From Cepaea nemoralis (Eukaryota > Mollusca > Gastropoda > Stylommatophora > Helicidae), in NCBI GenBank assembly GCA_014155875.1, contig JACEFZ010014597.1, positions 10,001-74,000 of the forward strand: a stretch of DNA of 64,000 bases, written 5' to 3'. Numbering within the stretch: position 1 is the stretch's first letter; each line of letters opens with the position of its first letter. This document shows, piece after piece, positions 1 to 64,000 of this stretch. The notes beneath the pieces were generated by a model that was not told the DNA's origin, did not search any database, and worked only from the letters and a program-made list of their open reading frames with translations. The position numbers and the translations under genes were made by a program.

Positions 1-223
<223 letters not shown>

Positions 224-827
224 ATAAACTAAAGTGATATGTATGTAAATATATATGTAAATCTATTCTGTATGTCCTTTATTTGTTCGCGAACGGGGCC
301 CTCCCATCCGATTGAGATGAAATTTATATCGACCGCCTTCCTTTCACTCCAGAGCTGTCAACTAGTCATAGTTTGTTTTTCTCTTCCGCCTCTCCTCCTC
401 CCCACTCGACAAAATACGTACGTAAATTATTTTGTTAATTTTGATGATGATCGATTCCCATGTATGATTTTGGAAGAATCCCGAACCAAAACGCTAGCGG
501 GGAACGAAATGGAAGATAAAATTGACGTGCATGTGACTACACAGAATCGTCACTCGAGGCCGATCATCATCATCATCAAGTGCCGTGCCGGCTGGCGTAG
601 GCCACAGTGCGTCATGCCTCTCCGTAGATTGTCAGTCTTTGGTTTTTTGGATCCAACTCCTATCTCTTCTGCTTTTTTATTTTGCTGATATTCCTCATGC
701 TCCACGGCCATATCAATAACCACCCAAGTTCATCATATTTATGTGTAAGGAAGTTATCTACATTCATGTAGATAGGGGAAGACTAGACGAGTTTAGGAAG
801 GCCGGAATGGCGAAACACTAGCTCGGT

Positions 828-2700
828 CAACGTGAAGAGAGGGGAGAGCAAAGAAAAACGGCGGAGAAGTGGTACAGGGAAGAAAGAGGAATGGGGGCGG
901 GGGGAAAGAAAGACAGAGAAGAGATGAAGGAGAAAGAGGAAGCAGATAAAAAAAGGGGAGGGAAGAGAAAGAAGGAAGAAAGAAGAAAGAAGAAAGTGGT
1001 ATTCAGAGAAGAGAAGAAGTAGGGGGAGGAATCAAGGGGAAGAGAAAGGAGAAGATAGAAGAAAGAAAGTAGAAAGAAGAAGAGAAGAGAGGGAGGAAAG
1101 AGAGAGGAGGGGAGAGGGTGAGAAAAGAGAGAAAGGTGGAAGAAAGAAGGGGGGGACGTAAGGATGAAGAAAGAAAAGAAGGAATGAAGAAGGAGAAAAG
1201 GGAAGAAGAAGAAGAAGAAGGATAGGGAGGAGAAGAAATGGAGAGTAAAAGAGAAGAAGATAGAAGAGAGAAGAGAAGAAAAAGGAAAGAAGAATGAAAG
1301 AAAGAAAAAGGGAAGAAGAAGAGAAAGGTAGAAGAGTGTTAAAGAGAAAGAAGAGAGAAAAGAAAGAAAAGGGGGGAGGGAGGGAAGAAAAAAGGATAGA
1401 GGGATAGAAGAAGAGTGAGAAAAGAGAAAAGAAAACGAAAGAAAGAGGAAGGGGGGAGAGTAAAGAGAGGAAAATAAGTAGAGTAAGAAAGAAGGTGGGG
1501 AGGAGAGCCATAGGTAAGAAAAGTAAAGTAGGAAAGAATAAAGGTGAAGAGGAAGAAGAAAGTGTGATGAAGGAGAGTGAAAGGAGAAGGAAGAAAGAGA
1601 AGAAAGAAAAAGAAAGGAAGAAAGAAGAAAGAAAGAGAGAGAGGAAGAAAAAGAAGGGATGAGAGAAGTTAAGTGGGGGGGGGGGTTGGGGGAAGATGGG
1701 AGGGAGGAAGAAGAAGAATGGGGGGAAGGGGTGAGAAGAGAGGAAAAGTAGAAGAGAAGGAAGTAAGAAAGAGGAGAAAGGGGGGGAAAGACGAGAAGAA
1801 AGAAGAAGCAAGAAGACAGGAAAGGAGAAAAAGAAAAAAAAGAGAGTAAGAGGCGGGAAAGGAAAGATAGAAGAAGGATACGAATGAAAAAGAAAAGAAT
1901 GAAGAAAACAAGAGAGAAGGGAGAAGGAGAGAAGAAGGAAGAAAGAAGAAAAAAAAAGGAAAGAAAGAAGGAGAAGAAAGAAAAAGGAAAGAAGAAGGAG
2001 GGAATGAAGAAGGAAAAGGAGAAGAATAAAGAGGAAGAAGAAGCAAAGATGAAGAAAGAAGAAAGAGGGAGCATGAGGAAGATAGGAAGAATATGAGAAG
2101 AAGGAAGAAATGAAGATAGAAGAAAAGAAAGAAGAAGAAGAGAAGGAGAGAAGAAGGAGAGAAAAGAAGGAAAGAAGAAAAGAAGAGAAAAGAGGACGAA
2201 GAAGAAGAAAGAAAAATGGGGTAAGAAAGAAGTAAGAAGAGAGAAAGAAGAAAGGGCAAGAATATGAGGGGAAGAAAGAAGAAGAAGAAGAAGAAGAGAA
2301 AAGAGAGAGAAGGGAAGAAGAAGAATAGAGAAGAGAAAAACGAAAAAGAAGAAGAAAAGAAGGGGAAGAAGAAGAAAGGAAAAGGAAGAAGAAGAAAAGA
2401 GGAAGAAGAAGAAAGAAGAAGAAAGAAGAAAGAAGGAGAAAGAAGAAGATGGAGGAGAAAAGAGGAAAGAAAGAAAAGCAAGAAGAACTGAATTGAATAA
2501 GGAAGAAAATGAGAAGAAAAGAAAAGAAGAATGAAAGAGAAGAAGAAGAAATAAGAAGAAGAAAGAAGAATAAGAAAGGAAAGAAGAAAAGAGAAGAAAA
2601 GGAAAATGAATAAGAAAAAGAAGAAAATACAAAGAAGATATAAGAAAGAAGAAGAAAGTGAAGGAAGAATAAAATATAAAGAAGAAGAAAGTAAAATTAG
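828..2700. repeat. 1.9 kb polypurine tract (GA-rich)
   Basis: The plus strand is almost entirely A and G, with only scattered C and T, in irregular GAA, GGA and GAAA arrays. Long frames on either strand encode only Lys/Glu/Arg or Phe/Leu/Ser runs, so they are not genes. The tract fades after 2640 into AT-rich DNA. Confidence 0.95.
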
Positions 2701-3250
2701 TAAATAGAATATTTAATACGAAAGTAATAAATAATGAAGTTAATAAGTAGAGATATCCTAAGGTAGTGATAAAGGAAAGAATTAAGATAAAATAATAATT
2801 AATTAATAATAAGTATAAAACTATAAATAATAATTAATAATAATACGAATGACATATAACTTAATAAATACTATTAATTAAAATACAATCACCTAAATAT
2901 AATAATAATAAATAATACTAATAAATTAATAATAAAATAATACTAATTCATAATAATATAAATATTAAATAATAACTAATAATAAGAAAATAAAATTACA
3001 ACTACTAATTATTAATAAATAATACTAACTATAAAAGTATATAATTAAGAATAATCAATATAAGAAAAATCAATCATAACTCAATAATCACATATAAATG
3101 AAGAACTAATTAATTCATAATATCATCATCCAAACGCAATAATCCTTCATCATTCCTCAATAACTAAATAAGTAATTAATAATAATACATCTCCTATATA
3201 AAGAAATTACGCTATCATACTAATAACTATAAATAATCCTTCTTCTATAT
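2701..3250. repeat. AT-rich low-complexity stretch
   Basis: Mostly AATAAT/TTAATAA-type sequence with very little G or C. No gene or known element is visible. It separates the purine tract from the pyrimidine tract inside the same element. Confidence 0.8.
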
Positions 3251-3625
3251 TAAATTAGTACTCCTCAACTAATATCACATCCTCATCCTCCCCTCCTTCT
3301 ACCCCCTTTCTCCCTCTTCCTCCTCCCTCTCCTTCTCCCCTCCGCCTCCTCCCTCTCCTACTCTCTCCTCCTCCCTCCCTCCTCCTCCCTCCTCCCTCCT
3401 CCTCCCTCTCCTCCTCCCTGCTCCCTTCTCCTCCCTGCGTTCTCCTTCCTCCCTCCTTCTCCCTCCTCCTCCCTCTTCCTCCTCCCTCCTCCTCGCCCTC
3501 CTCCACCACCCCTACTCCTCCCCTCCTCCTCCCTCCCTCCTATTCCTCCCCTACTCCTCCTGTCTCCTCCCTCCTCCTCCCTCCTCTTCCCTCCTCCACC
3601 TCCCTCTTCCTCCTCCCTCCTACAT
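3251..3625. repeat. Polypyrimidine tract (CCT)n-like
   Basis: Imperfect CTCCTCCCT array on the plus strand. This is the opposite strand bias to the tract at 828-2700. It has the same composition as 8505-9125 in the second element copy. Confidence 0.9.
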
Positions 3626-3629
3626 TTTA

Positions 3630-3747
3630 CCCAAGACAGGACAGACAGTCAGACAGATAGTCGGGAACGGGATCTTATATGACTACTTATATGATTTAAA
3701 TGAGATGCTCTCCACCATGGGCTGGGCGGGTCAGACAGACAGACAGA

Positions 3748-3804
<57 letters not shown>

Positions 3805-4160
3805 GGACAGACAGACAGACAGACAGTCGGGAACGGGAACTTATATGACTACTTATATGAATTAAATGAGATGCTCCCCACCAGGAGTTGGGCGATGCCG
3901 GGCCGGGTCAGACAGACAGACAGATAGATAGTCGGAACGGGAACTTATATGACTACTTATATGAATTAAATGAGATGCTCCCCATCAGGGTCTGGGCGAA
4001 GACGGGCCGGGTCAGACAGACAGACAGACAGATAGACAGACAGACTGACAGACAGACAGATAGTCGGTAACGGGAACGAGAACTTATATGACTACTTATA
4101 TGAATTAAATGAGATGCTCCCCACCAGAGTCTGGGCGAAGCCGGGCCGGGTCAGCTAGTA
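3630..4160 (+). repeat. Tandem units of about 110 bp with GACA spacers
   Basis: Four imperfect copies of a unit with GTCGGGAACGGGAACTTAT, then TGAATTAAATGAGATGCTC, then GGGCGAAGCCGGGCCGGGTC. They are separated by (GACA)n/(GATA)n of variable length. The last unit forms the element's right end. Confidence 0.85.
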
Positions 4161-4183
4161 TATATATATATATATATATATAT
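4161..4183. repeat. (TA)n microsatellite
   Basis: Short (TA)n tract between the HINE-like right end and the 3' end of the RTE LINE. It could be the LINE's simple-repeat tail or part of the insertion site. Confidence 0.9.
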
Positions 4184-7100
4184 ATTCATTGGCACCTTGC
4201 CGTCTTGACAGACGATAGTTTGTGCTTTAAAAAGGCATAATAACTTTTAACTATGGCGGTAGCGAGTGTGACTGATAAGGCCAATTTGCGCTGTAAATGT
4301 CCGTTCACAGTGGGTGCATGTGAACACGTGGTCATTTCCACCATCATGCACCATCTTACGTCTCAAACGCTTGGTGTGTGACTTTTCTGCAATAATTTTC
4401 TCCTTTGACTTTATTCCATTTCTGATATTTGCCCTCCATGCAACACGTTCAGCGGCGACTTGCTCCCAATGTGCATTATCAATGCCTGTATCAATCATGT
4501 CCCGCTTACACACATCTTTGTATCGTAGTAGAGGCCGACCCTGAGATCTCTTACCCATCTGTAATTCACCAAAAAAGATATCCTTTGGTATTCTACCATC
4601 ATCCATCCTCCTAAGATGTCCTATCCATCTAAGTCTACGAAGACTGAGCATGGAATAAACTGTCACACAACCTGATCTTTCCAATACTTCAGTATTTGTG
4701 ATTTTGTCTTGCCACTTAATACCAAGAATTCTTCGCAGACACCGCATTTGAAAGCTGTTTAAGTTGTTCTCTTGGTGTGAGTAAGTTGTCCAGGTTTCAC
4801 TGCCATAGAGAAGAGTACTAAGGACACAGGCTTGATAGACAAGGACTTTTGTTTTGGCAGTAAGCTTCCTGTTCTCCCAGACTCTTTTTCTTAACCTGTT
4901 CATTGTTGTTGCTGCCTTACCAATCCGGATGTTGATTTCCTGATCTAGGGATAATTTGCTATTTACCACTGATCCTAGATATGTAAAATGGTCTACTATC
5001 TCTAGTTCGGCGTCGTCAATAAAGATTGATGGTACCCCATGTGCACCTTGTGACATAATCTGTGTCTTCTTTTTGCTAATTGTTAAACCAAATTCAGAAC
5101 AAGCATTGGAGAATGCAGATAGTAGACATTGCAATTCTTCCTCAGAGTGGGTCGTAACTGCAGCATCATCTGCAAAAAGCAACTCTCTGATCAGTACCCT
5201 CCTAATTTTGGTCTTAGCCTTCAATCTCTGAGCATTGTAGAGGCCGCCATCTGAGCGTGAGTGAATGTATATACCACCATCCTGATCATGAAATGCATAT
5301 TTCAGTAGAAGTGAAAAGTATATTCCAAAGAGGGTGGGAGCTAGTACACAACCTTGCTTAACTCCACTCTTGATTTCAAATTCTTCAGAAGTTGCACCAT
5401 CAAACTTGATTATACCCTTCATGCCTGTGTGGAACGATTCCACAATGGACAGAAGAGTTGGTGGGCAGCCAATCTTCTTTAGTGCCTTGAACAGACCCTC
5501 ACGACTGACCAAATCAAATGCCTTTGTGAGGTCGATGAAGGCAATAAACAGTGGTTGATTCTGTTCACAGCATTTTTCTTGCATTTGTCGCAATGAGAAT
5601 ATCATATCAGTGGTAGACCGGTTCTGTCGAAAGCCACACTGTGATTCGGGGTAGACTTGATCTCCTAGGACTTGAAGTCTGCGCAGAACAATTCTGGCAA
5701 ATACTTTTCCAACAATACACAGAAGTGAGATACCCCTATAGTTGTTGCAGTCGCTCCGATCGCCCTTGTTCTTGTACAGTGTTATGATGCTTGAATCTTT
5801 GAAATCCTGTGGGACTTGTCCTTCACGCCAGCATAGCTCTATTAGCTGGTGGATCTGTATAGTGAGTGTGTCTTGCCCACTCCTGATAACCTCTATTGGA
5901 ATCCCATCCTTACCTGGAGCCTTGCCAGATGCAAGTTCATTTATAGCACACTTAACTTCTGTTATGGTGGGAAGTGTGTCCAGGTGGTCAAGAGTTGGTA
6001 GAGCCTCTATGGCGTTGAGGGCATCATCCGCTAGTTTGGTCTCACTTGAGTAAAGCTCCAAATAGTGCTCTACCCATCTGTCCATCTGCTGTTTCTTATC
6101 AGTGATGATTTCTCCAGTCAAGGTTTTCAATGGTGCACTTCTTTTGATCACTGGGCCGCAGGCTTTCTTTATTCCTTCATACATGCTTCTTATGTCTCCC
6201 TTATCACTTGCGATTTGAATGGACTCACATAACTTGATCCAATAATCATTTGCACACTGCCTGGCAGCCTTTTGCACATCCTTCCTAGCTTGCCTAAGCT
6301 CACTCAGAGTGTTACGCGTTGGTCTTTCCTTGTTTCTTAAGAGAGCTTTCTTCTTCTTATCAATCAAGGGCTGCAGAGTCTCGCTGTTGGCCGCAAACCA
6401 GTCCTGCCTCTTATGATCCACAGTGCCGTAAACCCCTACGGCAGTTTTATAAAGAGTTTCCTTAATTTGACCCCACTTTTCATTTACTGTACAATTTTCT
6501 GGTGTATCAGTGAAAGCGTCTTCAAGTTGCTGTTGAAACTGAAAGCACTTTTCAGGATCATGAGTGTTAATAATATTAATCCTGAGGCTAGATTTGTGTT
6601 TAGCTGTGTAGATTCTCTTTGGTCTCAGTCTAACCCTTGCAACAACCAAAGAATGATCCGTATCACAGTCAGCACTGTGGTAACTACGAGTCAATGATAT
6701 ATGGTTCAGATGTTGTCTCCGTGTGATGATGAAGTCCAGCTGGTGCCAATGGCCGGATCTTGGATGTTTCCATGTGACCTTATGCATCTCTTTTGTTTTA
6801 AAAAAGGAGTTTGTAATACATAGGTCATTACTGGTGCAATGCTCCAGCAGCCTTTGCCCATTTCCATTCATGCGACCGATGTTGTATTTTCCAAGGCACA
6901 CTGGCCATGAACTCGAGTCCTTGCCCACACGAGCATTGAAATCACCGAGCATATAAATGTAGTCAGATTTTGGAACTGCCTTGATCACGGAGTCTAACTC
7001 CTCATAGAACGAATCCTTCACATCATCAGAGGAATCGAGTGTTGGTGCATATGCAGTAATAATGGTGGCAAACCCACAAGAGGTTGCCAAGCGCAGGGAT

Positions 7101-8150
7101 AATAGTCTTTCATTTCCTCCTGCTGGAATTTCAATCATTCCCAGTAGCGAATTCTTCACTGCAAAGCCCACACCGTGTTGCCTTTTTTCTGCCTGCCCTC
7201 TACCCTTCCAGAAAAAGGTGTAGTTGTTTTCCCTGAGTGACCCTTCCTCAGCGAGGCGAGTCTCCTGCAGGCCAGCAATATCAATGTTTAGACGATTGAG
7301 TTCGGCATCAATCACAGCCGTTTTTCTCACATCGTCAATATTGGTCAAGTCAGTGGAAAATCCTGGACACATGGTTCTCACGTTCCAGGTTGCAAGCCGT
7401 AGCTTGAGGTTTCTATTTTTATTTTTGTTTGTACCTGGTGCATTGGTTTTACAGCCTGCGATTCAGATTTTGTCCTAGCCCCAAGCACCCATTGAAGCAG
7501 GCAGGCTGTGGCGGATCAGCACCCAATTGGCTGGGGGCTGCCCAGCTTGAGGCGGGCAGTAGCTGATCAGTGACACCTATAGGTGTCTCCCACCGTCAGA
7601 GGCAACGCGTGGCGCCCCATGTCTACGCCAACTGACAAGGACTTATAACCCGTAACAGTTGCCTCTCGCTTTGATTCCGAGACCAGTTAAGACCAGGGAT
7701 GGAGTTATTGCCTCTCCATAGCACAAAGCCTGGGCTAAAATATAGAGATCATGTGTTGCCCATGCAGCATGATCCCTCTCTCGGCCTGCCTAGTTTACTC
7801 CAGAGGAAAGGTAACACCCCTACATCTGGAACAAGACAAGCTGCAGAAGCTGCCGGATCAGCAAAGCAATGCTCTAACTGTCCGCCTGTCGGAGCTTCGA
7901 TCCTAGACCAGTCGCCAACCAAGGCTTAGGGCCTGGTCTGCCCTGCCATGACATTTTGTCTTTAGCTTGCATTTCCTCGCACCAGGGTAAGGCTTGTACC
8001 CTCCCAATTGCGCTCTTCCGCCCGAAGCCGTTGGCACAATGTGGGGTGTCAGGTTTGGTAAGCGCCGCCCAACGTTCAGCGCTAACAGAAACCAGGTAGT
8101 ACCGTCTACTGTTATACGGTAGCTCAGTCATATCTGACTAAGACCTGACA

Positions 8151-8152
<2 letters not shown>
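4184..8152 (-). mobile_element. Full-length RTE-type LINE
   Basis: One uninterrupted APE-type LINE on the minus strand. The 5' UTR covers roughly 7470-8152 and the single large ORF 7381-4247. A short 3' UTR ends in the family tail with CTATCGTCTGTCAAGACGG. (TA)n tracts flank both ends, so a target duplication cannot be told from the microsatellite. The 5' UTR is shared with a shortened copy at 25265-25572. No frameshift or stop was found in the ORF, so the copy is young or still competent. Confidence 0.85.
4247..7381 (-). CDS. RTE-type LINE polyprotein: APE endonuclease, reverse transcriptase, C2H2 finger
   Basis: An intact frame of 1044 residues. The N-terminal apurinic-type endonuclease shows LQETR (E40), GDFNARVG (D147, N149) and DTDH (H243). 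Reverse transcriptase follows with GKAPGKDGIPIEVI (487-500), IDLTKAFDLVSREGL (616-630), GVKQGCVLAPTLFG (673-686) and the catalytic LFADDA (735-740). The C-terminal region has the RRLRWIGHLRRMD block and ends in a C2H2 finger (C1022, C1025, H1038, H1043). The protein would nick target DNA and prime cDNA synthesis from the LINE RNA. The frame remains open upstream to 7462 and encodes LATWNVRTM, the usual start of this endonuclease. The first ATG is at 7372, so translation may begin at a non-ATG codon or the upstream ATG has been lost. The clade (RTE) is inferred from the single-ORF layout and motif style. Confidence 0.88.
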   Translation of the reverse strand: MRTMCPGFSTDLTNIDDVRKTAVIDAELNRLNIDIAGLQETRLAEEGSLRENNYTFFWKGRGQAEKRQHGVGFAVKNSLLGMIEIPAGGNERLLSLRLATSCGFATIITAYAPTLDSSDDVKDSFYEELDSVIKAVPKSDYIYMLGDFNARVGKDSSSWPVCLGKYNIGRMNGNGQRLLEHCTSNDLCITNSFFKTKEMHKVTWKHPRSGHWHQLDFIITRRQHLNHISLTRSYHSADCDTDHSLVVARVRLRPKRIYTAKHKSSLRINIINTHDPEKCFQFQQQLEDAFTDTPENCTVNEKWGQIKETLYKTAVGVYGTVDHKRQDWFAANSETLQPLIDKKKKALLRNKERPTRNTLSELRQARKDVQKAARQCANDYWIKLCESIQIASDKGDIRSMYEGIKKACGPVIKRSAPLKTLTGEIITDKKQQMDRWVEHYLELYSSETKLADDALNAIEALPTLDHLDTLPTITEVKCAINELASGKAPGKDGIPIEVIRSGQDTLTIQIHQLIELCWREGQVPQDFKDSSIITLYKNKGDRSDCNNYRGISLLCIVGKVFARIVLRRLQVLGDQVYPESQCGFRQNRSTTDMIFSLRQMQEKCCEQNQPLFIAFIDLTKAFDLVSREGLFKALKKIGCPPTLLSIVESFHTGMKGIIKFDGATSEEFEIKSGVKQGCVLAPTLFGIYFSLLLKYAFHDQDGGIYIHSRSDGGLYNAQRLKAKTKIRRVLIRELLFADDAAVTTHSEEELQCLLSAFSNACSEFGLTISKKKTQIMSQGAHGVPSIFIDDAELEIVDHFTYLGSVVNSKLSLDQEINIRIGKAATTMNRLRKRVWENRKLTAKTKVLVYQACVLSTLLYGSETWTTYSHQENNLNSFQMRCLRRILGIKWQDKITNTEVLERSGCVTVYSMLSLRRLRWIGHLRRMDDGRIPKDIFFGELQMGKRSQGRPLLRYKDVCKRDMIDTGIDNAHWEQVAAERVAWRANIRNGIKSKEKIIAEKSHTKRLRRKMVHDGGNDHVFTCTHCERTFTAQIGLISHTRYRHS

Positions 8153-8218
<66 letters not shown>
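8153..8218. repeat. (TA)n microsatellite
   Basis: Pure (TA)n between the 5' end of the RTE LINE and the left end of the second HINE-like copy. Confidence 0.95.
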
Positions 8219-9785
<1,567 letters not shown>

Positions 9786-9796
9786 CCTGTCTAGAG

Positions 9797-10095
9797 AAAG
9801 TTAGTTACATAACCTTTACAAGACGTCACAGTCAATCCCAGCATTTTTTGGCTGTTGATCTCTTGGAAAGTTCGCGACCAGTAGGTTGCCATTTCTGTCT
9901 GAACTACTGGCACCCATTCCATTTTTATTTTTAATATTCCAACTCAAAGCGGTCTGCTGCCAAATCTCCGCAATCTTTTCGGAAGTAAACCTTACACAAA
10001 TGTAAGTGGGACAAGCTGATATCCTCCGTGACATCTTTTGACAATATGGCATGGATTTAAATTCCACCATGTGCCTTAATTGTCTTATTTTAATC
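9797..10095 (+). mobile_element. SINE-like dispersed repeat (TTAGTTACAT family)
   Basis: Starts with TTAGTTACATAACCTTTACA and continues with CACAGTCAATCCCAGCATTT. Related copies occur at 37819, 39553, 40690 (reverse), 46990, 53222 and 61455. The spacing and flanks differ between copies, so this is a dispersed element. I do not recognise the family name. A short (CAT)n stretch and a LINE-tail-like piece follow to 10140. Confidence 0.6.
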
Positions 10096-10153
10096 GCATT
10101 CAACAATCATCATCATCATGCGCAACTGGCGTAAGAGTTCATGCACCTCCACA

Positions 10154-10159
10154 GACCTC
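10154..10159. repeat. Left target site duplication GACCTC
   Basis: The six bases GACCTC precede the element start at 10160. They are repeated exactly at 24314-24319, just after the element end. Confidence 0.85.
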
Positions 10160-10892
10160 AGTAGTTATATATGTTGCTTATTCCCCCCCCCCCCAAATTG
10201 TGGTGCCGCACCTCTTTTACTAAGAATAAAGAAGGAGGTGCGGTAGGTGCTGTCGTTTTTTAGTAAGCGCAAAGAAGCAGGTGCGGGACATAACTCAGGA
10301 GTAAATAATCATCTGTTTTTGTGATATTACCTCCCCTTTTTTGAGAATTTTCTTTAAGAATTAAAATTTAATGATTACTGTTATCATGGGTTGTAGTGGG
10401 CGGGGCTTAGTGGCATTCGTTGTTAAGGGATGGGTGAGTGGCGGTGTAGCTAGGTAAATGCTTCCGAGCACTATCATCATATCATTTTAGAGCTTCAAAT
10501 GAAAACCTTACAAATGTCAAATGGCCAGTAGTATTGATTTTAATGGGTATGGCTTAGCAAAAGTCGGTGTTAAGGAGTGGGTAGCGGTTACTAGTGAGCC
10601 GTAGAGGGCGGTAGTGGTTTAAACAACATCATCATACAGATTAAAAATTAAAACCTTAAAAAAGTAAAGATGACCGGTATTATTGCATTTAGTGGGTATG
10701 GCTTAGTGAAAGTCGTTGTTAAGGGGTGGGGTGAGTGGATGATTAATTAGATAAACGCTTCTGAACACTATCATCGGATTCGAATCCCAGTGGGGAGGTC
10801 TAGTAGTAGAAGAAATATTGATAATGTTTTGTTACTTAGTTGTGATGGAGAGCTCTGGTGTTATTAACCCGGCTATGTTTAGAAAAGGAGCT

Positions 10893-10972
10893 GGGTGGGG
10901 TCTGGTTGCTGAGTATGTTTAGGTGGTATCCCAGACACCGGGGAAGTTACAGGTTCGAATCTCGGTACTTTG
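10893..10972 (+). repeat. tRNA-like sequence in left arm
   Basis: Contains TCTGGTTGCTGAGTATG (A-box-like) and, about 45 bases on, CAGGTTCGAATCTCGG (B-box-like). The spacing suits a polymerase III promoter of a tRNA or tRNA-derived SINE. The copy is mirrored in the right arm at about 23498-23575. It is probably a SINE fragment and not a working tRNA, since a clean acceptor stem is not evident. Confidence 0.45.
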
Positions 10973-11921
10973 TCGTTGGTAAGATTTCCAGTCATCATCG
11001 TGTGGGTGTCTAGTTGATTATAGGGGTTAGTGCCGCTTTGTCCGGCCGTGTCGCCGCAGCCACGAGTCCCACCAGGGATGAAAAACACAGGCATCAAATT
11101 TCACCCTTGTACCTATGCGTCACAAAATATAACATAACTATCAGAATATGATATAATCTTAACTTCAACAGGTGTTGCCAAAAATCAATACCCATTTTCA
11201 TAACGGCTAATCCAGGGGCTTATCGTCGTCGTAATGACAAAGATGGGGTATTGATATTACTAATATCTCCGTCGTTGCAAATAGTTCGCGATATTAATAA
11301 AGGTTCATATAAAGGTTGGAAGGGGATTAAAGGATTAACACCTATTGTCGGAATATCCACATAAATCAAAAGCACTACTCAATCGATGTTTCTCATATGT
11401 GGCGGTTGGGGATTATGGGTTAGGTGTATGTGTCCTTATTCAGTTAAAACAGGTGGTATGAGTAGGAGATATCACAAACAGTATCAGCATATGCCACTCT
11501 GATCTTAAATATCAGTAGTTCGTTATTCTTGTGACATTGAAAACGATTGGGGTTTGAAAAAGGATGGTGTACTATGTGATACAGGTCACCCCTGTCAGCG
11601 CATCGTAGCTGTGTTGTGAATTGTTGCCTATTACATCCGGGTGTGAAAATAATCAAATATATTTCATATCAGATCAATAGGCATGCCTCTATATAGCTGC
11701 ACTGCGAACTTGGTTAGAGTCTACTTTAGGAAGTATCGTGTATCTGTGTATGCGCACTTACCACTGCTTATAGATGTGTGTAGTATTATTGGAGAGAGTC
11801 CGTTATGTATACATTATCAGAGTATGTTGCCTTACAGGGCTGGTGTAGTGTCTTTGTGTCTGCTACGCTGTATGTATTGTTCTGTTGCCTTGTATTATTT
11901 GGAGGGAGTTTCATGTGGTTG

Positions 11922-12122
11922 TCAAGTTAATTTTTCCCCACTCAGAATCCACATCCCCAGTGTCATTAGATGGTTTTTAACTTGTCTGCCCATTGTCCTC
12001 GCTTCACATTCATACAATAGTATAGGTTCTATGTAGTACTTGAACACTCTTTTTCTCCTTGTAATTGACATCTTTATATTAGTCATTATGTTTTCCACCT
12101 TACCAAAGACTATCTTCAACAT
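11922..12122 (-). pseudogene. LINE reverse transcriptase fragment inside left arm
   Basis: Minus-strand reading gives KVENIMTNIKMSITRRKRV and then YYIEPILLYECEARTMGRQ. These match the same segment of the LINE at 49235-50170 (KKMSIETRKRVLRGYIEPVL). Only about 65 codons remain. The fragment also occurs mirrored at 22352-22546, so the LINE piece entered before the palindrome formed. Confidence 0.75.
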
Positions 12123-12635
12123 ATCGAAGCTTGGTCTATCCTCTTAAAGACAACTACTTCTTTTATACTCTTTGATACATTTTTCCCGTGTCAAGCGTCA
12201 TGTCTCTGATCGTCTGTATTAGTGTGTTAGAAGTAAACCAACATCGCACAAGGCAGCCATACACTACCACAATGTATACAAAAAGAAGCTATACACATAA
12301 TCACAGTATATAAATATAGTACTAAATAGGAAGTAGTTGAAAGAATTCAAGTACATTATTACAAGGTAAATTAAATACAGTGATATGTATAAAATATCAC
12401 ACACCCGTGTTACACTAGCAAATAAGTACAAAGCACAAGGGTATGAATACGTTGGTGTATTACTTACATACAAATGAACCATACAACATACCGGCAAGTC
12501 CGCTACGGGACCTAACTCGTGTGAAGTTATGTCTGTAACCAATAGAAATGTGTGTGTGGTAATAACTACAATGTCTGTCTTTCGTCAAGTATCTGACCTG
12601 TTTGCATACCACTACAATACGTCGTTCACTTGTGG

Positions 12636-12850
12636 TATGCAACCAATCAGGGTAATTGTCTTAGAATTGACCCACATTTTATGTTAGACAAGCAGTGATT
12701 GGCCTTTCACTTGTGGTCTACAACCAATCAGAGTAATTGTCTTAGAATTGACACACATTTTATGTTAAACAAGCATTGATTGGCTGGCAACTATACGGTG
12801 GGCGGGGATTACTGTATGTAATATATATCCAACTCACTACCTCTCACTCA
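12636..12850 (+). promoter_or_regulatory. CCAAT-box repeats and TATA box upstream of the zinc-finger gene (left arm)
   Basis: A unit of about 73 bp containing ACCAATCAG...AATTGTCTTAGAATTGAC...TGATTGGC is repeated twice. It places CCAAT motifs in both orientations near 12640, 12698, 12728 and 12775. About 40 bases further on lies GTAATATATATCC near 12817, a TATA-box candidate. The zinc-finger ATG is at 13365, leaving about 500 bases for a leader that may be spliced. The layout looks like a pol II promoter. The mirror copy lies at about 21625-21840. Confidence 0.5.
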
Positions 12851-13364
12851 CTTTGTGATGTACACAAGAACGACGAAAGATTGGATCTTCAGTTTTGTGA
12901 TTATTCAATGACTATTTGCCTTCAAGTTTAGAAAGTTTGCCAGTTATCGTTTTGTCTCAGTATCCACGGACTATCAGCCATATACGGACCTACAGCTTTT
13001 GCGGCTCTTTCTTCCAATTTTTGGACGTTCACAACTGCCTTGTAAGAATTATCAGCCAGATTCTTACCCAGACGCATCCGAAGTGTAAGCAACCTCATTA
13101 TTCTGCCATAGTTTACAACGTTATCTGCATCGGCGCCTGAAACAAAGACGAGGAAAAAGGTGTTCGGGATTGAATCGATTTAATAGACTAGTGAATAATA
13201 CATCTTGTTGTTTGAGTATTTGACTTACCTATCTAGCCAACATCGTGTTATCTACCTTTGGTGAAAGATAGTAACTAAATATATTCAACGCTATATTCAC
13301 CACCTCGCTGCGAACGTGTGTCAAGTCGACGGTTGCTTGTCTCAGTATCAAGTCGCTAGTGAAC

Positions 13365-14204
13365 ATGCCTAAAAATACAAAGATGTCAACTAGGCAATCA
13401 TCTGAGAACCACTTATGTGCAACTTGTGGGAAAGGTTTCACTGAGCGGCGCAGTCTGCTTCGCCATACTCGGACCAGTCACAGTACCAAGGAGCAAGTGT
13501 ATTCGTGTCACACTTGTGGTCATAAGTTTAACAGAAAAGACAATCTACAACGCCACATTACAAAGGAACACACTACACCAGGAGTATCACCCAGTGTAAT
13601 ACCAGCAGACGCTTCAACACCCGCTTCAGCAACACTACGTAAGAGACATGTGGCTACTAATAGTGATGTGGCAGTCAGCGAGAAGAAGACTAAACAAGAC
13701 GAAAACGCCCATCCAGTCAGTGACACACAACCCAAGGATGAAGCGGCTTCTTTACACACCCTTCCAGATGATATTAGACAAGTATACACCGACAACTGGA
13801 GTAGTATCAAAACACATCACAAGATAAACAAATATATGTCTGTCTATACATTTTATATTAGCCCACACACAATCCACCCTAAAGACTGGGCATCTACCTT
13901 GAACAAGATCTTTACCATTCAAAAGAGCGTATTCAAAATCAACTTTAGTTATCATATAGTTCTTAGGCACAGCGAAACAGACGCTCTTCGATTGTTTCAC
14001 GCATCTTCAAATAATGCTTCTGTCTGAGAACTTCCACAACTAATCAAAAATAGACAAGACTTTGACGATTTTATCAAAACAGTACACGAACACGACGTTC
14101 TTACCTACGCTATGCAACAACGTTCAAATACCAAATACACTACAGAGACGATTCCAGCTATATGTTTTTATGTCTATCATATCCCAGAATTCCGGCTTGT
14201 TTAA
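13365..14204 (+). pseudogene. Two-C2H2-finger protein with internal stop (left arm)
   Basis: An ATG at 13365 opens 220 codons. Two C2H2 fingers are clear: C18, C21, H34, H39 and C48, C51, H64, H69. A Ser/Thr/Lys-rich linker follows, then a conserved-looking domain from DDIRQVYTDNWSSIKTHHK. At 14025-14027 there is a TGA, but the same frame stays open for 58 more codons (starting ELPQLIKNRQDFDDFIKTV) to TAA at 14202. A polyadenylation-type AATAAA overlaps the end. The second domain resembles, from memory, the N-terminal region of large proteins that carry DNA polymerase B domains in animal mobile elements; I cannot confirm this here. The polymerase part is absent. The protein would be a nuclear DNA-binding factor if made. 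Confidence 0.65.
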
Positions 14205-14449
14205 TAAATAACCACCCTTTTATGACCCACGTTAGGCACCACTGTGCATGATCATACTAGATATAACATTCCATATTTAACCATCCGTTTTGTATACTGG
14301 TATTACGCTTGTTCCTTTGTGTGTGTAAACTTTGCTGGAAATACTGTAAAATAAACAGTTTTATGTATTATAAGTGTGTTCACTTGTTGGTTTTAAGTGT
14401 TGATGGTACATATGAGTGTCATGTGGTGAGCGGGTGTTACATGTTGATG

Positions 14450-16150
14450 GCCAAGTCAAGAAATATCTCAACCAAACTTATAAATATGTGGACAAAGTAG
14501 GAAAATTTGTTAGCCAAAGGTGAAAAATGTCAGCCAAGTAAAGAAATATCTCATCTAAACTTATAAAGAGGTCGATCGATATAAGAAAATATGTTAGCCA
14601 AATTAGGAAAAATATTGGCCAAGTAAAGAAATATCTCATCCAAACTTATAAAGAGGTCGATCGATATAAGAAAATATGTTAGCCAAATTAGGAAAAATAT
14701 TGGCCAAGTAAAGAAATATCTCATCCAAACTTATAAAGAGATCGATCGATATAAGAAAATATGTTAGGCAAAGTAGGAAAAATATTGGCCAAGTAAAGAC
14801 AGGTGTCAACTAATCTTATAAATATGTCGGCCAAACTTATAAAAATTAGGAAAATTTGTTAGACAAAGGGGAAAACTGTTGACCATGTAAAGAAAATTCT
14901 CGGCTAAACTCATAAAAAGCAGGAAACTTTGTTAACCAAATGTGAAAAAAAAAATATTGTCCGAATAAAGACATGTTTCAACTAATCTTATAAATATGTT
15001 GTCAAAACTTATAAACATTAGGAAAAGGTGTTAACCAAATGGGAAAAATATTGTCCAAGTGGAGAAATATCTCAACCATTCTTATAAAAATTAGGAAATT
15101 GTGTTAACCTAATGAGAAAAATATCGCCCAAGTGAAGAAAGATTTACACAAAACTTATAAAACTTAGGAAAATGTGTTAACCTAATGAGAAAAATATTGA
15201 CCAAGTAAAGAAAAATTTACACCAAACTTACGAAAAGTAGGAAAACGTGTTAGCCAAATGGGAAAAATAGTAGCCAAGTAAAGAAGTATTGCATGCAAAC
15301 TTTTAAAATGTATGAAAATTTGTTAGCCAAATGTGAAAACTGCTGACAAGTAAAGAAACTTCTCGACCAAACTCATAAAAAGTAGGAAACTTTGTTAACT
15401 AAACGTGACAAAATATTGTCCAAGTAAAGACATGTTTCAACTAGTCTTATAAATATGTCGCCCAAACTTATGAACATTAGGAATATGTGTTAACCAAATG
15501 GGAAAAATATTGACCAAGTGAAGAAATATCTCAACCATACTTGTGAAAAGGCGAATAATGTGTTAACCTAAGGGGAAAAACATTGGCGAAGTGAAGAAAT
15601 ATCTCAGCCATTCTTATAAAAATTAGGAAAATATGTTAACTAATGAGAAAAATATTGCCCAAGTAAAGAAAAAATTTACACAAAGCTTATAAAACTTAGG
15701 AAAATGTGTTAACCTAAGGAGAAAAATATTGACCAAGTGAAGAAATATCTCAACCATACTTATGAAAAGGAGAAAAATGTGTTAACCTAACGGGAAAAAC
15801 ATTGGCGAAGTGAAGAAATATCTCAGCCATTCTTATAAAAATTAGGAAAATATGTTAACCTAATGAGAAAAATATTGCCCAAGTGAAGAAAAAATTTACA
15901 CAAAACTTATAAAACTTAGGAAAATGTGTTAACCTAAGGACAAAAATATTGACCAAGTAAAGACAAATTTACACCAAACTTATGAAAAGTAGGAAAATTT
16001 GTTAACCAAAAGGGAAAAAATATGGGCTAAACTGTGAAATATGTTGACCCAAGTAAGAAAATCTGTTAGCCAAAGGGGAAAAATGTTGGCCAAAACATGA
16101 AACATTTTAACCAAACTTATAAATAGCTCGTGTAAACTTATAAATAAGTA
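14450..16150. repeat. 1.7 kb degenerate minisatellite (left arm)
   Basis: More than 20 diverged units of about 60-85 bp built on GGAAAAATATTGGCCAAGTA, AAGAAATATCTCAACC and CTTATAAA. The first units near 14570-14760 also carry TCGATCGATATAAG. No coding sequence is seen. Confidence 0.9.
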
Positions 16151-16278
16151 GGGGAAAAAATTGCTTCTGTAGTTATGTCAAAAGTGTCTTGAACTTTTAT
16201 CTGAACAGACATGTCACACTACATAATCATCAACGTCAGCATTATTCTCCTTTTACATTACCGAAAGCTTCAACTTAC

Positions 16279-16740
16279 CATTCCAGAGTATCTGTTAAAG
16301 AAACACGTATACAGACTATTCACCCATCTCTCCACACTCTTGGTTTTTGCTTTCTTACACAAAGTGTCTATGTCTTTCGTAGATGTCTTCACATCTTTTC
16401 CATGTCACATCACCAAGAACTCCAAACCTCCATTGTACACGAGCTCCAATGAAACAGTCATAATAACATTCATGGCAATGCAGTCTGTGGCTCCACCTGG
16501 GATAGTTTGGATACCATCTGAGTATTCAGCAGCAAAAATCCCTTTCCCCTGGTTGAAATCTTCAACTTTCTATACCACAAGGTCTGTTCCACTAACCTTC
16601 CATTGTTCCAGCTTTCAACAATACAAAGGATGTTCTCGAAGTCTAACTAACGTAATATTTCTTACTTTGTCCACCTCTATCACACTTTGTCATTTTACAG
16701 CTGCAATAGCAGCAAGTCTGCAACCAACTAACAGTGTCTG
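16279..16740 (-). pseudogene. Decayed unknown coding exon (left arm)
   Basis: Minus-strand mirror of 17728-18189 with the same four in-frame stops. It lies on the opposite strand to the zinc-finger gene of this arm and converges with it across the minisatellite. I do not recognise the protein. Confidence 0.4.
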
Positions 16741-17034
16741 TTATGAAATCGACCATTCTTAAAACCACGTCTGCCTTAATGAACCCTTGAATACCCTCTA
16801 CCACATCTTCTAACCGACTTTCAACGTTTCATACCAAATAATATTAACACTCTCTTTTATTACAGAGCAGCCGATTTTCTGCTGACTGGGCAGATTTTCC
16901 AACCTAATGGAGATAAATCATCTGTCCCCCTAACATACTAGGCGGTATTCTAGACAATGAATATGGTCATCAACCATCACCCCTAAGAAGAACTTGAAAA
17001 CAACATCAGAGATTGGGTTCCTGAGACGAATTCC

Positions 17035-17433
17035 ATGGACTACCAGAGTAACTAACGCTGATCGCCTAAAAAAGCCTAAGAAACATGGAGCATTATATAC
17101 ATCAAACACAACAAATTCGTTCTTACTAACCCTAACCCTAACCCTAACTACTCAATAAACACAACAAACTATATCTTACTAACCCTAACCCTAACTATAC
17201 ATCAAACACAACAAACTCTTTCTTAAGAGACATGGAGGCAAACCAGTGTCAGAAATGGAAAAAGTTAAATTTGTGTGAGTAAATTTTAATTAAAATTTAA
17301 AAATAATAAATCGCAATTTTATTTGCGCACTTCACTTAATATACAGATATAGGCTACGTATAGCTTAGGTATAGGACGTATATTGAGCTTACATCTTAAG
17401 CAATAAATTGCGATTTATTATTTTTTAATTTTT
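17035..17433. other. Unique centre of the palindrome
   Basis: 399 bp that are not part of the arms. They include a short duplication with ATCAAACACAACAAA and telomere-type repeats. They also hold a smaller inverted repeat (AATAATAAATCGCAATTTTA near 17300 and its near-complement near 17400). This would form the loop if the arms paired. Confidence 0.85.
17126..17195. repeat. Short telomere-like (CCCTAA)n blocks
   Basis: Two blocks, about three and a half and two and a half CCCTAA units, at 17127-17149 and 17179-17195. Each is followed by a piece with CACAACAAA. CCCTAA/TTAGGG is the telomere repeat of most animals including molluscs. Confidence 0.8.
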
Positions 17434-17727
17434 GGAATTCGTCTCAGGAACCCAATCTCTGATGTTGTTTTCAAGTTCTTCTTAGGGGTGATGGTTGGTG
17501 ACCATATTCATTGTCTAGAATACCGCCTAGTATGTTAAGGGGACAGATGATTTATCTCCATTAGGTTGGAAAATCTGCCCAGTCAGCAGAAAATCGGCTG
17601 CTCTGTAATAAAAGAGAGTGTTAATATTATTTGGTATGAAACGTTGAAAGTCGGTTAGAAGATGTGGTAGAGGGTATTGAAGGGTTCATTAAGGCAGACG
17701 TGGTTTTAAGAATGGTCGATTTCATAA

Positions 17728-18189
17728 CAGACACTGTTAGTTGGTTGCAGACTTGCTGCTATTGCAGCTGTAAAATGACAAAGTGTGATAGAGGTGGACA
17801 AAGTAAGAAATATTACGTTAGTTAGACTTCGAGAACATCCTTTGTATTGTTGAAAGCTGGAACAATGGAAGGTTAGTGGAGCAGACCTTGTGGTATAGAA
17901 AGTTGAAGATTTCAACCAGGGGAAAGGGATTTTTGCTGCTGAATACTCAGATGGTATCCAAACTATCCCAGGTGGAGCCACAGACTGCATTGCCATGAAT
18001 GTTATTATGACTGTTTTATTGGAGCTCGTGTACAATGGAGGTTTGGAGTTCTTGGTGATGTGACATGGAAAAGCTGTGAAGACATCTACGAAAGACATAG
18101 ACACTTTGTGTAAGAAAGCAAAAACCAAGAGTGTGGAGAGATGGGTGATTAGTCTGTATAAGTGTTTCTTTAACAGATACTCTGGAATG
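17728..18189 (+). pseudogene. Decayed unknown coding exon (right arm)
   Basis: One frame stays protein-like for 154 codons apart from four stops. Readable parts include QSVIEVDKVRNITLVRLREH, KVEDFNQGKGIFAAEYSDG, IQTIPGGATDCIAMNVIMTV and KTKSVERWVISLYKCFFNRY. The stops are TGA or TAG codons at places where Trp or Tyr would fit. The frame ends at TCTGGAATG followed by GTAAGT, a perfect splice-donor match. This suggests a former exon of an element gene. No family is recognised. The frames on the opposite strand are shadows. Confidence 0.42.
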
Positions 18190-18299
18190 GTAAGTTGAAG
18201 CTTTCGGTAATGTAAAAGGAGAATAATGCTGACGTTGATGATTATGTAGTGTGACATGTCTGTTCAGATAAAAGTTCAAGCCACTTTTGACATAACTAC

Positions 18300-20030
18300 A
18301 GAAGCAATTTTTTCCCCCTACTTATTTATAAGTTTACACGAGCTATTTATAAGTTTGGTTAAAATGTTTCATGTTTTGGCCAACATTTTTTCCCCTTTGG
18401 CTAACAGATTTTCTTACTTGGGTCAACATATTTCATAGTTTAGCCCATATTTTTTCCCTTTTAGTTAACAAATTTTCCTACTTTTCATAAGTTTGGTGTA
18501 AATTTGTCTTTACTTGGTCAATATTTTTGTCCTTAGGTTAACACATTTTCCTAAGTTTTATAAGTTTTGTGTAAATTTTTTCTTCACTTGGGCAATATTT
18601 TTCTCATTAGGTTAACATATTTTCCTAATTTTTATAAGAATGGCTGAGATATTTCTTCACTTCGCCAATGTTTTTCCCGTTAGGTTAACACATTTTTCTC
18701 CTTTTCATAAGTATGGTTGAGATATTTCTTCACTTGGTCAATATTTTTGTCCTTAGGTTAACACATTTTCCTAAGTTTTATAAGTTTTGTGTAAATTTTT
18801 TCTTTACTTGGGCAATATTTTTCTCATTAGTTAACATATTTTCCTAATTTTTATAAGAATGGCTGAGATATTTCTTCACTTCGCCAATGTTTTTCCCCTT
18901 AGGTTAACACATTATTCTCCTTTTCACAAGTATGGTTGAGATATTTCTTCACTTGGTCAATATTTTTCCCATTTGGTTAACACATATTCCTAATGTTCAT
19001 AAGTTTGGGCGACATATTTATAAGACTAGTTGAAACATGTCTTTACTTAGACAATATTTTGTCACGTTTAGTTAACAAAGTTTCCTACTTTTTATGAGTT
19101 TGGTCGAGAAGTTTCTTTACTTGTCAGCAGTTTTCACATTTGGCTAACAAATTTTCATACATTTAAAAAGTTTGCATGCAATACTTCTTTACTTGGCTAC
19201 TATTTTTCCCATTTGGCTAACACGTTTTCCTACTTTTCATAAGTTTGGTGTAAATTTTTCTTTACTTGGTCAATATTTTTCTCATTAGGTTAACACATTT
19301 TCCTAAGTTTTATAAGTTTTGTGTAAATTTTTCATCACTTGGGCGATATTTTTCTCATTAGGTTAACACAATTTCCTAATTTTTATAAGAATGGTTGAGA
19401 TATTTCTCCACTTGGACAATATTTTTCAAATTTGGTTAACACCTTTTCCTAATGTTTATAAGTTTTGACAACATATTTATAAGATTAGTTGAAACATGTC
19501 TTTATTCGGACAATATTTTTTTTTTCACATTTGGTTAACAAAGTTTCCTGCTTTTTATGAGTTTGGCCGAGAATTTTCTTTACATGGTCAACAGTTTTCA
19601 CCTTTGTCTAACAAATTTTCCTAATTTTTATAAGTTTTGCCGACATACTTATAAGATTAGTTGACACCTGTCTTTACTTGGCCAATATTTTTCCTACTTT
19701 GGCTAACATATTTTCTTATATCGATCGACCTCTTTATAAATTTGGATGAGATATTTCTTTACTTGGCCAATATCTTTCCTAATTTGGCTAACATATTTTC
19801 TTATATCGATCGACATCTTTATAAGTTTGGATGAGATATTTCTTTACTTGGCCAATATTTTTCCTAATTTGGCTAACATATTTTCTTATATCGGTCGACC
19901 ACTGTATAAGTTTAGATGAGATATTTCTTTACTTGGCCGACATTTTTCACCTTTGGCTAACAAATTTTCCTACTTGGTCCACATATTTATAAGTTTGGTT
20001 TAGATATTTCTTGACTTGGCCATCAACATG
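18300..20030. repeat. 1.7 kb degenerate minisatellite (right arm)
   Basis: Mirror copy of the array at 14450-16150, with the same order of variant units. The array had its present structure before the arms were copied. Confidence 0.9.
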
Positions 20031-20267
20031 TAACACCCGCTCACCACATGACACTCATATGTACCATCAACACTAAAAACCAACAAGTGAACACACTTAT
20101 AATACATAAAACTGTTTATTTTACAGTATTTCCAGCAAAGTTTACACACACACAAAGGAACAAGCGTAATACCAGTATACAAAACGGATGGTTAAATATG
20201 GAATGTTATATCTAGTATGATCATGCACAGTGGTGCCTAACGTGGGTCATAAAAGGGTGGTTATTTA

Positions 20268-21107
20268 TTAAACAAGCCGGAATTCTGGGATATGATAGAC
20301 ATAAAAACATATAGCTGGAATCGTCTCTGTAGTGTATTTGGTATTTGAACGTTGTTGCATAGCGTAGGTAAGAACATCGTGTTCGTGTACTGTTTTGATA
20401 AAATCGTCAAAGTCTTGTCTATTTTTGATTAGTTGTGGAAGTTCTCAGACAGAAGCATTATTTGAAGATGCGTGAAACAATCGAAGAGCGTCTGTTTCGC
20501 TGTGCCTAAGAACTATATGATAACTAAAGTTGATTTTGAATACGCTCTTTTGAATGGTAAAGATCTTGTTCAAGGTAGATGCCCAGTCTTTAGGGTGGAT
20601 TGTGTGTGGGCTAATATAAAATGTATAGACAGACATATATTTGTTTATCTTGTGATGTGTTTTGATACTACTCCAGTTGTCGGTGTATACTTGTCTAATA
20701 TCATCTGGAAGGGTGTGTAAAGAAGCCGCTTCATCCTTGGGTTGTGTGTCACTGACTGGATGGGTGTTTTCGTCTTGTTTAGTCTTCTTCTCGCTGACTG
20801 CCACATCACTATTAGTAGCCACATGTCTCTTACGTAGTGTTGCTGAAGCGGGTGTTGAAGCGTCTGCTGGTATTACACTGGGTGATACTCCTGGTGTAGT
20901 GTGTTCCTTTGTAATGTGGCGTTGTAGATTGTCTTTTCTGTTAAACTTATGACCACAAGTGTGACACGAATACACTTGCTCCTTGGTACTGTGACTGGTC
21001 CGAGTATGGCGAAGCAGACTGCGCCGCTCAGTGAAACCTTTCCCACAAGTTGCACATAAGTGGTTCTCAGATGATTGCCTAGTTGAAATCTTTGTATTTT
21101 TAGGCAT
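20268..21107 (-). pseudogene. Two-C2H2-finger protein with internal stop (right arm)
   Basis: Mirror of 13365-14204: ATG at 21107, the same internal TGA at 20445-20447 and the same end at 20268. Few amino-acid changes separate the copies (Met7Ile; Ala to Thr in the Lys-rich linker). The shared TGA shows that the stop arose before the inverted duplication, or that it is tolerated. Confidence 0.65.
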
Positions 21108-22351
21108 GTTCACTAGCGGCTTGATACTGAGACAAGCAACCGTCGACTTGACACACGTTCGCAGCGAGGTGGTGAATATAGCGTTGAATATATTTAGTTA
21201 CTATCTTTCACCAAAGGTAGATAACACGATGTTGGCTAGATAGGTAAGTCAAATACTCAAACAACAAGATGTATTATTCACTAGTCTAGTAAATCGATTC
21301 AATTCCGAACACTTTTTTCCTCGTCTTTGTTTCAGGCGCCGATGCAGATAACGTTGTAAACTATGGCAGAATAATGAGGTTGCTTACACTTCGGATGCGC
21401 CTGGGTAAGAATCTGGCTGATAATTCTTACAAGGCAGTTGTGAATGTCCAAAAATTGGAAGAAAGAGCCCAAAAGCTGTAGGTCCGTATATGGCTGATAG
21501 TCCGTGGATACTGAGACAAAACGGTAACTGGCAAACTTTCTAAACTTGAAGGCAAATAGTCATTGAATAATCACAAAACTGAAGATCCAATCTTTCGTCG
21601 TTCTTGTATACATCACAAAGTGGGTGAGAGGTAGTGAGTTGGATATATATTACATACAGTAATCCCCGCCCACCGTATAGTTGCCAGCCAATCAATGCTT
21701 GTTTAACATAAAATGTGTGTCAATTCTAAGACAATTACTCTGATTGGTTGTAGACCACAAGTGAAAGGCCAATCAATACTTGTCTAACATAAAATGTGGG
21801 TCAATTCTAAGACAATTACCCTGATTGGTTGCATACCACAAGTGAACGACGTATTGTAGTGGTATGCAAACAGGTCAGATACATGGCGAAAGACAGACAT
21901 CGTAGTTATTACCACACACACATTTATATTGGTTACAGACATAACTTCACACGAGTTAGGTCCCGTAGCGGACTTGCCGGTATGTTGTATGATTTATTTG
22001 TATGTAAGTAATACACCAACGTATTCATACCCTTGTGCTTTGTACTTATTTGCTAGTGTAACACGGGTGTGTGATATTTTATACATATCACTGTATTTAA
22101 TTTACCTTGTAATAATGTACTTGAATTCTTTCAACTACTTCCTATTTAGTACTATATTTATATACTGTGATTATGTGTATAGCGTCTTTTTGTATACATT
22201 GTGGTAGTGTATGGCTGCCTTGTGCGATGTTGGTTTACTTCTAACACACTAATACAGACGTTGAGAGACATGACGCTTGACACGGGAAAAATGTATCAAA
22301 GAGACTAAAAGAAGTAGTTGTCTTTAAGAGGATAGACCAAGCTTCGATATT

Positions 22352-22546
22352 TTGAAGATAGTCTTTGGTAAGGTGGAAAACATGACTAATATAAAGATGT
22401 CAATTACAAGGAGAAAAAGAGTGTTCAAGTACTACATAGAACCTATACTATTGTATGAATGTGAAGCGAGGACAATGGGCAGACAAGTTAAAAACCATCT
22501 AATGACACTGGGGATGTGGATTCTGAGTGGGGAAAAATTAACTTGA
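22352..22546 (+). pseudogene. LINE reverse transcriptase fragment inside right arm
   Basis: Mirror copy of 11922-12122, with the same short reverse-transcriptase segment on the plus strand and one codon deleted relative to the left arm. Confidence 0.75.
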
Positions 22547-23497
22547 CAACCACATGAAACTCCCTCCAAATAATACAAGGCAACAGAACAATACATACAG
22601 CGTAGCAGACACAAAGACACTACACCAGCCCTGTAAGGCAACATACTCTGATAATGTATACATAACGGCCGCTCTCCAATAATACTACACACATCTATAA
22701 GAAGTGGTAAGTGCGCATACACAGATACACGATACTTCCTAAAGTAGACTCTAACCAAGTTCGCAGTGCAGCTATATAGAGGCATGCCTATTGATCTGAT
22801 ATGAAATATATTTGATTATTTTCACACCCGGATGTAATAGGCAACAATTCACAACACAGCTACGATGCGCTGACAGGGGTGACCTGTATCACATAGTACA
22901 CCATCCTTTTTCAAACCCCAATCGTTTTCAATGTCACAAGAATAACGAACTACTGATATTTAAGATCAGAGTGGCATATGCTGATACTGTTTGTGATATC
23001 TCCTACTCATACCACCTGTTTTAACTGAATAAGGACACATACACCTAACCCATAATCCCCAACCGCCACATATGAGAAACATCGATTGAGTAGTGCTTTT
23101 GATTTATGTGGATATTCCGACAATAGGTGTTAATCCTTTAATCCCCTTCCAACCTTTATATGAACCTTTATTAATATCGCGAACTATTTGCAACGACGGA
23201 GATATTAGTAATATCAATACCCCATCTTTGTCATTACGACGACGATAAGCCCCGGGATTAGCCGTTATGAAAATGAGTATTGATTTTTGGCAACACCTGT
23301 TGAGGTTAAGATTATATCATATTCTGATAGTTATGTTATATTTTGTGACGCATAGGTACAAGAGTGAAATTTGATGCCTGTGTTTTTCATCCCTGGTGGG
23401 ACTCGTGGCTGCGGCGACACGGCCGGACAAAGCGGCACTAACCCCTATAATCAACTAGACACCCACACGATGATGACTGGAAATCTTACCAACGACA

Positions 23498-23575
23498 AAG
23501 TACCGAGATTCGAACCTGTAACTTCCCCGGTGTCTGGGATACCACCTAAACATACTCAGCAACCAGACCCCACCC
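23498..23575 (-). repeat. tRNA-like sequence in right arm
   Basis: Mirror copy of 10893-10972 with the same B-box-like GGTTCGAATCTCGG read on the minus strand. It was therefore present before the arms were duplicated. Confidence 0.42.
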
Positions 23576-24313
23576 AGCTCCTTTTCTAAACATAGCCGGG
23601 TTAATAACACCAGAGCTCTCCATCACAACTAAGTAACAAAACATTATCAATATTTCTTCTACTACTAGACCTCCCCACTGGGATTCGAATCCGATGATAG
23701 TGTTCAGAAGCGTTTATCTAATTAATCATCCACTCACCCTACCCCTTAACAACGACTTTCACTAAGCCATACCCACTAAATGCAATAATACCGGTCATCT
23801 TTACTTTTTTAAGGTTTTAATTTTTAATCTGTATGATGATGTTGTTTAAACCACTACCGCCCTCTACGGTTCACTAGTAACCGCTACCCACTCCTTAACA
23901 CCGACTTTTGCTAAGCCATACCCATTAAAATCAATACTACTGGCCATTTGACATTTGTAAGGTTTTCATTTGAAGCTCTAAAATGATATGATGATAGTGC
24001 TCGGAAGCATTTACCTAGCTACACCGCCACTCACCCATCCCTTACCAACGAATGCCACTAAGCCCCGCCCACTACAACCCATGATAACAGTAATCATTAA
24101 ATTTTAATTCTTAAAAAAAATTCTCAAAAAAAGGGAGGTAATATCACAAAAACAGATGATTATTTACTCCTGAGTTATGTCCCGCACCTGCTTCTTTGCG
24201 CTTACTAAAAAACGACAGCACCTACCGGCACCTACAGCACCTCCGTCTTTATTCTTAGTAAAAGAGGTGTGGGACCACAATTTTGGGAGGGATAAGCAAC
24301 ATATATAACTACT

Positions 24314-24319
24314 GACCTC
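24314..24319. repeat. Right target site duplication GACCTC
   Basis: Exact copy of 10154-10159, immediately after ...ATAACTACT. The flanks beyond the six bases do not match. Confidence 0.85.
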
Positions 24320-24399
24320 GTTCCCTGGTGCTCTGGATAAATACCGTTAATGTCATATCTCCCCGACACCTTCTTAATTTTGTTCCGCTTACTCACTTT

Positions 24400-24672
24400 G
24401 AACTCAAGCATAGTCCATACACTACTACTTCTAGTAGTGCTGGACTGAATTTTACGTATGGATTAGCTTTCCCTATTAACAGGTCCATCGCCATCAGGCG
24501 AACCAACTCCGACTTCAGAGGTACTTGTAATTTAAGTCCCCAATTCAAGAACGACAGGTCAACATTTTAGTCCAGCTGTCCGGTGTAGGGGTTGAACTGC
24601 TTACCTCGGCATCAGCACAACGGATGTTTAAGAACACGCGTTCTTACCCATTCGGTCATGCTAACCTACCAT
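24400..24672 (-). mobile_element. tRNA-derived SINE (class II-like head)
   Basis: Read on the minus strand, a tRNA-like head with a B box (GGGGTTGAACTGC on plus) and a long variable arm precedes a body with AGGTACTTGTAATTTAAGTC. The end contains GAACTCAAGCATAGTCCATA (plus-strand reading). Further copies lie at 36195-36475, 54236-54520, 56930-57128 and, as a tail only, at 60609-60690. The variable arm suggests a Leu or Ser tRNA ancestor. Confidence 0.65.
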
Positions 24673-25264
24673 ACCTTCTTATGCCATGTGTCAACTTTTT
24701 TCTTCGTCTATCTCTGTATTTTTTTTACCGCTGATCTTTTCAACCGTCACCAAATTTTTCATCAACATTCTATGTTACACTCTGTAGCGAAGGGTTTGTG
24801 GACGCAATTCGCAATCCTGCTTTCGAAACACGGCTGTGGGCGAATTGGAAGCAGGCCACTTTGTGTTGGTTTTCATAAAACGCTTGGAGTCCCGTGTATT
24901 TGGTGAATATATATATTTATATCTGAGTAACTGTACTTCACAAAGTTGAAAACATCAGACAACTACTAGACTGATCCCCCTGCAGATGAGCTAGTCCAGT
25001 GACAACTTATTTACACCAGGGAAGGCCACGCAGTCACTTCACCAGGCTCATCTAAAAGAGAGGGGTTACAGGTTCGCCGTGATGCCAGCAATGCCCCAGA
25101 AGGAGCTAGGGACCTAATTCCACATGTCTGCCATGGGATATGTAGAATCTCTGCACCAAAACTCGAACCTGACACTTTGAGTGCGACAAGATAAGGAGGT
25201 CCTTGCATGGTACGTGTCCCTAAATCAGAGCTCTGAGGACCTCATTTCATTATTACGTGGACAC
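24673..25264. other. Unassigned intergenic stretch
   Basis: No gene seen. The segment 24780-24900 has SINE-body character (TGCTTTCGAAACACGGC, TTTGTGTTGGTTTTCAT). The rest, including 25010-25210, is not recognised. Confidence 0.4.
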
Positions 25265-25572
25265 CTAATTAATTGATTGGCTGTTGTGTGGAGGCTACAG
25301 ACAAGACATAATACGTTGATGGTCAAGGCATATCAGGCGCTAAGCCTTGGTCGGCAACTAGCCTACGATGGAAGCTCCGACAGGCAGACAGAGACTTAAG
25401 AGGCATTGCTTTGTTGATCCAGCAGCTTGTATTGTTTCAGATGTATTGATATTGTCCTTTCCTCCGAAATAAACTAGGGAGGCCGAGAGAGGGATCAAGC
25501 TGCATGGGCAACACATGGTCTTTACAAATACAATTCAGCCCAGGCTTTGGGCTATGGCGAGGTTATTATGCA
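25265..25572 (+). mobile_element. Shortened RTE derivative, left part (continues at 35723)
   Basis: Matches the 5' UTR of the intact LINE at 4184-8152 in reverse orientation, for example GGAAGCTCCGACAGGC, GCATGGGCAACACATGG and AGCCCAGGCTTTG. At 25572 it is interrupted by the LTR element. After that element, 35728-35790 continues with the LINE 3' tail and not with the ORF. The original insertion was therefore a 5'-to-3' end fusion of a few hundred bases without coding sequence. Confidence 0.7.
25568..25572. repeat. Target site duplication ATGCA (left)
   Basis: ATGCA directly precedes the left LTR (TGTGACAAG...) and is repeated at 35723-35727. Confidence 0.9.
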
Positions 25573-28500
25573 TGTGACAAGACCGCCGGGGATTGGACTG
25601 GTTTGCCACGATAGATATTATCCCCAGCCTTTGCTCCAACCACCTCAATAGCACTCTACATCTACCAGGCCCCACACAAGCCGGGACAGCATGACCTCCC
25701 CTCCCTCACCTAGGGTTCCCTACCCCAAGGGGGCTCGGACCAGACACCAGTCATATCACTGCACAAAGTCATAGCTAAGAGAACAAAAATTTAATTCTGA
25801 ACTAAGTCAACCACAACACAGAGAAGGATGGCTGAAAGCCAGACGAGAAGAACTATGTACAAGATCAGAGATGCCGATGAGTATTCTTCATCATGGAGGC
25901 GGACGATAGCTCGTGCCGTTGTCCAGTCGTGGTAGCGACTCACCCAGGCTCCTCCAGTGGACTGGAACTCCAAGGTCTGCTGCCTCTCCAAAGTTCCCTC
26001 TTCACACAGAGAACCAATCACGGGCTGATCAAGCGCAGTACCACTGCCTGACTGACACTGCACCGATGAACAAGGATCCTTCCTTGCTGTCGTACTATAT
26101 CACTCGTCACACTCCTGATGAAGTTGGGCCGACCCTAGAATATTAGCGGTCTCCCACTTGCAGAAAAGTACTTGTAGCACCGTATCAAAATACACAAGAG
26201 CCTGGTCACTCTTCTATCTCATAAGTGACCCACACACTGATATGTCACCTACACAATGAGCGGTTGCTCCACATGAACACACAATGTCACTGGCAAAGTC
26301 TATCAGGTGACTAAACACTTCACCTTATTTCCATGTCCTTGGACAAATAGATCTTCACACAGTCTCATGCAACTACCCTGATCAAATGGGTATCAATCAC
26401 AACCTAGCATACACTGTCAACAGTTCACCACGTTGGACTGAGGTAGCTCACTACCTTAACAAACATGTCCCTCTGGTGTTCCCACCAATGATGTAATCAA
26501 TGTCTTAGGTCACTGGACCACATGTTGGCTTCATAAAGGTAACCAATGTAGAAACACTATTTAAGCATCAAATTATACATGGTGTCCCATAACCCAGCCG
26601 GGCCAGAAGCATATCACACAGGCCATGGTGACCGGTAACACTGATCACCCTGCTCAACTTGAAAGTTCACAACCTTGCAATCACCAAGGTTTACACTGAG
26701 TATGAATTTCACCAGTGCTTCACTGGCTAGAATCATCAGACGTTTCAGTGTTGGATCCTCTCAGGATCGGATGACACTCGTCGGACTCTTGACGGAGGTC
26801 CTAACCTAGACCTACCGACTTATTCAGCACCCAGCTCCTTCCAACATTGATCTCGCAGAATCAGACGACCACTCCCAGTATGGCCTCAATCAACTTCTGG
26901 ATAGGCACTGGAATGAGTGGGCCCATAGAGCTCATGGTGAAGCTCTTGAATCTTCTTCAGTATAGTAATAACAGATCCTGAAACACGGAGAGGTTGGTGT
27001 GAGTACTCAACTACAACAAAGACTACCAGCATCTCCACCATGTCACCTGCCTCTCAGACATTCCTCATGTCTACCAACATGAGTATGAAATCATCACATC
27101 ATAGATCTACTTAGTCACTATAATATATAGGCATAATGATGGTAGAAAAAGCAATAGCACACCTGTTCAGTCAAGTAACACTTCTGGGCTACAAATAACC
27201 CCTAGCACCAGAGTCGACTGTATGACTCTGTCAAGCATCCTTCGCCTGGTGCCAGTCCAATCCTGTTTCATCTTCCATCATCAATCAACATATACACCTA
27301 CTTCCCTTTCAGTGTAGTGATTACTGTATCGAGAAGGTGTCCAGCCGGACATCTCCTTCCTGACAGACTCATCAATTCATCAATCCCTTAACCCATGGAC
27401 TGATCAATTACACACATTAATAACTATATGCCCATAATGAATTATACTCCTGATAATTCATTACTATAGCATTAACCAAGGAGAACTCATGAATTGTTAC
27501 ATTTAAATAACAAACTCATTTCACAGCCATAGTGTCAGTTCTGGGATCCCTGCCCCAGATCCTGAGTTGCCCTTTTATTCACTGACTATCTTCCAGGTCA
27601 GTCATACCTGTGCCGGTCGAGCACAGCTGTGGTGGCCATCCACCATTACACTTTCCCACAGCTACTGTGGGTCCCGTGTACCTTGTCCCGTGACGACTTA
27701 AGTCACGTCATCCAATGTAGCAAGCCTCCAGACTCCACTACCAAACTCTGGCTCCACCTTTTTTTTTGGGGGGGGGGGGGATTATTCCCCTCATATACTA
27801 CTACTTCACGGCAGTACTCCAAGTACTCCATGAACCGAGTCAGGGTTCCAGAAGAGTAGAATATTAGAGACAGAAACGGTTAGGTTCAAACCTCGATCTA
27901 TCTAGACACCACGGCCTCGAATTACGGAGTGCCGCATCACCCTCGATCGGGTATGTTCAACCATCGGATATGCTCGATCGCTTTGGGTCGGACCTGTAAC
28001 CTAACGGGTTGGGCGTACCGGCCTACCTCCCAGTCGGCTGCCTAGACAAACGTACGATGGAACACGCACGGTCATTCTAGCGGACGGACATGACAACAAG
28101 CAGTAACAATAGTATCATGAATACTTCCTATCAACTGTTATCCTACCGATGCAACACCATTCTGCTTACGCGGAATAACACTGCTATCTGCACACAGCAA
28201 ATACACCACGGCTGATCTCACCTTGATTCCTCGAAAAATCACCATCACTGATAGAACAATTAAGTTACAATTCTAATGTCACGAAGCACATTACACATCT
28301 CTAATAATAAGCTCTACCTTATCATTATTTACAGCGTCTAGCATGTTGATGTAATGACTGACAAACTTTCGCCTTGCATGCGTAATTAATAAACCAAACA
28401 AGTAACTGCTACACACTGTAAAGCACATCGTTCGGCCTATTTTATTTACACACCACTCGCTGTGGAATACGGCTTGTTCCGTCAGGTAACACATTACGTC

Positions 28501-29093
28501 GCTGATCGATAAAGGCTACTTAAATATGCAGACAGCCAGCTGTAACTTGTAACGCTACGCGACGACTCATTTTCGACGGCAATTAATTCGTTCGGGGAGG
28601 TCGGCACGGCATAAAGACAACAGTTAAACAATAGAATAAGTATTCAACTAACCTGTGATTGAACAATCACAAACTTGACTGCAGATGTCCGCTCTGGCCG
28701 CGAATATTGACATCAAAATTACAGCAGCCTGTTGGCTGTGATCTGTCTACGCTGAGGTCTGGTTGGCGACTGACCACGACTAAGTCAGTGCGCCTTCAAC
28801 TCGCCTACACGGGCCGCGTGACTTTCATGATTCATGAAGAAAACCAGAGTCACGATAAGTTCCACCAACCCGTGCTGCATGAAGCACTCGTGAACTTAGA
28901 GATCTCGACCACGTACGCACTTGAGGGAACATTCTAGATTTCTCTATAAATAACTAGTATAGCTCCGCCCCGCACTACTTTCCTAGGGAAATCCCCTGTT
29001 AATTGACATTAAAGTCAAGGGAGACCAACGCCTCGCACTCCCTTCAAAGGGATATTATGCAGAGATCTGCCGATCTGCAGCCGTTTCGTCACA
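25573..29093 (-). repeat. 3' LTR (left copy, 3521 bp)
   Basis: In element sense it starts TGTGACGAAACGGCTGCAG at 29093 and ends GGTCTTGTCACA at 25573. In the same sense a GC box (GGGGCGG near 28966-28973) is followed by TATTTATAG near 28943-28951, a plausible promoter. An AATAAA lies about 500 bases downstream near 28441-28448. A run of T then G near 27762-27780 varies in length between the LTRs. A 90-codon frame at 25791-26063 with a hydrophobic end is present in both LTRs, but it has no ATG and no known match. Confidence 0.95.
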
Positions 29094-29108
29094 TAGGCCC
29101 CCACTTAA
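29094..29108 (-). other. Polypurine tract
   Basis: On the minus strand TTAAGTGGGGGCCTA directly precedes the 3' LTR (TGTGAC). The purine run is short but correctly placed for plus-strand priming. Confidence 0.6.
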
Positions 29109-29278
29109 GATGGTCGACCCGGTCGAACTCACTAGACAAAGATCGGTCTGAACTCTGAACCTCTACTCTATCAAGATTGGATTTCCAGGAAAGGACGTTC
29201 CATAACGTTCACTTTCCCTGGGGAGATCTACCAGAATGGTATGGATGCTGGCTCACCAACCACCGCCTCAAACATACG

Positions 29279-31951
29279 TTATCTCCAGCGATTAGGCCCG
29301 AAACGTAACGGCCTGGTGATTGGCTTACAGGATCTGTCCTCTACACTGGACTGTTCCGCATCCACCTGGTGTAGGCCATCGGTTACTTTACTGAGGGTTC
29401 GTTCGTCCCTTCCGACAATAGGATTCTTCCTATCCCGACCCGGCATCACCCTCGTGGACTGTTCGCGGATGTCGACCGAAATGAATGGTCGCTTACTCCA
29501 GGTTCGTCTGGAGTACCCTCTCTCCTGCCTTCTCTCCCGCGAGTAAGGACAGTGAGCCTGTCGGCGTATCGAGTCACCCGACGATCCCGTCGTGCCAGAT
29601 GTGACTTCGCCTGTCCGACCTCGATTCCCAGTGTGCTTAACACCATGGGCCTCTTCCCGACGGAGCCTGTTCGCCCTATCTACGGTTGAACGCTCAGGAG
29701 ACCGCAGACCCTCCCCACAGGATGTACTGCGTAGGACTGAGTCTTCCTCGCCCTCGTCTGGACCCAGAACCGAATCTAGCGCGATGGTAGTCGCACTATC
29801 TTGTGGAGAAACTACCTCGGACCTCTCCAAATTCTGAAGGAGAGTACAATGGAACTTACGCAATTCCCCGCGGACCTTCACCTCATACGTGGATCGGGAC
29901 ATTATCCGTTCCACAGGAAAAGGGCCCTGCCATCCGAGTTCGAATTCCGCCCCCTCGATTGGGAGAAGCGCGAGAACCCTATCTCCAATCTGCAGAGATA
30001 AACCGTTTCTGGTCCTGTGCTTTGGTGCTGCCAGACAACACGTTGGGCACGACCGGATATATCTCCGCACGTCGCCTGTCATTCCAGGCCAGTGGTAGTG
30101 GCTGGAAAGACACTGGACTGTTGTCCCCACATCCTTATGTCCGGTTAAGGATAAGGTATGCACTCTATGTATCAAGCGGGATCTGTAGTCAGTAGGGACT
30201 ACCATCTGACCGTACTGGCTATCCCCTTGCCCGGCTCTACGATAAAGCAACCGGTTTTCTACATATAACTGACCCGGAGTTGGCGGGTCAGAGCTTTGGG
30301 ACACCTCCAGTAAGTAAGGACGCAAAGTCTGGTCCCTACTTTGAGCACTGCTCACTAACCTCGCAAGAGAATGGTCTATCAACTTACCACACTGCCTTTC
30401 TCCATCCTTAGCCCTGGCCTGCCTAGCGCTCACTAGACAATGTTCCCTGGGGTCCCCCAGGAATACATGTGGACGACCGAGGATCAAAGGGTAAATAGGA
30501 TCAGGCAGCACAGCCGCCTGGATGCTACCCGTAACATACCTGCACCGAATGTCAATCCGAGCAATCGGCAAGTCCATAGCTACGGAGCTCCTCATGGCCA
30601 GCTGGAATTCTCTTGTCTCGCCGGTGAGCTGCCCTGGGCTCACAAGGTGGGATGAGATTACAGCTTCAAACTGCAATCCTGTATCGTATAGACATTCCAC
30701 CTGCTTCCCATTCACCTCTATCGTTTCGACCACAGGTGATTTCTCAGACTTTGGTTTCTCCCGACCCTTAGGTGTGGTCTCGCTAGGTCTACCCCTAATA
30801 GAGGCGAGACACGCAAAGTGCAAGTCCTTTGGCTTCCTCAGACAATCTACAGTATTATGGGAAGGAGACTTACAGTACTTACACCACCTCTTACTCCACT
30901 TCCGTTTTGGGGAGGCGGGAGGGCTTTGCTTCTCGGGTTTCTTACCAGAGTCTTTTACCACAGGATCTGCTACATTGGATGATTCTTTGGGACCTTTGGT
31001 CTTGGGCTTCTGATCAAGCCCCTTCTGCCTTTTCTGTGACTCAGTCTGACTGGAATCCCCAGTCTCACCATAGACTTCCACATACCTTTCAGCTAACTTA
31101 TTTACTATGTCTAGCCTTTCCGCCCCATTTTCCCCTAAGAAATTCCTTAAAGGCTTGGACATCTGCATTTTCATTTGATCCACCACCATCAACTCTCTCA
31201 GACTCTCATAATCCTCTTTGAAATTGGCCAACGCCATCCATTTCAACAGGTATGAGTTCAGCCTCACACTATAGGCCGAGAACATCTCACCTGGTTCTCT
31301 CTTGGAAGTTCTGAACCTCCGCCTGTAAGCATGGGCTGTCATTTCGAATCTTTTCAAAAGAGCCGATTTCAGGGTTGGATAATCATTTTCCATCCCTGGG
31401 GGAAGACGCACATACACTTTGTACGCGGTGCCACGGAGTCCTTGTGAAAGCTTAAGATTCCAACGCTCAGGCTCTAAACCCATAGCTTTACACATTGCCT
31501 CGAACTTCTCTAAGAATTGATCTATCTTCTCTTGGTCCGGTTCAAATGGTGGAAACGGCCATTTCATAGCATGGTAAGCTGGTCTGCTGGCTACTGATGA
31601 GCTAGGTAAAGCTACTCCACCTACTGCTCCCTCAGAATCACCAACAGATTTAGCCTCTACCTCAAGTTGCTTCATACGGAACTCATGTTCCATTTCCAAC
31701 TTCCTAGCATCTAATTTCTTAGACTCTAGGTCAGCTGCAAGTTTTTGTGCCTGTTGGTCTGCCACCAACTTTTGCTCTTCAAGTGCTAACTTTCGAGCTT
31801 CAAGCTCAATTTCTGACTTCCTTCGCTCCATCTCTTCTGCTCTGAAGTTTCTCTCTACTTCCAGTACATAGGCTTTAAACTCCTCACCTTCCAATCCCAT
31901 CTCAGTTGCAGATGCCCGCACCTTAGCTAAATCTAAAGTACGAGTAGCCAT
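29279..31951 (-). CDS. Gag-protease-like protein fused in frame to integrase end domains (890 aa)
   Basis: The ATG at 31951 lies 218 bases downstream of the primer site. Residues 25-105 are a charged Glu/Lys/Arg-rich coiled coil. Residues 128-295 are a Gypsy Gag capsid region with AYRRRFR and KREPGEMFSAY, similar in style to SCAN-related Gags. C357, C360, H365, C370 form a CCHC knuckle. A protease-like part (LYDTG, 421-425; LILGRP, 489-494) follows. Reverse transcriptase and RNase H are absent; the frame jumps to the integrase H2C2 finger (H598, H605, C635, C638, with HWPGM). The integrase DDE core is absent too, and a GPF-type C-terminal domain follows (GWQGPFPVERI, 673-683). The last 180 residues are Arg/Ser-rich. 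Both deletions keep the frame. The protein could package RNA but cannot copy or integrate it. Confidence 0.85.
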   Translation of the reverse strand: MATRTLDLAKVRASATEMGLEGEEFKAYVLEVERNFRAEEMERRKSEIELEARKLALEEQKLVADQQAQKLAADLESKKLDARKLEMEHEFRMKQLEVEAKSVGDSEGAVGGVALPSSSVASRPAYHAMKWPFPPFEPDQEKIDQFLEKFEAMCKAMGLEPERWNLKLSQGLRGTAYKVYVRLPPGMENDYPTLKSALLKRFEMTAHAYRRRFRTSKREPGEMFSAYSVRLNSYLLKWMALANFKEDYESLRELMVVDQMKMQMSKPLRNFLGENGAERLDIVNKLAERYVEVYGETGDSSQTESQKRQKGLDQKPKTKGPKESSNVADPVVKDSGKKPEKQSPPASPKRKWSKRWCKYCKSPSHNTVDCLRKPKDLHFACLASIRGRPSETTPKGREKPKSEKSPVVETIEVNGKQVECLYDTGLQFEAVISSHLVSPGQLTGETREFQLAMRSSVAMDLPIARIDIRCRYVTGSIQAAVLPDPIYPLILGRPHVFLGDPREHCLVSARQARAKDGERQCGKLIDHSLARLVSSAQSRDQTLRPYLLEVSQSSDPPTPGQLYVENRLLYRRAGQGDSQYGQMVVPTDYRSRLIHRVHTLSLTGHKDVGTTVQCLSSHYHWPGMTGDVRRYIRSCPTCCLAAPKHRTRNGLSLQIGDRVLALLPIEGAEFELGWQGPFPVERIMSRSTYEVKVRGELRKFHCTLLQNLERSEVVSPQDSATTIALDSVLGPDEGEEDSVLRSTSCGEGLRSPERSTVDRANRLRREEAHGVKHTGNRGRTGEVTSGTTGSSGDSIRRQAHCPYSRERRQERGYSRRTWSKRPFISVDIREQSTRVMPGRDRKNPIVGRDERTLSKVTDGLHQVDAEQSSVEDRSCKPITRPLRFGPNRWR

Positions 31952-32169
31952 GCTTAGTGTAACTTAGTATCAGTATAGATATGCAATACCCAATCACAAT
32001 GCTAACTGTACTCCAACCAACACTGTAACTATGTATCTATACTAACTTAACTAAATGTCTGTCCACGTCGAAGAGAAAGGTATCAGTAGCCCTACTCGTC
32101 AAGTAGACAATAGGTATAGGACAGATGACACTATAACCTATTCCTACGAGATGTCAGAACAAAGAGAAG

Positions 32170-32187
32170 ATCCCGGACGAGCCCCCA
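32170..32187 (-). other. Primer binding site, tRNA-Pro type
   Basis: On the minus strand, eight bases after the 5' LTR, the sequence is TGGGGGCTCGTCCGGGAT. This is the 18-nt tRNA-Pro primer site known from murine leukaemia-type retroviruses. Its position just inside the LTR fixes the element's orientation independently of the ORF. Confidence 0.9.
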
Positions 32188-32195
32188 CTCTATCT

Positions 32196-35100
32196 TGTGA
32201 CAAGACCGCCGGGGCTTGGACTGGTTTGCCACGATAGATACTATCCCCTGCCTTTGCTCCAACCACCTCAATAGCACTCTACATCTACCAGGCCCCACAC
32301 AAGCCGGGACAGCTGAACCTCCCCTCCCTCACCTAGGGTTCCAAACCCCAAGGGGGCTCGGACCAGACACCAGTCATATCACTGCACAAAGTCATAGCTA
32401 AGAGAACAAAAATTTAATTCTGAACTAAGTCAACCACAACACAGAGAAGGATGGCTGAAAGCCAGACTAGAAGAACTATGTACAAGATCAGAGATGCCGA
32501 TGAGTATTCTTCATCATGGAGGCGGACGATAGCTCGTGCGGTTGTCCAGTCGTGGTAGCGACTCACCCAGGCTCCTCCAGTGGACTGGAACTCCAAGGTC
32601 TGCTGCCTCTCCAAAGTTCCCTCTTCACACAGAGAACCAATCACGGGCTGATCAAGCGCAGTACCACTGCCTGACTGACACTGCACCGATGAACAAGGAT
32701 CCTTCCTTGCTGTCGTACTATATCACTCGTCACACTCCTGATGAAGTCTGGGCCGACCCTAACATATTAGCGGTCTCCCACTTGCAGAAAAAGTACTTGT
32801 AGCACCGTATCAAAATACACAAGAGCCTGGTCACTCTTCTATCTCATAAGTGACCCACACATTGATATGTCACCTACACAATGAGCGGTTGCTCCACATG
32901 AACACACAATGTCACTGGCAAAGTCTATCAGGTGACTAAACACTTCACCTTATTTCCATGTCCTTGGACAAATAGATCTTCACACAGTCTCATGTAACTA
33001 CCCTGATCAAATGGGTATCAATCACAACCTAGCATACACTGTCAACAGTTCACCACGTTGGACTGAGGTAGCTCACTACCTTAACAAACATGTCCTTCTG
33101 GTGTTCCCACCAATGATGTAATCAATGTCTTAGGTCACTGGACCACATGTTGGCTTCATAAAGGTAACCAATGTAGAAACACTATTTAAGCATCAAATTA
33201 TACATGGTGTCCCATAACCCAGCCGGGCCAGAAGCATATAACACAGGCCATGGTGACCGGTAACACTGATCACCCTGCTCAACTTGAAAGTTCACGACCT
33301 TGCAATCACCAAGGTTTACACTGAGTATGAATTTCACCAGTGCTTCACTGGCTAGAATCATCAGACGTTTCAGTGTTGGATCCTCTCAGGATCGGATGAC
33401 ACTCGTCGGACTCTTGACGGAGGTCCTAACCTAGACCTACCGACTTATTCAGCACTCAGCTCCTTCCAACATTGATCTCGCAGAATCAGACGACCACTCC
33501 CAGTATGGCCTCAATCAACTTCTGGATAGGCACTGGAATGAGTGGGCCCATAGAGCTCATGGTGAAGCTCTTGAATCTTCTTCAGTATAGTAATAACAGA
33601 TCCTGAAACACGGAGAGGTTGGTGTGAGTACTCAACTACAACAAAGACTAACAGCATCTCCACCATGTCACCTGCCTTTCAGACATTCCTCATGTCTACC
33701 AACATGAGTATGAAATCATCACATCATAGATCTACTTAGTCACTATAATATATAGGCATAATGATGGTAGAAAAAGCAATAGCACACCTGTTCAGTCAAG
33801 TAACACTTCTGGGCTACAAATAACCCCTAGCACCAGAGTCGACTGTATGACTCTGTCAAGCATCCTTCGCCTGGTGCCAGCCCAATCCTGTTTCATCTTC
33901 CATCATCAATCAACATATACACCTACTTCCCTTTCAGTGTAGTGATTACTGTATCGAGAAGGTGTCCAGCCGGACATCTCCTTCCTGACAGACTCATCAA
34001 TTCATCAATCCCTTAACCCATGGACTGATCAATTACACACATTAATAACTATATGACCATAATGAATTATACTCCTGATAATTCATTACTATAGCATTAA
34101 CCAAGGAGAACTCATGAATTGTTACATTTAAATAACAAACTCATTTCACAGCCATAGTGTCAGTTCTGGGATCCCTGCCCCAGATCCTGAGTTGCCCTTT
34201 TATTCACTGACTATCTTCCAGGTCAGTCATACCTGTGCCGGTCGAGCACAGCTGTGGTGGCCATCCACCATTACACTTTCCCACAGCTACTGTGGGTCCC
34301 GTGTACCTTGTCCCGTGACGACTTAAGTCACGTCATCCAATGTAGCAAGCCTCCAGACTCCACTACCAAACTCTGGCTCCACCTTTTTTTTTGGGGGGGG
34401 GGGGGGGGATTATTCCCCTCATATACTACTACTTCACGGCAGTACTCCAAGTACTCCATGAACCGAGTCAGGGTTCCAGAAGAGTAGAATATTAGAGACA
34501 GAAACGGTTAGGTTCAAACCTCGATCTATCTAGACACCACGGCCTCGAATTACGGAGTGCCGCATCACCCTCGATCGGGTATGTTCAACCATAGGATATG
34601 CCCGATCGCTTTGGGTTGGACCTGTAACCTAACGGGTTGGGCGCACCGGCCTACCCCCCAGTCGGCTGCCTAGACAAACGTACGATGGAACACGCACGGT
34701 CAGTCTAGCGGCCGGACATGACAACAAGCAGTAACAATAGTATCATGAATACTTCCTATCAACTGTTATCCTACCGATGCAACACCATTCTGCTTACGCG
34801 GAATAACACTGCTATCTGCACACAGCAAATACACCACGGCTGATCTCACCTTGATTCCTCGAAAAACACCACCACTGATAGAACAATTAAGTTACACGTC
34901 TAATGTCACGAAGCACATTACACATCTCTAATAATAAGCTCTACCTTATCATTATTTACAGCGTCTAGCATGTTGATGTAATGACTGACAAACTTTCGCC
35001 TTGCATGCGTAATTAATAAACCAAACAAGTAACTGCTACACACTTTGTAAAGCACATCGTTCGGCCTATTTTATTTACACACCACTCGCTGTGGAATACG

Positions 35101-35722
35101 GCTTGTTCCGTCAGGTAACACATTACGTCGCTGATCGATAACGGCTACTTAAATATGCAGACAACCAGCTGTAACTTGTAACGCTACGCGACGACTCATT
35201 TTCGACGGCAATTAATTCGTTCGGGGAGGTCGGCACGGCATAAAGACAACAGTTAAACAATAGAATAAGTATTCAACTAACCTGTGATTGAACAATCACA
35301 AACTTGACTGCAGATGTCCGCTCTGGCCGCAAATATTGACATCAAAATTACATCAGCCCGTTGGCTGTGATCTGTCTACGCTGAGGTCTGGTTGGCGACT
35401 GACCACGACTAAGTCAGTGCGCCTTCAACTCGCCTACACGGGCCGCGTGACTTTCATGATTCATGAAGAAAACCAGAGTCACGATAAGTTCCACCAACCC
35501 GTGCTGCATGAAGCACTCGTGAACTTAGAGATCCCGACCACGTACGCACTTGAGGGAACATTCTAGATTTCTCTATAAATAACTAGTATAGCTCCGCCCC
35601 GCACTACTTTCCTAGGGAAATCCCCTGTTAATTGACATTAAAGTCAAGGGAGACCAACGCCTCACACTCCCTTCAAAGGGATATTATGCAGAGATCTGCC
35701 GATCTGCAGCCGTTTCGTCACA
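32196..35722 (-). repeat. 5' LTR (right copy, 3527 bp)
   Basis: Direct repeat of 25573-29093 with about 1% difference by eye. Being 5' in element sense, it would supply the promoter: GC box, then a TATTTATAG-type TATA box near 35571-35579. Confidence 0.95.
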
Positions 35723-35727
35723 ATGCA
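35723..35727. repeat. Target site duplication ATGCA (right)
   Basis: Directly follows the right LTR end ...TTTCGTCACA. Confidence 0.9.
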
Positions 35728-35790
35728 TCCTTTTGAAGCACGATGTAACAAACTATCGTCTATCAAGACGGCAATTAGCCAGTACAACTG
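35728..35790 (+). mobile_element. Shortened RTE derivative, right part
   Basis: TGAAGCACGATGTAACAAAC and CTATCGTCTATCAAGACGG match the 3' tail of the RTE LINE. It joins the 5' UTR part at 25265-25572 once the LTR element is removed. Confidence 0.75.
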
Positions 35791-35993
35791 TTTATTTGTT
35801 ACGTATTTGTATCAGTGTCAGTTTGTTGTTTATGTACTCAAGAAGGCTCTAGCTGCAATAACCATTCTGTCATTTGTACTGATATTGTAAAACGGACCAG
35901 TTCCACTTCTTGTATTCGTTGACTTACTCAAAATATTCTCCAATGCTTTTCCTCTCATTACATGGTTATAACGGTTTCCAGTTTTTCTTATAT
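35791..35993. other. Unassigned stretch
   Basis: About 200 bp in which I see no gene or known repeat. Confidence 0.4.
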
Positions 35994-36149
35994 AGGGTGT
36001 ATTTTAAATGACTGCACAGTGCTTGAAAATATTGTTGGTCCAAGTTTTGTATTCACCCTCTGTAAAGCTCATGCAACATAATAGGTAAATACAAAACTTG
36101 GACAGGCAATATTTTCAAATACCGCACATTTATTAAAAATACACCTGTA
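35993..36149. mobile_element. Palindromic MITE, copy A
   Basis: Starts TATAGGGTGTATTTTAAATG and ends in its near-complement AAAATACACCTGTA. The arms contain GAAAATATTG...TTTGTATT and the inverse. Same family as 36694-36858. The TA at the ends and the GGGTGT start suggest a Tc1/mariner-type MITE. Confidence 0.65.
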
Positions 36150-36194
36150 CTTGAAAATGGTATTCTACTTAATTGTTATTTGTTTCATTGCGTT

Positions 36195-36475
36195 CGCTGG
36201 CTGTGAACTCAAGCATAGTCCATAAACATGCTACTACTTCTAGTGCACTGGGCTGATTTGTGATTGTGACTTAGCTTTCCCTATTACCGGTGTCCCTCAC
36301 CATCAGGCAAACCCACTCCGATTTCAGAGGTACTTGTAAATTACCTCACCAAGTCAAGGACAAGAAGTCAACATTTTCATCCAGCAGACTAGGTGTAAGA
36401 GTTTAACCCACTACCTCGAGATGAGCACACTGGATGGTTAAGAACGAGAGCTCTAATCAATTTTAACATGCTTAT
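36195..36475 (-). mobile_element. tRNA-derived SINE, second copy
   Basis: Same order of blocks as 24400-24672: GAACTCAAGCATAGTCCATA, then TTAGCTTTCCCTATTA, TCAGAGGTACTTGTAAATTA, and the tRNA-like head at the right. It is more diverged in the head. The 200 bp that follow (36476-36690) are unassigned. Confidence 0.62.
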
Positions 36476-36693
36476 CCCCTCAACTTCAATCAGTCTTTAC
36501 CGGAACTTTTTGTTAGTTATTAAAAAGGTTTGAAAGGAGAGGATCGACTTCATTGCATGGTCTTGGTCTCTTTTTGCAAGGCGGCCAGCTGAATGCGTCT
36601 CACAAAGCTCAACCTCCGTAGCTCCAGCGACGACCCCTAGCTGTCTCTGAGAAAATTTCACTCATGAACCCACAGGGTGTCGCTTAACGAGCC

Positions 36694-36858
36694 TACAGGG
36701 TGTACGTTTAATGACTGCAGTTTTTGAAAATATTGCCATTCCAAGTGTTGTATTTACCTATTATCTTGCATTGCGTTGCATGAATTCCACAGTAGGTAAA
36801 TACAAAACTTAGAACGGCAATATTTTCAAAAACTGCAGTCATTAAAAATACACCCTAT
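36694..36858. mobile_element. Palindromic MITE, copy B
   Basis: TA, then CAGGGTGTACGTTTAATGAC with inverted arms of about 65 bp, ending AAATACACCCTATA. Flanking TA on both sides fits a TA target duplication. There is no coding capacity. Confidence 0.72.
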
Positions 36859-36974
36859 ATTTTCTGCAGTTCTCTCCATATCCTTCCTTGACTAGTTGAG
36901 TTATTCTCTTGTTTCCTTCCCAGGAGATTTCCTGGTCATAATTTTAGACTGGATCAACCTGGAAGACCAGGGAA

Positions 36975-37165
36975 ATTTCTTTTTCAAAATCCCCACTTCC
37001 AGATCGATACACTGCTTTTTCAAAATCCCCACTTCAGATCGATACACTGCTTTTTTCAAAATCCCCACTTCCAGATCGTTACACTGCTTTTTCAAAACTC
37101 CCACTTCCAGATCGATACACTGCTTTTTCAAAATCCCCACTTCCAGATTGATACACCATCATTTA
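36975..37165. repeat. Minisatellite of about 37 bp units
   Basis: Five copies of TTCAAAATCCCCACTTCCAG + ATCGATACACTGCTTTT. The open frame through it is only the repeat. Confidence 0.9.
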
Positions 37166-37329
37166 CTGCCAATATAGTACCTTGCGGTGTATGGCAGGGG
37201 GGTCTTGAGCCTGTAATTAAGGCCGCCTGGCTAGTGCAGTCACCGCAAACTGTGCAGGTTAGAGCCCCCTGTCACCTGTTTTGTCCCTAGAAGCCTTGGA
37301 GATGTGGTTTAATAGAAAAATGCTGTAAA

Positions 37330-37560
37330 CTAATTCGTTATCATCCAGTGCCTTTCTGGCTGGCATGGGTGATCATGCCTCTCCACAAATAGCGGTCTCC
37401 AGCGGCATTGATCAATTCACGTGTTGATTCCCTTCCGTGCCATGACACAAGACTGTCAAGAATCTTCTCATGCTGTCTTCCTCTATCTCTCTTTCCGCAA
37501 ATCTTTCTGGTTGTCACGACTTGTTCCAGTTTTTGTCTTCTCATAATGTGGCCAAAAAAC
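37330..37560 (-). pseudogene. LINE 3'-end fragment
   Basis: Minus-strand reading RRQKLEQVVTTRKICGKRDR and LVSWHGRESTRELINAAGDR is the degraded tail of a LINE reverse-transcriptase protein. It is the same type as 55625-56040. Confidence 0.6.
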
Positions 37561-37694
37561 GATGACTGCCCCTTTCTGAAGTTTGTGTTAAGTTGTCATT
37601 GCGATTTAGCTTCATTCAAAATGTTCAGATTTCTCACTTTGGCTGTTTTATTAATTTTCAGCATTCTTCAATAAAACCATATCTCCAAGGTTTC

Positions 37695-38035
37695 CAGGGA
37701 TTTTTTTCACCTGTTTACTAACTGGACAGCCAAAATGAGCAATCTGGACATTTTTAGACAAAAACTGGAACATGTTGTCACAACCGGAAAGATTTGTGGA
37801 AAGAGAGATAGAGGAAGATGAGTTAGTTACATATCCTTTGCAGGACATAGCAGTCAACTCCAGTATTTTTTGGCTGTGATCTCTTGGCAAGTTTACGTTC
37901 AGTAGAGGAAGACAACATAAGAACATTCTTGACAGTCTTGTGTCATGGCACGGAAGTAAATCAACACACGAATTGATCCATGCCAGAGGTGCATGATCCC
38001 CATGCCAGCGGGCAGGGCACTGGATGATGATGATG
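37695..38035 (+). pseudogene. LINE 3'-end fragment split by a short insertion
   Basis: Plus-strand copy of the same LINE tail as 37330-37560 (RQKLEHVVTTGKICGKRDRG). It is interrupted by an 84-bp repeat at 37819-37902 and resumes at AGACAACATAAGAACATTC. It ends in (GAT)n. Confidence 0.65.
37819..37902 (+). mobile_element. 84-bp insertion of the TTAGTTACAT repeat with 10-bp target duplication
   Basis: The segment TGAGTTAGTTACATATCCTT... is bordered by TAGAGGAAGA at 37809-37818 and again at 37903-37912. It splits the LINE fragment cleanly, which shows that this short repeat transposes as a unit. Confidence 0.8.
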
Positions 38036-38275
38036 AGACAGTCAAAATGTTTTGGGCATGTTATGAGAAGAAATAAACTAGAAAACTGGGTGACAACTGG
38101 CAAGATTAAGGGGAAAGAACAATGGGTAGACAGAGAAGTAAACACCTGCATGGCTTGGCCACATGGCATGGTCAGGACAAGAACACAGAGCTGATCCACG
38201 ACCCTGGTGATCGTGTGGGATGGTGAAACATGACCACCCATGCTTATCGGCATGGCACATGATTGTGATGATGCA
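38036..38275 (+). pseudogene. LINE 3'-end fragment
   Basis: HVMRRNKLENWVTTGKIKG followed by the typical CATGGCTTGGCCACATGGC tail. It ends near GATTGTGATGATG. Frame breaks are present. Confidence 0.55.
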
Positions 38276-38289
38276 GTTCTCTCCATGCC

Positions 38290-38720
38290 CTACCCACGGT
38301 TAGCTAAGTTATTCTTGTTTCATTATCTTTTGACTCGTTCATGATTGGTTGGGCTTTGTGGCTAAAGTTTTCCATGGATAGGATAGACAACTCTCCTTTC
38401 TTTATTTTATTCATTGTTTTTGTGTAGGCACCAAATAGTGAATGTTTGTAGTTTATTTGTAATCATGTTCATTGTTCTCCTTGTTTCTCATCCACAAATT
38501 TCCAAGTGCTACAGTTGCTCCTCCAGCCTTCTGTATTTTTATTCTAATATCATAATCTGTTCCACCTCTTTTGTCTACATTACTACCCAAGTAGGTTTAT
38601 GATTCCATCTCTTGAAGTGAGGTTTCCTCAAGGAAGATCAGGTTATCTTGGTTTATTCTCATTATCTGCGTCTTTCCCCTCTGCATTTACAAAACCTAGT
38701 TTTTGTGACCTCCCATCCAT
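38290..38720 (-). pseudogene. Degraded LINE reverse-transcriptase fragment
   Basis: Minus-strand pieces TYLGSNVDKRGGTDYDIRIK and KAGGATVALGNLW are typical of the region after the catalytic palm in APE-type LINEs. Several stops are present. Confidence 0.5.
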
Positions 38721-38744
38721 TGTTATTGGTTTATCCTGCTTCTG

Positions 38745-39000
38745 ACTTCTTTCGTTCACTTGAAATGTGTCTATATCCGCAATTTGGTCTCTTGTATGAA
38801 TTTCACTGACTTTTTCTTTAGTTCACACAGTGGACCATGGGCTAGAAGGTTTGTCTATATATGTCATATCCTGGGCAGTCTTGGGGTATGTGCTCTGGTG
38901 TCTGCGACGCCAATCCATATGTGCACGTGGCTGATTCGCCAGTCTTTATTTTTTTATGCATGTGGTAGTGTAATCTAGTGTGTCATGTTCTGCACTCAGC
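38745..39000 (-). pseudogene. 3' end of an I-type LINE
   Basis: Minus-strand sequence matches the end of the LINE at 50176-52250 (GAACTAAAGAAAAAGTCAGT, then AATTCATACAAGAGACC, then CATTTCAAG). No intact frame remains. 39001-39189 is unassigned. Confidence 0.6.
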
Positions 39001-39189
39001 TGTATTTCAAACACTGTATGCAGAACTGCGAATTGTGCTTGCAACCTCTTCACACATTTATGGAAAGTATATGAAAACAGAACAGCACACAACTTTAAAC
39101 ACAAAGTAATTAAGCAAAAGAAACAAACACATGCTTGTAAGTTGAAACTATACGAAGGTAGTTTACTACAGCAGCGTGAATGCCCTTGA

Positions 39190-40680
39190 TCTTAATTCTT
39201 CTCAAACTCGCTGCTTTCCTGCATACACTCCATTAATCCATATTACATTACATCCTTGCTACAGCTAGAAACAGCATGATTAACCTACATTACATGCTAT
39301 CTTTGCTACAGCTAGAAACAGCATGATTAATCTTACATTACACTAGATTCCAGCTACAACTAGCAACATCATTATTTTTACATCTACATTATATAATATC
39401 CCTGCTACAACTAGAAACCATGATAAATGTGCATTACTTTAGGCTCTTGTCATAACTAGAATCATCATTATTTTCCCATCTACCTCACCATATATTCCTG
39501 CTACAACTAGAAACATCATGATTAATCTACATTACATTAGATTTTTGTTATAACTAGTTAGTTAGTTGCATGTCCTTTACAGGACATCACAATCAACCCC
39601 AGTATATTTTGGCTGTGTATGATTGACTAGGACAGTTTATGTACAGTAGTTTGCCTTTGCCTTATGAACAACCGATACTCATACCATTGTTAAAATTCAA
39701 CACAAGTTTGTTTGCTTCCTAGTCGCCTACAGCTGATTTTGAATTCAATAAGTGGAATTGTGAATCGCATTCACTACCCTTTTGCCCCAAACGCTGGCTA
39801 TAACTAGAGCCTTTATTATTTTCCCACCTACATTACATGATATCTTTGCTACAACTAGAAACATCATGATGAATCTACATTACATTAGATTCTTGCACTA
39901 GCTAGAAACATGATTATTTTCTCATCTATATTACATTATATCCTTGCTACAATCAGTCATCATTATTAATCTACATTACATTACATTCTTGCTATAACTA
40001 GAAACACAATTATTTTCCCATCTACATTATATCTCATCCTTGCTACAATTAGAGACAATTAATTTCCCCACGTATATTACATGATATCCTTGCTATGAGA
40101 GAGACAATTGATTTCCCCATCTACATTATATCCTTGCTATGAGAGACAATTAATTTCCCCATCTATATTATATCCTTGCTATGAGAGGGGCAATTAATTT
40201 CCCCATCTATATTATATCACTGCTATGAGAGAGAAAATTACTTACCCGATCTACATTATATCCTTGCTATGAGAGAGACAACTTATTTCCCCATCTATAT
40301 TCTATTATATCCTTGCTATGAAAGAGACAACTAATTTCCCCAAAATTACTTACCCGATCTACATTTTATCCTTGCTATGAGAGAGACAACTAATTTCCCT
40401 ATCTATATTCTATTATATCCTTGCTATGAAAGAGACAACTAATTTCCCCAAAATTACTTACCCGATCTACATTATATCCTTGCTATGAGAGAGACAACTA
40501 ATTTCCCTATCTATATTCTATTATATCCTTACTATGAAAGAGACAACTAATTTCCCCAAAATTACTTACCCGATCTACATTATATCCTTGCTATGAGAGA
40601 GACAACTAATTTCCCCATCTATATTCTATTATATCCTTGCTATGAGAGAGACAACTAATTTCCCCATCTATATTTTACAT
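39190..40680. repeat. Minisatellite array with higher-order repeat
   Basis: The first half is built of units near 48-50 bp with CTACATTACATTA and TTGCTACAACTAGAAACATC. From about 40060 the units are CTATGAGAGAGACAACTAAT + TTCCCCATCTATATT..TATATCCTTG. Between 40330 and 40640 a compound unit of about 119 bp with AAAATTACTTACCCGATCTA repeats three times. Confidence 0.88.
39553..39790 (+). mobile_element. SINE-like repeat (TTAGTTACAT family) inside the array
   Basis: TTAGTTAGTTGCATGTCCTT, then ACAATCAACCCCAGTATATT. It interrupts the minisatellite, which resumes with TATAACTAGAGCC. Confidence 0.6.
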
Positions 40681-40689
40681 TTCTAAGGC

Positions 40690-40915
40690 ATAATAGTTAC
40701 CGAAACATGTTTTCACAATTCCACGACACCAAGTCTGGGTTCGAAATCAGCCGCAGGCAATTTGGAAGCAAATCGCTTTGTGTTGATTTTGATGGTATGA
40801 GTTGTTGGCGGCATAGAAAGCAATGGCAAACTATTGAATGTAACACTGCCTAGTAAATCACCAACAGCCAATAAATGCTGGGATTGACTGCAACATTCTG
40901 AAAAAGACATAACTA
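40690..40915 (-). mobile_element. SINE-like repeat (TTAGTTACAT family), reverse copy
   Basis: Minus-strand copy ending in AGTTAGTTATGTC (minus reading) with TGCAGTCAATCCCAGCATTT. It also lies inside the minisatellite, which continues to about 41125. Confidence 0.6.
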
Positions 40916-41221
40916 ACTTTTTATTATCTTAACATTACTTTACCCTTGCCACAACTAAATAACATTTTCCATTAATTTCCCCATCTCTACACTACATTAT
41001 ATTCTAGTTAAACTAGAAAAATCATTACTTTTCCAACTACATAATACATTATATTCTTGCTATAAGAAAGACCATTAATTTCCCCTTCTACATTACATTA
41101 TATCCTTGCCACAACCAGAAACATGAGCGATGCTAACAAATTCACTTTTGGTCATTAAGAAGTCACAAATCAGGCCAGCTAGAAATGCCCACACTGTGCA
41201 GCCCAAGTTGCCAGATAGAAC

Positions 41222-41283
41222 TCAGTTCCTGGAAATATATCCAAAGTGCTCGTTGATGATGCTGATAGCTCCTTGCTTGTTTC
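41222..41283 (-). CDS. CNOT10: CNOT10 exon g, last coding exon
   Basis: Acceptor GAATGTCTTCTGAAACAG. Encodes (G)NKQGAISIINEHFGYISRN and TGA at 41224-41222. The GN..GA..II pattern aligns with GNTQLALQII of vertebrate CNOT10. Another frame across this region is longer but does not fit the family. A possible polyadenylation signal (AATAAA on minus) lies at 40920-40925. Confidence 0.8.
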
Positions 41284-44200
41284 CTGTTTCAGAAGACATT
41301 CAAAAGAAACGAGGATATTATTCTTTGCTGCTGTAAATAGACAATTTGCATATGACAGCTACAGAGACATATGGTGGATAGGCTGTCAAGCTGTTAAAGC
41401 CTCTGGGGTGTTCATGCTTCTGGCTACGATTTGCTTAAGCATTTTCCTGAAGTTGGACTGGTAGTACATGGTTCCCTTGCCCAGCTACTGAGTTAAGTGC
41501 GTGGTATGACACAGTGGGTACTTAATTTTTAATTCAACGCAAATAAACCGCAGTTATTTTTAGCACTGACCTAGATCTGGTGGGATCGTCGATTTTCAGA
41601 ATAGGGATATCAAGATTCGTTTCATGGTTATATGTGTGGTGGTGCTAGATCGATCGATGGATACAATAGATAGTTCTGGGCCCATAGGGCCCTCACTGTT
41701 GTCGGAGTTGGTATCATCCGAGATGCTTTCTGAAATGGTATCTGTGGAAGGCTGTAGACAGACATGATCACCAACACAACACAGCATAGACAGCCAGCAG
41801 TACACCCCATACACAAGTTGCACAGTATATCAACACATCCCTACATCCCTACTATGGAATCACCCTGATGTTACATGATTTCCCAGGAACTCCAGGAGTT
41901 CCTTTGTTTGCGGTGAATTAAAAATGAAGTACCACACTGTGCGCTGTGGATTTTGTGCTTTTACAGTTGTCCGCAGTTGTCTGTATGTTCAGAATAATGG
42001 TGGGCGGCCAGTTGCTGAACTAGCTATTTTTGCCTTATGCAGTAATGTGTGTGCAACTGCTGGTTTTTTAGTGACTGCCACTTCCATCGGCGATGAACTG
42101 TAATGTTAGTGGAGGGCTGTTGTGTTGGCATTCTAGCAGCTGGCTTATGCATGTATGCCTGTGCAGGCTGTTTGTTTGTCGGGGCTGCTATTTGTTCCAC
42201 TTTTCAGGTGGGACAGCGAGGAGCATTTTGTGTGATATTCACTGGCACAGGAACAGAGAATTATGGGGAGAATCTTTGCTGTGAAGTTGGAACTATGACT
42301 AATGACAAAGAGGCAGGACATTTGGCTTACGTTAGAGGGACATTTTGAAAGACTTTGTTATAGGGAACAAATTCTGCGCAGAATAAGCCAAACTCATTCA
42401 ATCATTATCCAATCAATCAGCCTACCAACTAAGTAACTAACCAACCCACTAACTAACTAACTAACCAACCAACCCAATTACTGACTAACTGAGTGACTGA
42501 CTAACCAACCACCATAATCATGTGCCACAGACAATACTGACCTTGCTTCAGATCCAGGTACAGTTTCAAGTAAAACATGTGAACTGGAATTGGTGTACCC
42601 ACTTTCTCAGAACTCTGAAACAGTAAATATGAAGAAACAATGAGGAAATGAAATACAAAGAAACAATGAGGAAATTAAATATGAAGAAACAGTGAGGAAA
42701 TGGAAAATAAAGGGGGGGGGGGGGGGAATGTTAGGGTTTCCAGGGGGGAATTAAGATTATTTCAAGATCGCGTTAATACAAGAACCGATTACTTGATATT
42801 GTTTTTCCCTTCATACTGTATGGTTCTGGTCGTCACACCCTTCTAACATTCAATTTATAAAGTAAGCAGACCCACAAATCATGTTTTATGTGGACGTCTA
42901 GACTTGTTTTAGTATATGCTATTAAATTTAGCTTCCATTATTATGTATACTGTGTAGGGGCGGGGGTGGGATTTTTAGGTAGGAAATACGAAAGGGGGGA
43001 AATGACGTTCTGAAAATATGGTGAAGGGGGGCACAGGCCAAATTTTTAGGTACGAAATACGAAAGGGGGGATGACGTTCTGAAAATATGGTGAAGGGGGG
43101 CATGGGCCAAAAAAGGTTGAGAACCATTGGTTTAACAGATCTTCTTTCTCCTTGAGCCTCTTATCCCCCATTGAAGCATATATTCTCAACCAACTTATTC
43201 AAGCTGTCCTATCTTCCATTACCTCATGTAGTTCTGTCCATGTCCTCCCCATATGATTAACTTCTGTCTTTAATTCTCTTCTCTGTGTGTTTTAGGTTCT
43301 TAACAATTCTTTTTTCACTGTGGATTCCAAACAAAGGCCTTTCTAACCATACTACTCTCAGGTTTTCTCAGTTTGTGCCCGAACCAGCGCCAGCATCTAT
43401 TCCTCACCTCTTGATTCGTTGGTATTTGTTTAGCTCTTCCCATGTGCTCTGCGCTGGAGATTCCGTCATAATATCTTAGTCATTCTATTCTGTAGCAGAC
43501 ACCAATTAATGAATATTTGCAATTTATCAGTAATTGTTTGTGTGAAACAACAGCACAACTTACTTAACAATAACCTTACAACCACACAACCTGAAGAAAC
43601 ACAACAGCACAACTTACTGAACAACAACCTACCTCAGTTAGTGCCTTCAAAGACTTTTCAAACTCAGTCCTCATGGCGTAGGCAACGGCCAGGTTGTACT
43701 GCATGAATGCCCTGGCCACTGGCACACTGGACGGCTGCCATTTCACTAGGGATTCTGGGAGTGTGCAAGAAAAATATATTAATCACAGCTACAGCAACTA
43801 TCAACTCTCTATCTCTTTCTCTGTGTGAGTGTGTGTGTACACTGTACTTATTTATTACCATGACATAAAAACTTACAAACAGGTGACACAGACAAAAATA
43901 ATATTCTTCTTCTTCAGCGTTCCGAGCCATTGAGGTTCTTTGCTGCAGATACAATCCGTCTCTATTCGTCTCTCTGGTTGACCTTCTGTTGCCAGTCGTT
44001 GATTCCAAGTGCTTGTAGGTCTGTATATATATTATCTCTCCACCGTCTTCTTGGTCTACCTCGGGGTCTACGGTCATTTTTTTCCTGAGTGTAAGCGAGT
44101 TTTGTTTCCCTATTATCTTCCATTCTTTCTATATACCCCAGCCATTGTAGTCTATTAGCCTTCATGATACCAGTGATTAGCGGGGACCTAGATCATAAAT

Positions 44201-47200
44201 GTCTTTGTTACTTCTTCTTTTCCACTCTCCACTTTGTGTACCCCTAATGGGTCCAAAGATGCAACTTAAAACTTTATTCTCAAAGGTTTGTAGCAAGGCT
44301 TCGTCTCGTTTCGTTGTACTCCAGGTTTCAGAGCCATACAGCACAACTGGTCTGATCAGTGTTTTGTATATTGTGATCTTGGTGTTACGAGATAGCGCCT
44401 TTGATTTTAGTAGATGTTGTAGTGCATAGTATATCTTATTTCCAGAGTTGATTCTAGTTTGTATTTCTTCCCTTATGATGTTGGAGCAGTTGAAGATTGT
44501 ACCCAGGTATTTGTATGTTTCCGTTCTTTTAATGGTCATATTATCTATTTGTATGTGGCCAGAGTTTTTAGCCATTCCTTCTCTTGAAATTACCATATAT
44601 TCTGTCTTATCTTGGTTGATAACCAGCCCCATCTGTTGGGCTTTTCCCTTTAAGTGAGTCAGTATTTCCAATGTCTTTTGTTCATTTTCCCGTATAATAT
44701 CTATATCATCTGCATAACCAAGCAGCTTGGATGTTCCTCCAATATCACATTCCTCCTTTACCTTCCTTACAACTTTCTCTAGAGCCAGATTGAAGAGTAG
44801 TGGCGATAGTGCATCACCCTGTTTCAAGCCAGATGTTATTTGGAAGGGGTCTGATTTCCTGCCTTTATATGTTACTATATTATAAGTATCTTCCATGCAG
44901 AGTCTGGTCATGTTGATTAACTTCCTTGGTATTCCAAATTCCCGCATAGCATTCTAAAGACTATTCCTATGGACACTATCATAAGCTTTTTTAAAATCCA
45001 CAAAAATGTTATGGAGATCTCTTTTATATTCCCAATTTTCCTCGGCTATTTGTCATAAGATAAATATCTGATCTATCGTTGATCTGTTTTGTCTAAAATC
45101 CTCCTGGTAGTCATCTAATATGTCTTCAGAATATGTTTTTAGTCTATTTAGTAATACTGTGGTTAGTATCTTATAGCTTATGGACAGTAGTGATATTCCT
45201 CTATAATTTTCACACTGGAACTTGTCTCCTTTCTTAAAGATAGGTATCAATCATGACTCTTTCCAGTCATGGGGTAATTCTTCAGTCCTCCAGATGTTTA
45301 TTATTAGTTCGTATAACTTTGGATGTAATGCATGGCCACCCACCTTTATAAATTCAGCAGCAATTCCATCAGCCCCAGTTGCCTTATTGTTTTTAAGTTG
45401 TGTGATTACATATAGGATTTCTTCAAATGCAAGTTCTTCAATTTGTGGTTCACACGTTAGAACCTCTTCCTGTGGGAAAGTGTTACTTGGAGCTTCACAA
45501 TTTAGTAATTCAACAAAATATTCTTTCACATTTCCTCATTGGTATTTATCATATTCCCATTTTTGTCTTTTAAACCATATGTGTTGTGTTGGTGCCCCCG
45601 TTTCATTGACTTCAGTTCTTTAAAAAACTTTCTGGATTCGTTTTTTGGTGATTAGTTTCCATATCTTTGATTATGTTTCTCATATATTCTCGCTTCTGCT
45701 GTCGAACTATTTTTGTAGCCTCTTTACATTCATTTTTATATTGCTCTTCCTTTTGGATGTTGTTGATGTCATTTAGCCATAGCTGTCTGGCATTCTTTTT
45801 CCTAATGACTGCTTCTTCACATTTTGGATTGAACCATCTGTTCTTTCTATACGTGGTTAACACACCGAGACATTCTTCTGCGGTAGATTGAATTGTATTC
45901 TTGATGTTCAACCAAGTTTAGTCAACGCTTTCCTTCAATGGGTTTTGTAGAATTTCAAGTTTACATTTTATTTCATCTGCAAATTTCTCTTTTACTGTAG
46001 TTTCTTGTAGTTTTTCTCTGTTATATGTTGGGTGTAACCTTTGTAATTTAGCATAGAAAGCTCTCTTAAGTTTTATTTTCAATTTTGCCCCAACGAGGAA
46101 GTGGTCACTGTGGCACTCAGCTCCGCTATAGCTTCTAACTTGTTGTATGTTTGATGCATTTTTGTTGTTAATTAAAATGTGATCTATTTGATTATAGGTT
46201 CTCTTGTCACATGATTTCCAAGTTTGTTTATGTATATCCTTTCTTTGCAGTCTGGTACTGCTGATCTGCAGTCCTTTGGATTCTGCTAGGTTGATGACTC
46301 TCCATCCATTATCATTTGAAGTTGTATGTAGGCTTTCCATACCGGCAACTTTTTTATGAGTTTGCTCTCTACCTATTTTTGCATTGAAGTCTCCCAGCAC
46401 AATCAGGATGTCCTGTTTGGGGGTTTCTTCTATAACATCTTCCAGATCATTATAAAAGTCTTCTTTAATATCATCTTCTTTCTCTTCAGTAGGTGCATGT
46501 ACATTAATCATCGTTATATTTTTCCATTTACCTTTTATTCGTAATAATATACACACAATAAAACATAAACCCAAAGAAAAAAAAAAGAATAAATTGTCTT
46601 GGTATGAGACATAAAATGAACAGGACAAGGCTATATTTTAGCATACCTTCCTCTACACACACGCACACAGAAAAAACTGTACAGAGAACTCACCCCTGTT
46701 TTCTGCTAATTTTTCTTGGTCTTTTTCTAAGAAAAAATAACACATAGGTAATCAACTTCATTGATATTTTGATATCAATCAACAAGGAAATAAATTCAGT
46801 GAGATGTGCATATATCATGTTAATAAAATAAGTGATATAAGCTTTGGGAGATGTTAGTGTGTCATGTTCATAAAATCAGTGAGATGTGCATGTGCCGGTG
46901 TTAATTAAATTGGTGAAATGAACTCAGAAAGATATATGTAATCATGTTAATAAATTCAGTTAAATTAATTTAGTGAGACATATTTTTTTTTTGCATATCC
47001 TTTACAGGACATCGCTGTCAACATCAGCATCTTTCAGCTGATTGTTGATTTTTTGGCTCAATTGTTTGCCATTGCTTTCTGAGCAGCCGGCTCACATACC
47101 CCTCACCGTCGTCACGTTACTTACAAGAGTATACGAGATTACGGAGAAAAGTTTCTAACTTCTAGGCCAGGAAGCCGGCTGAGCCATATATAATCATGTT

Positions 47201-50200
47201 AATAAATCAGTTAAATTAATACAGTGAGACATATGTAATCATGTTCATAACATCTGTGAAATAAATTCAGCGAGACATATGTGATCATATTTATAAAATC
47301 AGTTAAATGAATTCCATGAGATATATGTAATCACGTTAATAAAATCGGTCAAATAAATTCTGTAAGATATATAATCATGTTCATAAAATGAATCCAGTGA
47401 GACATATGTGATAATAGGCCCCAGAAACACATACGTCACCATCATGTGCTATAGTTCATGTGTTGTGGTTTATGTGCTACGGTTCATGTGCTATGGTGAA
47501 AAGCATGGGCAGTCATGGTTTGCTGTCTACCACAATCCCAATTTTGTCTCAGGTCTGTGTTCCTGTCTCAATTGTGCCATATGGTCAAGCCGCCCAAGTG
47601 TGTATCTCTCTGTTTTCCTCTTGCTCTATCCCCATTAGGTTAGTTATCACTAGGTTTGCACGTTTATTTCTTCTCATACATGACCGCACAATTTTGATTC
47701 TCTGGATCTAATTTCTCTAATCCATTTATGGTTTTCATTTTTTCTTGAAGGATAACAATATGGATTGTATTAACAACAATAGATGAGGATGAACAATAAT
47801 AGATGAAGAGGAACAACAACAAAAGGTAAGGATGAACAACAATACATCAAGATGAACAACATCAGAAAAGGATTAACAACAACAATAGATAAGGATAAAT
47901 AAAAACAACAACAGATAAAGATTAACAACAGCAATAGATAAGGATTAACCACAACAATAAATGAGTATTAATAACAATAGATGAGGATGGACAACAATTC
48001 ATAATGAGTAACCACAACAGATAAGGATTAATAACAATATATGAGGATTAGAAAATGGAGATAGAAACACAGGAGATACAGGTAAAAGAATACTGGAGAC
48101 ATAAATAAAAACATTGGAGATAGAGATACAAGAACACTTTGGATAAAGATAAAAGAACATTGGGGATAGAGATACAGGAACACTTGGAATAGAGATAAAA
48201 GAATGTTGGGGATAGAGATACAAGGACACTTGGATAGCGATAAAAGAACATTGGGGTTAGAGATATAAGAACACTTAGGATAGAGATGAAAGAACATTGG
48301 AGATAGAGATACAAGAACACTTGGGACAGAATTTAAAAAAAAAACTGGAGACAGAAATAAAGGAAAATTGAAGATAGAGATATAAGAACATGGGATACAG
48401 ATTAAAAACACTAGAGATGGAGATAAAATAACACTGGAGATATAGATAAAATAACACTGCAGATGTAGATACAATAACACTGAAGATAGACATAAAATAA
48501 CACTGGAGAAATAGATATAACAACACAGGAGATATGGATAAAATAACATTATTGATAGAGATAATATAACAGCAGAGATATAGATAAAATGGCATTGAAG
48601 ATAGGCATAGAATAACAATGGAGATATAGATATATTGAAGATAGACATAAAATATATAAATAATATAGAAAATATATAGAAGATATAGACATTGAAGATA
48701 GACCTAAAATAATACTGGAGATATATGTACATTGACATTGAGAACAGAGATACAATAACACTGAAGATGTAGATACAATAACATGGGAGAGATATAGATA
48801 TAATAACATTGAAGATAGAGATACAATAACATTGAAGATATAGATACAATAACATGGGAGATATAGATACAATAACATTGGAGGCACAGATACAATAACA
48901 TTGAAGATATAGATACAATAGCGTGGGAGATATAGATACAATAATATTGGAGGTACAGATACAATAACATTGAAAATATAGATACAATAACATGGGAGGT
49001 ATAGATACAATAAAATTGGAGATAAAGATACAATAACATTGAAGATCAATCAATCATGTGCCATGCCGGAAAGCGTGGGCGGTCATGACTCACCATTTCA
49101 CTTGATCACCAGTGTCGTGGATCAGCTCAGTGTTCCTGTCTCGTCCATGCCATGTGGCCAAGCCATCGGTCTTCCTCTTGGTCTGTTCCCTTCAATCTTG
49201 CCAGTTGTCACTAAGTTCTCTAATCCATTTCTTCTCATAACATGTACAAAAAGTTTGACTGTCTACGTCTAAATTCTCTAGTCAATTTACGATTTTCATT
49301 TGTCTCCTGTAGTACTTGGTCATTGGTTTTTCTGTCTGTCCATGGTATTCTTTGCATTTTCCTCAGAAACCACATTTCTGCAGCCATCAGATGTTTTTCA
49401 GCTTGACTGCACATTGTCCAAGTTTCACATCCATACAACAGAACAGGCTCTATGTATCCCCTCAACACTCTTTTTCTCGTTTCAATTGACATCTTTTTAT
49501 TGGTCAGAATGTTTTTCATCTTGCTAAAGGCTACTTTCGCCATGGCGATTCTTGTTCTAATCTCTTCAAGGCATCTCCCATCAGATGTTATGACTGTTCC
49601 GAGATAATTGTACCGATTCACTTGTTGAAGAATATTCCCATTTACTTGTATATTACATTGTGGTACTACGTTCTTCCTAGTGACGACCATAACCTGTGTC
49701 TTCTTACAATTTAATTCCAACCCCAGCTGCTCACTGTGTACAACAACTGCGTCTACTAATTGTTGTAGATCTTGTGCATTGTCTGCAATCAATACTGTAT
49801 CATCTGCATATCTAATGTTATTTATGTTTCGTCCTCCAATGCTGATTCCATTTATATCTTCTACATTCCTGAAAATATTTTCACTGTATAGGGAAAAATG
49901 ATCTGGAGACATTACACATCCCTGCCTAACACCTCTCTTAATAGGTTGATATTGTCCCACTTCATTATCAATCCATATGGCAGCTTGTTGTTTCCAATAT
50001 ATGTTTTTTATAAGTCTAATGTCTTTCCCATCAATTTGTAGATCTGCAAGCATATCTACCATGTTGACATGTCTAACTCTATCAAAAGCGTTTGTGTAGT
50101 CAATAAAGCAAAGGTGTATATCCTTGTTTACTTCTATAGCACGTTCAATAATAGTTCGCAGCATATACACAAGATAACAATATCAAAATTAGTCCAGAGA

Positions 50201-53200
50201 AGCAACAAGAGATTCGAGAGAAATGGCAACATACAGGACAGAATGAAACAGTACATGGGGTTCTGAAGGCACCTATCACAATCAGTGAACTGGAGCTAGC
50301 CATATCAAAACTAAAAATGAGAAAGACACCAGGAGCTGATGGTATCTCCATGGATAGATCTGAAGAAAGCCTTTGACAAAGTCTGCAAAGAAGGTCTGAT
50401 GAAGAAACTGAGAAACTGTAAAGTCAATGGGTGAAAGCATACTTGCACAAAAGAAGAGCCAGAGTACAGATAGACGGACTCAAGAGCAAGAAAGTACTAC
50501 TGCGTCACGCGGAGTATTGTCCCCCACACTTTTTCTAATCTTCATCAATGATCTTGTTGCTAATCTACCGCATGGAATTAAAGCGGCAATGTACGCCGAT
50601 GACCTGGTTTTATGGAGCACAAATGAACATGCATCAGTGGCCACCAGATTACTACAAAGAGCTGTAGATACATTTGTTGCATGGGCAAATAGATGGTGTG
50701 TCAGCATAAACACTGACAAGTGCAGCACCACCCTATTTACCCTCTCTCCAAAACAAAAGGCAGGGGTCATCCAGATAAATGGAATACCCCTTAGAGAAGA
50801 TAAAGAACCAACATACCTTGGAGTAACATTTGATGGCAGGCTGACATGGAGAAAGCACATCAACAAAGCAGTAGCAAAAGCCAGAAGGAAAATAGCCATC
50901 CTGAGAAAACTAAGTGGAACCACATGGGGAGCCAGTGGGAAAATACAAAGTTTATCAACAGAGCATACGACCACACCTGGAATACAGGTCAACTGCGTGG
51001 TGTTCAGCATAAAAAAACCACACTACAAGAGCTGGACAAGGTGCAAAATCAAGCACTTAGAGTCACCACAGGAGGGATGAGATCAACCCCTATAGTGGAG
51101 ATGGAGAAGATGGGGAGGACACAAGCACTGAGAGAGCGCAGAGATACGAAAACGCTAATACACGCAGAAAAGTTTCTCAGCTTGCCAGGCCACCTTATGA
51201 AGAACAGATTTGAAAACCTAGCTATGGGGTGGTTGAAAAGAAGCAGTTTTATCTACCAAGCCAAACGATTCTGCAGAGAAACCACCGATTTGCCTACAGT
51301 TGGTATCCCCCCTGAAAACTATTCCAGAGTGAACTCCATGGAAAGATGAACATAGACTATCACTACAAATCCAGACAAAAGTGAGAGGAATATTTGACAA
51401 GGAAGAACAGAACAGCGCAGAACAGCCACTCTCAGCTTCCTTGATGAAGAATACCAACAGGACCTCTGGATTCAAGTCTACACAGACGGGTCAGCACAAA
51501 ATGCTGCTCGAAATGGAGGAGCGGGAGTGTAGACAGAATACCCAAATAATACTAGGGACACAGCTAGAGTACCAACAGGAAAGTACTGTCATAACTATGA
51601 TGCTTAAATTGAGGCAATAAAGATAGCAACAGAGAAATTACTAAATACCAGCCATGGTACACAACCTATGGTGCTATTTACAGATGCAAAATCAGTACTC
51701 AAGGCGCTCCTGTCTGGGAAATTGCCAGTACTAAGGACACTACTTTCTGAACTTAGCAGTCAGCATAAGGTCATTATACAGTGGATACGATCCCACTGTG
51801 GAATACCCGGAATCGACAGAGCTGATCGATTGGCTAACGAAGGAGCAAAAGAAGAACAGCCTGATGTGCCCGTTACATACCACCAAAAGAAAAGAATGAT
51901 CAAATCAGTCAGAAAGCCACCAAAACCTGCTCAAGATGACTACCACATTATGTACAGACCAGAACATGTGATTATTCTGTGCCTCAGAACAGGACACAAT
52001 AGATTACATAACCACATGTATACAAAATTCAAGATTGGTGAAACAGCCATGTGCACATGTGGATTGGCATCGCAGACAGCAGAGCACATACTCCAAGACT
52101 GCCCAACATATAACATATCTAAGCAAACCTTCTGGCCTAGAGAGACGACAGTGGAAGATAAACTCTATGGACCGCTGTGTGAACTAAAAAAGACAGTTAA
52201 ATTCATACAAGAGACAACATTGCAGTTATAGACATATTTCAAGCGAAAGAAAGAAGAAGAAGATGGGGATAAAATAACATTGGATATATAGATACAATAA
52301 CATTGAATACAGAGAAAATAACATTGGAGATATAGATACAATAACATTGAATATAAAGATAAAATAACATTGGAGATATAGATACAATAACACTGAAGAT
52401 AGAGATAAAATAACACTGGACAAAAAACACACATTGGAGATATGGATGGAAGCTTGCAGAAAAACAATGCTGCTGGCTCATGGCATTAAAATTAGAAGCA
52501 CAAGAAAGAAAAATGACCTTGTTCTGTGGTAGACTCCGGCAAGGTTGTACTAACATCCGTCACATTATCCGGGTTTAGAGTATCCACAGCATCCGCTATC
52601 CGGTCCAAAGCAATCAGGGCTTCCCCTTTGTACATGTAACCCAGGTATCTGTCAGTTGGATACAGAATGCATGCTTACATGTAGTTAAGGTTAAAGGACT
52701 GGGTTCATAGCATCAGGTTTACCTCATCTGGCTTGGTCTCTCTCGGCAGAATGAACAGCCACTTGCCGAGAGTTACACAAAGCAAGAATCCCCCATATCT
52801 CCAGGGGTGGACCCCAAGGGTCTCTGGGAAACCCACACACGTGGTCTGACGATGCAGTTAAAATGTACCCAATGGCTTTCAGAGTGTGAGGCATATATAA
52901 TTAACCTGAACAAGTCATTGTGTTCATGTTTGAACAAGTTATTGTGTTAATGTCTGAACAAGTCCTTGCATTTATGTCTGAATAAGCCATTTTGTTCATC
53001 TTTGAACATTTCTCTTTTGCAGTGCCAAGTGTTTCTTGGCATTGTGACATTTCTGCAGTGCCAAGATATGTTTGTCCCCACTAAGGCAATGCTACGGAGG
53101 CCAAACGGGCTTAAAGATAGGTACTTGCCTCGAACTAAATCAACAGCAGGTTGAACTCGAGTCTTTAGACTATGCGCAAGATAATACAACCTAAAACACA

Positions 53201-56200
53201 TAAAAATGAGAATGAGAGAGAGTTTAAAGTTAGCTACATATGCTTTACAGGACGTCACAGTCAACCCCAGCATGTTTTTGCCACGTATGATTTCTTGGCA
53301 AGATTACGCCCAGTAGTTTGCCATTGCTTTCTGAGCGGCTGGCACTCAAACAATTATTTGAAAATCAATACAATGTGGTCTGCTGCCAGCAGTTGTCTTT
53401 TGAGCGCGTTATGCGGAATTATGAATAATATGTGGAAGGCATGAAAGGAGCTGCATGAGACAGCCAAAGATTGGAAGGTTTTGTCTGAGTTAGTTGATGG
53501 CCTGTGCTCCATTGAAAGATAATTGGTAGATTAAGAAAAAGACAGGATATAGCAGATTATATGAGGGGGCTTCAAATGAAAACTGTAAATTTTGTTGTTG
53601 TTGCTGGTGTGAATATATCATGGTGTATGGACTATGCTTAAATTCAAAGCAAGCAAATACAAAGTTAAAAAGACATACTGACAATATATGACTTGAACTA
53701 TGACAATATTCACTGTTCTTCACTGAATAAAAAGCCATAATAATGAAATAAACACAACCACCTTTACCTTTGAGCAGGAGAAAGATTCGGCTGACGTAGG
53801 AGGTTAGCGGTATGAGCAAGAGCTTTGTAATACTCATTTTCACACAGTGCAACGTACGCACTAGCCGCAAGAATAGAACACCTGGAAATGGGGAAAATAA
53901 AGAACAATCTTAATAAATACGCTTCTTAAATTCTTCATCTTCTTTCATTGGTTCATTTTCTAACAAGAATTTAGTGATATTCACATTCTCATAATCTTGT
54001 AACAAGATTTTAATCATGTTAACATTCTCATCATTTCTAACAAGATTTTAATAATGTTAACATTCTCATAATTTTCTAACAGGATTTTAATAATGTTAAC
54101 ATTCTCATCAATTTTAACAAGATTTTAATAATGTTAACATTCTCATCATTTTAACAAGATTTTAATAATGTTAACATTCTCGTCATTTTCTAGCAAGATT
54201 TTAATAATATTAACTTTCTCATAATTATCTAACAAGAACAGGTCAGCATAGTCAAATGGGTAAGAACGCTTGTTCTTAAACATCCGGTTTGCTGATGCCA
54301 AGATAAGGGGTTCAACCTCTACACTGGACAGCTAGACTAAAATGTTGACCTGTCGTCCTTGACTTGGGAACATAAATTACAAGTACCTCTGAAGTCGGAG
54401 TAGGTTCGCCTGATGGCGAGGGACACTGTTAATAAGGGAAGCTAATCCACACGCAAAATTCAGTCCATCACTACTGCAAATAGTGTGTATGGATTACGCT
54501 GAGTTCAAAAAGCGAGTGTGTCTCCTTCCCCCCCCCCCCCCATGTTAACATTCTCATAATTTAAATATTGAGCACAACCCACTACTGGCAACACTGATCG
54601 TATTCTGGTATGAACGTAAGGCCTATCCACGTCAATATGGAAGCACTATACTCGAGTTTCGCTCTCGTTTGAGCTGTTATGATAATTTGGCCGTGTCCAA
54701 CGTGTGCTGCGTGGTTACACACCTGCCTGTGATCCGGGGCTTGTTTCCGGACCCGGTCAGGGATATGCACTACTGACGAGCTCAAACGAGAGCGAAACTC
54801 GAGTATAGTGCTTCCATATTGACGTGGATAGACCTTAGGTTCATACCAGAATACGGTCAGCGTTGCCAGTAGTGGGTTGTGCTCAATATTTATTTAAATT
54901 TCAAATCCCGAAACAACTAAATAATCAATTCTCATAATTTTCTAACAAGATTTTAATAATGTTAACATTCTCATAATTTTTTAAACCAATATTTTAAGGA
55001 TGTTCACATTCTCATCATTTTCTAACAAGGTTTTAATAATGTTAACAATCTCATAATTTTCTAACAAGATTTTAATAATGTTAACATTCTCACCATTTTC
55101 TAAAAAGATTTTAATAATTCTAACATCCTCATCATTTCTAATAAGATACTTGTGACGTTAACATAGTGATGATTTTCTAACTAAATGTTAGTGATAGTAA
55201 TCTCTTTCTTTCGTTCGCTTGAAATTTGTCTACAACTGCAATGTTGTCTCTTTTATGTCTTTTTTAGTTCACTCAGTGGCCCATAGAGTTTATCTTCCAC
55301 TGTCGTCTCTCTAGACCATAAGGTTTGCCTAGAAATGTATTTTAGGCAGCCTTGGAGTATGTAATCTGCTGTCTGCAGTGCTAATCCTCATGTGCACATG
55401 GCTGATTCACCAATCTTGAATTTGTTTATAAACATGGTTGAGTAATCCATTGTGTTCTGTTCTGAAGTGCAGAATAATGACTTGCTCTGGTCTGTCTACA
55501 AAGTATTTCATCCATAAATCTCTGATTTCCTCATCATCACTATCCAGTGGCCTGTCCTCTACAAAACTTTCTCCCATAAGTTTGTCACCATAAAACAAAC
55601 CACAGGTTTTCCCAGAACTACCATCCATCCATCTTGTGCCATGCCAATAAGCGTAGGCGGTCATGTTTTGCCATCTCACTCGACCACCAGAGTCGTGGAT
55701 CAGCTTTGTGTTTTTGTCTCGACCATGCCATATGGTCAAGCCATCCAGGTATTTACTTCTCAGTCTTCCCCTTGCTCTCTTACCTTCGATCTTGCCAGTT
55801 GTCATCAAGTTCTCCAATTCATTTCTTCTCATAACACGCCCCAAAAATTTTTACTGTTATGATCTTCATTTGTTTACTGAAGGACTTGTACATTGGTTTT
55901 TCTGTCTGTCCATGGTATCCTTTGCATTTTCCTCAGAAACCACATTTCCACAGCCATCAGATGTTTTTCAGCTTGTTTTCTCATTGTCCATGCTTCACAT
56001 TCATACAAAAGTACAGGTTCTATGTAGCACTTCAACACCCAGAACTACAAAACATACAAAAACAGCCATACATTAAGATTTCCCTAAAGCTACTTCTTTT
56101 TCAAATTCTTCTTCTTCTTCTCCCTCTTCTTCTTCTCCCTTCCTCAATTTACTTCAGTGAAGTGTTAGGGAGAGAAGTAAAGATCTTTTATGCACTCATT

Positions 56201-56899
56201 CTATAGCTGTTTGTAAGTTGGTAGGTAGTCTCTCAGGCGAATTGGTTACGCTGCCAGTCTCATGCTTCAAAGGTTGTGGGTTCAATTCTGGGCCACATCG
56301 CGAGTACAATTCTCTCGGAGACTCCTGGGTGTGCTGGCTGGAACTACAGAGTCCATGCTTTGTATGACGTTTTCAACAGGCCACTCCGCGGACAGAGACA
56401 GAGCAATATGGGATAAAACCTGGTGCAATGAAGTCGATCCTCTTGTCTTTTCTTCTTCTTTTTCTTCTGCGTTCATCTGGAATGTTTCTTTTCTTTTTTT
56501 TGGACGTAATTGTGCTGTGCCTGTTTACAGCAGAGCTGTGATATTTGCACATTTTGGCTGACACATCCGACTTATTCAGGCATTTGTTGACCAGGTTAAC
56601 TTTCTGGGCTCTTGCCTTTTAAACCCTACTTTGTAAGTTGTTAGTCATTTCTATAAGGTTGTTCTTGGTACCTCACTCTACCATTTACGTGGATTTCCCC
56701 ATAACTACAACACATATAAACAAGACATAACTAAGATTTCCCATAGCTACAATACATGAAAAAATCCACACACTAAGATTTCCACAGAGCTATGACACAT
56801 ATAAAAAGCCAGAAAACAAACCTTAAGTTTGCCACCTCAGTTTCTCTCAGTGGGTTGCCAGGTTCTGTGGATATCAAGCATGGGTCTGTCGGGGGAGGC
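41222..56899 (-). CDS. CNOT10: CNOT10-like gene, 3' half (seven exons; 5' part outside the window)
   Basis: CNOT10 is a helical-repeat subunit of the CCR4-NOT deadenylase complex. With CNOT11 it forms a module on the N-terminal part of CNOT1, and it acts mainly in cytoplasmic mRNA deadenylation. Exons, in order of translation: 56822-56899, 53768-53881, 52518-52648, 46694-46726, 43633-43754, 42542-42614, 41222-41283. All six introns are GT-AG and every phase fits. The joined 613 nt give one frame of 203 residues plus TGA. Recognisable blocks are ETEVANLRCSILAASAYVAL, EALIALDRIADAVDTLNPDN, NVTDVS, PSSVPVARAFMQYNLAVAYA and LYLDLKQGNKQGAISIINEH. These correspond to the C-terminal third of vertebrate CNOT10 (about 740 aa). 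The protein ends soon after the last helix, lacking most of the low-complexity tail that vertebrates have. The introns are packed with minisatellites and LINEs. Confidence 0.88.
41284..42541 (-). other. CNOT10 intron f-g
   Basis: 1258 bp. A (CTAA)n-like stretch (42395-42515, variants of AACTAACTAACCAACC) lies near the 3' edge of exon f. The rest is unassigned; several short frames are not convincing as exons. Confidence 0.7.
42542..42614 (-). CDS. CNOT10: CNOT10 exon f
   Basis: 73 bp. Acceptor ATATTTACTGTTTCAG; donor AAG|GTCAGT. Encodes SSEKVGTPIPVHMFYLKLYL and DLKQ, plus one base of the next Gly codon. Confidence 0.87.
42615..43632 (-). other. CNOT10 intron e-f with repeats
   Basis: Holds a short tandem repeat at 42640-42735 (AAGAAACAATGAGGAAAT, then a G run). 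It also has a dispersed repeat at 42750-42960 shared with 57360-57625 (ATTTCAAGATCGCGTTAA), two copies of a 60-bp unit at 42960-43110, LINE tail remnants at 43140-43500, and an 80-bp tandem duplication at 43545-43625 (AACAGCACAACTTACT). Confidence 0.7.
43633..43754 (-). CDS. CNOT10: CNOT10 exon e
   Basis: 122 bp. Acceptor CTTGCACACTCCCAG; donor GAG|GTAGGT. Encodes SLVKWQPSSVPVARAFMQYN and AVAYAMRTEFEKSLKALTE, a helical repeat like the PSSV...NLG.AY...S.Y.KA block of vertebrate CNOT10. Confidence 0.9.
43770..46640 (-). mobile_element. Nearly full-length but decayed APE-type LINE in intron d-e
   Basis: Minus-strand pieces in order. The endonuclease is at 46560-45918 (MINVHAPTEEKEDDIKEDFY, LVLGDFNAKIGRE, SGAECHSDHFLVGAKL). 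Linker and fingers follow at 45911-45251 (NKATGADGIAAEFIKVGGHA) and 45250-45053 (ENYRGISLLSISYKIL). The palm is at 44947-44177 (GLKQGDALSPLLFNLALEKV, GYADDIDII), and the tail at 44165-43962 (RLQWLGYIERMEDN, RPRGRPRRRW). At least five frame breaks or stops separate them. The same family's tail is at 62120-62398. Confidence 0.82.
46694..46726 (-). CDS. CNOT10: CNOT10 micro-exon d (33 bp)
   Basis: Acceptor TTATTTTTTCTTAG; strong donor GGG|GTGAGT. It adds eleven polar residues (EKDQEKLAENR plus a shared codon) between two conserved blocks. The exon preserves phase 1 on both sides, so it could be skipped without a frameshift. Support comes from splice sites and phase, not from conserved residues. 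Confidence 0.65.
46780..47410. repeat. Minisatellite of about 45 bp in intron c-d
   Basis: Units like GTAATCATGTTAATAAAATC + AGTTAAATGAATTCAGTGAG + ACATAT. The array is interrupted by a dispersed repeat at 46990-47195. Confidence 0.85.
46990..47195 (+). mobile_element. SINE-like dispersed repeat within the minisatellite
   Basis: TTTGCATATCCTTTACAGGA and CATCGCTGTCAACATCAGCA, ending AGGCCAGGAAGCCGGC. A closely similar copy is at 61455-61695, also inside a minisatellite. Confidence 0.65.
47480..47755 (-). pseudogene. LINE 3'-end fragment
   Basis: Plus strand carries GTGAAAAGCATGGGCAGTCA and CCATATGGTCAAGCCG, the complement of the LINE tail seen at 49046-49300 and 55625-55860. Confidence 0.6.
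47756..49045. repeat. Large minisatellite array in intron c-d
   Basis: Starts with GATGAACAACAATAGAT-type units, changes near 48050 to about 46-bp units (GGAGATAGAGATACAAGAAC, ACTTGGGATAGAGATAAAAG) and from 48400 to 33-36-bp units (GATATAGATACAATAACATT). Long Leu/Ile/Tyr-rich minus-strand frames through it are repeat artefacts. Confidence 0.92.
49046..50175 (-). mobile_element. 5'-truncated APE-type LINE inserted in the minisatellite
   Basis: A reverse-transcriptase frame of 311 codons at 50170-49235: HLCFIDYTNAFDRVRHVNM, GVRQGCVMSPDHFSL, RYADDTVLIADNA and KRVLRGYIEPVLLYGCETW. It continues, out of frame, with the GCCACATGGCATGGACGAG-type tail to 49046. The 5' half (endonuclease) is missing. 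The 65-codon fragment in the palindrome arms belongs to this family. Confidence 0.85.
50176..52255 (+). mobile_element. Decayed I-type LINE with RNase H, inserted in the minisatellite
   Basis: The 5'-truncated copy begins within reverse transcriptase (ISELELAISKLKMRKTPGAD). It has lost the segment before DLKKAFDKVCKEGL and then shows GVLSPTLFLIFINDLVANLP, MYADDLVLW and YLGVTFDGRLTW. After more frame breaks an RNase H domain follows at 51668-52231 with LFTDAKSVLKALLS, IQWIRSHCGIPGIDRADRLA and a C-terminal CTCGLASQTAEHILQDC motif. A frame with RT plus RNase H is typical of the I/Nimb group. It ends in an A-rich tail before the minisatellite resumes. Confidence 0.82.
52262..52445. repeat. Right part of the intron c-d minisatellite
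   Basis: GGGGATAAAATAACATTGGA + TATATAGATACAATAACATT units, the same array as 47756-49045. The two LINEs between them are insertions into one original array. Confidence 0.88.
52518..52648 (-). CDS. CNOT10: CNOT10 exon c
   Basis: 131 bp. Acceptor TATCCAACTGACAG; donor AAG|GTCATT, somewhat weak. Encodes YLGYMYKGEALIALDRIADA and LNPDNVTDVS, then a short polar stretch. One base carries over. Confidence 0.9.
53222..53410 (+). mobile_element. SINE-like repeat (TTAGTTACAT family) in intron b-c
   Basis: GTTAGCTACATATGCTTTAC, GTCACAGTCAACCCCAGCAT and GTTTGCCATTGCTTTCTGAG. The remaining parts of this 1.1 kb intron are short tandem duplications at 52905-53065 (GAACAAGTTATTGTGTT) and unassigned sequence. 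Confidence 0.6.
53768..53881 (-). CDS. CNOT10: CNOT10 exon b
   Basis: 114 bp. Acceptor CCCCATTTCCAG; donor AAG|GTAAAG. Encodes CSILAASAYVALCENEYYKA and then LLRQPNLSPAQ. Two bases carry over to exon c. This helical-repeat segment is the best-conserved part of the family. Confidence 0.88.
54236..54520 (+). mobile_element. tRNA-derived SINE, best-preserved copy
   Basis: Head AGGTCAGCATAGTCAAATGG (A-box region), long variable arm, then GGGGTTCAACCTCTACAC (B box). The body has AAATTACAAGTACCTCTGAA and the tail GTGTATGGATTACGCTGAGT. A C run follows at 54531-54541. Same family as 24400, 36195 and 56930. Confidence 0.72.
54563..54891. mobile_element. MITE with 113-bp terminal inverted repeats
   Basis: Left arm 54563-54675 starts AAATATTGAGCACAACCCAC and ends GTTTGAGCT. 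The right arm 54779-54891 is its near-exact complement. The 103-bp centre has no coding capacity. The superfamily is not clear; the flanks are AT-rich and the target duplication is ambiguous. Confidence 0.85.
55196..55490 (-). pseudogene. 3' end of an I-type LINE
   Basis: Complement of the end of 50176-52255: CTTTCGTTCGCTTGAAATTT, CCCATAGAGTTTATCTTCCA and GCCTTGGAGTATG. No intact frame. Confidence 0.65.
55625..56040 (-). pseudogene. LINE 3'-end fragment
   Basis: Minus reading includes RVMRRNELENLMTTGKIEGK, ARGRLRSKYLDGLTIWHGRD and KNTKLIHDSGGRVRWQNMTA. Beyond it (55865-56040) more of the reverse-transcriptase C-terminal region of the 49046 family is seen in another frame. Confidence 0.72.
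56222..56600 (+). mobile_element. tRNA-derived SINE, second family
   Basis: Head GTCTCTCAGGCGAATTGGTT (A-box-like) and GTGGGTTCAATTCTGGGCC (B box) with tRNA-like spacing. A body of about 300 bp follows, ending near TTGTTGACCAGGTTAAC. The last 140 bp recur in reverse at 62930-63085. Confidence 0.65.
56690..56815. repeat. Short minisatellite next to CNOT10 exon a
   Basis: ACTAAGATTTCCCATAGCTA + CAATACAT units, also seen once at 56040-56095. The same unit forms the large array at 63230-64000, which supports all of this being CNOT10 intron territory. Confidence 0.8.
56822..56899 (-). CDS. CNOT10: CNOT10 exon a (first in window)
   Basis: 78 bp. Acceptor TTTCATCTTTCAG; donor AAG|GTTTGT. One base completes the codon of an exon beyond the window. 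It encodes a Pro-rich lead-in and PLRETEVANL, and ends two bases into the Arg codon completed by exon b. Confidence 0.82.
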
Positions 56900-56929
56900 C
56901 TGAAAGATGAAATAAAAGTCTTTAACAAA

Positions 56930-57128
56930 GAGGTCAGCATGACTGAATGGCTAAGTACAGATGCTATTAAATTTCCAGTGTGCTGATGCTGGGGTATTGG
57001 GTTCAACCCCTACACCGGTCAGTTGGACTAAAATGTTGACTTCTTGTCCCTGACTTGGGGGCGTAAATTACATGTACCTCTGAAGTTGGTTGATGGCGAG
57101 GAACACTGGTAATAGGGAAAGCTAATCT
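56930..57128 (+). mobile_element. tRNA-derived SINE, copy upstream of exon a
   Basis: AGGTCAGCATGACTGAATGG, then GGGTTCAACCCCTACACCGG and AAATTACATGTACCTCTGAA. It runs directly into a LINE reverse-transcriptase fragment at 57130-57240 (RIGMAKNAFNGMKSVLTS). 57241-57359 is unassigned. Confidence 0.68.
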
Positions 57129-57359
57129 ACAAAAAGAGAATAGGAATGGCCAAAAATGCTTTCAACGGCATGAAATCAGTATTAACATCTAGAGAGATTA
57201 ACAACGCATTAAAAATGAGAATTGTCAAATGCTGAGTATACTTAGCCACTATGTTTTCAGTTGCGAACTTTACCGGAGAGTTTTCTGCTGTAACTTTCAA
57301 TTTCTTGTATTTGTGTCACCAATTTATGAGGTTTAGAGTACTTGTTATGTTAAATTCCC

Positions 57360-57625
57360 CAATTATTTCAAGATCGCGTTAAAAAAGTACAGATTACTTT
57401 ATATAGTGTCTCCCACCTCGATTTACATTGAGCACATCTCGTGTTTCTGAAAGTTGTTTCCTGCTCAGAAATACAGAGTGACTTTTTTCAGACATAAGTA
57501 GACCCGCAAATCACGTTTTTGTGTAGATGTCTTTGTTTGTTCTTATTAAATCTATTAAATCTATCAACCATTTTTACGTAAATTGTGTAATTTTCGACTA
57601 TTAAAGTCTGAGGGCACATGCCAAA
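57360..57625. repeat. Dispersed repeat shared with 42750-42960
   Basis: AATTATTTCAAGATCGCGTT and GACCCGCAAATCACGTTTTT match the segment in intron e-f. The family is unknown; I see no coding frame. Confidence 0.55.
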
Positions 57626-57936
57626 CCAAAATGCTGAAGATCGCATACTGTGATGTGATATTTTAATGGTGGGAAATAACCGTTTCCTTGCCACACTCCA
57701 GTGATTATTATTTAATATTGTTACGGAATATTCACGGCGATATGAATGCCAATGAATACATGTTTGCATTCAACATCCATTCTAGTATTTATATGTAATT
57801 TTTCACCACTCTACACAGTCGGGATCATTGATAATTTTTCATCTTTCCAATGGGACTTCTTTTGTCAAAATGCATCTATGCTGGCGGCCTCGCGTTGGCA
57901 AGACAGCTTGGCGTGGAGATGGATATATCTCTATGC

Positions 57937-57944
<8 letters not shown>

Positions 57945-58019
<75 letters not shown>
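57945..58019. repeat. (TA)n microsatellite
   Basis: Pure (TA)n left of the mariner element. It continues to the right of it at 58865-58937. Confidence 0.95.
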
Positions 58020-58022
<3 letters not shown>

Positions 58023-58859
58023 GGTGTCCCAAAAAGATGTACTCACTCTTTGACAGACGATTAATTCGCAGAGGATGCAACGTTTCCAGAGAAAATCTTA
58101 TGCAGCGATGAGGCCACCTTCAAGTTAAATGGTTCAGTCAACTGACATAATTGCGCATACTGGGCCCATGAAAATCCACATTTGAGTATGGAACACCATC
58201 TGAACTTACCAGGTGTTACAGTGTGGTGCGGGATGTCAGTATTGGGGGTCATTGGACCATTCTTTTTTAATCAAACTGTCAGTGGTCCAGTTTACTTAAA
58301 CTTACTGATGGAAAGGGATTGAAGAGATGTTTGGGCACGAGGAGATTTACTTCCAGCAAGATGGAGCTCCTCCCCACTACCATCGTGATATACGAGCTTA
58401 CCTCGATGCAACACATCCAAACAAATGGATTGGCAGAAGAGGTAGCATTGAATTTCCTGCGCGTTCACCAGACCTTACGCCGATGGATTTCTTTTTATGG
58501 GGATATCTTAAAGATAAGGTTTATACCGCAAAACCAGCGACAATCGAGGATTTGAAAAATGAAATTTGAATACAATGTCTTGCAATTCCAAATGAAGTGT
58601 TTAGCAATGTTGTTGAATCCATTGTTGGACGTTATCAGCTGTGTTTGGAAAATGAAGGAAGGCAGTTTGATCATTTGGGAACATGACGGAATGAGAGAGA
58701 ACATTCATCTACATGACAATAAATAATGGGTTCTACATCAATTTATTTATTTATTTATTTAACTCCTTAGGATTGTGTGTTTGTCAAGACACATCTACTT
58801 ACACACAAAATGCATAAGAATTGGAAGGTCAAAGAGTGAGTACATCTTTTTGGGACACC

Positions 58860-58862
<3 letters not shown>
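58020..58862 (+). mobile_element. DD41D mariner-type transposon, decayed
   Basis: 843 bp with perfect 35-bp terminal inverted repeats (CAGGGTGTCCCAAAAAGATG...). It is inserted in a (TA)n tract, as expected for TA-targeting mariners. The transposase frame between them is broken and lacks its N-terminal DNA-binding part. 58941-59060 to the right belongs to the neighbouring HINE-like element. Confidence 0.88.
58090..58700 (+). pseudogene. Mariner transposase remnant (catalytic domain)
   Basis: The first aspartate is in LCSDEATFKLNGSVN, the second in YFQQDGAPPHYHRDI and the third in ARSPDLTPMDFFLWGYLKD. There are 41 residues between the second and third, which gives the DD41D signature of a known Tc1/mariner subgroup. 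Stops occur after LNGSVN and after LMERD with a frameshift, so the enzyme cannot be made. The N-terminal helix-turn-helix region is deleted. Confidence 0.82.

Positions 58863-58863
<1 letters not shown>

Positions 58864-58937
<74 letters not shown>
58864..58937. repeat. (TA)n microsatellite
   Basis: Right-hand continuation of the (TA)n tract that the mariner entered. It abuts the third HINE-like copy. Confidence 0.95.
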
Positions 58938-59891
<954 letters not shown>

Positions 59892-60160
59892 GCAATAGTT
59901 ATCTGTTCTTGAGTTAGAGAGTGGCAGTGGTAATATCTCTTGGCGGCAGTGTAACCAACACTTGTGTGGGTGTGTAGATAGGTCACAAAAAGTGAAGGAG
60001 TCAAAATCGTTTTCTTCTATATGTCTATATTAAATGATAAACTGACACAGAAATATTAATATCTTCGCTAAAATTGACCTACAGACTTGAATAAGATACC
60101 GTTGGATTTTTTCATGAGGTATCCAACTATGCAGGTTATACAATTAAAAAGCAGTTTAGA

Positions 60161-60605
60161 AAATGTTACTAAAGTGGCTACGTATATTCAACACAACTGT
60201 ATGGCGCGGAAGCCTGGACATTGAACAAGCAACTATAAAGTCATATAGAAGCCCTGGAGATGTGGATATACAGACGAATATGTTGTATGTCATGGAAACA
60301 AAAACAATCAAATGCAGAGGTTCTAGAAAAACTGAGAATGAAGAGAGAGTTGATGAAAGAAATAAAGAGGAGGCAAGTGAAATATTTTGGCCATGCTAAA
60401 AGATATGATACTCTTATAAAAACCATACTGGAAGGCAAGGTTGAGGGCAAGCGAGCAAGAGGTAGACAACGATGCAAGTGGAAAGATAACATCAAGAGAT
60501 GGACGAACATCAGCCTGACAGAATGTACAATCAAGGTGAGAGACAGACAGTGTTGGAGATCCATTGCAGCCAACCTTCATTGTGGAGATGGCACCTGATT
60601 GATTG
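60161..60605 (+). pseudogene. LINE 3'-end fragment
   Basis: Two frames together read as the reverse-transcriptase tail: ALEMWIYRR-like sequence near 60250, then LRMKRELMKEIKRRQVKYFG, EGKVEGKRARGRQRCKWKDN and DRQCWRSIAANLHCGDGT. It ends in (GATT)n. A SINE tail (60609-60690) follows. Confidence 0.75.
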
Positions 60606-61014
60606 ATTGAATCCACATGCAAAATTAAGTCCAGTGCACTAAAAGTAGTAGCATATGTATGGACTACACTTGAGTTCAAAGCCAGCAAAAGGAACACAAA
60701 TGACCCTATAATAATGATGCATGCTGAACTTGTCTTGGTTCTCCCCTTCCTCTCACAACACTGAATCAAGGCCTTCATCAGGACAGAAAAACCAAACACA
60801 AACTGACACAACTACATAAAAAAACACTACATAAAAATCATCATCAAGTGCCATGTCAGCTGGTGTAGGCGTTCATGTCACATGAAAATATAAATACGTA
60901 AGTTGCTTATCTGTATTATCTGTTTTGCTTGTGGACTAGACACATCTTTCATGGGATCCGTTTGAATGATTCCAACACCGTCAATGAACCGGATAGGTGG
61001 TTAGGGAAGACAAT

Positions 61015-61150
61015 CTGACAACAATGCACACTTGTGCAGCATGTTATCTCCAAATGGAGCATATCCCCCAATCAACACACAATCTGACAACAATGCACAC
61101 TTGTGCAGCATGTTATCTCCAAATGGAGCATATCCCCCAATCAACACACA
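61015..61150. repeat. Tandem duplication, two 67-bp copies
   Basis: CTGACAACAATGCACACTTG...CCCAATCAACACACAAT is repeated once, almost exactly. The surrounding 60700-61240 is otherwise unassigned apart from a LINE-tail-like piece at 60838-60880. Confidence 0.9.
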
Positions 61151-61454
61151 ATATGACCTCTTATCTTTAGCTCAAAGATCAATGGTTGGAAGGGCAGAAT
61201 GTAAGATTGGCCTGCGTGCCCAATTTGTGACCCTTTGAAAATAAGGTCTGTTCGTTTGTTCTCTTCTGAAACTCTCTTCTTGTCCTCTCCATATTATTAA
61301 TCTCTGTCTCGAATTCCCATCTCTGTGTGTTTTTTAGACCTTTCTCTCTCTCTCTTTCATTTTCTCTCTAGAGTTCTAGAGAAAGGATTTTCTAGTTCTA
61401 CTATCCTCAGATTCTAGAGGAAAGAATTTCTAATTCTACTATCTTCAGAATCTA

Positions 61455-61695
61455 AATGTTTTGCATATCCATTACAGGACATCGCTGTCAACATCAGCAT
61501 CTTTCAGCTGATTGTTGATTTCTTGGCAAGATATTGCTCAGTAGTTTGCCATTGCTTTCTGTGCGACCAGCTCAAACACCCCGTAAGTTACAGATGCGAT
61601 TCGAACCACTGTTGATTCTCACCATCGTCACGTTACCTTCGAGAGTATACGAGATTATGGAGAAAAGTTTCAAAACCTCTAGGTCAGGAAGCCGG
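61455..61695 (+). mobile_element. SINE-like dispersed repeat within a minisatellite
   Basis: TTTGCATATCCATTACAGGA, CATCGCTGTCAACATCAGCA, ending AGGTCAGGAAGCCGGCC. Near-identical to 46990-47195 but with the extra middle part GATGCGATTCGAACCACTGT. Confidence 0.65.
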
Positions 61696-62119
61696 CCTTC
61701 AGAATCTAGAGGAAGGATTTTCTAGTTCTCTTTTGCTTAGATTCTAGAGGAAGGATTTTCTAGTTCTATTATCCTCAGATTCTAGAGGAAGGATTTTCTA
61801 GTTCTATTATCCTCAGATTCTAGAGGAAGGTTTTTCTAGTTCTATTATTCTCAGATTCTAGAGGAAGGATTTTCTAGTTCTATTATCCTCAGATTCTAGA
61901 GGAAGGTTTTTCTAGTTCTACTATCCTCAGATTCTAGAGGAAGGTTTTTCTACCGTGCTCAGATTCTAGAGGAAGGTTTTTCTAGTTCTACTATCCTCAG
62001 ATTCTAGAGGAAGGATTTTCTAGTTTTACCGTGCTCAGATTCTAGAGGAAGGATTTTCTACCGTGCTCAGATTCTAGAGGACGGATTTTCCAGTTCTACT
62101 ATCCTCAGATTCTAGAGGA

Positions 62120-62398
62120 AGCCACTGGTATCATGAAGGCTAATAGACTGCAATGGCTGGGGCATATAGAAAGAATGGAAGATAATAGGGAAACAAAACT
62201 CGCTTACTCTCAGGACATAAATGACCGTAGACCCCGAGGTAGACCAAGAAGACGGTGGAGAGATAATATACATACAGACCTACAAGCACTTGGAATCAGC
62301 AACTGGCAAGAGAAGGTCAACCAGAGAGACGAATGGAGATGGTTTGTATCTGCAGCATAGAACCTCAATGGCTCGAAATGCTGAAGAAGAACTATCAT
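62120..62398 (+). pseudogene. LINE 3'-end fragment inside the minisatellite
   Basis: MKANRLQWLGHIERMEDNRE, RPRGRPRRRWRDNIHTDLQA and a stop at 62358. Same family as the decayed LINE at 43770-46640. It sits between identical minisatellite units, so it inserted into the array. Confidence 0.82.
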
Positions 62399-62743
62399 CA
62401 GATTCTAGAGGAAAGATTTTCTAGTTCTACTATCCTCAGATTCTAGAGGAAAGATTTTCTAGTTCTACTATCCTCAGATTCTAGAGGAAAGATTTTCTAG
62501 TTCTACTATCCTCAGATTCTAGAGGAAGGATTTTCTAGTTCTACTATCCTCAGATTCTAGAGGAAGGATTTTCTAGTTCTACTATCCTCAGATTCTATAG
62601 AAAGGATTTTCTAGTTCTACTATCCTCAGATTCTAGCTCTAGTTCTACTATCCTCAGATTCTAGAGGAAGGATTTTCTAGTTCTTCTATCCTCATATTCT
62701 AGAGGAAGAACTAACGCACTCACGCATCCACCCCCTCCCCACC

Positions 62744-62865
<122 letters not shown>

Positions 62866-62929
62866 CCATTAAATCATTAAATTTAACCATTAAATTCCTG
62901 GCAATGGGAAAAATATTTACTGAATATTA

Positions 62930-63085
62930 TACCAATAGCTGAGAAGGTTAACCCAGTCAACAAATGCCTGAAGGAAGTTGGATGTGTCGACCAAAAGGCG
63001 CAAATATTGTAGTTCGGCTATAAATAGGCACAAAGCAATTACGCCCAAAACAAACATTTCAGCTGAAGAAGAAGAAGGTATCAAT
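62930..63085 (-). mobile_element. SINE tail, reverse copy
   Basis: Complement of the last part of 56222-56600 (GTTAACCCAGTCAACAAATG, GTCGACCAAAAGGCGCAAAT). The tRNA-like head is missing. Confidence 0.6.
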
Positions 63086-63136
63086 AGCTGTCTGAATCTG
63101 CTAATCCGAATGACAGAAAAATGCCCAGTCATTATT

Positions 63137-63162
63137 TGGGGGGGGGGGGGGGGGGGGGGGGG
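63137..63162. repeat. Poly-G run
   Basis: About 25 consecutive G, able to form G-quadruplex. Shorter G or C runs occur at 27767-27780, 34393-34408, 42714-42726 and 54531-54541. Confidence 0.9.
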
Positions 63163-63229
63163 AAGAGATAAAGAATGTTGAACCCTAGATTGCCACATAG
63201 ATAAAAAGTGCCAATATGCTACCAAAGCG

Positions 63230-64000
63230 TAAACTAAGATGGCCCTATAGCTACAACACACATAAAATAGACATAAACTAAGATTCCCACAAAGCTACAA
63301 TACATACAAAAACCACACACTAAGATTGCCCTAAAGCTACAATACATATAAAATAGACATAAACTAAGATTTCCCTATAGCTACAATACATATAAAACAG
63401 ACATAAACTAAGATTCCCACACAGCTACAACACATATAAAGCAGACATAAACTGAGATTCCCATAAAGCTACAACACATATAAAACAAACATAAACTAAG
63501 ATGTGCCCAAAGCTACAATACATATAAAATAGACATAAACTAATAATTGTCCAAAGCTACAATGCATATAAAATAGAAAAACTAAGATGTGCCTAAAGCT
63601 AAAACATATATATATATATATATATAGTCATAAACTAAGATTCCCAGAAAGCTACAATACATACGAAATAGACATAAACTAAGATTTCCTTATAGCTACA
63701 ACACATATAAAATAGACATAAACTAAGATTTCCCTATAGCTACAACACATATAAAATAGACATAAACTAAGATTTCCCTATAGCTACAACATGCATAAAA
63801 TAGACATAAACTAAGATGTACCCAAAGCTGCTGCAACACATATAAAATAGACATAAACTTATATGTGCCCAAAGCTACAATACATATAAAATATAAAAAC
63901 TTAGATATTCCCAAAGCTACAACACATATAAAATAGACATAAACTACAATTCCCAGAAAGCTACAATACATATGAAATAGACATAAACTAAGATTTCCCT
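63230..64000. repeat. Minisatellite of about 43 bp
   Basis: At least 16 units of ACATAAACTAAGATTTCCCT + ATAGCTACAACACATATAAAAT. It continues past the window edge. The same unit lies beside CNOT10 exon a at 56690-56815. Confidence 0.92.

What the first reader, a model, noticed from the sequence alone, without database searches (positions are those of the whole stretch)
10154..24319. A Polinton-like element that is one giant palindrome: possible snap-back defective genome
Seen: exact 6-bp duplication GACCTC, termini AGTAGT/ACTACT, two arms of 6875 and 6880 bp around a 399 bp centre, and no polymerase, integrase, ATPase or capsid frame. Known: Maverick/Polinton elements make 6-bp duplications, have AG...CT ends and are thought to replicate as protein-primed linear DNA. 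Adenoviruses, which also replicate that way, give defective genomes that are inverted duplications of one end. Inference: one end of a Polinton was copied back on itself to make a palindrome with two identical ends, and it was then integrated by a helper. I know of no described integrated Polinton of this form.
Basis: partly seen in the sequence, partly recalled or inferred. Interest (0 to 1): 0.9.

Follow-up and report, generated by a model that had tools for sequence, protein, structure and literature searches.

The report
Self-mirrored family of Polinton-ended elements
The 14-kb mirror-image DNA seen in the window is real and is one of many similar copies in an animal genome: a mobile element with Polinton-type ends that travels as a hairpin-like palindrome and whose two halves were probably alike when it arrived.

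Summary
In detail: 10160-24313 is an inverted duplication (98.5% identical arms) with AGTAGT/ACTACT ends and a perfect 6-bp duplication GACCTC. It is not a one-off. The window's own genome (3.47 Gb) holds a family of such palindromes: 57 head-to-head pairs among 150 scored matches, 250 matching termini against 0 for a control pattern, and perfect 6-bp target duplications in 20 of 25 copies examined, 19 different words. A shared central loop (~75-85 nt) was found once on each of 40 contigs and lies within 7 bp of the midpoint in 6 of 10 copies measured; the window copy has lost ~250 bp beside it. The two halves of one copy are far more alike than halves of different copies (median 0.30% against 5.4% re-paired at random), and 30 of 31 listed end pairs carry the same end-word: the halves become equal around each insertion, as LTRs do. 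Best reading: one fold-back founded the family; helper Polinton enzymes copy and insert it, and copying through a hairpin equalises the halves. Polymerase genes exist in the genome, but no helper with matching ends was found, and the conserved zinc-finger frame was not shown to be polymerase-derived.

The parts
10154..10159 (.). left target-site duplication GACCTC
10160..17035 (+). left arm, begins AGTAGT; outer region, zinc-finger frame, tandem array
11941..12155 (-). scrap alike (75%) to 49362-49576, which lies in a reverse-transcriptase frame; mirrored at 22316-22527
13275..14027 (+). zinc-finger frame of the left arm (250 aa here, open over 296 aa in 23 of 30 family arms read)
14448..16123 (.). 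tandem array of mostly ~73-bp units in the left arm, mirrored at 18346-20022
17036..17283 (.). ~250 bp present only in the left half of this copy but in both orientations in six other copies: the matching piece of the right arm has been lost
17292..17319 (+). left side of the central stem (28 bp here; in sister copies simply the innermost part of the arms)
17320..17404 (.). central loop, ~75-85 nt, the pivot shared by the family
17405..17432 (-). right side of the central stem, abutting the right arm
17433..24313 (-). right arm, ends ACTACT
20445..21197 (-). mirror copy of the zinc-finger frame, with the same early stop
24314..24319 (.). right target-site duplication GACCTC

Best explanation
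The window holds one copy of a multi-copy, non-autonomous element family whose unit is itself a near-perfect ~13.5-kb palindrome with Polinton/Maverick-type ends. SHOWN: palindromic structure, repeated insertion with 6-bp duplications, one shared central loop, arms of one copy far more alike than arms of different copies. INFERRED: (1) an element with one Polinton-type end was once folded back at its inner side, leaving a ~75-85-nt loop, and copied onto itself, giving a molecule with two identical ends; (2) it is replicated as linear DNA by protein-primed polymerase and inserted by integrase, both supplied by Polintons in the same genome; (3) in each cycle the molecule passes through a single-strand hairpin, and copy-back from the centre (or mismatch repair of the hairpin) makes the halves equal, so that arm divergence dates each insertion, as LTRs do; (4) the window copy was inserted at about the time of the neighbouring LTR element, then lost ~250 bp beside the centre.
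For: Family and pairing: 15 contigs with a + then - pair, 10 with a single match; 57 head-to-head pairs, 0 tail-to-tail, 1 same-strand pair, 34 single contigs, from 150 matches. Ends: 129 forward and 121 reverse termini, control pattern 0; 30 of 31 pairs among the 100 listed places share the end-word, re-paired at random mean 4.2, maximum 13 in 20000. Target duplications: perfect in 20 of 25 copies examined, never mismatched where both ends were found; empty site for C14713. Pivot: one primary match on each of 40 contigs, 40 of 980 candidates scored, within 7 bp of the midpoint in 6 of 10 copies measured; palindrome runs through the centre in 6 of 8 fetched centres. Equal arms: median 0.30% within a copy against 5.4% re-paired, 0 of 20000; C22783 0.15% against 5.0% to the nearest other copy, window 0.9% against 4.9%, C25214 1.8% against 10.3%. 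Clock: arms 80/6867, neighbouring LTRs 39/3520. Polymerase genes in the genome.
Against: No element joining these ends to a polymerase or integrase gene was found: the only contig shared between 87 polymerase contigs and the 66 contigs of listed termini has them ~60 kb apart (only 100 of 250 termini were listed, and integrase was not searched). The 296-aa frame is not significantly similar to the polymerase N-terminal pieces fetched. Two of 18 copies (C20799, C23537) have arms from two lineages over the outer ~1.4 kb, so equalising is not absolute. 7 of those 18 copies' arms are not sisters in the tree. The length of the repeat that primed the founding fold-back cannot be read, since the copied arms run on from it. 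Protein priming and hairpin replication were not observed.
Confidence: 0.57

Rival explanations
1. The family is mobilised as above, but the arms are kept alike by gene conversion between the two arms after insertion in the chromosome, not by the replication cycle.
For: Conversion between arms of chromosomal palindromes is well known (recalled). Pooled over 16 copies, divergence is 3.3% at 20-60 nt and 1.5% at 120-250 nt from the end, against 0.2-0.4% beyond 250 nt, which conversion fading toward unique flanks would also give; the first stretch is however a poly-C run and part of the second looks like misalignment at the edge of the block. Arm differences in the window are mildly clumped (dispersion P 0.03).
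Against: The longest difference-free run in the window arms is unremarkable (P 0.11), and arm divergence equals that of the neighbouring LTRs (1.16% against 1.11%), as if nothing had been erased since insertion; that is one locus. C20799 and C23537 keep strongly different outer arms.
Confidence: 0.25
2. It is a foldback-type cut-and-paste transposon of some other superfamily with 6-bp duplications; Polinton likeness of the ends is convergence.
For: Long-TIR expansion is known in Galileo/Foldback elements (PMC3573991 passages). No Polinton core gene was seen in the element.
Against: The end motif (AGT)2//(ACT)2 together with 6-bp duplications is the commonest state reported for vertebrate Mavericks. 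No transposase was seen in the frames scanned. Galileo TIRs range from 18 bp to 1,250 bp, not whole element length.
Confidence: 0.13
3. One-off snap-back defective Polinton genome.
For: Structure of the single copy; snap-back genomes known in AAV (abstract of PMC8235507).
Against: Many copies with different 6-bp duplications and one shared pivot.
Confidence: 0.02
4. Assembly artefact: haplotypes or fold-back reads joined head to head.
For: Genome is fragmented (26579 contigs); palindromes are hard to assemble; no reads were available.
Against: Different flanks on the two sides, matching 6-bp duplications in 20 of 25 copies, an empty site, and unequal copies such as the window's 80 arm differences.
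Confidence: 0.01

Closest known systems
Polinton/Maverick elements (adintovirus-like); PMC8097293, section 7 and part 1 of section 14 read, passages elsewhere
   Same: (AGT)2//(ACT)2 ends, 6-bp target duplications, size in the 12.7-24.6 kb range, and a gene reading inward a few kb from the end outside which an accessory region lies.
   Different: Terminal repeats of intact vertebrate elements there are 46-1447 bp (mean 402); here they are the whole element. No core gene recognised in the element; two identical halves.
AAV snap-back genomes (PMC8235507, abstract seen); adenovirus left-end inverted duplications (recalled)
   Same: A genome end copied back on itself to give a palindrome with two identical ends, dependent on helper functions.
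   Different: Those are genomes of defective particles; this is a lasting, repeatedly inserted family.
Fold-back priming of large palindromes at short inverted repeats (PMC7999016, passages seen)
   Same: Large palindrome with a small loop at its centre; a 42-bp inverted repeat is enough in yeast (passage).
   Different: There it makes chromosomal duplications; here the product is mobile, and the size of any priming repeat cannot be read.
Galileo / Foldback transposons (PMC3573991, passages seen)
   Same: Very long inverted terminal repeats with internal tandem arrays; chimeric copies. The paper remarks that expansion of Polinton inverted repeats has been reported.
   Different: P-superfamily cut-and-paste; TIRs up to 1,250 bp.
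LTR retrotransposons (recalled)
   Same: Two repeats made equal at each insertion, so their divergence works as a clock.
   Different: Direct repeats made by reverse transcription; here inverted halves of DNA.

Membership tests
Polinton/Maverick | AG-type end motif, (AGT)2//(ACT)2 | tested here: met
   both ends of the window copy and of 19 further copies; 250 termini in the genome
Polinton/Maverick | 6-bp target-site duplication | tested here: met
   20 of 25 copies, 19 different words
Polinton/Maverick | protein-primed PolB gene in the element | tested here: not met
   no polymerase domain in 22 of 24 frames scanned
Polinton/Maverick | rve integrase, packaging ATPase, capsid genes | tested here: not met
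   same scans; the element is at best a non-autonomous derivative
Polinton/Maverick (non-autonomous derivative) | shares its ends or a gene fragment with an autonomous Polinton | tested here: inconclusive
   polymerase genes are in the genome, but none inside a listed end pair (100 of 250 ends listed); 296-aa frame against polymerase N-terminal pieces no better than shuffled or reversed controls
Snap-back defective virus genome | both halves copied from one end, small loop at the centre | tested here: met
   shared loop at or near the midpoint
Snap-back defective virus genome | arises and replicates with a helper | not testable with these tools
   needs biochemical or infection data
Foldback/Galileo transposon | P-superfamily transposase | tested here: not met
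   no transposase domain in the 22 of 24 frames scanned; a non-autonomous relative is not excluded by this alone

The most novel reading that the evidence does not exclude
A lasting class of animal mobile DNA whose every cycle passes through a single-strand hairpin: each new copy's two halves are made from one half by copy-back at a built-in central loop, so the palindrome renews itself and keeps its own insertion clock. It would be a helper-dependent 'hairpin satellite' of Polinton-type viruses that has spread to roughly a hundred loci and keeps one conserved zinc-finger gene of its own. A second palindrome with a full polymerase frame in each arm (C9089) hints that the form has arisen more than once in this genome.
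Probability: 0.42. Interest if true: 0.87.

Novelty: new variant of a known kind. Interest (0 to 1): 0.8.

Why it matters
As far as I know (recalled), Polinton replication is inferred from gene content and not observed directly. A multi-copy family of near-perfect palindromes with Polinton ends, whose halves are equal at about the time of insertion, is a natural record of how such DNA is copied: it points to linear, end-initiated copying with single-strand hairpins, and makes that testable by arm comparisons across loci and species. It would also show that snap-back defective genomes, known as by-products, can become a stable mobile family, a satellite of endogenous viruses. I saw no description of a palindromic Polinton in the PMC searches I ran on this (titles and starts of abstracts, and the passages named in this report); one paper remarks that expansion of Polinton inverted repeats has been reported, and I did not see its source. 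Subscription papers and preprints are largely not held.

Tried and rejected
One-off event, haplotype misjoin and plain in-place inverted duplication: rejected by many copies with their own target duplications. Conversion of one Polinton arm from the other in place through its short TIR: considered because the outer 70 bp of the window arms differ more (P 0.04; 0.42 once the poly-C run is masked); rejected for the family since many insertions share the same pivot. MITE inserted at the centre: rejected, the loop is the centre in other copies too. A ~38-bp size for the founding stem, which I had first written: withdrawn, since that length was set by how much I displayed or searched; 28 bp is only what is left of the stem in the window copy. 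Bcl-2-like frame at 12931-13179 (Pfam E 0.022): unrelated Pfam hits of the same strength occur in these frames and PDB gave none; left as a lead. Identity of the zinc-finger frame: protein searches (only zinc-finger proteins; nothing), viral contigs (L001 looks like a phage contig and a chance match), PDB (nothing below E 0.4), NCBIfam and PHROGs (weak hits only) and a poor structure model (pLDDT 42, not used for a fold search) gave nothing usable. Host: best named LINE relatives are Batillaria and Branchiostoma at 57%, unnamed ones up to 60%, so an animal, not identified further.
Full report
What is in the window. The segment 10160-24313 (14,154 bp) is an inverted duplication: arms 10160-17035 and 17433-24313, 80 substitutions and 7 gaps apart, around 397 bp. 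The ends read AGTAGT...ACTACT, with GACCTC on both outsides and no homology of the flanks at the boundary. In the left half and centre 22 of 24 frames of 60 aa or more were scanned with Pfam; the only clear domain is a pair of C2H2 zinc fingers in the 250-aa frame 13275-14027. Its stop is the same in both arms, so that loss is older than the arms' last equal state, or was copied between them.

It is a family. After nine unanswered tries the window's own genome could be searched: 3.47 Gb in 26,579 contigs. The outer 1.84 kb of the arm gave 41 matches (40 of 4236 first-look candidates scored): 15 contigs hold a + then - pair 10.5-14.2 kb from end to end, 10 hold a single match. With the protein tail of the frame, 150 places were scored of 2809 candidates, all 91% identical or more: 57 of 92 contigs hold one head-to-head pair, none a tail-to-tail pair, one a same-strand pair, 34 a single match. 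A degenerate pattern of the terminus occurs 129 times forward and 121 times reverse, its reversed control never. That is about 125 copies' worth of ends, haplotype duplicates included; ends that do not fit the pattern exactly are missed.

Each copy was inserted as a unit. Of 25 copies examined (the window's, 14, 10) 20 have both ends with a perfect 6-bp duplication; none in which both ends were found had a mismatch. Two (C5768, C24096) share duplication and flanks and are probably one locus on two haplotypes, so there are 19 different words. In some searches the pair of AGTAGT sites with the best-matching words was chosen among the few present. The five others: C25214 lacks the right terminus; in C26526 and C4747 the piece fetched on the right is not arm sequence (C4747's right end was later found 21.5 kb from the left); C12443 showed no ends; C26570's right end was not in the piece. 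C14713 sits in a repeat whose uninterrupted form is in the window at 59508-59592 (joined flanks 95% over 85 bp): an empty site.

One centre. Inside the window's centre a 28-bp inverted repeat (17292-17319 / 17405-17432; 21 bp of it exact, against at most 11 in 60 shuffles) abuts the right arm. I took this for the true pivot, with 17036-~17283 an indel between the arms. Other copies bear that out: in 6 of 8 fetched centres (C22783, C26004, C21007, C14713, C6419, C20799) the palindrome runs straight through the centre (94-97%), and the window's extra ~250 bp, or most of it, occurs in both orientations; in C22237 and C25214 the fetched piece showed no such symmetry. At base level the arms close on a loop of ~75-85 nt that is not self-complementary, alike in the five looked at (the automatic axis for C22783 was off by one). 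Searching the pivot found 40 primary matches (40 of 980 candidates scored) on 40 different contigs, 37 of them with a second, reversed match to its own stem. In 6 of 10 copies with known ends it lies within 7 bp of the exact midpoint; the window's is 122 bp off, as the right-arm loss predicts; three are 1.5-2.4 kb off and have a short arm. One shared pivot points to one founding event. A centre with a small unpaired loop is what fold-back priming leaves; such priming at short inverted repeats is known (passages of PMC7999016). How long the priming repeat was here cannot be read, since the copied arms run on from it.

The halves are made equal again and again. If the palindrome had formed once and its halves then drifted, left arms would resemble left arms of other copies more than their own partners. 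The reverse holds. For 18 copies (two mis-anchored ones, C26526 and C4747, dropped from 20) the median difference within a copy over the outer 2 kb is 0.30%; re-pairing arms at random gives a median of 5.4%, never below 1.06% in 20,000 tries. The deep lineages show it best: C22783 0.15% within, 5.0% to the nearest other copy; window 0.9% and 4.9%; C25214 1.8% and 10.3%. Four copies with only 76-79% likeness to the window over ~0.64 kb of the outer arm have halves 97.6-98.9% alike. The two ends carry the same 17-nt word in 30 of 31 pairs among the 100 listed places, against a mean of 4.2 and maximum of 13 when shuffled. Against: 11 of 20 copies form sister pairs in the tree and 9 do not, two of these being the mis-anchored ones and several lying among very similar young copies; C20799 and C23537 have outer arms of two lineages over ~1.4 kb but alike inner arms, so mixed molecules exist; and divergence near the ends is raised.

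When. The arms of the window copy differ by 80/6867, the 3.5-kb LTRs of the neighbouring element (25573-29093 / 32196-35722, 5-bp duplication ATGCA) by 39/3520: 1.16% and 1.11%. Arm differences lie fairly evenly (longest clean run P 0.11; dispersion P 0.03). That suits halves that were equal at insertion and have drifted since, and speaks, though from one locus only, against steady conversion afterwards.

The frame. In 23 of 30 arms (the 30 best of 150 matches, hence a biased set) the zinc-finger frame is open over 296 aa; among 13 distinct open versions pN/pS is 0.50, and the frame differs less than the 1 kb upstream in 12 of 12 comparisons. So it is probably a used gene. Its place and inward direction resemble the polymerase gene of vertebrate Mavericks, which made me suspect a polymerase N-terminus. 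The test did not bear this out: weak matches in the same order (zinc finger; a stretch near the C-terminus) to polymerase pieces of this genome were no stronger than shuffled controls, apart from one piece (L114) that was barely above its own (22.7 against 22.3 bits), and profile comparison equalled the reversed control.

Helpers. The genome holds many full-length DNA_pol_B_2 genes (95 matches, 91 of 296 candidates scored, frames to 1409 aa), so polymerases of that family are at hand. None of the 87 contigs has a polymerase inside a listed end pair (100 of 250 ends listed). Integrase genes were not searched. Membership in Polintons therefore rests on ends and target duplications alone: it works like one; that it descends from one is likely but unproven.

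A second palindrome. C9089 carries two head-to-head polymerase frames (1409 and 1404 aa), arms identical over 1401 bp and palindromic over 1 kb at the centre, from about 265985 to 278181; its ends are not AGTAGT and I saw no 6-bp duplication. Its centre does not match the family's DNA.

Literature. PMC8097293 (section 7, part 1 of section 14, passages): end motifs, 6-bp duplications, TIR 46-1447 bp. PMC8235507 (abstract): snap-back AAV genomes. PMC3573991 (passages): long-TIR Galileo, and a remark that expansion of Polinton inverted repeats has been reported. PMC7999016, PMC11071296, PMC6431247 and PMC2836005 (passages). Adenovirus inverted-duplication genomes are recalled. None of the ten searches listed a palindromic Polinton family, as far as titles and starts of abstracts show.

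Verdict. Ordinary explanations fit poorly. The protein-primed, hairpin-based cycle is the best reading, not a demonstrated one. The mended point on stem size does not change my odds, as the shared loop carries that argument.

Noticed in passing
G000 C9089:265985-278181 (L106-L108, L112, L113): A second palindrome with a full polymerase frame in each arm, arms 100% alike over 1401 bp, ends of another type, no target duplication seen.
   Followed up: partly
window 25573-35722: LTR element with unusually long 3.5-kb LTRs (98.7% alike), 5-bp duplication ATGCA; its inner frame 29279-31951 has an Integrase_H2C2 domain.
   Followed up: partly
window 17096-17225: Telomere-like CCCTAA units inside a ~53-bp repeat beside the palindrome's centre.
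   Followed up: no
window 12931-13179 (-): Frame with a very weak Bcl-2 match (Pfam E 0.022), at the level of chance hits in the same scans; cut short in the other arm.
   Followed up: partly
G000 C20799, C23537: Copies whose outer ~1.4 kb of arm come from two lineages while the inner arms agree: recombinant palindromes.
   Followed up: partly
G000 C5768 and C24096: Same target duplication and flanks on two contigs, probably haplotypes; arm divergence 1.0% in one and 0.1% in the other.
   Followed up: no
window 3634-4154, 9301-9643, 59405-59770: Dispersed repeat with CAGA tails and stretches 'CGGGAACGGGA...'; one family copy (C14713) is inserted in it.
   Followed up: partly
window 11941-12155 and 49362-49576: Scrap alike to a reverse-transcriptase frame of the window, carried inside both arms of the palindrome.
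   Followed up: no
G000 C19005:341275-348250; C8302:391992-408096: Neighbouring polymerase genes: head-to-head 7 kb apart in C19005 (800 bp at the midpoint not palindromic), same strand 15 kb apart in C8302.
   Followed up: partly
window 54562-54892 and 35996-36145: Further short self-inverted repeats in the self-comparison of the window.
   Followed up: no
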